Assembly (NCBI RefSeq): GCF_001939115.1
Contig: NZ_MQTZ01000061.1
Location: 1-37,591 of the forward strand
DNA length: 37,591 bases
Reading direction: 5' to 3'
Source of the DNA: Leptolyngbya sp. 'hensonii'
Lineage (GTDB): Bacteria > Cyanobacteriota > Cyanobacteriia > GCF-001939115
The position numbers and the translations under genes are program-made. Positions 1 through 37,591 of this stretch are shown here, in pieces (the stretch's first letter is position 1; each line of letters opens with the position of its first letter). The notes under the pieces were generated by a model. That model did not search any database, was not told where the DNA came from, and saw only the letters and a list, made by a program, of their open reading frames with translations.

Positions 1-243
1 AAAACCCAACGATTAGAGAGAACCAATGGTATTATCCGGCAACAAACAGGACGGTGGCATCGACGGCAAAACAAGTTTGGCAAGGTGTGGGAGCAAACGA
101 AGGTGACTACACGATTGGTTGTCAGTTATTTCAATTGGATTTGGCGGCATAGCCGATTCAAAACCACAGCATCTCAACGAGCAAACTTGGCAGCAGAGCC
201 TTGGACTTGGCAAGACTTCGCAACTTATCCAACAATTATTTGA
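1..243 (+). CDS. Transposase, C-terminal part (cut by window edge)
   Basis: An open frame runs from the first base to a TGA at 241-243 with no start in the window, giving 80 residues. It is rich in basic and aromatic residues: an R-Q-Q-x-G-R-W-H-R-R-Q-N-K-F stretch, then W-E-Q, then a Y-F-N-W-I-W motif, ending in a T-Y-P-T-I-I tail. From memory this matches the C-terminal end of a DDE-type transposase common in cyanobacteria, possibly IS1-like; the IS family is not certain. Whether the element is intact cannot be seen because its 5' part lies outside. The terminal inverted repeat should lie between the stop and the glycosyltransferase start at about 310, but no convincing repeat can be defined without the other end. 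Confidence 0.6.
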   Translation, partial: KTQRLERTNGIIRQQTGRWHRRQNKFGKVWEQTKVTTRLVVSYFNWIWRHSRFKTTASQRANLAAEPWTWQDFATYPTII

Positions 244-309
244 TGCACAACCATATCTTCCTGGGTGGCTCCTTCTCCCGGCCCCATGACCCCAATAATG
301 GTTTCTGGC

Positions 310-1290
310 ATGACTAAAGTCTCCGTCATTATTCCCATTTATAACGGTGAATCAGATCTTCCCGATCTGGTGGATTGTTTGCTGGCCCAGACCCTTCCAA
401 CTGAACAGGTGGAGTATTTGCTGGTGGATAATGCCAGCCGCGATCGAACGCCCATCCTGATCCAATCAGCTATGGCGAGGGCAACAGCTCAGGGGATGAT
501 TCTAAAGTACTTGCTGGAAGACCAGATTCAGAGTTCCTATGCAGCTCGTAATCGGGGCATCAGAGTCGCAACTGGAGAGATTTTGGCCTTCACGGATGCA
601 GATTGTCGGCCCCAAGCGGCATGGCTGGAGAAATTGATGGAGCCGTTTACTGATCCAGCGATCGGGCTGGTGGCTGGGGAAATCCTGGCATTGCCAGGAG
701 ATAGCCTGCTGGAGCAGTTTGCTGAGCACGGGAAAACCCTGTCCCAGAAACACACCCTGGCCCATCCCTTCTGTCCTTATGGACAGACTGCCAACCTGGC
801 CATCAGACGGGACGTGTTGGAGTCCGTGGGCCTGTTTCGTCCCTATCTGACGACTGGTGGGGATGCGGATCTATGCTGGCGGGTCTTGCGCCAGACAAAC
901 TGGCGGATTCACTTTGCCTCTGGCGCGACCGTGCAACATCGCCATCGGGCCACCTGGAAGGATCTAATGGCCCAGTGGCGACGCTATGGCCGATCAAATC
1001 GCTACCTGCACGATCTGCACGGTGTCGCTTTGCAACCAGAGTGGTCCAACCGGGAATACCTCTACCGCTACAGTCGCTGGTTACTGAAAGAATTACCGAT
1101 CGTCACAGTTCGTTTACTGATGGGCAAAGCCACCCGGATTGATCTGGTCAGTACTCCGCTCAGTCTGGCCTGCGGACGGGCAAGGCTTCAGGGGCAACGA
1201 GAGGCCCAATTGCCAGAGGCAGCCCGTGAGATTGCCCCATTTGAGGTGCTGGCAACTGAACCTATTCCACCCCGCAATTCGATAGATTAG
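310..1290 (+). CDS. Glycosyltransferase family 2 protein
   Basis: A 326-residue GT-A type glycosyltransferase that would move a sugar from a nucleotide donor to a cell-surface glycan. The N-terminus VSVIIPIYNG is the usual first strand of GT2 enzymes. A T-D-A-D-C segment supplies the DXD metal and nucleotide site, and the later G-G-D-A-D-L-C-W-R stretch corresponds to the acceptor-side acidic motif. No strong transmembrane helix is present, so it is probably cytoplasmic or peripheral. The frame is open from a GTG at 265 with further ATGs at 286 and 298. I chose 310 because it places the GT2 core directly at the N-terminus; no start has a clear ribosome-binding site. It lies just downstream of a transposase end and 26 nt before a response regulator. 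The substrate is unknown. Confidence 0.85.
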   Translation: MTKVSVIIPIYNGESDLPDLVDCLLAQTLPTEQVEYLLVDNASRDRTPILIQSAMARATAQGMILKYLLEDQIQSSYAARNRGIRVATGEILAFTDADCRPQAAWLEKLMEPFTDPAIGLVAGEILALPGDSLLEQFAEHGKTLSQKHTLAHPFCPYGQTANLAIRRDVLESVGLFRPYLTTGGDADLCWRVLRQTNWRIHFASGATVQHRHRATWKDLMAQWRRYGRSNRYLHDLHGVALQPEWSNREYLYRYSRWLLKELPIVTVRLLMGKATRIDLVSTPLSLACGRARLQGQREAQLPEAAREIAPFEVLATEPIPPRNSID

Positions 1291-1316
1291 TAACAACAGT
1301 GATGGAATCTTTACCC

Positions 1317-2009
1317 ATGTCCGGACAACTTTTGCTGGTGGATGACGAGCCTGGATTGCGCGAGGCCGTGCAGGCTTATCTGGAAGATAGTGGTTTCACG
1401 GTTCGAGCCGCCAGTAATGCCCATGATGGCTGGGAGCTGATGCAACAGAGTACCCCCGACCTGGTGATCAGCGACATTATGATGCCCCAGGTGGATGGGT
1501 ATGAGTTTCTCAAGCAACTGCGGGAAGATCCCCGCTACAAGGCTCTGCCCGTCGTGTTTCTGACAGCTAGAGGCATGACCGCCGATCGGATCCAGGGCTA
1601 TAACGCTGGCGTGGATGCCTATCTGCCTAAGCCCTTTGACCCGGATGAACTGGTGGCAATCGTCACCAATCTCCTGAAACAGCGATTGGCGTCCCGTGCC
1701 ACTAATGAGGACGGGGAGGCGATCGATATTGCTGATATGGCCCGTCAGATTGCTGAGATTCGGGGCATGCTGATGCAGAAGCAGGGGATCACCAAAACGC
1801 CCACTGATATTCAGATTGACCTGACCCCCCGGGAGAAAAGTGTGCTGGAGTTAGTTACAAAAGGGCTGATGAATAAGGAAATTGCCCGTCAACTCAATAC
1901 CAGTGTGCGTAACGTAGAGAAGTATGTCAGTCGTCTGTTCAGCAAAACGGGTACGAATAGCCGTACAGAACTGGTTCGTTTTGCCTTAGAACATGGTTTA
2001 ACAGATTGA
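1317..2009 (+). CDS. NarL/LuxR-type response regulator
   Basis: A two-component response regulator and transcription factor of 230 residues. The receiver domain has the acidic pair D9-D10, the phospho-acceptor D53 in the S-D-I-M-M-P motif and the conserved lysine in P-K-P-F-D. A linker of about 40 residues leads to a LuxR-type helix-turn-helix that starts at L-T-P-R-E-K. The receiver and HTH look close to the cyanobacterial Rre1/Ycf29 group, but I cannot tell orthologue from paralogue. Starts at GTG 1299 and ATG 1302 are possible; ATG 1317 has a GGAA nine bases upstream and gives the usual compact N-terminus. No histidine kinase is adjacent, so the partner is unknown. It converges with the large gene ending at 2037. 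Confidence 0.88.
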   Translation: MSGQLLLVDDEPGLREAVQAYLEDSGFTVRAASNAHDGWELMQQSTPDLVISDIMMPQVDGYEFLKQLREDPRYKALPVVFLTARGMTADRIQGYNAGVDAYLPKPFDPDELVAIVTNLLKQRLASRATNEDGEAIDIADMARQIAEIRGMLMQKQGITKTPTDIQIDLTPREKSVLELVTKGLMNKEIARQLNTSVRNVEKYVSRLFSKTGTNSRTELVRFALEHGLTD

Positions 2010-2036
2010 GGTTGGTTTCGGTATACTGCGAAGGTT

Positions 2037-4502
2037 CTATTGAGCCCTTTTCCATGCCAGGGGTAAGTTTAACTGCATGGCTGCCGATACAATTCGGAGA
2101 GTCCGCAGTTCAGGCAACTGAGGATTTAAGCGATAGGCCTGCTCCAGAACGACTTCTGCCTTGCGCCCCTGCCATTGATAGAGATGGATAAAGCCCAGGT
2201 AAGCCCAGGCATAAGGATTTTGGGCGTCCAGGCGAGTGATTTTAGTCAGCATTTGTGTCGCTGAGGCAGCCCTGTATTGCAGGATGTAAGTCAGCACCAG
2301 ATTGTAGAGCAGATCCAACCGATCGGGGTCCTGTTGGAGTCGGTAAAGCAGGGTCTGCTCTGCTTGAATAACATAGTCTTGAATTGGATCGTACTGATTG
2401 ATCCGGCCAATTTCATCAAAGAGCGCATCGAGTTTTCCAGCAGGAAGCCCAGTGGAAAGCTGCCGCAGTTGGGTTACCAGATCCAATTCTGGGGCGGGGC
2501 TGGCAGTCGCCTGAGCCGTCAAAGTCACCTGCACCTGCGGTCCGACGAGGGGATAGGTCTTGCCCGATCGACGGTTCAGGTAAGCCGCTTGCAGCCTGTA
2601 GGAGCCTGCAGGAAAGGACGCTGGAGGTTGCATGGCCAGATGCTCTGTGATCTGAAATTCCTGATTTGCCTCAGGAAATTCTGCCCCTGCCATTAATTCT
2701 CCCAAGGCAATGCCGTGGTCATGATACCAGGCGGAAGTCCCACCTCCTTCCTGTTGCCAGGTGAGCAGTACCAGGCCATCCCGCAGGTCAGCCCAGGGAC
2801 CAGACCATTTATAGGTCACTGGGATCGGTTTCCCTGGTGGAGCAGTGCCAGGGACTTCAACCTGGAGCAACTGGACCTGGGTTGCCGATCGGGAAGAGGG
2901 CTCAACCTGAATCGGAAGGTGCCGCCGCTGATACAGATGCAACTGGCTGCTATCGGGTAAGGACCAGGTCCGCTGCAATTGCAATTTTGGATTTTGCTCA
3001 ACTTCAGCCTTCAGAGCCACTTGACCAGCCTCAATGCCCTCATAAACACCCTGGTTTTGGGTTTTCGTGAGGTACCAGTTCAGGGCACGCCCATCCTGTT
3101 TAACTGTTTTTTCGCTAATTCCCAATTGCCGCCCATAAACCTGAAAATTGGCCAGGGAGCCATAGAAGTCCATATTCATGGGATTGATCTGACTGGTATT
3201 CACGGCCACACCCAGGGTCGATCGGAGGTAGGGCTGCTCCTGCGTGATGGCTGCAATGACCTCAGAATTGGGATAGGGATCCCCCAGGTAAGGCAGGTGC
3301 GGCTCTGAGACCGAAATCAGGGTGGGCAAGGGAAACAGGACCGTTAGGGTCATTGCACTGGCAATCGCTGCTGCTCCCCAGCGCAGACGAGTCATCCAGG
3401 GGCCAGAAGCATAGGCTAGCGATCGTGCCAGCATCAGTAGCACGATCGGCAGGTAGGGCAGAATGAATCGAAATTCCTTGTTTAAGGTCCAGGAGTAGAA
3501 AAGATAAGCTCCCAGACAGAAGAAAATCAACCAGGACCAGACCCAACGCCTGGATACAGCCTGGGGATGAAGAATTTTTCCGAGCCGATGCTGGCGAAAT
3601 CTTGACCCGAGATGGAGGAGGGCACAGCCCAGAGCTAGGCAAAAGATAGGTGGCGAAACCATATTGGGCAAGATGCGCCCATAGTAGAGCCAGCCTAACC
3701 AACCCTTGCGGGCCGGATCGTGCTGGTAGAGAACCCCCCAGGTATTCGCCCGTCCCAGAGCAGTGAGAATAGTCAGCCAATTGGTTGTAAACCAGCCTCC
3801 AAAGATGAGCCAGGCTAAAAGGAACGCCCCAGCCAGTTGCAGCAACCGCAGCCATCGACGCCGGAACAGATCCTCCAGAACGACCCAGGCGATGGGCAGA
3901 ACCAGAAACAGCAGACCGTTAGGGCGAGCCAGAATGGTCAGGCCACAACCAAAACCGAAAGTAAGGCTCCACAACCAGGAGCGAAGCTGACTGGAGGCCA
4001 ACCGCCAGTAAGTCAGGGCCATCATGGTAAAGGCCACGATCGCGGTCAGGCCATAGTCCAGCAGGTAATCCGTGCGCATCAGGGCCATACTGGGAGCGAT
4101 CAGGCAAAGTGCTGCAGCCCAGAGTCCAGTACGGGCGTCAAAGAGCCTCCGTCCCATCAGATAGACCGAGCTGATCAGAATGGCCGTGAACAGCAGGTTG
4201 ACCAGGGTGGCGGAGTCGTGCCCTTTGCCGCATAGGGCTAAAAAAGGAACGGTTGCCAGATACACAAAGGGGGCACGGTATCCTGGGGATAGGGACCAGA
4301 GCTGGGTCCACCAGGTAGAAGAGAAGATCTCAGGGGTTTGCAGAACTCGCCAGTAGTTCATGGCCCGAGTCAGATGATCTCCCTGATCCCAGGCTGGAGG
4401 TGCTTGATCCAGGGAAAACCAGACCCGATCCACGATCGTGGCCACTCCCCAAAGGGCCACCAGCACAAGAATATCTCTTCCCTTAACCCCGTATAATTTC
4501 AT
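2037..4502 (-). CDS. GT39-like membrane glycosyltransferase with C-terminal TPR
   Basis: An 821-residue protein with three parts. The first 430 residues or so are strongly hydrophobic with about ten membrane helices; a short loop after the first helix holds W-D-Q-G-D-H (D39, D42), the acidic motif typical of GT-C enzymes that use a polyprenyl-phosphate sugar. A soluble stretch of about 250 residues follows, with beta-rich character. The last 130 residues show TPR-like helix pairs, for example P-Y-A-W-A-Y-L-G-F-I-H-L-Y. It is related to the dolichyl-phosphate-mannose protein mannosyltransferase/ArnT superfamily. It diverges from the next GT-C gene at 4664. Acceptor and sugar are unknown; the TPR tail could recruit a partner protein. 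Confidence 0.8.
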   Translation of the reverse strand: MKLYGVKGRDILVLVALWGVATIVDRVWFSLDQAPPAWDQGDHLTRAMNYWRVLQTPEIFSSTWWTQLWSLSPGYRAPFVYLATVPFLALCGKGHDSATLVNLLFTAILISSVYLMGRRLFDARTGLWAAALCLIAPSMALMRTDYLLDYGLTAIVAFTMMALTYWRLASSQLRSWLWSLTFGFGCGLTILARPNGLLFLVLPIAWVVLEDLFRRRWLRLLQLAGAFLLAWLIFGGWFTTNWLTILTALGRANTWGVLYQHDPARKGWLGWLYYGRILPNMVSPPIFCLALGCALLHLGSRFRQHRLGKILHPQAVSRRWVWSWLIFFCLGAYLFYSWTLNKEFRFILPYLPIVLLMLARSLAYASGPWMTRLRWGAAAIASAMTLTVLFPLPTLISVSEPHLPYLGDPYPNSEVIAAITQEQPYLRSTLGVAVNTSQINPMNMDFYGSLANFQVYGRQLGISEKTVKQDGRALNWYLTKTQNQGVYEGIEAGQVALKAEVEQNPKLQLQRTWSLPDSSQLHLYQRRHLPIQVEPSSRSATQVQLLQVEVPGTAPPGKPIPVTYKWSGPWADLRDGLVLLTWQQEGGGTSAWYHDHGIALGELMAGAEFPEANQEFQITEHLAMQPPASFPAGSYRLQAAYLNRRSGKTYPLVGPQVQVTLTAQATASPAPELDLVTQLRQLSTGLPAGKLDALFDEIGRINQYDPIQDYVIQAEQTLLYRLQQDPDRLDLLYNLVLTYILQYRAASATQMLTKITRLDAQNPYAWAYLGFIHLYQWQGRKAEVVLEQAYRLNPQLPELRTLRIVSAAMQLNLPLAWKRAQ

Positions 4503-4663
4503 TGCTTACGTGCACTTTCCCCTGAAGATTGAAGATTCTTTTGGATGCTCGATATTCTTCAGAAGTTCATATTACTGGACAGACTGATCCATTAGGATTT
4601 ACAAGAATCTGACTTCTGCCTCATCAGGTTTACTTTCCACAAGGTGATGGACGGATAGTTCTT

Positions 4664-6265
4664 ATGCAGAACTCTACATCTCAATCCAATATTCAACCAT
4701 ACCTATTGCTCCTGACCTGGATAGGCTTACTTCTCCTGAGTGGATGCTGGCACCAGAGCCTGATGGCCCATGATGAAGGAAACTATGCCCTTGAAGCCCG
4801 GTTTATGGTTGAGTCGGGGGATTGGCTGGCTCGACTGTTCTGGGGAAATCCAGTTTACACCCACGGAATTGCCCTGAACTGGTTGATTGCGGTTGGCTAC
4901 ACCTTGTTCGGGATCAGTGATGGGGTGGCCAGACTGCCCAGTTTGATCGCCTGTCTGTTGAGTACCTTTTTTCTCTTTGAAATCAGCCGGATTCTGCTCA
5001 AGGACTCACTGGCTATGCTGGCCAGCTTAATTCTCGGGGTCATTTTTATCTGGCTGGAGTACGCCCGTCTGGCGACCCAGGATATGCTGCTTGTTTGCCT
5101 GGAACTCACTGGCCTCTGGGCCTTGCTGCAAGCTGAACGCCTGCCTAAGGGGCGGATTATCTGGGGATTCCTGGCCGGTTCAGTGATTGGCCTGGGATTC
5201 CTGGTTAAGAGTTTCATGATCCTGTTACCCGTCGTTGCCCTCATGCCCTATCTGGTGCTTGAACACCACCGTCATCGCCATCTCCTGAATCCTGGCCTCT
5301 ATGGAGGGTTGATCGCCGGTGTCCTGGTGGATGCGATCTGGTTAAAGTTGAGCCTCGATCGGTATGGCAGTTTGGTGACTCATCAACTGTTTGGAAAAAT
5401 TTCTGAGCTGGGGGCAAAACCTTTTCACACTGATACAGGATGGCACTACTATTTCTGGAACATTCCCATCAATGCTTTCCCCTGGGCGTTCTTCGCTTTG
5501 ATTGGCCTCTGGGTCGCCCTCAAAGACTATCGGAAGAGCCCTCATGTCTGGCTGCTGATTGGGTATCCTCTCCTGCTGTTTCTATTGTTAAACCTGTTCC
5601 CAACCAAAACTCCCTATTACATTCTGCAACTCCATCCTTTTACAGCCATGTTTGCCGCGATCGGATTGGTTTTCCTCTCACAACGGCTGACCAGTCGGCT
5701 GGCCCAAACCATCACTTATGGATTCGGCATACTGGGAATAGTATTGGCGATCGCAGGTCTTGTCTTGCTGGTTAAACCCCCTGGAATTGATTGGCCCCGA
5801 GAGGCTAATCAGTTTGGGATTGTTGCTTTGATTTTAGGTGCAGGTTGGAGTTTACTGCCTGTGATTCCCAGACATGTTTCTTTGGCAATTTCACCTCAAT
5901 TATGGATTGGGCAGTTACTCATTTCAAGCTGGCTTGCATTAGGGGCTGTGGGTCTACTGGGTCTGGTAGGGGACTACAGCCCAGCCTTGAAATCTGTTTT
6001 ACAAGAGCCCCAAATTGCATCTGTCTTGAAGGCCAACCCGGTTGATTTTTTGGTTCAGGATCTGGATCCTGAATCCCATAAAACCTGGATTTTACTGAGT
6101 TTCTATACACCTCATTTAGGCAAGCTAAAACAGCAGATTGTGGAGTTACAACCCTCTACTTATGCCTGGTTGAGCCCAAAGATTAATCTTGATGGCAAAA
6201 TCCTCTATCGTGTAATCGGTAATGTTCAACAGTGGACGCTTGTTCAAGTTGAAAAAATTCCTTAA
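4664..6265 (+). CDS. ArnT/PMT-like membrane glycosyltransferase
   Basis: A 533-residue polytopic membrane protein of the GT39/GT83 type. The first periplasmic loop contains H-D-E-G-N-Y (D37, E38), the usual catalytic acidic motif, followed by the A-R-L-P-S pattern after the second hydrophobic stretch. Further helices run to about residue 430. A T-P-Y-Y-I-L-Q-L-H-P segment near residue 310 matches the conserved loop seen in ArnT-like proteins. The C-terminal 90 residues are soluble. Proteins of this family transfer a sugar from undecaprenyl-phosphate to lipid A, proteins or glycolipids at the outer face of the inner membrane; which applies here is not visible. The 161-nt divergent gap to the 4502 gene presumably holds both promoters. 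Confidence 0.82.
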   Translation: MQNSTSQSNIQPYLLLLTWIGLLLLSGCWHQSLMAHDEGNYALEARFMVESGDWLARLFWGNPVYTHGIALNWLIAVGYTLFGISDGVARLPSLIACLLSTFFLFEISRILLKDSLAMLASLILGVIFIWLEYARLATQDMLLVCLELTGLWALLQAERLPKGRIIWGFLAGSVIGLGFLVKSFMILLPVVALMPYLVLEHHRHRHLLNPGLYGGLIAGVLVDAIWLKLSLDRYGSLVTHQLFGKISELGAKPFHTDTGWHYYFWNIPINAFPWAFFALIGLWVALKDYRKSPHVWLLIGYPLLLFLLLNLFPTKTPYYILQLHPFTAMFAAIGLVFLSQRLTSRLAQTITYGFGILGIVLAIAGLVLLVKPPGIDWPREANQFGIVALILGAGWSLLPVIPRHVSLAISPQLWIGQLLISSWLALGAVGLLGLVGDYSPALKSVLQEPQIASVLKANPVDFLVQDLDPESHKTWILLSFYTPHLGKLKQQIVELQPSTYAWLSPKINLDGKILYRVIGNVQQWTLVQVEKIP

Positions 6266-6320
6266 GGTTGAGCTTTCAACAGATGTATATCCCACTTTTA
6301 CATCCTAGGAAAGGTACCCT

Positions 6321-6356
6321 TTTAACATCTTGTCTTTAACATCTTGTCTTTAACAT
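6321..6356. repeat. 14-bp tandem repeat, 2.6 copies
   Basis: The unit TTTAACATCTTGTC occurs at 6321-6334 and 6335-6348, and its first eight bases recur at 6349-6356. It sits in the 127-nt gap between two GT-C genes, 37 nt before the start at 6393. It could be slippage-generated or act as a spacer in the leader; no function is evident. Confidence 0.8.
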
Positions 6357-6392
6357 TTTTAAGCGGGGATTTACTAACGTGAGTAGTAACCA

Positions 6393-7880
6393 ATGAGAAT
6401 GATCAAAAATGCTCAGAAGAGCCTGGAGCAACATCCAATTTTATTCCTTTTGATAACTGGTTTGTCCACCAGACTTTACAACTTGCAATCGCCTATCCTG
6501 GGTATTCATTCCTGGCGTCAGGCCGATACAGCTGCCATGGCCCGCAATTTCTATGAAAATGGGTACAATTTTTTGTATCCTCAAGTTGATTGGGGTGGTA
6601 ACTCTTCAGGATATTGTGAAACAGAATTTCCTATCTATTCCTATATCATTGCATTAATTTATAAATTTACAGGTGTCTTTGAAGCTTATGGTAGGCTTCT
6701 ATCGATTATTTTTGCCCTGATTGGAATCTACTTTTTGTATCGACTGATTGAGGATTATTTAGGTAAAAAAACTGCTTTTTGGAGCTGTTTGATTTATTCA
6801 ATATTGCCCCTGAATATCTACTACAGCCGAACCTTTCAGGCAGAATCCATGACCTTAATGGCAGGTATTATCAGTATATATGGATTCTCCTGCTGGTTGA
6901 ATTCAGGCAAAAAATGGCAATTACTGTCATCTGCCTGCTTTCTGGCTCTGGCCTGCTTACTTAAAGTTTTACCGATCGTATATTTTGGTTTACCTATTGC
7001 CTACCTCGCCTATTTAAACTATGGCAAAAAGATGGTCTTTAAGATATCTATCTGGCTCTATGTGGGATTTGTTTCAATCGTCACAATCCTCTGGTACTAT
7101 CATGCCCATCAAATCTATTTAGAGTCCAATCTTACCTTTGGCTTCTGGAGCAATCAAAGCGATCGATTTAAATTTTCTTTGCTGGTGTCAGTCCAATTTT
7201 GGCTTGATATCTTGTTCCGCTTGATTTTTCGACACTTTGCTGTTTTTGGCTTCCCCATTTTTTTAATTGGGCTAACCATGCAGCGCAAAGCTGCGCAAGA
7301 ATATATGTTCGATGTGGGATTGTTGGGAGTTCTTATTACAACTATTGCCGTACCGACTTCTAGCTATATTCACGAATACTATCAGTTGCCTTTTATGGTT
7401 TTTGCTGTCCCTTTTATAGGGAAAGTACTAGCCAATATGTCTCATCTTGCCTCACCCACGCTGAAATATTCTTTGACAACCTGTCTGATTCTAATTTTTG
7501 CTTTGGGATCAGGCATCTATGCATTGGACTATATGCGTCCTGAGCAACCTAAAAAATCAGATGTGTATGCTCTGGCTCAACAGATTCAAGCGTTAACACC
7601 ACCATCCTCGATCGTCGTTGCAATGACCGGTGGCGATCCCACCTTGCTATATCTCTCTCATCGCAAAGGCTGGTTGGTGGTTCCCGAACAAATTACAGAT
7701 GATTACCTCACACAACGGACTGCTGAGGGGGCAGGCTACCTAGTTGGCAACTACACCGTCATTCAGAGCTATGCTCCTTTCACAGATATCGCCCAAAAGC
7801 AAAGAATCCGCACAATCATCCAGACTCGTTCCAGGGTACTGGTCAATACAGACCGCTTCTTTATCGGTGCCATTCCGTAG
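6393..7880 (+). CDS. PMT-like membrane glycosyltransferase (AT-rich gene)
   Basis: A 495-residue protein with about ten membrane helices. The first loop contains H-S-W-R-Q-A-D (W41, R42, Q43, D45), a motif I know from a bacterial subgroup of GT39-like enzymes, followed by A-R-N-F-Y and Y-P-Q-V-D-W. This supports a polyprenyl-phosphate-sugar dependent glycosyltransferase. The coding sequence is visibly richer in A and T than its neighbours, with many TTT and ATT codons, so it may have been acquired separately from the adjacent GT-C gene. ATG 6393 and ATG 6399 are both possible starts. The stop is 18 nt from the end of the convergent ribokinase gene. Substrate and acceptor are unknown. Confidence 0.78.
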   Translation: MRMIKNAQKSLEQHPILFLLITGLSTRLYNLQSPILGIHSWRQADTAAMARNFYENGYNFLYPQVDWGGNSSGYCETEFPIYSYIIALIYKFTGVFEAYGRLLSIIFALIGIYFLYRLIEDYLGKKTAFWSCLIYSILPLNIYYSRTFQAESMTLMAGIISIYGFSCWLNSGKKWQLLSSACFLALACLLKVLPIVYFGLPIAYLAYLNYGKKMVFKISIWLYVGFVSIVTILWYYHAHQIYLESNLTFGFWSNQSDRFKFSLLVSVQFWLDILFRLIFRHFAVFGFPIFLIGLTMQRKAAQEYMFDVGLLGVLITTIAVPTSSYIHEYYQLPFMVFAVPFIGKVLANMSHLASPTLKYSLTTCLILIFALGSGIYALDYMRPEQPKKSDVYALAQQIQALTPPSSIVVAMTGGDPTLLYLSHRKGWLVVPEQITDDYLTQRTAEGAGYLVGNYTVIQSYAPFTDIAQKQRIRTIIQTRSRVLVNTDRFFIGAIP

Positions 7881-7897
7881 CGTTATTGAGAGAATCG

Positions 7898-8827
7898 CTA
7901 TACCAGAATGGACTGGTTCCGGAGGAAGCCGTCCAGGGTGGGTCGATCGGGCATGGCTACCTGAGCCCCTGCTTTCGTAGTGGAGAGGGCTCCTGCCGCA
8001 GCTCCCCACATCACGGCCTGTTTCAGGGATAGTCCCTCGGCCAGAGCCACAGCTAATCCCCCATTAAAGGCATCTCCGGCGGCTACCGTATCCACAGCTT
8101 GCACCGGAAAGGCTGGGGCAAAGAAAACTTCCTGCACAGAGGCACAAAAGACTCCCCTGACCCCCAGCTTGATGATAGCAATGCCCACCCCCCGTCGGAG
8201 CAAGGTGGCAGCCGCTTCAGTCCAGGCTTCCGGGCAGGTGATGGGAAACCCAACCAGTTGCTCTGCCTCAATCTCATTGGGGGTGATGATGTCCACCAAG
8301 GGATATAAATCGTCGGGAATATCGGGGCGGCAGGGAGCTGGATCCAGAATTACCCGCACCCCTGCGGCCCTGGCTGCCTGAGCAGCGGCCCTTACTGCCG
8401 GGAGAGGAACTTCAAACTGGAGCAACAGATTAGTGGTTCCTGGTAACAACGGGATTAATCGGTCCACATCTTGCCGACTGACCCGTCGGTTGACACCAGG
8501 GGTGACGATAATCTGGTTCTCCCCCCGATCGTCCACCGCAATCAAGGCCACCCCAGAGTGATCGGACCCATCCACCAGGACGGCTTTTGTCTGCACCCCA
8601 GCGGTCTGGAGACTACTCAATAACTCCTGGCCAAAGCCATCGGCTCCAACCCGACCCACCATCGTCACCGGGGCTCCCAGGCGAGCTGCAGCCACAGCCT
8701 GGTTGGCTCCCTTGCCCCCCGGACTGGTGTGAAAACTATGGCCCAGAATCGTTTCTCCGGTCACGGGCAGGCGAGGTGTCCGGGCCACCAGGTCCATATT
8801 GATGCTGCCGAAAACAAGAATGGTCAT
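7898..8827 (-). CDS. rbsK: Ribokinase
   Basis: A 309-residue PfkB-family sugar kinase that would phosphorylate D-ribose at O5 with ATP, feeding the pentose phosphate pathway. The N-terminal V-F-G-S-I-N-M-D-L-V, the first PfkB signature G-G-K-G-A-N-Q-A-V-A-A-A-R-L-G and the second signature with the catalytic base in V-A-A-G-D-A-F-N-G-G are all present and ordered as in RbsK. Length is normal. The ATG lies 3 nt after the stop of the upstream MarC-family gene, so the two are probably cotranscribed. No ribose transporter or repressor is nearby, so an intracellular nucleoside-salvage role is plausible but inferred. Confidence 0.92.
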   Translation of the reverse strand: MTILVFGSINMDLVARTPRLPVTGETILGHSFHTSPGGKGANQAVAAARLGAPVTMVGRVGADGFGQELLSSLQTAGVQTKAVLVDGSDHSGVALIAVDDRGENQIIVTPGVNRRVSRQDVDRLIPLLPGTTNLLLQFEVPLPAVRAAAQAARAAGVRVILDPAPCRPDIPDDLYPLVDIITPNEIEAEQLVGFPITCPEAWTEAAATLLRRGVGIAIIKLGVRGVFCASVQEVFFAPAFPVQAVDTVAAGDAFNGGLAVALAEGLSLKQAVMWGAAAGALSTTKAGAQVAMPDRPTLDGFLRNQSILV

Positions 8828-8830
8828 ACT

Positions 8831-9457
8831 TCAGACAGAGAAATTCTGCACCAACCCACTGATGCCATTGGCCATATATTGCACAGCCAAGGCCGAAAGG
8901 AGCACACCCAGAACCCGAGTGATAACATTAATGCCTGTCTGCCCCAGCAGGTTAGAGAGGGGATTGGACAACCGTAAAATCATGTAGGTCATCACTAGGA
9001 CCAGACCTGCCGTTCCGAGAACGATCGTCAGCCCCTGGTAATAGGATTGGGCCTCATGGGAAAGGATGGAAACACTGGCCAGAGCTCCTGGCCCTGCAAT
9101 CAAGGGGATGGCCAGGGGAAATACCGTAATATCCTGGCGGGAGCGGGCCTCTTTCTCTTCCTCTTCGGTTTCTCGTTCGGTATGGGCAAATACCATGTCG
9201 ATCGCCAGCTTGAACAAAAGAAATCCTGCTGCCGCCTGAAATGCCTCCAGGCTAACTTCCAGGTAATCCAGCACCAGGCTACCAACCAGGCCAAATACCA
9301 GCAGAATCAGGGCTGAAATCAGGACGGCCTGACGGGCAATCTGCAACTTTTCCGCAGTGGAACGATCAAGGGTCAGTAGCATAAAAATGGGAGCCAGACT
9401 GACCGGATCAATGACGACAAAGAGGGTGACGAAGGCTTTACCAAAGAGAGGTAGCAT
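8831..9457 (-). CDS. MarC/YhgN-family membrane protein
   Basis: A 208-residue inner-membrane protein with about six hydrophobic helices. The N-terminus contains the F-V-V-I-D-P-V-S-L-A-P-I-F segment characteristic of the MarC (UPF0056) family, and a central charged loop E-R-E-T-E-E-E-E-K-E-A-R separates the two halves, followed by F-P-L-A-I-P-L-I-A-G-P-G, the second family signature. The family's transport function is poorly defined, and the old link to multiple antibiotic resistance has been questioned. Spacing of 3 nt to ribokinase suggests a two-gene operon. Confidence 0.9.
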   Translation of the reverse strand: MLPLFGKAFVTLFVVIDPVSLAPIFMLLTLDRSTAEKLQIARQAVLISALILLVFGLVGSLVLDYLEVSLEAFQAAAGFLLFKLAIDMVFAHTERETEEEEKEARSRQDITVFPLAIPLIAGPGALASVSILSHEAQSYYQGLTIVLGTAGLVLVMTYMILRLSNPLSNLLGQTGINVITRVLGVLLSALAVQYMANGISGLVQNFSV

Positions 9458-9545
9458 TAATCGAGAGGATAAGGGATGGTGCGCTTACCCTTACTGTAGG
9501 GCATAGGAAAGCTGCTGGATTGCTCTTCGCTGACAGTTTACGCTC

Positions 9546-11936
9546 CTACCGGGAAGGGGGAGCCACTGAGAACCCCCGACGGTATGTTCTGGCTGCAGCG
9601 ATCTGGATCTGGAACTGGACGCTGTCCACGCCGCTGCTACTGCGGACTTCCAGGGTCCAGTTACCGGGACGGGGGGACCAGAACAGGGAAGAAGTCGATC
9701 GAGTGGCCAGTTTCTCCCCATTCAGCCACCATTCAACAGGCTGGCTTGGCATAGAGGCCAGTTTGAACTCCAGTTGCTGAGGACTGTCCGAGTTTTGCAT
9801 CGCCGCTGCATCAATCACGAAATAGTCCCCATTGCGGGGAGCCACAATGCGGAGATTGCCCTGGGCCAGGTGCGGCTGTTGCAGGGCCAGCCATTCGTTA
9901 TACTCCGAAGGCAGATTGAGGCGATAGGGCAGACCCTGGCCTGGAGAGACAACAGCTTGATAAAAAGTATCGGGCTGGCGCTCATAGGCAGCCAGGTCTT
10001 CAGGGAAAAAATACTCCTGGACCACAGCAGGGCAGGCTGGGGTTGGCTTCATCCCGGATAGGGCACAAACAGGTCGTTCGATCATCCCTGCTGGCGGTGG
10101 GAAGGCTGTCGGTTCCTGCTGTTCATGCAGGTGCAGCAGAATCCGATTCCATAGGGGCGCAGCCCCGGTCACCCCAGAAACCTGGCGCATGGGTTCTCCA
10201 TTAAAGTTTCCCACCCAGGTGGCTACCGTGTAGTCTCTGGTGAAGCCCACGGTCCAGGTATCTCGAAAATCCGAGGAGGTGCCCGTTTTCACGGCTGCCG
10301 AAAAGGGTAAGTTCAGAACCGAATTCACCCCAAAGGCTCTGGCCCTGGCGTGGGAGTCCCTCAGGATATCCGTGATCAAAGCCCAGACCACGGATGAACC
10401 GATAGTCATTGGTCCTTTGTCACTCGTCCTTTGTAGAGTTTTCGGTTCAAATGACAAAGAAGCAGTGACCAATGACGGTCTAACCCTTTGACCTTGATTC
10501 GCGATCGTGACATAAGCCTGGGCCAGTTCCCAAAGACTGACTTCCCCGCTGCCTAGAGCCAAACCAAGACCGTAATAGTCGGGGGATTGGTTCAGATGGG
10601 TGAACCCCAGCTCATGCAGGCGAGTCAGAAAGGTTCCGACCCCAGTTTTTTCCAGGACTCTGACTGCCGGGACGTTGAGGGAATTAGCCAGGGCTACCCG
10701 CACTCGCACCGGTCCCAGAAACCTCTCACTGTAGTCTGTAGGGCTATACAGCCTTGCTCCCGGAATGGCATAACGGGTTGGCACATCAGCCAGTACGGTA
10801 TTGGGGCGAATGACCTGCTTTTCCAGAGCCAGTTCATAGAGAAATGGTTTTAAGGCCGAACCAGGCTGGCGGAGGGCCTGGACACCATCATTACGTCCTC
10901 CTGCAGCAGTATCGAAGTAATCTGGGGAACCGACATAAGCGAGAACGTCGCCATTGTGGTTGTCCATCACCAGAGCGGCAGCCTGATGGACGTTGTGGGG
11001 GGCCAGGGTTTGGAGAACCTGCTCTACTTGAGTTTCGACAAATTGCTGCAGCGATCGATCGATCGTCGTCTGGATACGGGCAGGATGGTCTACTGGGAGC
11101 TGGCTGGCCAGCCAGAAGAGAAAATGGGGAGCAGCGATGATACCCTGCTGCCGGGATTGCAGAGAAACGGGTTCAGCTTTGGCTACCCTGGCCTGGGCCG
11201 GGGTAAGATAGCCATCTTTGACCATGCGATCGAGGACATAAGCCTGCCGCTCCTTCAGCCGCTCCCAGTGGTCATAGGGGTGGAGGTACACCGGGTCATT
11301 GGGCAGGGCTGCCAGTAGGGTCGCCTGAGCGACCGTCAGGTCGCTGGCAGGAATACCGAAGTAGGTCCGGGCGGCAGCCTCCACCCCATAGATATTGCCT
11401 CCCATGGGCAAGCGGTTGATGTAAGCCTGGAGAATCTCATCCTTGCTCATACCGGCGGCAATGCGCCAGGAGAACCAGATCTCCTGGGCTTTGCCCCAGA
11501 GGGTAGTGGGGACGGGGTCCACCATCTTAGCCAGTTGCATGGTGATGGTAGAAGCTCCACTGCGGAAACGACCGGCCCGGATGGCCTCCAGCACCGATCG
11601 CCCGATCGCCCGCATCTCTAAAGGACCGTGTCGGTAGAAGCGACCATCCTCCGCCGCCAGGATCGCCTGGAGGAAGCTGGGGGAGACCTGATTCAAAGGG
11701 ACGACAGCGGTATGGTCCTGGTCCCGAGTCAGGAGGGTGCCCAGGGGCAGACCATGGCGATCGGTGACCTCGATCGCCTGTTCATCCTGGTTCAAATCTG
11801 CAGCTCGGACGGGGGCCAAATAGGGGAGCAGGCGCACCGTCAGGCAGATCAGGACAATCGCCAGAAGCCCTTGCACGATCGGTCTATATCGCCGTAAAAA
11901 ACTTGATCTAACGCCCTGCAATCTCCACATGGCCAT
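9546..11936 (-). CDS. pbpC: Penicillin-binding protein 1C
   Basis: A 796-residue bifunctional peptidoglycan synthase. A signal-anchor helix lies at about residues 18-42. The GT51 glycosyltransferase domain follows, with catalytic E96 in A-A-E-D-G-R-F-Y-R-H-G and the S-T-I-T-M-Q-L motif near 129. The transpeptidase domain has S360-A-L-K363, S419-L-N421 and K550-T-G552. The last 90 residues resemble the BiPBP_C domain specific to PBP1C. No alpha-2-macroglobulin partner gene is seen nearby, although PBP1C often pairs with one. Residues 487-511, in a variable linker between SLN and KTG, are encoded by a palindromic repeat (10405-10476) that leaves the reading frame open. Start ATG 11936 is the natural one before the anchor. 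Confidence 0.92.
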   Translation of the reverse strand: MAMWRLQGVRSSFLRRYRPIVQGLLAIVLICLTVRLLPYLAPVRAADLNQDEQAIEVTDRHGLPLGTLLTRDQDHTAVVPLNQVSPSFLQAILAAEDGRFYRHGPLEMRAIGRSVLEAIRAGRFRSGASTITMQLAKMVDPVPTTLWGKAQEIWFSWRIAAGMSKDEILQAYINRLPMGGNIYGVEAAARTYFGIPASDLTVAQATLLAALPNDPVYLHPYDHWERLKERQAYVLDRMVKDGYLTPAQARVAKAEPVSLQSRQQGIIAAPHFLFWLASQLPVDHPARIQTTIDRSLQQFVETQVEQVLQTLAPHNVHQAAALVMDNHNGDVLAYVGSPDYFDTAAGGRNDGVQALRQPGSALKPFLYELALEKQVIRPNTVLADVPTRYAIPGARLYSPTDYSERFLGPVRVRVALANSLNVPAVRVLEKTGVGTFLTRLHELGFTHLNQSPDYYGLGLALGSGEVSLWELAQAYVTIANQGQRVRPSLVTASLSFEPKTLQRTSDKGPMTIGSSVVWALITDILRDSHARARAFGVNSVLNLPFSAAVKTGTSSDFRDTWTVGFTRDYTVATWVGNFNGEPMRQVSGVTGAAPLWNRILLHLHEQQEPTAFPPPAGMIERPVCALSGMKPTPACPAVVQEYFFPEDLAAYERQPDTFYQAVVSPGQGLPYRLNLPSEYNEWLALQQPHLAQGNLRIVAPRNGDYFVIDAAAMQNSDSPQQLEFKLASMPSQPVEWWLNGEKLATRSTSSLFWSPRPGNWTLEVRSSSGVDSVQFQIQIAAARTYRRGFSVAPPSR
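10405..10476. repeat. Palindromic repeat inside pbpC
   Basis: A perfect 10-bp inverted repeat, GTCATTGGTC at 10405-10414 and GACCAATGAC at 10467-10476, brackets 52 bases. Inside it, CTTTGTCA (10415-10422) pairs with TGACAAAG (10452-10459), and GTCCTTTGT occurs twice as a direct repeat (10412-10420, 10426-10434). The words resemble the TGACAAATGAC-type dispersed repeats of filamentous cyanobacteria, as I recall them. It lies wholly within the pbpC coding frame and is 72 nt long, a multiple of three. Confidence 0.75.
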
Positions 11937-12015
11937 GTCCCCATAGGCTGGTAGGGTTACGATACATTATGCTTCTCCTGCCTTACAGACGGGGTTCAAA
12001 AGACTAAAACCATCC

Positions 12016-12912
12016 ATGCGCCGAGATTCAATTTTTTATCGCCTGTTTCAACAATCTCCTGGTTTACTGTTTGAACTGCTGGCTGTCTCACCCGCTAACG
12101 CCGCCGACTATCGGTTTGACTCAGTGGCAGTCAAGGAACCGAGGTTTGAAATTGACGGGGTATTTTTACCTCCCGATAGGTCTGAACCAGGGGTGGTGTA
12201 TTTTTGTGAGGTGCAGTTTCAACGGGACGAACGACTCTACGAACGGTTATTTGGAGAAGCATTGCTCTATTTCTATCGCAACCGCGATCGATACTCCAAC
12301 TGGCAGGCAGTGGTAATCTATCCATCTCGCAGGATCGAGCAGCGTGAAACTGCTCCATACAGGGCTTTACTAGAAAGTAACCAGGTCCATCGAATTTATC
12401 TGGAGGAGTTGGGCGCGATTGAACAACTGCCCCTGGGAGTGGCTTTGATGGTCTTGACCACAATAGAAGAAGAACAGGCATCCCAGGCAGCCAGAGGGCT
12501 TCTAGCCAGAGTCCAGGAAGTACCAGAGCCAGGAGTCCGTCGTGGCATCATAGAACTGGTGACGACAGTTATGGTATACAAGTTCACGAATATGAGTCGG
12601 CAGGAGGTAGAGCAGATGCTGGGAATTAGCCTGCAAGAAACGCGAGTCTATCAGGAAGCTAAAGCGGAAGGTCGCCAGGAAGGTCGCCAGGAAGGTCGCC
12701 AGGAAGGTCGCCAGGAAGGTCGCCAGGAAGGTCGCCAGGAAGAAGGGCGATCGTTGCTCCTGTTGCTGCTCGGACAGAAATTCGGTCCTTTGCCCGATCA
12801 CCTATCCGAGCAAGTTTCTGCCCTTAACCTGGACCAGTTAGAGTCCCTGGCCTTAGCTCTTTTAAATTTCACCCATCTCGCTGATCTGGAAAATTGGCTG
12901 CAGCAACAATGA
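12016..12912 (+). CDS. DUF2887 / Rpn-like PD-(D/E)XK nuclease-fold protein
   Basis: A 298-residue protein of a family abundant in cyanobacteria and annotated as DUF2887 or Rpn-family transposase/putative nuclease. The N-terminal R-R-D-S-I-F-Y-R-L-F-Q opening is typical. D47 in F-E-I-D-G-V-F and the E65-V-Q67 pair fit the metal-binding core of the PD-(D/E)XK fold. Residues 218-241 are six exact EGRQ units encoded by a perfect 12-bp tandem repeat, followed by a leucine-rich C-terminal helix region, L-L-L-L-L-G-Q-K-F-G. The gene stands alone with 79 nt upstream to the divergent pbpC. Rpn proteins promote recA-independent recombination in E. coli; a role here is inference. Confidence 0.82.
   Translation: MRRDSIFYRLFQQSPGLLFELLAVSPANAADYRFDSVAVKEPRFEIDGVFLPPDRSEPGVVYFCEVQFQRDERLYERLFGEALLYFYRNRDRYSNWQAVVIYPSRRIEQRETAPYRALLESNQVHRIYLEELGAIEQLPLGVALMVLTTIEEEQASQAARGLLARVQEVPEPGVRRGIIELVTTVMVYKFTNMSRQEVEQMLGISLQETRVYQEAKAEGRQEGRQEGRQEGRQEGRQEGRQEEGRSLLLLLLGQKFGPLPDHLSEQVSALNLDQLESLALALLNFTHLADLENWLQQQ
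12667..12738 (+). repeat. Six perfect 12-bp tandem repeats
   Basis: The unit GAAGGTCGCCAG is repeated exactly six times, at 12667, 12679, 12691, 12703, 12715 and 12727, encoding (EGRQ)6 inside the DUF2887 gene. A seventh, diverged unit follows. Because the unit is a multiple of three, copy number can change without a frameshift. Perfect identity suggests recent slippage. Confidence 0.95.
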
Positions 12913-13112
12913 GTCTCGCCCTTAATGCCTTCTATGCTAGTGCTCTATGTTACGTCTTTGCCATAGTTGAGCGTTGAACGATAGAAAGACCTTGGCTTAT
13001 GGATATGAAACTGTAAAGTTAGCGGTAGCAATTTATGTCGCTTTTGGATCGGTCACCTCGGTACTATGGGTATCAGATCTAAAAATTTCATTAAACTTAA
13101 CAGGTAGCCAGC

Positions 13113-15326
13113 ATGACCGCAGCGACTCCCAATCCCACAGCAGCAATCCCAGATTTTTGCGATGGTATTCAGTACTTTGGGCCTGATCTGCCGGATTTTG
13201 AGACCTATGGAAAAGTTCCAGCGATCGCGGCCACTGCTCAGGCTATTGCCAGTCCAACGGATGGGGCTGCGGTCTACCAGACTCTCCTCTACGCCGATGC
13301 CTTGCGTTACCTGACACTGCAAATTACAGGCAGTAAGGCATCGGGTCATCCGGGTGGGTTTGCCAGTCAGGCGGAAGCCTACGCAGCGTTGGTGATGCTG
13401 GGCCACAAGAATATTCTGACGGAGGTCGGTCACCATGCTCCTGGTTTTTACAGTGCCATGTTCCTCGATCGCTCCCTGGAGGATATGGGCATCGAGACGG
13501 TGCAGCAGTTGCGCGATCGTTTCCGGGAACGGCACGGCCTGTTAGGGCACCTCTCTGGCTTCATTCCTGGTATCCTGGCTCCGGCTGGACCACTGGGACA
13601 GGGGCAACACTTCGCCATGGCTGCCGCTCTGCTCCATCGCCAGACCCTCTTTCCTTTCACTGTCGGAGATGGGGGCCTGGGAGAGCCTTATATCATGAGT
13701 TCCATGGCCCACTTCCATACGGCCTATCCGGAAGCGACTAACTTTCTGCCGGTGCTGGTCTGGAATGGCTATAGTCAGGAGCATCACAGTATGGTGTCCC
13801 TCCAGTCCAATGAAGCTATGATTGGTTACTGGCGAGGGAATGGCTTTGAGGAAGTGGTTCTGATTGATGCAAAGGATTTTGATGATCAAAATCAACCCGG
13901 AGCCTATGTGGATAGCACGGCTTTCTCTCTGAAACAGCGGCTGGCCTTTACGGAAGCGGTGCTGGTGGCTGCCGATCGGGCGGCCAGATCTGCCCTAGCA
14001 GGGCAACTGACGGCCCTGATCATCAAACAACTCAAAGGGGCAGGGGTTCATGCCAGAGGAGCCAAGTCCCACAACCTCTATCCCAAGGACACCCTGGACA
14101 GTCCCCATATTGCGGAATCTCTTCAGGGGCGAGCCCTCTCAGTTGCTGCCTGGGAAATTGTCCGCACAAACTGTGAACGAGCCGCTGGTGGACCTGCCGC
14201 AAAAATTGCTGTCACCGAATCTGTGCTTCCCCTGGTCGATCTGGGGCAATTGCCCCTGGAGGAATATGTGGTCGGGGGAGACCCGAAGGTTTCGACCACA
14301 GCCATGGGAGCGCTGGTGGCGGCAGTAGGTCAGGCCGATCGTACTTTTATGGTCACAAATGCGGATGGCAATGAAGCTTCGGGGATTGCCAACATCAACC
14401 AGGCGCTTAAAATTATTCATCCAACCCCGGACCCCCTCTATAACCAGAGTCCCACCGGTCAGGTCTATGAACCTTTGAGTGAAGATGCCTGTGCTGGTCT
14501 GGCGGCGGGGATGGCTCTAATGGGAGCCCGTACCCTCTGGTGTTCCTATGAATCCTTTGCCATCAACGGCCTGCCCATCTGGCAAACGGTGACCCAGGCT
14601 ATGGCCGAACTGCGTCGTCCCACCCCTTCGACGGTGACCCTGTACACGGCAGGAGCCCTGGAGCAGGGCCGCAATGGTTGGACCCACCAGCGCCCGGAAA
14701 TCGAAGCCTACTTTGCAGCCATGATGCGGAATGGCAATATCTTCCCCCTGTTCCCCCCCGATGCCAACAGTATTCAGGTGGCCTATGACTGGGCCTTGAC
14801 CTCAAAGAATAAGGGCATGGTGATTACCGCCAGCAAGTCAGCCTTACCGATTCGCACCACCTTTGAGCAGTCCCGTCAGGGGCTGGTGGAAGGAGCGATC
14901 GTGCTGCAGGAAACCGCCGGTTCCAAAACGGTGGTCTTTGCTGTGGTGGGGGACATGACCCTGATTCCCGTGTATGAAGCCGCGAAACTTCTTGCTGATC
15001 AGGGCATCGGCACCCGCATTGTCTCGGTGTTCAATCCTCGACGGCTGTATCGGCCTACAGATGTGGCCTGGGAGATGTGCTCTGAACCCGATGGCGATTT
15101 CCTGAGGGACGATCGCTTTGAGGCCATCTTTGGTGGGGATGCCCTGGTGGGGGTGACGGGGGGCGCGGCCCTGATGCTGGAACCGGTGATGCTCCGCAGC
15201 ATGGCCCGCCGGGATACCTTTGCCTGGAAGCGAGGTGAAACGACAGCAACGGCAGGGGAACTGATGGGGGTCAATGGTCTGACGGCTGCTGCTTTGGTGC
15301 GCCGGTCTCTGGAACTGGTGAGCTAG
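13113..15326 (+). CDS. Phosphoketolase/transketolase-like ThDP enzyme (sll0529 type)
   Basis: A 737-residue thiamine-diphosphate enzyme. The pyrophosphate/Mg motif G185-D-G-G-L-G-E-P runs to W-N218-G-Y, the same spacing as the GDGE...LNGYK motif of phosphoketolases. Further on, G-W-T-H-Q-R-P-E and F-P-P-D-A-N-S match the phosphoketolase segments GF(T/S)HQDPG and LPPDAN. The N-terminus differs from classical Xfp (Synechocystis slr0453) and carries S-K-A-S-G-H-P-G-G, closer to transketolase. I therefore place it with the divergent sll0529-like group, whose substrate is less settled. Classical phosphoketolases split xylulose-5-P or fructose-6-P into acetyl-P. It overlaps the convergent glucokinase gene by 56 bp. 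The 200-nt upstream gap should contain its promoter. Confidence 0.75.
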   Translation: MTAATPNPTAAIPDFCDGIQYFGPDLPDFETYGKVPAIAATAQAIASPTDGAAVYQTLLYADALRYLTLQITGSKASGHPGGFASQAEAYAALVMLGHKNILTEVGHHAPGFYSAMFLDRSLEDMGIETVQQLRDRFRERHGLLGHLSGFIPGILAPAGPLGQGQHFAMAAALLHRQTLFPFTVGDGGLGEPYIMSSMAHFHTAYPEATNFLPVLVWNGYSQEHHSMVSLQSNEAMIGYWRGNGFEEVVLIDAKDFDDQNQPGAYVDSTAFSLKQRLAFTEAVLVAADRAARSALAGQLTALIIKQLKGAGVHARGAKSHNLYPKDTLDSPHIAESLQGRALSVAAWEIVRTNCERAAGGPAAKIAVTESVLPLVDLGQLPLEEYVVGGDPKVSTTAMGALVAAVGQADRTFMVTNADGNEASGIANINQALKIIHPTPDPLYNQSPTGQVYEPLSEDACAGLAAGMALMGARTLWCSYESFAINGLPIWQTVTQAMAELRRPTPSTVTLYTAGALEQGRNGWTHQRPEIEAYFAAMMRNGNIFPLFPPDANSIQVAYDWALTSKNKGMVITASKSALPIRTTFEQSRQGLVEGAIVLQETAGSKTVVFAVVGDMTLIPVYEAAKLLADQGIGTRIVSVFNPRRLYRPTDVAWEMCSEPDGDFLRDDRFEAIFGGDALVGVTGGAALMLEPVMLRSMARRDTFAWKRGETTATAGELMGVNGLTAAALVRRSLELVS

Positions 15327-16053
15327 GCTGATCTCGCCAGAGGGCAATGCCGCCGAGCAGTCCGGCAATATTGGGGACAATGGTCACATCTGGCGGCAAA
15401 TCCAGGGTAATCTTCTTGGTGTTGCCGCCCCCAATATAGAGCCGATCGTAGTTGAACAGGTTCTGCAGCAGACCGATCGCTTTCTGTAAGCGTCGGTTCC
15501 AGCGCTCCTTCCCAATATCATTCAGGGCCTCCCGGCCCAACTGTTCCTCGTAGGTCTGGCCTCGGCGGAAAGGATGGTGGCCCAATTCCAGATTGGGGAC
15601 AAGTTGACCGTCTACAAACAGGCCGGAGCCAACGCCGGTTCCCAGGGTCATCACCAGTTCCACTCCCTGACCGGAAATGACCCCCAGGCCCTGCATGTCA
15701 GCGTCGTTGATCACCCGCACCGGTCGTCCGAGTTGGGTGCCCAGGGTTGTGGTTAGATCAAAGCCAACCCAGTCGGGATGCAGGTTGACTGCGGTATAGA
15801 CAACACCCGCCCGGATGACACCGGGAAATCCGACGGAGACCCGATCGAAGTCGCCATGAGAAGGGAGCAACTGATTAATCACAGCCAGCACAGATGCCGG
15901 TGTTGCCGGTTCAGGGGTATCTAACCGGGCTCGCTCGGTAAGGGGATTCCCCTTGCTGTCCAGCACCATCACCTTGATACCGCTGCCACCAATATCAACA
16001 GCCAGGGTTCGGAGAGAATGTTCTACTTGCGTCATCGGGGTCTTTTGTTGCAT
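15271..16053 (-). CDS. ppgK: Polyphosphate glucokinase (ROK family)
   Basis: A 260-residue ROK-type kinase that phosphorylates glucose with polyphosphate (and often ATP). Visible motifs are the phosphate loop L-A-V-D-I-G-G-S-G-I-K near residue 17, the sugar-binding and catalytic N-D-A-D in R-V-I-N-D-A-D-M-Q-G, the T-L-G-T-G-V-G-S-G second phosphate motif, and N-L-E-L-G-H-H-P, which fits PpgK rather than other ROK proteins. The C-terminal 17 residues extend into the tail of the phosphoketolase-like gene on the other strand. ATG 16053 is used; ATG 16035 is an alternative. It diverges from the SDR gene with a 35-nt gap. Confidence 0.86.
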   Translation of the reverse strand: MQQKTPMTQVEHSLRTLAVDIGGSGIKVMVLDSKGNPLTERARLDTPEPATPASVLAVINQLLPSHGDFDRVSVGFPGVIRAGVVYTAVNLHPDWVGFDLTTTLGTQLGRPVRVINDADMQGLGVISGQGVELVMTLGTGVGSGLFVDGQLVPNLELGHHPFRRGQTYEEQLGREALNDIGKERWNRRLQKAIGLLQNLFNYDRLYIGGGNTKKITLDLPPDVTIVPNIAGLLGGIALWRDQPSSPVPETGAPKQQPSDH

Positions 16054-16088
16054 AGAATCGTTACCATCCTACCTGGCTCATCCTTCCC

Positions 16089-16880
16089 ATGAACTTTTCT
16101 CAGTCACGAAAAACAGCATTAGTCACAGGAGCTTCTGGTGGCATTGGGGCTGATTTGGCTGAAGTCCTGGCTCAGAATGGCTACAATCTGGTTCTAGTGG
16201 CTCGCAGTCGGCAAAAACTGCTAGACCTGGCGGATCAGCTCCGGCAAAAATATGGGGTTGCCGTCAGGGTGCTGGTAATGAATCTGGCCCTGCCGAATGC
16301 CCCCACGGAAATTTATAGCGACCTGCAACAGGCGGGTATCTCGATTGATCTGCTGGTCAACAATGCTGGCTTTGGCGGTTATGGCCCCTTTGTAGATACC
16401 GATCTGACGACTGAGCTGGAGATGTTGCAGGTCAATCTTGTAGCCTTGACTCACTTGAGTAAGCTCTTTCTCAAGGGAATGGTTGAGCGGCGTTGGGGCA
16501 GAATCCTGAATGTGGCCTCTACAGCAGCTTTTTTACCCGGACCCTTAATGGCTGTGTACTATGCCAGTAAGGCTTATGTCCTGTCCTTTTCGGAAGCCCT
16601 GGCTAATGAGGTAGCGGGCACTGGGGTAACGGTGACGGTGCTCTGTCCTGGTCCTACGGCGACTGGGTTCGAGGCCAAGGCTCACCTGGAGCAGTCCAAA
16701 CTATTCAAGGGTCAGGTGATGGAGAGCCGCAGGGTGGCGATCGCAGGCTATCGCGGGCTGATGGCAGGTCAGGCGATCGTGATCCCCGGTTTGAGTAATC
16801 AATTGGGGCCACTGCTGGCCCGCTTTCTGCCCAGAAGCCTGGTCCGTCGCCTGGTCAGGAATGCCCAGGAGCGTCCCTGA
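16089..16880 (+). CDS. Short-chain dehydrogenase/reductase
   Basis: A 263-residue classical SDR. The Rossmann nucleotide motif T-G-A-S-G-G-I-G is at residues 13-20, N-N-A-G follows strand 4, the catalytic serine lies in N-V-A-S-T-A-A-F and the Y-Y-A-S-K motif provides Tyr and Lys. A proline-rich C-P-G-P-T-A-T segment follows the active site. The family oxidises or reduces alcohols, ketones or acyl chains with NAD(P)H, and the substrate cannot be read from the sequence. The C-terminal region L-L-A-R-F-L-P-R-S-L-V-R-R is basic and amphipathic, resembling DltE/YqjQ-like SDRs, so peripheral membrane binding is possible. Confidence 0.88.
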   Translation: MNFSQSRKTALVTGASGGIGADLAEVLAQNGYNLVLVARSRQKLLDLADQLRQKYGVAVRVLVMNLALPNAPTEIYSDLQQAGISIDLLVNNAGFGGYGPFVDTDLTTELEMLQVNLVALTHLSKLFLKGMVERRWGRILNVASTAAFLPGPLMAVYYASKAYVLSFSEALANEVAGTGVTVTVLCPGPTATGFEAKAHLEQSKLFKGQVMESRRVAIAGYRGLMAGQAIVIPGLSNQLGPLLARFLPRSLVRRLVRNAQERP

Positions 16881-16967
16881 TCCCTGTCAGGCAGGTGATC
16901 GCTGGAGGACGGGAGTGGGTAATCTAGGGTATAGGACGGTTCTTCTCACTATTCAGTTGCGGTAACC

Positions 16968-17498
16968 ATGAAAAATCTTGAGGCCCAAACGACTCAGCGT
17001 CATCCTCTGCAACGGCTCAAACAGAAGTTTGCCGAGCTGTCTCTCGTCTCTGCCCTGGGATCCACCTCTTCCAGGCAAGATCAGAATGCGGAAACTGGCA
17101 AACCCCTGAGTTATGAGGAAAAGCGGGCTCAGGGACGGGATCGTTTCCGGCGCATCATCACCCTCATCTCTCTAATCTCTTTTGGTGGAAGTATTTCCAC
17201 TGGCATCGTCCACACCTTTAGCCAGGCCAGTGATGCGGATAAACCCATCCAGGCGGTGCAGCAAACAGAGCAACTCCGACGGCAACAATTTTCGGCTGAA
17301 GAACAGGGATACCTGATTGTGCTGAAGCGAGAACCCAATAATCAGGTGGCTCTGGATGGGCTGGCAGCAGTGCGGATCAAGATGCATGACTGGAAAGGCG
17401 CGATCGAACCGCTGGAAAAACTGGTTGCGCTCAATCCGGGTCGGGAGGACTGGAAAACTCTGCTGGAGAACATCAAGCGCAGAGCGAATCAGAAGTGA
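16968..17498 (+). CDS. Membrane-anchored TPR-like protein
   Basis: A 176-residue protein of a type common in cyanobacteria and without a known function. A basic cytoplasmic N-terminus of about 60 residues leads to one hydrophobic helix at about residues 63-84, then a linker, then two TPR-like helix pairs from residue 108 to 165 (E-E-Q-G-Y-L-I-V-L-K-R-E-P-N-N-Q-V-A-L-D-G-L-A and W-K-G-A-I-E-P-L-E-K-L-V-A-L-N-P). It lies 21 nt upstream of pseB on the same strand, so it may be the first gene of the nonulosonic acid operon. A protein-docking role is inferred from the TPRs only. Confidence 0.75.
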   Translation: MKNLEAQTTQRHPLQRLKQKFAELSLVSALGSTSSRQDQNAETGKPLSYEEKRAQGRDRFRRIITLISLISFGGSISTGIVHTFSQASDADKPIQAVQQTEQLRRQQFSAEEQGYLIVLKREPNNQVALDGLAAVRIKMHDWKGAIEPLEKLVALNPGREDWKTLLENIKRRANQK

Positions 17499-19668
<2,170 letters not shown>

Positions 19669-19672
<4 letters not shown>

Positions 19673-20412
19673 AAGTCGTCATCATTGTGCAGGCGCGGAT
19701 GACTTCGACCCGTCTGCCGGGGAAGGTGCTGCTGCCGGTGCTGGGGAAGCCATTGTTGGAATATCAGTTGGAACGGCTACAGCGGGTCACTCTGGCCGAT
19801 CAGGTGGTGGTGGCCACCACCACGAATGGGACGGACCAGCCGATCGTAGACCTGTGCGATCGACTGGGGGTGCCGTCCTTCCGGGGTTCGGAGCTGGATG
19901 TACTGGGCCGCTATGCAGGGGCAGCGCTGGCTTTTGGAGCAGAGGGGGTGGTGCGGGTGACTTCGGATTGCCCACTGATCGATCCGCTGGTGATTGATCA
20001 GGTGATCAGGCTGGATCGGGAGCAACCGGATGATTATGATTATGTGGCGAATGTCAGCGAGCTCGTGCGGACCTATCCCAGGGGGATGGATACGGAGGTG
20101 TTTAGGGCGGAGAGGTTATACCAGGCCGATCGGGAGGCAACCCTGGAGCCAGATCGGGAACATGTGACCCCATACATCATTCGGCATGCACCGGAGGAAC
20201 GGCGGGGACTGGTTCGCTACGATCGGGATGAGAGTCGTCACCGCTGGACGGTGGATACGCCAGAGGATTTTGAGTTGATCCGGCGCATGCTGGAGGTTCT
20301 GATTCCGGTAAAGCCAGAATTCACCCTGGAGGATGGGCTGGCGTTGCTGTCTCGCTATCCAGAATGGGGGGAGATTAATGCCCATGTTGAACAGAAGCAG
20401 TATGGACAATGA
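19669..20412 (+). CDS. SpsF-type cytidylyltransferase (CMP-nonulosonate synthetase candidate)
   Basis: A 247-residue nucleotidyltransferase of the COG1861/SpsF group. The N-terminal I-V-Q-A-R-M-T-S-T-R-L-P-G-K-V-L is the glycine- and arginine-rich nucleotide-binding loop, and R-V-T-S-D-C-P-L-I-D carries the metal-binding acidic residue. By position between pseC and pseG it would supply the PseF function, activating the nonulosonic acid with CTP. It belongs to the SpsF branch known from the Bacillus spore-coat sps operon rather than to the PseF/NeuA branch, as far as I can judge by eye. Overlaps of 4 nt at both ends support membership of the operon. The CTP preference is inferred. Confidence 0.85.
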
Positions 20413-21473
20413 AGATCGTTTTGCGGGCGGATTCATCAATCCAAATGGGGACAGGGCATGTAATGCGCTGTCTGACACTGGCGATCGAACTGCGGGAACG
20501 GGGCCATAACCTGACGTTTGTCTGCCGGGACCTGCCCGGGAATTTGGTGGCATTGCTGGAGGCGCGCGGATTTCCGGTGCAGGTGCTGCCCGCTCCGGAT
20601 CATTCCCTGGCCCTGGAAGATTCTCCCTATGCCCGCTGGCTGGGAGTGCCCTGGGAGGTAGATGCAGCTCAGACCCAGGCGGTGATTCCGGCAGAAACGG
20701 ATTGGCTGATTCTGGACCACTATGGCCTGGATGCCCGCTGGGAGAGGCGTTTGCGATCGCAGGTGGGGCAAATTCTGGTGATCGATGATCTGGCAAATCG
20801 GTCCCATGATTGCGATCTGCTGCTGGATCAGAATTTCTATGCTAACCAGGAGCTGCGCTATCAGGGCCTGGTGCCAGCCCATTGTCGGTGTCTGCTGGGG
20901 CCGCAATACACCTTACTCCGATCGGAGTTTTTGGCAGCTCGGCAAACTTTGCAATCGCGGGCTGGTGAACTCCACCGGGTTCTGGTTGCTTTCGGGGGCA
21001 GTGATCCGACGAATGAAACGGCGAAGGTGCTGGCAGGGATTGCCCTGTTGCAGGGGGAGATGGCTGTGGATGTGGTGGTGGGTCAGGCCCATCCGGAGCT
21101 GACGGCGATCGCGCAGCTCTGTAGCGAGAGGTCAAACTGGACGTACCATTGCCAGATTGATTACATGGCGAAACTAATGGTGCAGGCGGATTTGGCGATC
21201 GGGGCGGGGGGGAGTACCAGTTGGGAGCGCTGCTGCCTAGGACTGCCAGCCCTAGTCGCCGTGACGGCTGAAAACCAGCTGGAGCTAACCGCAGATTTGG
21301 CAACCTGGGGCGCGATCGTCAATTTGGGCTGGGCCGATCGCCTGACTGGGGAAGACTATGGGCAAGCCATCCGCAGTCTGACCGCTACCCAACTCAGTCA
21401 GATGTCCCAACGGGGGCTGGTCCTGGTGGATGGGGCAGGATGCTCCCAGGTTGCCGCTAATATCTCGCTCTAA
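20409..21473 (+). CDS. pseG: UDP-6-deoxy-AltdiNAc hydrolase
   Basis: A 354-residue GT-B fold hydrolase that removes UDP from UDP-2,4-diacetamido-2,4,6-trideoxy-beta-L-altropyranose before condensation with phosphoenolpyruvate. The N-terminal R-A-D-S-S-I-Q-M-G-T-G-H-V-M-R-C motif contains the conserved catalytic histidine, and the UDP-binding half shows L-V-A-F-G-G-S-D-P-T-N and G-A-G-G-S-T-S-W-E-R. The C-terminus ends after the second Rossmann half, so there is no fused PseH acetyltransferase. The 77-nt gap after it is the largest in the pse part of the cluster. Confidence 0.92.
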   Translation: MKIVLRADSSIQMGTGHVMRCLTLAIELRERGHNLTFVCRDLPGNLVALLEARGFPVQVLPAPDHSLALEDSPYARWLGVPWEVDAAQTQAVIPAETDWLILDHYGLDARWERRLRSQVGQILVIDDLANRSHDCDLLLDQNFYANQELRYQGLVPAHCRCLLGPQYTLLRSEFLAARQTLQSRAGELHRVLVAFGGSDPTNETAKVLAGIALLQGEMAVDVVVGQAHPELTAIAQLCSERSNWTYHCQIDYMAKLMVQADLAIGAGGSTSWERCCLGLPALVAVTAENQLELTADLATWGAIVNLGWADRLTGEDYGQAIRSLTATQLSQMSQRGLVLVDGAGCSQVAANISL

Positions 21474-21550
21474 CCGGGGAACACTCTCTAAAGACGCCCT
21501 CATGGGTATCTCTTGATTGTTTCTTAACTCAAATCCAGGATGCAGCAGCT

Positions 21551-22603
21551 ATGCGGCTAGTTAAAATTGCTCACCATGAGATTGGACTGGGCCATCCTCC
21601 ATTTATCGTGGCTGAAGCGGGGATTAACCACAATGGCGATCTGGCAACTGCCTGTAAAATGGTTCGGGTTGCAAAGGCTGCCGGTGTCAGCGCCATTAAA
21701 TTTCAGACGTTTAAGGCTGAGGAGTTTGTCGGCGATCCCCAGCAGACCTATACCTACCAGTCCCAGGGCCGGGAGGTGACCGAGTCCATGCTGGAGATGT
21801 TCAAACGGTACGAATTTTCGGCTGCAGAATGGGCCACGATTAAACGCTACTGCGACGAAACCGGAATTCTGTTCCTGTCCACCCCCCAAAATCGATCGGA
21901 CCTGAATCTTCTCCTCGACCTGGGTATCTCCGCCATCAAAGTGGGCTCCGATGACTTTACGAACCTGCCCCTGTTGCAGGACTACGCTACCACTGGCCTG
22001 CCCCTGATCGTCTCCTGTGGCATGGCGGATCTCTCCGAAGTCCATCAGGCTCTGGCGGCGATCGGTGCTCTGGATGGGTACCCGACGATTCTGCTGCTCT
22101 GTACCTCCCAGTATCCGACGCCTCCGGCGGATGTGAATCTGCTGAAGCTCCGCACCCTGGCGGCGGCGTTTCCGGATCTGGTCCTCGGTTTTTCTGATCA
22201 TACCCAGGGTCCCCTGGCTTCCTCTCTGGCGGTGGCTTTGGGGGCGTCCTTCTTCGAGAAGCACTTCACCCTGGACCATGACCTCCCAGGACCAGATCAC
22301 TGGTTTTCAGAAGATTCGATCGGGCTGCAAGAGTGGACGACGGCGATTCAAACTGCCCATCGGATGCTGGGCAGCAGCATAGTACGGCCCACGACAGCCG
22401 AACAGGAGATGCGCACCCTGGCCCGCCGCAGTGTTGTGGCACTGCGCCCAATTCAGTCGGGTGAGTCCCTGGGACCGGACAACATTGGCCTGCGCCGACC
22501 GGGCAATGGGTTGCCCCCGGCCTTCCTGGAACAGGTGTTGGGCTTAACAGCCGTGCGGGAGATGCCACAGGGGCACGCTTTGCAACTGGGAGACTTTCAC
22601 TAA
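21551..22603 (+). CDS. pseI: Pseudaminic acid synthase
   Basis: A 350-residue NeuB-family enzyme that condenses the diacetamido-trideoxy-hexose with phosphoenolpyruvate to form the nine-carbon nonulosonic acid. The TIM-barrel start has V-A-E-A-G-I-N-H-N-G-D and A-I-K-F-Q-T-F-K, and G-F-S-D-H-T-Q-G follows in the second half. The C-terminal 60 residues form the SAF/antifreeze-like domain, S-V-V-A-L-R-P-I-Q-S-G-E. I assign PseI rather than legionaminate or sialate synthase mainly from the PseB/PseC/PseG context; the sequence alone would not decide. The acyltransferase ATG overlaps its TAA stop. Confidence 0.9.
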   Translation: MRLVKIAHHEIGLGHPPFIVAEAGINHNGDLATACKMVRVAKAAGVSAIKFQTFKAEEFVGDPQQTYTYQSQGREVTESMLEMFKRYEFSAAEWATIKRYCDETGILFLSTPQNRSDLNLLLDLGISAIKVGSDDFTNLPLLQDYATTGLPLIVSCGMADLSEVHQALAAIGALDGYPTILLLCTSQYPTPPADVNLLKLRTLAAAFPDLVLGFSDHTQGPLASSLAVALGASFFEKHFTLDHDLPGPDHWFSEDSIGLQEWTTAIQTAHRMLGSSIVRPTTAEQEMRTLARRSVVALRPIQSGESLGPDNIGLRRPGNGLPPAFLEQVLGLTAVREMPQGHALQLGDFH

Positions 22604-23073
22604 TGGATCTGGAAGAATTACAGACGCTATTTAGCCAATTAACCCACTTCAAACAGAACCGCTTCCATCCCCTAGTCTGGATTAATGGAGAGCCGGAAAT
22701 TGGCGAAAACGTGTATATCGGTGGCTTGTCTGAAGTGAACGCCACAGGGGCCAGGGTTGTGATTGGGGATAACTGTGATATCGCCTCTTTTGTGTCGATT
22801 AACTGTGCGGATTCCCATAAGCAATGCATCGGCTTGTCCAATCAGGTAGACCGGAAGGACATCACGATTGAAGCCCATGTGTTCATTGGCTCCCACAGCG
22901 TCATTAAGGGTGGGGCGCACATTGGCCATCATTCAGTTGTTGCTGCTGGAACGATCGTGGATGGGGTGACCATTCCACCCTATTCCCTGATTGTGGGGAA
23001 TCCCATGCAGGTCAAACCGGGATACTACCTGAGCAAAATTCCCCAGGTCCAGGACGATCATGATTCCCCATAA
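22603..23073 (+). CDS. Left-handed beta-helix acyltransferase
   Basis: A 156-residue protein with hexapeptide repeats from about residue 28 to 140 (I-G-E-N-V-Y, I-G-D-N-C-D, I-E-A-H-V-F, I-G-H-H-S-V, V-I-K-G-G-A), the trimeric acetyl-CoA-binding fold of XAT-type acetyltransferases. The last hexapeptides end in P-P-Y-S-L-I-V-G-N-P as usual. There is no GNAT-type PseH anywhere in the cluster. This enzyme may acetylate the 4-amino group made by PseC, or it may act with the following aminotransferase on a different sugar; the sequence does not decide. It overlaps pseI by 3 nt and the next gene by 14 nt. Confidence 0.85.
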   Translation: MDLEELQTLFSQLTHFKQNRFHPLVWINGEPEIGENVYIGGLSEVNATGARVVIGDNCDIASFVSINCADSHKQCIGLSNQVDRKDITIEAHVFIGSHSVIKGGAHIGHHSVVAAGTIVDGVTIPPYSLIVGNPMQVKPGYYLSKIPQVQDDHDSP

Positions 23074-24076
23074 CAGGCCCACCCTGGGGCCAGAAGAAGA
23101 AGCGGCGGTCATCCGGGTGATTCGTTCCGGGTGGTTGGCCCAGGGTCAGGAGGTGCAGGCTTTCGAGGCCGAGTTGTGCAGGTTCCTGGGGTTACCGGAG
23201 CATCATGCTGTGGCACTGACCAGTGGCACAGCGGCTCTGTTCCTGGCGCTCTGGGCTTTGCAGGGGCGGGGTAAAAAAGTGGCCTTCCCGGTCTATACCT
23301 GCTCATCCATCCGCCATGCGATCGCCATGGCTGGCGGCGAAGAGGTCCAGGTCGATATCACGCCCGGAACGCCAAACCTGGCCCTGGAGCAACTGGCCCA
23401 AACAGAGGCTACCGTTGCGATCGTGCCTCACATGTATGGTCTGCCCCTAGATCTGACCCATTTGCAGGGTGTGACAGTAATTGAAGACTGTGCCCAGGCT
23501 CTAGGGGCAGTGATCCACCAGGTCCCAGCAGGCTTGCAGGGCCACATTGGGATTTTCTCCTTCTATGCCACCAAGCTCATCACATCAGGGGGGCAGGGAG
23601 GCATGGTTGTTTCCAGAGATCGGAGTTTAATCGACGCGATTCGGGATTATCGAGAATTTGATTGCCGACAGGACGATCGGCAGCGGTTCAATTTTCAAAT
23701 GACGGATCTACAGGCTGCTATTGGCCGGGTGCAACTTCGCCGTCTGCCCCAATTTTTGACGCGCCGGGCCGAATTATTTCACCGGTATCAACAGGCTGGA
23801 CTTCCCCTTCTGGATAGCCCCCTGAATCCCGTCCGGTTCCGCGCGATCGTCCAAACCACCCGCCCCTCAGCCCTGATCGACGCCCTGGCTGCCGCATCGG
23901 TCAAAGCCATCATTCCGATCGAAACCTGGGAACTGCTGGGTGATCCGGCCCATTTTCCGGTGGCCCGAGCCCTCACCCAGGAAACGGTTTCCCTCCCTCT
24001 CTATCCCTCCCTCCAGGATGCAGAAATGGATCTAATCCTGAATTCCTTGCTGACATTTATGGATGCTACCCCATGA
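23060..24076 (+). CDS. DegT/DnrJ/EryC1 aminotransferase (second)
   Basis: A 338-residue PLP-dependent sugar aminotransferase, shorter than PseC. P-H-N-R-P-T-L-G-P-E-E-E opens the fold, E-D-C-A-Q-A-L-G-A is the PLP contact segment, and F-Y-A-T-K-L-I-T-S-G-G-Q-G-G contains the Schiff-base lysine. Where PseC has G-E-G-G, this protein has G-Q-G-G. A second sugar aminotransferase in the same cluster suggests either a second aminodeoxy sugar or a modification of the nonulosonic acid. It precedes a WbqC-family gene with a 4-nt overlap. Confidence 0.88.
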   Translation: MIPHNRPTLGPEEEAAVIRVIRSGWLAQGQEVQAFEAELCRFLGLPEHHAVALTSGTAALFLALWALQGRGKKVAFPVYTCSSIRHAIAMAGGEEVQVDITPGTPNLALEQLAQTEATVAIVPHMYGLPLDLTHLQGVTVIEDCAQALGAVIHQVPAGLQGHIGIFSFYATKLITSGGQGGMVVSRDRSLIDAIRDYREFDCRQDDRQRFNFQMTDLQAAIGRVQLRRLPQFLTRRAELFHRYQQAGLPLLDSPLNPVRFRAIVQTTRPSALIDALAAASVKAIIPIETWELLGDPAHFPVARALTQETVSLPLYPSLQDAEMDLILNSLLTFMDATP

Positions 24077-24756
24077 TTCTTTCAGCCCATCAACCAGCTT
24101 ACCTGCCCTGGCTGGGATATTTTGATAAGTTGCTCAGAAGTGATCTGTTTATTTTTCTGGATACAGTGCAATACGAAAAAAATAGCTTCATCAACCGGAA
24201 TCGGATCAAAACACCCCAGGGACCAGTATGGCTGACCATTCCTGTCAAAACCAAAGGTCACATCAGCTCCACGATGCTGGAAACCGAGATTGATTCTTCA
24301 CAAAACTGGCGTGAGAAGCATCTGAAGTCAATTTATCTCAACTATCGCAAGGCTCCTTACTTTGAGATCTGTTATCCCAAACTGGAGTGTTTATATCAGC
24401 AGAAAATTGATTTGCTTGCCGATCTCTGCTTTGAACATTTATCCTTCTGGTTGCAGGAACTGGGGGTAAGTCCTCAACTGGTTCGGTCCAGTGCCCTCCC
24501 AATCGCCAGTAAGAAGTCTGACCTGATCTTTGATTTGTGCAGCCAATTCCAGGCTGATCGGTATATTTCAGGCACCCTGGGGCAAGATTATCTGGAGGTC
24601 GATCGCTTCCAGGCTGCTGGGATTTCGATTGAATTTCAGGACTACCGCCATCCGTCCTATCCCCAACTTTACGGCAATTTTTTGCCTTACATGGGCATTG
24701 TAGATTTGTGGATGAATTCACAGGACTTTTCGATCATTACAGGACAACCCCTATGA
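24073..24756 (+). CDS. WbqC-family protein
   Basis: A 227-residue protein with the family opening H-Q-P-A-Y-L-P-W-L-G-Y-F-D-K, then F-L-D-T-V-Q-Y-E-K-N-S-F-I-N-R-N-R-I-K and W-L-T-I-P-V-K, all conserved in WbqC-like proteins of O-antigen clusters. The biochemical activity is not firmly established; in several clusters it accompanies genes for N-acylated aminodeoxy sugars, so a role in sugar N-modification is a reasonable inference. There is no membrane segment. It lies between the DegT aminotransferase and a methyltransferase with 4-nt overlaps at both ends. Confidence 0.88.
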   Translation: MILSAHQPAYLPWLGYFDKLLRSDLFIFLDTVQYEKNSFINRNRIKTPQGPVWLTIPVKTKGHISSTMLETEIDSSQNWREKHLKSIYLNYRKAPYFEICYPKLECLYQQKIDLLADLCFEHLSFWLQELGVSPQLVRSSALPIASKKSDLIFDLCSQFQADRYISGTLGQDYLEVDRFQAAGISIEFQDYRHPSYPQLYGNFLPYMGIVDLWMNSQDFSIITGQPL

Positions 24757-25421
24757 ATTTTTCTCAAGATTGGGACCAGCGTTATCGTGCTAATACCCAC
24801 CTCAGTATCTGGCCCTGGTCCGATCTGGTCAGTTATGTGATGCGCTACGCCCGCCCCCAAAGTTCAGACTTTCGGGTGCTGGAATTGGGCTGTGGCGCAG
24901 GGGCCAATATCCCTTTCTTCAACAAATTGGGGGTGCAGTACTACGCGATCGAAGGCAGTCCCCACATTGTCGAACAACTCCAAACCACCTATCCCGACCT
25001 GCACTCCCGGATTGTAGCGGGAGACTTCACCCTGGACCTTCCTTTTGACGGAACCTTTGATCTGGTGGTCGATCGTAGCGCCCTCACCTTCAATACCACA
25101 ACTGCGATTCAGCAAAGTCTGGGGCAGGTTTACGCAAAACTGAAACCGGGGGGGGCTTTCATCGGCATTGACTGGTACTCAACCCAGGCAGCCGAGTATC
25201 AGCGGGGGGAACCCACTGAAGATCCCTATACCCGCACTCATTACACCGAAGGCCCCTTTGCCCATACAGGCCGGGTTCACTTCTCAGACAAACCCCACCT
25301 GCTAAACCTGTTTCACCAGTTTGAGATCACCATCCTGGAGCACAAGCTGCTGCAGCGGGAGATCCCCCAGGATGGCTTTAGCCTCGCCACCTGGAACCTG
25401 GTGGCGAAAAAAGCCCTATGA
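24753..25421 (+). CDS. Class I SAM-dependent methyltransferase
   Basis: A 222-residue Rossmann methyltransferase. Motif I is V-L-E-L-G-C-G-A-G-A-N-I, the acidic loop at strand 2 is Y-A-I-E-G-S, and F-D-L-V-V-D-R-S matches motif IV. Its opening F-S-Q-D-W-D-Q-R-Y is common in glycan-cluster methyltransferases. The frame is open from an upstream ATG at 24708, but ATG 24753 overlaps the WbqC stop in an ATGA arrangement as at the neighbouring junctions, so I chose it. The PIG-L gene starts in its stop. The target, presumably a sugar O- or N-group, is unknown. Confidence 0.87.
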   Translation: MNFSQDWDQRYRANTHLSIWPWSDLVSYVMRYARPQSSDFRVLELGCGAGANIPFFNKLGVQYYAIEGSPHIVEQLQTTYPDLHSRIVAGDFTLDLPFDGTFDLVVDRSALTFNTTTAIQQSLGQVYAKLKPGGAFIGIDWYSTQAAEYQRGEPTEDPYTRTHYTEGPFAHTGRVHFSDKPHLLNLFHQFEITILEHKLLQREIPQDGFSLATWNLVAKKAL

Positions 25422-26119
25422 CGACTCAACCTCAAACGGTTCTGGTGGTAGCGGCCCATCCCGATGATGAGGTGCTGGGCTGCGGTGGCACGATCGCCCG
25501 CCATGCCCTGGCTGGTGACACGGTCCATCTCCTCATCCTGGCAGAGGGAGCCACCAGCAGGGATTTGCTGCGCGATCGCAGCCAACGACAGTCTGAACTC
25601 TCGGCCCTGGCCACTGCGGCCCATCGGGCTGCTGGGATTCTGGGAGCCACGTCTGTAAGCCTGCACGACTTCCCAGACAACCGCATGGATAGTTGCGATC
25701 GCCTGGATGTGGTCAAGGTGATCGAACAGGTGGCCCAACAATATGCACCCACCATCGTCTACACCCACCACAGCGGGGATGTGAACATCGACCATCGCTG
25801 CATTCATGATGCCGTAGTCACGGCATTTCGCCCCCTACCCGGCAGTCTGGTCAGCACCCTGCTGTTCTTTGAAGTGGCCTCCAGCACGGAATGGCAACCT
25901 CCCGGTTCAGCACCAGCCTTTATCCCCAACTGGTATGTGGATATCTCGGCTACCCTGGACCTGAAACTACAGGCCCTGGCTGCCTACACCTCGGAGATGC
26001 GGCCCTGGCCCCATGCCCGATCTCTGGAGGCAATCCAGGCTCTGGCCCAGTGGCGGGGAGCCACGATCGGGGTTTCTGCAGCGGAAGCTTTTGTGCTGGG
26101 CCGCCATCGCGTGATCTGA
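25418..26119 (+). CDS. PIG-L/LmbE-family deacetylase
   Basis: A 233-residue zinc-dependent N-deacetylase. The metal motif is V-A-A-H-P-D-D-E-V-L-G-C-G-G at residues 11-24, with the third ligand in N-I-D-H-R. Family members remove acetyl groups from GlcNAc-type sugars, including GlcNAc-PI, mycothiol and bacillithiol precursors and antibiotics. In this cluster it could deacetylate an amino sugar so that the acyltransferase/WbqC genes can install a different group; this is inference. The giant protein gene follows after 76 nt. Confidence 0.87.
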   Translation: MTTQPQTVLVVAAHPDDEVLGCGGTIARHALAGDTVHLLILAEGATSRDLLRDRSQRQSELSALATAAHRAAGILGATSVSLHDFPDNRMDSCDRLDVVKVIEQVAQQYAPTIVYTHHSGDVNIDHRCIHDAVVTAFRPLPGSLVSTLLFFEVASSTEWQPPGSAPAFIPNWYVDISATLDLKLQALAAYTSEMRPWPHARSLEAIQALAQWRGATIGVSAAEAFVLGRHRVI

Positions 26120-26195
26120 AAAAGCCCCTGGCTTCTGGGTAAGATAGCCTCAGTTCCTTCTCTTCTCTTGTATCCCGCCAACAACCCAAAACCTT

Positions 26196-29100
26196 ATGCC
26201 TACTGTCAGAATCATCGTTGTCCAGGGTCCGCTGCAATTGCTCAATGTCCTCTCTGTTTTGCGGTCTCAGGCCCAAGCGGGAGAGTACCAGAATTGTGAA
26301 GATCATCTGGTCATGGGAGGATACCGACGGGATGAGCAATTCACAAAGGTCTGCCTGCAAATTGCTAGCATCTGGCGCTTTAAGGCGATCACCACGCTGC
26401 ATGATTTTGAGCTGACCTATTATCGGGATGGAGAGGATTTCCAGGCCGCAACGGCCCAAATCAAAGATTTTTTGGGGATTGCCTCAGCTGATGTGGTCTA
26501 TACCTGTCGAAACTGGCAATTTATCAATGAATTGTTTCTGGTTGCCTATTCAGAGGCGCATAAAATTTGCTATGGCGATGGCCTAGGCTGGCTCGATCTA
26601 AACAGCCTTGCTTTTTATAGCACCAAGCCTTTGAACGCAACCGGATTTGTGGCGATCGATGAGGCCCACCTGATTGCTCCCGTTGACGACGGCACCTGTT
26701 TTGATCTCTGCCCCATTCGTCTGGTGCCCCCAGAAATTTTCAAGTCGGTGGTGGCAGATAGTGCTCGACAAGTTGAAGGGCTACAAGCCTATTGTGAGTC
26801 TCTAGTGGAACAGTTGGGCCAATCTATCACCCTTGTGCTCACGTCCTATGAATTTCTGGCGCAATATATCCCAACCCTGGAAGAGGAAGTTCAGTGTTAT
26901 CTCTCCTGCCTGAGTAGCTGTACCCAGCCTGGAGATACGCTTCTGATTAAGCAGCATCCGAGGCAGCCCTATGAACAGGCCCAGTACCTGATCGAGGCTC
27001 TGGCGGCGGGCGATCGGACTTCGGAGGTACTGCAGAATTTTAGAGCGGTTCCGATCGAGCTCTTCACGGAGTATCTGCCCATTCGGAAGGCGATAACCTT
27101 TGGGTCTTCCTGCTGTATTTCCCTGGCTTACCTCTGCCGCTGTGAAGTGGTCATCGGTTATGGGGAACACCTGATCCGACAATTTTTCGTGAAAAAGGCT
27201 CAGGACTATCGCCTGGTCCACGAATATGCCCTATCTCTAGTTACAAACCAGGCCTATAGTGGCAGCTTCACTGCAATCCGACTGCCTGAAGTAGAGCAGC
27301 GCATGATTGTGACCCACAAACATCCGATTCGGCTACAAGCAGCTAGCCTGATCCAGCATTCCCTGCCGATCAATTTGCAGGAACAGGATGTGGTCAATTG
27401 GTTCCACCAACTCTATTACACCTCTGCTCAGCAACGGGGCGCAACCTGGCAGAAAACCTACTGGATGGGACAGGCCCTTTACAAATGTCCCCTGGACTTG
27501 TGGATTTACCAGGAGATTCTGTTTAAGCTCAAACCAGAGCTGATTATTGAGTGCGGCACCCTGTTTGGTGGCAGTGCCCTGTTCTTTGCCCAGATGTGTG
27601 ATTTGCTGGGCCAGGGAGAGATTGTCAGCATTGATATTGAAGCCAAGCCCAACCGTCCTGAGCATCCCCGCATCTCCTACTGGCTTGGTTCCTCGATTTC
27701 ATCTGAGATCTTTGAGCGGGTTCAGGAGCAGGTGGCCGGGAAGCAGCCAATTCTGATTGTTCTGGACTCCGATCACAGTGCCAGACATGTTCTGGATGAG
27801 CTGCGCCTGTATAGCCGGTTTGTCACGGTGGGCAGCTACATCATCGTGGAAGATAGCAATGTGAACGGCCATCCCGTCTATCTGGAACATGGTCCCGGTC
27901 CAATGGAGGCCATCCAGGCTTTCTTGAAAGAGAACTCAGAGTTTTACATCGATCGAGACTGTGAGAAGTTCTATCTGACGATGAATCCCTGCGGATATCT
28001 GCGGCGGCGATCGCTGGCTCCCTCAGAACGGGCACTGTCGCACCTGAAATTCAGTCTGACCCAGTATCAGAAGGGATGGGCGTTTGATGAAGCCTTGGCC
28101 AATCTGGGGCAGATGCGACAGGATGTGGTCGATCGCTGGCTGGCCCTGTCTCCCGAAGAACTGGAAGGACAATATAGGGGAGAATTGGGCGATCTCCACC
28201 GCACCCTTCTCCACAGTGGATTGCGCCACGAAGGGCTGACGACGACTGAACAAATGTTGCTGGATGCGCTGGTTGCCCGACTCGAATCGGGGCTGACCCG
28301 CTCCACTCTGCCTGCACTTCTGGCTGCCATGCTCTATCAACGGGCCGATCAACTTCCCCTGCCCTGTGATCTGACACCGATTCCAGACTGGTTCCTGCCA
28401 GACTATCTGAAATTCCTTTTCCACGATCAGGTCTTTTTTCGGGAAGTGGGGGAGGCAGAACGGTTTGGCCAATATTTCCAAAATTGGGTCAATTATCTGT
28501 ATGAGTCCATGCAGCGAGAGCCCGATTCCCCCTTCTGGCATGAGGTTTTGCAGCAGTTCAGCCAGATGGCAAGTTTCATCCCCCTCTATTTCAATGAACT
28601 GAACTTGAAGCAGGTTTACAGTCAGCGGGCTGATATCATGGCTTTTTGCCTGGGCCAGCTCTACCATCAACCGCTGGACTACGACTTTGGTGGTCCCACT
28701 TACTACAAAAAAATCCGATTGGGAATTCTGGCCACCCACTATACCCCTGCGGCTGAGACCTTTGCAGCCCTGCCCTTATATGAATGCCTGAGCCGGGAAT
28801 TTGAAGTCATTCTCTATACCCTCCGCATTACCAACCATCCCCTGGAACAATATTGCTGGAGTTGTGTTGGGAATCTCAAAACTCTGCCGGAAAAACTGGA
28901 GGATCAGGTTCGCTTCATTCGAGCAGATGATCTGGATATCCTTTTCATTGCGGGTAATATCACTGCTGTGACGAATTCTCTCTGCCTGCTGGCGCTGTAT
29001 CGCCTGGCCAGGGTCCAGGTTACGAGTATTGCCTCGATCGTCACGACTGGGATGCGGCACATGGACTATTACCTGTCTGGTCAGTTGACCGATCCCCTGA

Positions 29101-30236
29101 TCACAGCCCAGGAACACTATCGGGAAAAGCTGGTGAAGTTGGCGGGATCAGCTCACTGTTTCAGCTATCCCAGTGGTATTCCCTATAAACCTGTACCGCA
29201 GGTGGACCGATCGTCTCTGGGAATTGCTGACGATGTCGTCGTTTTTGTCTCTAGCGCAAATTTCTTTAAGCTGGTCCCAGAATTGCTGCATAGCTGGGCT
29301 CAAATTCTGGCATCTGTGCCCAACGCTCTGTTGATGCTGCTCCCCTTTGGGCCAAACTGGTCTGATGCCTATCCCAAACAGATGTTCATGGGTCATGTCG
29401 CAGCCCTCTTCGAAGAGTACGGGGTCACTGCCGATCGCCTGCAGATTCTCGACCCCCAACCGGTGCCCGATCGGGAAGGGGTAAAAGCATTCTTTCGTCT
29501 GGCAGATATTTATCTGGACTCCTATCCCTTCGCCGGTACCACCTCTCTGATGGAGCCTCTGGAGGTGGGCCTGCCGACCTTAACCCGCAAAGGGAATGCC
29601 CTGCGGGGAGCCATGGGAGCAGCCCTGATTGAGGTGCTGGGTCTGCCCGACCTGGTGGCCACCAGTGAAGCGGAGTACATTGAGCGGGCGATCGTCCTGG
29701 GCCAGGATACAGCCCTACGGCAACAGCTACGGGCAGAGGTGGAGCAGCAGATGCAGGCAGTACCAGCATTTCTCGATAGCCTGGATTATGCTGCCCGTCT
29801 CGGTCCTCTGTTTGCTGAAATGTTGCGGGGACAGTTGCGGGAATCCTTGAAACTGCGAGAGCTCAACCTGATTCTGTTTCCCGATTGGCGGGCTCCAGAA
29901 GAGGAATTGGCAGCAGATCTGGCTGTGGGTATCGCAGGAGTGCTGCGCCATCCTGATCGGCATCGCATTACCCTGCTGGTGGATAGCAGCAATGCGATCA
30001 GCGTCGAAGAGGCAGATATGGCAATTTCAAGCATTACCATGCAGTTGTTGATGGAAGAGGAGTTAGAAGCTGCAGGGGATGAACCAGAGATTTCTCTGAT
30101 CAGCCGGTTTAGTGAAGCCCAGTGGTATGGGCTGATTCCCTTTGTCCAGGCCCGCATTCCCCTGGCTCAAGAAAACACGGCGGCGATCGATCAGGCCGGA
30201 GCCCGGTATCTGCCCCTCTGGGAGCCCGATCGGTAG
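26196..30236 (+). CDS. Giant fusion: sialyltransferase-like + CmcI methyltransferase + SPINDLY-like GT41
   Basis: A 1346-residue protein with at least four parts. Residues 1-380 resemble bacterial sialyl/polysialyltransferases: the V-V-Q-G-P-L-Q-L-L-N opening, an acidic G-D128-G motif, the H254-P255 motif and G303-S-S, in the order seen in GT52/polyST-like enzymes. Residues 425-600 look like a CmcI-type methyltransferase: E452-C-G-T-L-F-G-G SAM loop, D480-I-E, and D524-S-D-H-S. Residues 600-835 are helical and unrecognised. Residues 839-1160 resemble the catalytic half of O-GlcNAc transferase/SPINDLY: N-F-F-K-L-V-P-E with the UDP-binding lysine near 1020 and D1108-S-Y-P-F-A-G-T-T. Residues 1175-1346 are an acidic domain I associate with cyanobacterial glycosyltransferases. 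The frame is open throughout. It likely transfers and modifies the nonulosonic acid made by the upstream genes; the donors are inferred. Confidence 0.8.
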   Translation: MPTVRIIVVQGPLQLLNVLSVLRSQAQAGEYQNCEDHLVMGGYRRDEQFTKVCLQIASIWRFKAITTLHDFELTYYRDGEDFQAATAQIKDFLGIASADVVYTCRNWQFINELFLVAYSEAHKICYGDGLGWLDLNSLAFYSTKPLNATGFVAIDEAHLIAPVDDGTCFDLCPIRLVPPEIFKSVVADSARQVEGLQAYCESLVEQLGQSITLVLTSYEFLAQYIPTLEEEVQCYLSCLSSCTQPGDTLLIKQHPRQPYEQAQYLIEALAAGDRTSEVLQNFRAVPIELFTEYLPIRKAITFGSSCCISLAYLCRCEVVIGYGEHLIRQFFVKKAQDYRLVHEYALSLVTNQAYSGSFTAIRLPEVEQRMIVTHKHPIRLQAASLIQHSLPINLQEQDVVNWFHQLYYTSAQQRGATWQKTYWMGQALYKCPLDLWIYQEILFKLKPELIIECGTLFGGSALFFAQMCDLLGQGEIVSIDIEAKPNRPEHPRISYWLGSSISSEIFERVQEQVAGKQPILIVLDSDHSARHVLDELRLYSRFVTVGSYIIVEDSNVNGHPVYLEHGPGPMEAIQAFLKENSEFYIDRDCEKFYLTMNPCGYLRRRSLAPSERALSHLKFSLTQYQKGWAFDEALANLGQMRQDVVDRWLALSPEELEGQYRGELGDLHRTLLHSGLRHEGLTTTEQMLLDALVARLESGLTRSTLPALLAAMLYQRADQLPLPCDLTPIPDWFLPDYLKFLFHDQVFFREVGEAERFGQYFQNWVNYLYESMQREPDSPFWHEVLQQFSQMASFIPLYFNELNLKQVYSQRADIMAFCLGQLYHQPLDYDFGGPTYYKKIRLGILATHYTPAAETFAALPLYECLSREFEVILYTLRITNHPLEQYCWSCVGNLKTLPEKLEDQVRFIRADDLDILFIAGNITAVTNSLCLLALYRLARVQVTSIASIVTTGMRHMDYYLSGQLTDPLITAQEHYREKLVKLAGSAHCFSYPSGIPYKPVPQVDRSSLGIADDVVVFVSSANFFKLVPELLHSWAQILASVPNALLMLLPFGPNWSDAYPKQMFMGHVAALFEEYGVTADRLQILDPQPVPDREGVKAFFRLADIYLDSYPFAGTTSLMEPLEVGLPTLTRKGNALRGAMGAALIEVLGLPDLVATSEAEYIERAIVLGQDTALRQQLRAEVEQQMQAVPAFLDSLDYAARLGPLFAEMLRGQLRESLKLRELNLILFPDWRAPEEELAADLAVGIAGVLRHPDRHRITLLVDSSNAISVEEADMAISSITMQLLMEEELEAAGDEPEISLISRFSEAQWYGLIPFVQARIPLAQENTAAIDQAGARYLPLWEPDR

Positions 30237-30240
30237 GCCC

Positions 30241-31827
30241 ATGCTCCAGCGTCATCCTAATTGGACGGCTTTTCTGCTCATTGGTCTGTTTTGGGCAGTT
30301 GTATTGACCAGCAGCGGGGCTTTATTTTCTGGCTATCACTTCATGGATGACCACGAAATAGCGGCCATTCATTACAGTCTGACGGTTCAAAAAACTCCCT
30401 TCTGGGAGATGGTCAGTCAATGGCTACAGGCTGATTACGGTCAGAGTCGATTCAGGCCAGTTTATTTCATTGGCCGCATCATTGAAACCAAAGTCCTGGG
30501 ACTAAATTTCTGGTTCTGGTCCACCTATAAGGGCCTGCTTGGCGTTTTGACCGCTTATTGCCTGTTTCTCTTTGCCCGTCTGCTGCAGTTCACCTGGGGG
30601 GAAGCAATGCTGTTTGTCGCCCTGACAACCCTGGGTTCGCAGTCAGCCATCTGGTGGCAGCTCGGTCCGGCGGAAACCCAGGCCATGGCTTTTCTAGGGC
30701 TATCCCTCCTGGCGTTGGCGTTGGCTGCTGCCAACCGCTATAGACTCTGGGCTGAAATGGCCTTTTTCGGGTTCACCCTGCTCCTGTCCCTAACGAAGGA
30801 GAGCTTTATCGTGGTCATCCCAGCCCTAATTATGCTCAAAGTTGGGCTGACAATGCGGTTGGGGGGATATTCCTGGCTCCAATCCCTGCAGAGAAATCTG
30901 CTGACGGCCCTGATGCTACTCGAATGTTTTGGCCTGGAAATTCTGTTCATCTATACGGCTCTGGGGCGAGAACCCTCCGGCACCTCTCCCCCTCTGGGGA
31001 TGTTGTTGGCTGCCCTGGGGAGTCTGCACCAGCGAGGTCCGGGATGGATTCTGTTGCTGGGATTGTTAATCATCGTTCTGAAGGGGATGGCCATGATTCC
31101 GATTGTTGGCCCGATCGTGGATCCGGTATTGGCCCGATTTCACCGCCATGACGTTGCAGGCAACGTCACGCCATGGCATATCACGATCGTTGGGTTTTAT
31201 ATCCTCTGGGTATTGCCCCAGGCCATCCTCTACAGTGGGGAATTGACCCAGCGGTATCTCCTGCCAGGGGTTCTGGCTCCGGTTCTGGTCAGCCTCTACC
31301 TGTATCGCTGGCTCAAACAGCATTATCCTTCCCTGCGCCTACTGCTTCTGGTTTTGATGGGTCTCAGCCTGTGCCTGCGTCTGGGGACTGTGGGTCAGGC
31401 TTCCGTGCGGTATGCCCTGGAGGGGAAATCAACGACAGCGCTTTTGTCCACGATTCAAACTCGCACCACCCCCACGGACCCGATTCTCCTGGTGACCAAC
31501 CCCAGAAACTATCTGGAGTGGAACCTTTCCTTTAAGCGCTTTCTGACCGATGCCCTCGATCGTCCCAATCTTTATTTCAGTACCTACACCGCTCCTCAGG
31601 CCGCCTACATGGAAAGACTGAGGCAATGGTATAACTTTCGCTCTCTGGAAAAGTTATCAGATAAGCAGCGTATCGGTTGTATTACGATCTTTCCCCTGTT
31701 GCATCCAGCTTTCCTGCGGCGATCGAAATCCTGGTTTCAGCCAGAACGCTATCAACAATTTGTGTTTGGCAATTTCAACCGCAATCGAGATCCGAATTCG
31801 GAGATTTATCTCTACTGCAAAAAATAA
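30241..31827 (+). CDS. Polytopic GT-C-like membrane protein
   Basis: A 528-residue integral membrane protein with about nine or ten helices. After the first helix, the loop holds F-M-D36-D37-H-E, an acidic motif like the catalytic one of GT-C glycosyltransferases, then R-F-R-P-V-Y-F. The C-terminal 120 residues are soluble and end in L-Y-C-K-K. Start ATG 30241 lies 4 nt after the stop of the giant protein; an upstream in-frame ATG at 30142 would run inside that gene and add an arginine-rich non-membrane stretch, so I rejected it. Placed at the end of the cluster, it could glycosylate on the periplasmic face from a lipid-linked donor. No closer family is recognised. Confidence 0.8.
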   Translation: MLQRHPNWTAFLLIGLFWAVVLTSSGALFSGYHFMDDHEIAAIHYSLTVQKTPFWEMVSQWLQADYGQSRFRPVYFIGRIIETKVLGLNFWFWSTYKGLLGVLTAYCLFLFARLLQFTWGEAMLFVALTTLGSQSAIWWQLGPAETQAMAFLGLSLLALALAAANRYRLWAEMAFFGFTLLLSLTKESFIVVIPALIMLKVGLTMRLGGYSWLQSLQRNLLTALMLLECFGLEILFIYTALGREPSGTSPPLGMLLAALGSLHQRGPGWILLLGLLIIVLKGMAMIPIVGPIVDPVLARFHRHDVAGNVTPWHITIVGFYILWVLPQAILYSGELTQRYLLPGVLAPVLVSLYLYRWLKQHYPSLRLLLLVLMGLSLCLRLGTVGQASVRYALEGKSTTALLSTIQTRTTPTDPILLVTNPRNYLEWNLSFKRFLTDALDRPNLYFSTYTAPQAAYMERLRQWYNFRSLEKLSDKQRIGCITIFPLLHPAFLRRSKSWFQPERYQQFVFGNFNRNRDPNSEIYLYCKK

Positions 31828-31834
31828 AGTGGTA

Positions 31835-31851
31835 CCTGAAGCAGTTTCAGG
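31835..31851 (-). terminator. Possible weak terminator hairpin
   Basis: CCTGAA (31835-31840) and TTCAGG (31846-31851) form a 6-bp stem with a 5-nt loop between the convergent genes. On the minus strand it overlaps the cyclase stop codon, and a T-run lies about ten bases beyond. There is no T-run on the plus side, so it would serve the minus strand at most. Confidence 0.3.
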
Positions 31852-32905
31852 CTGAATGATGGGGTTGGATCAATCCCCTGATGAATTGCAAAAGTCGTTG
31901 CCAGAAGTGGTTTAATCGGGCCATCCAGCCTTTTTCAGCAACAGATTCCTTCGTACTCGACGAGAACTGTTCCTGGCAGGGAGTTTCCGTGACATCGATA
32001 ATTTCGTACAGACGATACTCACCGGTTTTGCCAGGAACCTGAACCTGGACGGCCTGATTCACAATCACCAGGTCTTTCACCTGCTCATACATGGCTTCTG
32101 AGATCAGCAGAGAAGTGCCAACCTGTTTGTTCGCGGATTCAATTCGACTGGCGAAGTTGACCGCATCTCCGATCGCCGTCACCACCTTTTTCCTGAAGGC
32201 CCCGATCGAACCAACGACCGCAGGGCCATAGTGAATCCCAATCCCAATTTTCAGGCGACGGTGGTAGAGGGTTTCCAGATAGGGATTTAGCTTCTCCAGG
32301 GCTTCCAGCATTTCTACGCCCGTTCTAACAGCCCGTTCGGCGATACGATCGGAATTCTCAACTCCAAACAGCACCATCATGCCGTCGCCCATGTAGTTAT
32401 TGATCATGCCGTCGTAGCGTTGAATCACCTCTCCCATGCGCTGGAAGTAGCGATTCAGCAGGTAAATCACATCGTAGGGGGTGACGGTTTCTGAAAAGGA
32501 GGTGAACCCTCGAATATCAGCGAACAGGATCGCAATTTCCTTCTCCTCCCCGATCATGCCCAGACCATTGCGATCGTCCACTTGGTCGCAGAGCAATTCA
32601 ATATCTTCAACATCCAGGGCTAATCGTCGCAGGGTAACTTTCCCACTGCCCTGAAGCTGAGTCTGGCAGGCCAGACGAATGGTGGGCGATAAGTGTAATT
32701 TCTCTGTAAGAGCCTCCTCCAGAGGATTGCGGGGGGTGCAATATTCCAGCCCATCTACAATCAGGACACGACAGGTAGAACAGCGGGCATTGCCCCCACA
32801 AACATGGGTGTGGGGAATATCAGATCGCAGGGATGCTTCCAGGATCACCTCCGACTCATCCACCTCAACCAATCGTTCGTCGGGCAGGTAGTAGATTTGT
32901 GGCAT
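31847..32905 (-). CDS. Ferredoxin domain-class III nucleotidyl cyclase fusion
   Basis: A 352-residue protein. Residues 1-100 are a plant-type 2Fe-2S ferredoxin domain with C-G-G-N-A-R-C-S-T-C (C-x5-C-x2-C) and a fourth cysteine in R-L-A-C-Q-T. From about 120 to 310 is a class III cyclase domain: I-L-F-A-D-I-R-G-F-T-S-F (first metal Asp), N-N-Y-M-G-D-G-M-M (second metal Asp) and A-I-G-D-A-V-N-F-A-S-R-I-E (transition-state Asn/Arg). The Lys that usually precedes Y-x-G-D in adenylate cyclases is Asn here. The C-terminal 40 residues are aromatic and basic and may touch the membrane. TTG 32920 is possible, but ATG 32905 has GGGAG eight bases upstream. Redox-sensitive cyclic nucleotide signalling is inferred. 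Confidence 0.88.
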   Translation of the reverse strand: MPQIYYLPDERLVEVDESEVILEASLRSDIPHTHVCGGNARCSTCRVLIVDGLEYCTPRNPLEEALTEKLHLSPTIRLACQTQLQGSGKVTLRRLALDVEDIELLCDQVDDRNGLGMIGEEKEIAILFADIRGFTSFSETVTPYDVIYLLNRYFQRMGEVIQRYDGMINNYMGDGMMVLFGVENSDRIAERAVRTGVEMLEALEKLNPYLETLYHRRLKIGIGIHYGPAVVGSIGAFRKKVVTAIGDAVNFASRIESANKQVGTSLLISEAMYEQVKDLVIVNQAVQVQVPGKTGEYRLYEIIDVTETPCQEQFSSSTKESVAEKGWMARLNHFWQRLLQFIRGLIQPHHSA

Positions 32906-32988
32906 CCCCTGGACTCCCAAGCATGGTATTACTCATTGCTATAGAACAATTCGCCTGATCGGTTCTCTGCTCCGGAGATAGACAAGTT

Positions 32989-33408
32989 TTATTGTTCTAT
33001 TTCCTCAGAAATAGAGCCTTCAGGTGAGTTTTCGCTGAATTGGAGATTAAGAGGTTCCCCATCTAACTCTGCTTCGGTCAATCTCAAATCCAGTTGGATC
33101 GCATTCAGAGGGTCTAGCTCTACTTCATTTTGGGGTTCTGGTTCCGGTTTAATTCGCCGAATTGGCAGGTTGGCAATGATTGTGGTCGCCCGTTGCCGAT
33201 TTTCCAGAGAAAACTCCAGGCGCTCTGTGTCCACTTCTACATAGCGAGAGACCAGTTCTAGAATTTCCGCCTGCATCTGAGCCACAATCGCAGGATTCAT
33301 TTCCGTGCGATCGTTAGCCAGCACCAGCTTCAGGCGACGCTTCACATCCTCACGGCTGGAATCATGACTCCAGCGGGGAAACAGTCTCTCTAGCAATTCA
33401 ATAATCAT
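32989..33408 (-). CDS. minE: Cell division topological specificity factor MinE
   Basis: MinE stimulates the MinD ATPase and restricts MinCD to the cell poles. Residues 2-12 (I-I-E-L-L-E-R-L-F-P) form the N-terminal amphipathic membrane and MinD-contact region, followed by R-E-D-V-K-R-R-L-K-L-V-L-A-N-D-R and the beta-strand topological domain ending at L-P-I-R-R-I-K (81-87), where I recall other cyanobacterial MinE proteins ending shortly afterwards. This protein continues for 52 residues (88-139) with 15 acidic residues and only one basic one. It lies 45 nt downstream of minD and is probably cotranscribed. Confidence 0.93.
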   Translation of the reverse strand: MIIELLERLFPRWSHDSSREDVKRRLKLVLANDRTEMNPAIVAQMQAEILELVSRYVEVDTERLEFSLENRQRATTIIANLPIRRIKPEPEPQNEVELDPLNAIQLDLRLTEAELDGEPLNLQFSENSPEGSISEEIEQ

Positions 33409-33453
33409 GGAGCATGAACAGTCCGAATAGGGCGGAAAGAAAGAGGATTGTGG

Positions 33454-34260
33454 TTAGACAATTTTGGTGGAGAGTAATTTGCGAATCCGAGACAGAATAT
33501 TTCCGTTATTGCCATTTAAATCCATGAACTCTACCGTTTCACCCAGAAGGCGGCGAGCAATATTGTCGTAGGCGACTCCGGCAGGGGAAAGGGTTTCTGA
33601 CAGTACCAGGGGTTCGCCCCGGTTGGTTGAGACAATCACCCGTTCATCGTCAGGAATGATACCAAGGATGGGAATGGCCAGAATTTCCTGCACATCCTCA
33701 ACTGACATCATATCGTTGGCTTTGACCATGGCGGGTCGAATCCGGTTCACAATCAGGTTGATGCGCTTGATATTGTGGGCCTCCAACAAACCGACCACCC
33801 GATCGGCATCCCGCACCGCCGAGATCTCTGGGGTAGTCACAATCAGGGCTTCCCTTGCCCCGGCGATCGCATTCTGAAACCCCATTTCAATGCCAGCCGG
33901 ACTGTCAATCAGGACAAATTCATAAACCTGGGCCAGGGCATTGACCAGTTTCTTCATCTGTTCGGGAGTGACCGCATCTTTGGTGCGGTTTTGGGCTGCA
34001 GGCAACAAAACCAGATTATTCTGACGTTTGTCTTTGACCAGGGCTTGTTCTAAGCGACATTCTCCAGCCAGGACTTCAACAGCCGTGTAGACAATGCGAT
34101 TCTCCAGTCCGAGGAGCAGGTCCAGGTTTCTCAAACCAAAATCAGCATCCACAACGGCCACTTTGCGGCCCCGTTTTGCCAGAGCCATGCCCAGATTTGC
34201 TGTGCAGGTGGTCTTGCCGACCCCGCCTTTACCGGAGGTAATAACAATGAAGCGAGCCAT
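33454..34260 (-). CDS. minD: Septum-site determining ATPase MinD
   Basis: A 268-residue ParA/MinD-family ATPase that binds the membrane with ATP and recruits MinC. The deviant Walker A motif is S-G-K-G-G-V-G-K-T-T at residues 8-17, the switch I region includes V-V-D-A-D-F-G-L-R-N-L-D, and Walker B is F-V-L-I-D-S-P-A-G. The C-terminus I-L-S-R-I-R-K-L-L-S-T-K forms the amphipathic membrane-targeting helix. Length is standard. The gene order minD-minE is conserved, but minC lies upstream beyond an oppositely oriented lipoprotein gene. A 173-nt divergent gap upstream should hold its promoter. Confidence 0.96.
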   Translation of the reverse strand: MARFIVITSGKGGVGKTTCTANLGMALAKRGRKVAVVDADFGLRNLDLLLGLENRIVYTAVEVLAGECRLEQALVKDKRQNNLVLLPAAQNRTKDAVTPEQMKKLVNALAQVYEFVLIDSPAGIEMGFQNAIAGAREALIVTTPEISAVRDADRVVGLLEAHNIKRINLIVNRIRPAMVKANDMMSVEDVQEILAIPILGIIPDDERVIVSTNRGEPLVLSETLSPAGVAYDNIARRLLGETVEFMDLNGNNGNILSRIRKLLSTKIV

Positions 34261-34381
34261 GGGTGAGTGAGATTAAGGAATATCTAAATGGATTGGTGTT
34301 GACTTTAACTTAAAGTAGCGGAATTTGGGGAGATTGGCGATCGGAGAGCCCTGATTTGCATCGATCATTAATAAACCAATC

Positions 34382-34387
34382 TATTAT
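34382..34387 (+). promoter_or_regulatory. Candidate -10 box for the lipoprotein gene
   Basis: TATTAT lies 62 nt before ATG 34449 in the AT-rich divergent region between minD and the lipoprotein gene. A TTGCAT at 34356-34361 is 20 nt upstream, longer than the ideal 17 for a -35 partner, so the call is weak and rests on composition only. Confidence 0.3.
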
Positions 34388-34448
34388 GCACAAGGTCTCC
34401 CATTTGTCATAACCTCTAGCCCAGATTTTCTCTATGGAGAGCTCTCCC

Positions 34449-34832
34449 ATGTTCTTAAAACCTCTTGGCCTCCCGATCATTACCCTGATTATCGGCGCAA
34501 CCCTGACGGTAAGCTGTCAACAGACGCCACAAAACCAATTGTTAGGAGAATGGACCGGATCAGATTCATCGAACCGGCCTGTCTCCATGACCTTTACTTC
34601 CTCCAACACGATCCAGATCAAAGTCGGCGAGGAGTCTGGCGACGGAACTTACACCACAGACCTGAACCAAAAACCCGCTCACTTAACCATTGACCTGGGT
34701 AACCGGGGCAAAGTGGAGACGATTTTTGAAATCACCCAGGATGGGAAATTGCGCATAGAAAATAATAACCCTGGTAAGAGCCGCCCTGAAACATTTACAG
34801 GCCGATCGGTCCTTTTCTCCCGACCAAAGTAG
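34449..34832 (+). CDS. Small putative lipoprotein between minD and minC
   Basis: A 127-residue protein with an N-terminal hydrophobic segment and a lipobox-like T-V-S-C at about residues 20-23, so probably exported and lipidated. The mature part has a lipocalin-like or beta-sandwich look: L-L-G-E-W-T-G-S-D, M-T-F-T-S-S-N-T-I-Q-I and G-T-Y-T-T-D, a pattern shared with cyanobacterial small lipoproteins of unknown function. ATG 34434 is in frame, but ATG 34449 has GGAG nine bases upstream and removes charged residues before the signal. It points away from minD and ends 6 nt from the convergent minC end. Function unknown. Confidence 0.78.
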   Translation: MFLKPLGLPIITLIIGATLTVSCQQTPQNQLLGEWTGSDSSNRPVSMTFTSSNTIQIKVGEESGDGTYTTDLNQKPAHLTIDLGNRGKVETIFEITQDGKLRIENNNPGKSRPETFTGRSVLFSRPK

Positions 34833-34838
34833 TCACCA

Positions 34839-35639
34839 TTAGCGCTTGGGCTGCAAAGTCAGAAGATTCCGTGAAAAACTGGCCGCTTTGGTCAGGCGGA
34901 TGCCATCGGTAGCGACATAGGCCACTTCCGGGAAAATCTCTGTCGGTGGCTCTGGAGGACGGGCCACAAACCCGGCAATGCGGATCTGGGTGGGTTCCAT
35001 CTGCAGGGCCATAATCAGGCACCGACTATTCCCCTTTGCGCCTGCGTGGGCCACTCCCCGCAACCGTCCCCAGACGAGAATATCCCCCTCGGCGACGATC
35101 GAACTCCCCGGATTGGTATCACCGACCACAATCACAGAACCGGGATGGCGGATCTCCACGCCCGATCGAACCGTGGTCTGCAGGTAAAGGGGATCAGCCA
35201 GGGCCTGACCCACTTCACTGGCAGACTGACTCAGGTGATTGCCCGAAGACTGCTGTTCCACAGAATATCCGGCTGTTGCTGCCGCAACCGCAGTCTGGCG
35301 GCGACTGGTAGAAACCCGCTTCAGCCGCAGTTGGGCTTCGGCTAAAGCGTCATGAATCTCCTGTAATTGACGGGCATCGAGGAGCCGGTTATGTGCGATG
35401 AGATGAACTATCGTTTCCGGCTGCCAGAACTTTTCACCCGCATTCAACCGCTGGTTAATCTGAAGCCAGATATCATTCCAAACAGGATTAGCGGTAGCTT
35501 CCGGAGCATCTACCTCCGGAGGCAACAGCAGTAGGAGTTGGCCATCTTCACTCTTAAAGCGGATTTGTTGCTCCAGCCCAATTTCCGAAGATTCTGCAGG
35601 ACTATCTGCTGAGAGAGATATAGAGTTATCGGAGGTCAT
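34839..35639 (-). CDS. minC: Septum-site determining protein MinC
   Basis: A 266-residue inhibitor of FtsZ assembly. The C-terminal domain is clear: V-R-S-G-V-E-I-R-H-P-G-S-V-I-V-V-G-D-T-N-P-G-S, I-V-A-E-G-D-I-L-V-W-G-R-L-R-G-V-A-H-A-G-A and T-Q-I-R-I-A-G-F, the beta-helix that binds MinD. The N-terminal domain of about 110 residues is weakly conserved, as in other cyanobacteria, and a Q/S-rich linker joins the two. The C-terminal 25 residues are an extra basic tail. The gene is separated from minD by the plus-strand lipoprotein gene, so it must have its own promoter or rely on readthrough. Confidence 0.93.
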   Translation of the reverse strand: MTSDNSISLSADSPAESSEIGLEQQIRFKSEDGQLLLLLPPEVDAPEATANPVWNDIWLQINQRLNAGEKFWQPETIVHLIAHNRLLDARQLQEIHDALAEAQLRLKRVSTSRRQTAVAAATAGYSVEQQSSGNHLSQSASEVGQALADPLYLQTTVRSGVEIRHPGSVIVVGDTNPGSSIVAEGDILVWGRLRGVAHAGAKGNSRCLIMALQMEPTQIRIAGFVARPPEPPTEIFPEVAYVATDGIRLTKAASFSRNLLTLQPKR

Positions 35640-35667
35640 GAAAGATACCTGGCAGATTCAGAAATAC

Positions 35668-35673
35668 ACTATA
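35668..35673 (-). promoter_or_regulatory. Candidate -10 box for minC
   Basis: On the minus strand the hexamer reads TATAGT, 28 nt upstream of the minC ATG at 35639. No good -35 hexamer is seen at the usual distance, so this is tentative. Confidence 0.3.
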
Positions 35674-35749
35674 GCGGTTCTTGCCCAATCCAGAGCATAA
35701 ACCTCGCTACAGCAAATCTCCTCCCCATCTCCCTGCCTCTGTGGTGAAT

Positions 35750-36004
35750 TCACTGCTTTGGTGCTTCAAACTCCTGATCTATCAGACTCTGCATCACCAG
35801 ATTTGGCCAGAGGAGGAGGAAGAAGCCCATCCAGGCCAGCAGTGGAATCGCCACCAGGATTGTGACCCAAAGGATTTTCAGGAGGAACCAGCTCCCGACG
35901 ATCAGCCCTATCCCCGTCAGGAGGATAGACCAGGGCTGGCACCACCAGGGTTTGAGTGTCCATGGATTGACGATCGGTTGAGGTAAAGGTTCGGGTTCAG
36001 ACAT
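35750..36004 (-). CDS. Small two-helix membrane protein
   Basis: An 84-residue protein with the opening P-W-T-L-K-P-W-W-C-Q-P-W-S-I-L-L-T-G, two adjacent hydrophobic helices from about residue 26 to 72, and a short acidic C-terminus. The W-W-C-Q-P-W-S motif recurs in a cyanobacterial family I recall as DUF6737. Function unknown. It lies 110 nt upstream of minC on the same strand and 51 nt downstream of the DUF1537 gene, so it could belong to either transcription unit. Confidence 0.72.
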   Translation of the reverse strand: MSEPEPLPQPIVNPWTLKPWWCQPWSILLTGIGLIVGSWFLLKILWVTILVAIPLLAWMGFFLLLWPNLVMQSLIDQEFEAPKQ

Positions 36005-36055
36005 GGCAGAGCAACGATCTGGACATCCCTATCTTAAGCCTGCCTTCTATCTCCC

Positions 36056-37369
36056 TCACCTCAATCGTCGATAAATGGTCGCCAGGGCATCTCGATCGCC
36101 CACATTTCCAGGAAACAGCACCACCGGCAAATCAGGGAACTGGGGATGATCCCCAGGTGTCCGCACGACCGAACACCCGGCCAGAATCTGCCCCAACAGC
36201 CGCACGGTCGGCAGATTAAGCCCCGTACTCAGCACATCATTCGAGGTGATCCCCCCCTTACTGATCAGAAACCCAATCTCCGATGGCAACCCCTGTACCA
36301 CATCCATCAACAGAGCCGACACCGAAATCCCAAAATTTAGGCGAGTTTGACTGTCATCAAACTGTAACTCCTCACGACTGGTGTAGATGACCGGGGTATT
36401 TCCGGCTTGATGAACAGTGTGGACTTGGTCCAGAATTTCGGCCAAAAGCTGGGAGCGCCGATCGTCCCCTGTCAGCAATTGTGACACTTCCACCGTCACC
36501 CCCACTGTTCCCGGCTCCTGCAGAAGCTGTTCCAGTTGTTCCGTCGTCTTCCTCACATGGGATCCCACCAGTACCGCTCCCGGCTTTCCTCCCCGGACGT
36601 ACCGGGCCATGGCCTCGGCAGCGACGGGCTGGGGGGGCAGGGCAGCCAGAGCCGTCAGAATACTGGCCGCACTGCGGAAGAGAAAGCGTTTACCCTGGGA
36701 GGCTGCCGTCAGAATATCCTGGGCAAAACGATTCAAATCGGCCTGAGTTTCTCCATCCACCACCCCACAGCGATTCCCCTGAAGCTGTAGCAATCGCTCC
36801 AGACTGCCAGCCCGAATATCGGTTAACAGAAACCGTTCCACCTGATCCGCCGGAATTCTCCCCTGGGTTTTTTCAGCCACGTAATCGGGCAAATAGCTGT
36901 GATGATAGGCAAAAACCGAATCACGGGCAAATTCCGTTTCATGGACAGGGGTGGGCACCCCATTGATGATCAGGTAATGCACGCTATCGCGAGTGATTCG
37001 TCCCCCTTCAAAGAAAGCGGGCACGAGAAAGTGGGCATCAAAGGAACCGAGTTCCTGGGCGATGACATCGGTTTCGATCGGATAATGGCCCCGCAAGGTG
37101 GAGTCCGATCGACTCACCACCAGAAAATCCTGGATACCCTCAGCGGCGATCGTGACTTTCAGGTTGTGGCAAACCTCCTGAGTCACAACAGCGGCCTGTT
37201 CCGGTGTCAGGGCTCTGGTGTTGGTCAGCACAAAGAAGATCGGGGAATCATCCCTGAGCCCAATCCGCAGGGTGGCTTCATCCCAGCGAGTCAGGAGCAG
37301 GCAACTGTGAACCGTCTGGGAGCCGGTCGGGTCATCATCGAGCACAATAATCTTGGGCCTGGAGGTCAT
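36056..37369 (-). CDS. Four-carbon acid sugar kinase family protein (DUF1537)
   Basis: A 437-residue protein of the OtnK/DtnK/LtnK family, which phosphorylates four-carbon acid sugars such as threonate or erythronate with ATP. The N-terminal substrate domain opens with I-I-V-L-D-D-D-P-T-G-S-Q-T-V and contains V-S-R-S-D-S-T-L-R-G-H-Y-P; the C-terminal nucleotide-binding domain has G-G-I-T-S-N-D-V and ends near V-L-F-P-G-N-V-G. Length fits the family. The usual partner genes (dehydrogenase OtnP-like, aldolase OtnC) are not in the window, so the substrate is not defined by context. Confidence 0.87.
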   Translation of the reverse strand: MTSRPKIIVLDDDPTGSQTVHSCLLLTRWDEATLRIGLRDDSPIFFVLTNTRALTPEQAAVVTQEVCHNLKVTIAAEGIQDFLVVSRSDSTLRGHYPIETDVIAQELGSFDAHFLVPAFFEGGRITRDSVHYLIINGVPTPVHETEFARDSVFAYHHSYLPDYVAEKTQGRIPADQVERFLLTDIRAGSLERLLQLQGNRCGVVDGETQADLNRFAQDILTAASQGKRFLFRSAASILTALAALPPQPVAAEAMARYVRGGKPGAVLVGSHVRKTTEQLEQLLQEPGTVGVTVEVSQLLTGDDRRSQLLAEILDQVHTVHQAGNTPVIYTSREELQFDDSQTRLNFGISVSALLMDVVQGLPSEIGFLISKGGITSNDVLSTGLNLPTVRLLGQILAGCSVVRTPGDHPQFPDLPVVLFPGNVGDRDALATIYRRLR

Positions 37370-37445
37370 CGGGCAGTTCTGAGTCCATCGATCGTCGTTG
37401 TTATTCTCTCAGGAATTCACCCTTAAGATTGACCTCTTCTGCGCC

Positions 37446-37586
37446 TGGGTATAGAGCTACTCTGTACACATAATCCCCTCCTGGGAGGGGTAGGTTCAAC
37501 GCTCCTGCTCCCGTTCCTAGACCCACCCCGGCCCTGCGGGCCACCCCTCCCCAGAGTTTTCTACGTCTAGGTATAGAGCGACTGTG
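37446..37586. repeat. GC-rich palindromic dispersed-repeat-like element
   Basis: The last 150 bases contain near-identical flanks, GGTATAGAGC followed by A/C/T/G-rich bases, at 37448-37464 and 37570-37586 (15 of 17 match). Between them are a perfect 7-bp hairpin CCCCTCC/GGAGGGG (37475-37490), a GGCCC/GGGCC hairpin (37530-37542) and an inverted repeat CCTAGAC/GTCTAGG (37516-37522, 37565-37571). The composition and words resemble dispersed non-coding repeats common in cyanobacterial genomes. No coding frame is visible. It may continue beyond the window. Confidence 0.65.
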
Positions 37587-37591
37587 GGATC

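Follow-up and report, generated by a model that had tools for sequence, protein, structure and literature searches.

A conserved fusion of a predicted CMP-ulosonate transferase, a CmcI-type methyltransferase and a GT41-like glycosyltransferase in Leptolyngbya sp. 'hensonii'

Introduction

A 37,591-nucleotide stretch of the genome of Leptolyngbya sp. 'hensonii' (contig NZ_MQTZ01000061.1; hereafter the window) contains one very long reading frame, in which a sequence-only reading had recognized a sialyltransferase-like, a CmcI-like and an OGT/SPINDLY-like module. This locus raises the question whether such a fusion is genuine and, if so, which sugar its N-terminal module may transfer and whether its three modules may act on one glycan. 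In the open-access papers searched, descriptions of nonulosonate glycans from cyanobacteria, and of the enzymes that transfer them, appear scarce, and the fusion represents a testable candidate for such a transferase.

Results

Integrity and distribution of the fusion

The frame starts with ATG and extends over 1,346 codons with zero internal stops (Table 1). Split genes in relatives had been named as a sign that separate genes were fused by assembly or sequencing. Instead, full-length, unsplit proteins that aligned end to end with the fusion at 51–52% identity were found in two independent Nostoc assemblies (Nostoc sp. 106C and the Nostoc S13 MAG), and dN/dS values of approximately 0.09–0.39 indicated purifying selection throughout all segments. 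Together, these results excluded a chance fusion. The artefact reading, for which virtually no probability remains, was rejected based on the Nostoc copies, and the frame and its three modules are genuine.

Table 1. Features of the fusion gene and its neighbourhood; coordinates refer to the window.
Feature	Coordinates	Strand	Evidence
1346-aa fusion protein: CMP-ulosonate transferase-like / CmcI methyltransferase / GT41-like	26196..30236	+	ORF, Pfam, full-length relatives
Module 1 (aa 1-~390/398), putative GT-B-type, bacterial sialyltransferase-like (PF07388)	26196..27389	+	Pfam, invariant residues in 17 sequences
Module 2 (aa 418-604), RMNT_CmcI SAM-dependent O-methyltransferase	27447..28007	+	Pfam
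Helical spacer (aa ~606-835)	28011..28700	+	fastest-evolving segment, 33% identity to Nostoc
Module 3 (aa ~836-1215), GT41/SPINDLY-like GT domain with N1022, K1025, T1115, T1116, E1120	28701..29840	+	Pfam, SPINDLY match
C-terminal tail (aa ~1216-1346)	29841..30233	+	segment recurs in other cyanobacterial proteins
PseB-like sugar-nucleotide dehydratase	17520..18509	+	PF02719
PseC aminotransferase	18506..19672	+	TIGR03588, 555 bits, above cut-off
CMP-sugar synthetase, KdsB/PseF-like	19669..20412	+	PF02348; only strong one found in Leptolyngbya genome
PseG UDP-sugar hydrolase	20409..21473	+	TIGR03590, above cut-off
NeuB-family nonulosonate synthase with SAF domain	21551..22603	+	
Hexapeptide-repeat acyltransferase	22603..23073	+	
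Second DegT-family aminotransferase	23060..24076	+	
WbqC-like protein	24073..24756	+	
SAM methyltransferase	24708..25421	+	
PIG-L family deacetylase	25418..26119	+	
528-aa hydrophobic membrane-type protein directly 3' of fusion	30241..31827	+	without Pfam family

The three-module fusion is rare. It was detected in one of 390 sampled cyanobacterial genomes (the Leptolyngbya source genome) and in one of nine genomes examined from the genus of Nostoc 106C; two additional cyanobacterial families, scanned family-wide, yielded no further fusions. Its domain order had been put forward as undescribed, and neither this order nor cyanobacterial multidomain glycosyltransferases were found in the open-access papers searched. 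The architecture, however, proved not to be an isolated oddity. The same GT41 module ends many giant cyanobacterial proteins of approximately 1,000–2,800 amino acids, present in 31 of 380 genomes, in which glycosyltransferases and methyltransferases are interchangeable and partners are freely swapped among relatives. Judged by this shared GT41 end, the fusion belongs to a modular giant glycosyltransferase/methyltransferase class. It is a conserved and hitherto undescribed representative of these sugar-building proteins, with an activity predicted from sequence.

Catalytic modules

All three domain assignments of the sequence-only reading exceeded the curated Pfam cut-offs, and every motif that it had located was found at the expected residues. 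For residues 1–398, for which a relation to sialyltransferase families had been in question, a match to PF07388 was obtained (28.6 bits versus a cut-off of 23.3, E 1.4e-6). Among 17 homologues of module 1, 16 matched PF07388 at E ≤ 0.1, with 3.4e-16 as the best value, and nine matched GT52 (PF07922). Residues D128, K252, H254, R256, S304, S305 and G321 were invariant in 17 module-1 sequences; among their counterparts in MhPST (PMC5517516) are E153 (base), H291 (acid), S339 and T340 (phosphate ligands). Of the motifs defined for bacterial sialyltransferases (PMC2169525), D/E-D/E-G is matched in part by G127-D128-G129, in which the first acid is Gly, the catalytic second acid is the invariant D128, and the final Gly is replaced by Ser in both Nostoc fusions. 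The HP motif (H254-P255) and the S/T phosphate pair (in G303-S304-S305) were present, with Pro conserved in at least 90% of the module-1 sequences and HL occurring in L033.

Module 1 thus resembles the GT38/GT52 sialyltransferases (NmB-polyST, MhPST, Lst) in its PF07388/PF07922 profile matches and in the positions of the catalytic Asp/Glu, His and SS/ST residues. It differs from them in having Gly for the first acid of D/E-D/E-G, in the association of its stand-alone relatives with Kdo genes, and in that even its profile gave zero matches to any solved chain among PDB sequences. An AlphaFold model of residues 1–406, based on three input sequences, was poor (pLDDT 47), and a Foldseek search with this model returned only weak Rossmann/GT-B matches (best E 0.011, none below 1e-3). 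A scan of viral contigs revealed no relatives.

Module 2 matched PF04989 with 199 bits (cut-off 23.2). The SAM/metal motifs G454, G458-G459-S460, D480, D524-S-D-H and E552-D553 were invariant in the three fusion proteins; the previously listed E452...G459, D480 and D524-S-D-H-S were all present in the window protein. The SAM motif, D480, D524-S-D-H and E552-D553 are shared with CmcI and rhamnosyl O-methyltransferase. In contrast to these enzymes, module 2 is embedded in a fusion, and its score of 164.6 bits lies below the 400-bit cut-off of the rhamnosyl O-methyltransferase equivalog NF045824, indicating that its substrate differs or cannot be assigned.

Module 3 matched PF13844 with 89.6 bits (cut-off 25), and its best match among solved structures was SPINDLY (2.9e-33). 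The nucleotide-sugar residues N662, K665, T747, T748 and E752 of SPY (PMC10027727), which contact pyrophosphate, fucose and ribose, correspond to N1022, K1025, T1115, T1116 and E1120, so that module 3 shares these contact positions with Arabidopsis SPINDLY and human OGT. N1022 and K1025 lie in N1022-F-F-K1025-L, and T1115 and T1116 in D1108...T1115-T1116. Approximately 40 homologues of the GT41 module were found; among 26 GT41 modules, Lys occurred at the position of K1025 in 24 and Glu or Asp at that of E1120 in all 26. As in SPINDLY and OGT, helices precede the GT domain. Module 3 departs from both in its location behind two other enzymes, in the lack of a confirmed TPR array (no TPR family matched anywhere in the fusion in Pfam) and in the absence of the SPY base-reading residues K689 and H728. 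Because these two residues are not retained, its donor is not assignable from SPY. An AlphaFold model of residues 606–1346, again from three input sequences, was of low confidence (pLDDT 45) and, as regards a TPR array, showed helices only.

Gene neighbourhood and donor of module 1

As had been noted earlier, the fusion adjoins genes that resemble a CMP-nonulosonate pathway. In the window it lies downstream of the pseudaminic-type genes PseB/PseC/CMP-synthetase/PseG/NeuB, and in Nostoc downstream of legionaminic-type LegB/LegC/NeuB/NeuC/PtmE-like/PseF-like genes; it is therefore tightly linked to two kinds of CMP-nonulosonate genes. In each of the three fusion genomes, the cytidylyltransferase just upstream of the fusion was the only strong CMP-sugar synthetase found. 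The strong PF02348 match of the Leptolyngbya genome is the one in the window, and in both Nostoc genomes the sole PF02348 match is located approximately 0.3 kb upstream of the fusion. Given this neighbourhood and the lack of any further strong CMP-sugar synthetase, module 1 most likely uses CMP-nonulosonate as its donor.

Stand-alone module-1 homologues, however, sit in Kdo loci (KdsA/KdsB/KdsC/KdsD). All 13 genomes with such a homologue had a strong KdsB, as opposed to two of the 31 genomes used for comparison (Fisher p 2e-9), and just one of the 13 had a true NeuB. The family thus appears to consist of CMP-ulosonate transferases, with nonulosonate use confined to the fusion; within this one family, the donor appears to have switched between Kdo and nonulosonates. 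Consequently, the label 'sialyltransferase-like' stands for the domain family, but the idea that sialyltransferase motifs prove a nonulosonate donor was rejected; it is the neighbourhood of the fusion that points to the donor. The same Kdo association would fit a module 1 that transfers Kdo or another CMP-linked acid, as is probable for the stand-alone homologues, with the nonulosonate genes alongside being incidental. This is unlikely, since the three fusion genomes lack a second strong CMP-sugar synthetase and the one that they have is, in each case, linked to NeuB-type genes.

Discussion

Taken together, the fusion is probably, although by no means certainly, a soluble three-module glycan-assembly enzyme. 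Its N-terminal module, a predicted GT-B domain, would move an eight- or nine-carbon ulosonic acid from its CMP form, in this case a pseudaminic-type nonulosonate from the operon at 17520–26119. D128 would serve as the base and H254 as the acid, and S304 and S305 would bind phosphate. The CmcI module would O-methylate a sugar in the same glycan, and the GT41 module would supply a further sugar, taken from a nucleotide-linked donor and probably protein-proximal as in OGT/SPINDLY. The joint product of this putative assembly line would be a short methylated, nonulosonate-capped glycan, probably on protein. Transfer, methylation and glycosylation of a second site, as proposed in the sequence-only reading, are likewise predictions. 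One-chain enzymes of this type would be of practical value for the synthesis of defined glycans that are methylated and acid-capped.

A different division of labour is suggested by FlmG, a soluble two-part protein (TPR plus GT-B) that requires pseudaminic acid and puts it on flagellin (PMC7591256). Like the fusion, FlmG combines helices with a GT-B domain and is tied to pseudaminic acid synthesis, so that the GT41 module could be the nonulosonate transferase, with module 1 adding or extending with a second nonulosonate or having another role. We regard this as improbable: many giant proteins with the same GT41 end occur in genomes without true NeuB (e.g., G023, G122, G276 and G340), and module 3 still has the residues with which UDP/GDP-sugar enzymes contact pyrophosphate and ribose. 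FlmG differs from the fusion in that sialyltransferase-type and methyltransferase modules are undescribed there, and no flagellin gene was seen at the fusion locus. Alternatively, fusion may serve co-regulation or stoichiometry only, with modules acting on different acceptors. The weak conservation of the spacer and the free swapping of module partners among relatives are consistent with this reading, to which we assign a small probability; retention of the three-module order at 51% identity in distant genomes with different sugar pathways argues against it and suggests one joint product.

Assembly by a single chain has precedents in WbbB, a polysaccharide assembly protein with an N-terminal GT99 Kdo transferase and two C-terminal glycosyltransferases, and in Klebsiella O7 ORF6, which combines a methyltransferase-kinase with glycosyltransferases (PMC11231755). 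In both, as in the fusion, a terminator at the N-terminal end, either a CMP-ulosonate transferase or a methyltransferase, is followed by C-terminal glycosyltransferases. The fusion, in contrast, holds both terminator types in one protein and uses other families (a PF07388-type domain, as assigned by its Pfam match, in place of GT99, and a C-terminal GT41 domain). Its proposed sugar is a nonulosonate rather than the Kdo of WbbB, and an ABC transporter bearing a sugar-binding module was not seen nearby.

A more specific scheme, which we offer tentatively and consider possible rather than probable, is that of one soluble enzyme in which GT41 glycosylates a protein, a front module recruited from a Kdo lineage adds the nonulosonate cap, and the glycan is O-methylated, with the pseudaminic or legionaminic type of the operon setting the cap. 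In that case, cyanobacteria would exchange one sugar pathway for another while keeping a single conserved enzyme for capping. The fusion also draws attention to the wider class of giant proteins that combine varying glycosyltransferases and methyltransferases with a shared GT41 end.

Domain Structure and Conservation of the Fusion

The 1346-codon frame in which the sequence-only reading had recognized a sialyltransferase-like/CmcI/SPINDLY-like fusion was open from an ATG start, and every motif position reported for it was exact on rechecking. Pfam searches matched all three proposed domains: PF07388 in module 1 (residues 6–289, E 1.4e-6; above cut-off with residues 1–398 scanned alone), PF04989 in module 2 (residues 418–604, 199 bits), and PF13844 in module 3 (residues 1004–1192, 89.6 bits, C-terminal part scanned alone). 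Every module falls in a known family; their combination was not found in a search of open-access papers.

The fusion is real. With each species represented by a single genome, scanning recovered not split genes but two full-length relatives, in Nostoc sp. 106C and a Nostoc S13 MAG, with 51–52% identity to the window protein across residues 1–1345 and an unchanged module order. Identity was highest in the CmcI module (69–71%), followed by the GT41 module (59–60%), and lowest in the helical spacer (33%). Comparison of the two Nostoc copies indicated purifying selection in every segment, with dN/dS values of approximately 0.22 (module 1), 0.09 (CmcI), 0.39 (spacer), 0.13 (GT41), and 0.26 (C-terminal tail). 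The fusion is also rare: it was absent from 389 other sampled cyanobacterial genomes and present in one of nine genomes searched from the genus of Nostoc 106C.

Module 1 and Its Donor

Seventeen module-1 homologues shared C-Y-G-D128-(G/S)-x-G, K252-x-H254-x-R256, S304-S305, and G321; 16 matched PF07388 (best E 3.4e-16) and nine PF07922/GT52. The conserved motif residues have counterparts in MhPST (GT38), in which E153 of the D/E-D/E-G motif is the catalytic base, H291 the acid, and S339 and T340 phosphate ligands (PMC5517516; D/E-D/E-G and HP motifs as defined in PMC2169525). In our reading, S304/S305 would correspond to S339/T340, matched by motif order rather than structural superposition. 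Where bacterial sialyltransferases have D/E-D/E-G, the window protein has G-D-G; the catalytic acid is therefore retained in a non-canonical motif.

Genome neighborhood, not the motif set, points to the donor. As had been proposed, the fusion lies downstream of probable genes for a CMP-nonulosonic acid, as the last of a run of overlapping or closely packed genes (PseB-like, PseC, CMP-sugar synthetase, PseG, NeuB-family synthase, acyltransferase, second aminotransferase, WbqC, methyltransferase, PIG-L deacetylase). Since the synthase scored higher for NeuB (342.6 bits) than for PseI (229.7 bits) but under cut-off for both, it does not fix the precise nonulosonate. The Nostoc fusions instead follow LegB, LegC, NeuB, and NeuC together with genes for a methyltransferase, FemAB-like protein, PtmE-like nucleotidyltransferase, and PseF-like cytidylyltransferase, so that one fusion is paired with two distinct nonulosonate pathways. 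The sole PF02348 match in both Nostoc genomes lies approximately 0.3 kb upstream of the fusion, and the sole strong match in the window genome is the window's own gene.

In the loci that were inspected (cyanobacterial loci L059–L072), stand-alone module-1 relatives (approximately 360–410 aa) adjoined KdsA, KdsC, KdsB, and KdsD. A strong KdsB-type gene occurred in 13/13 genomes with a stand-alone copy, which are partly non-independent because several belong to one genus, versus 2/31 hand-picked comparison genomes (Fisher p 2e-9); only one of the 13 had a true NeuB. We infer that the family comprises CMP-ulosonate transferases, mostly Kdo-linked, with the fusion lineage paired with nonulosonates. 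The stand-alone proteins of Kds loci are candidates for an undescribed CMP-Kdo transferase family. At one such locus, L065, apparently two ABC polysaccharide exporter gene sets, identified by eye, flank the homologue, which suggests a chain-terminator role.

Modules 2 and 3

The CmcI module retains SAM and metal motifs. Its score against the rhamnosyl O-methyltransferase equivalog was far under cut-off, so the methylated sugar is not assignable from that family. For module 3, SPINDLY was the best match among solved structures (2.9e-33). SPY residues N662, K665, T747, T748, and E752, which contact pyrophosphate, fucose, and ribose (PMC10027727), correspond to N1022, K1025, T1115, T1116, and E1120, whereas the base-contacting K689 and H728 are not conserved. 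K1025 was retained in 24 of 26 GT41 modules of this family and E/D1120 in all 26.

Segment 606–968, typical of the GT41 module, was present in 31 of the 380 genomes sampled; of its 44 matches, 32 lay in frames exceeding 1000 codons. Among more than 20 proteins whose architectures were inspected, fronts included GT4-MT24-TylF (L076, L096; L-numbers denote loci of other cyanobacteria), GT4-MT24-CmcI-GT4 (L095), CmcI-GT4 (L105), FkbM-GT4-GT2 (L092), MT23-GT4-several GT2 (L093), MT11 (L089), and GT2 tandems (L075, L077), and L074 and L108 had none; the PF07388-type front was seen only in the window protein and its two full-length Nostoc relatives. These architectures indicate a recurrent plan, in which a front glycosyltransferase and a methyltransferase are combined with a GT41 module at or near the end of the protein. 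In L092, L093, L095, and L106, single frames of 2193–2797 codons unite several glycosyltransferases and methyltransferases, and the GT41 module is terminal or subterminal.

Proposed Reaction Steps

GT41 precedents modify Ser/Thr of proteins. The observed anatomy, conservation, and gene linkage of the fusion can be set beside two models, WbbB, whose N-terminal Kdo transferase terminates chains built by C-terminal glycosyltransferases of the same polypeptide, and O7 ORF6, with a chain-terminating N-terminal methyltransferase-kinase (PMC11231755). By analogy with this arrangement of N-terminal terminator and C-terminal glycosyltransferases, we infer, as the most likely steps, that the GT41 module would attach an inner sugar, module 1 would cap the glycan with the nonulosonate, and the CmcI module would O-methylate it.

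Other Features

The hydrophobic protein immediately 3' of the fusion matched no Pfam family and is possibly a membrane glycosyltransferase or exporter.

Coordinates of the fusion and of further features in the window and other cyanobacterial loci
Locus	Position	Strand	Feature
Window	26196-30236	+	Fusion
Window	30241-31827		528-aa hydrophobic protein
Window	31847-32920	-	2Fe-2S ferredoxin domain (PF00111) fused to adenylate/guanylate cyclase domain (PF00211)
Window	32989-35639		minE, minD-like gene, minC, directly adjoining the nonulosonate island
Window	13113-15326		737-aa protein weakly similar to phosphoketolase/transketolase (best 52.8 bits)
L032 (Nostoc)	12270-14564	-	Further GT41-like protein (~765 aa) near fusion
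L033 (Nostoc)	15119-17416		Further GT41-like protein (~765 aa) near fusion
L092	8254-16482		Frame of 2193-2797 codons
L093	6837-15230		Frame of 2193-2797 codons
L095	7818-14399		Frame of 2193-2797 codons
L106	7449-14459		Frame of 2193-2797 codons
L071	9369-15417		Kds locus with stand-alone PF07388-like protein
L070	9938-17334		Kds locus with stand-alone PF07388-like protein
L065	4339-6550; 15105-17204		Apparent exporter gene sets
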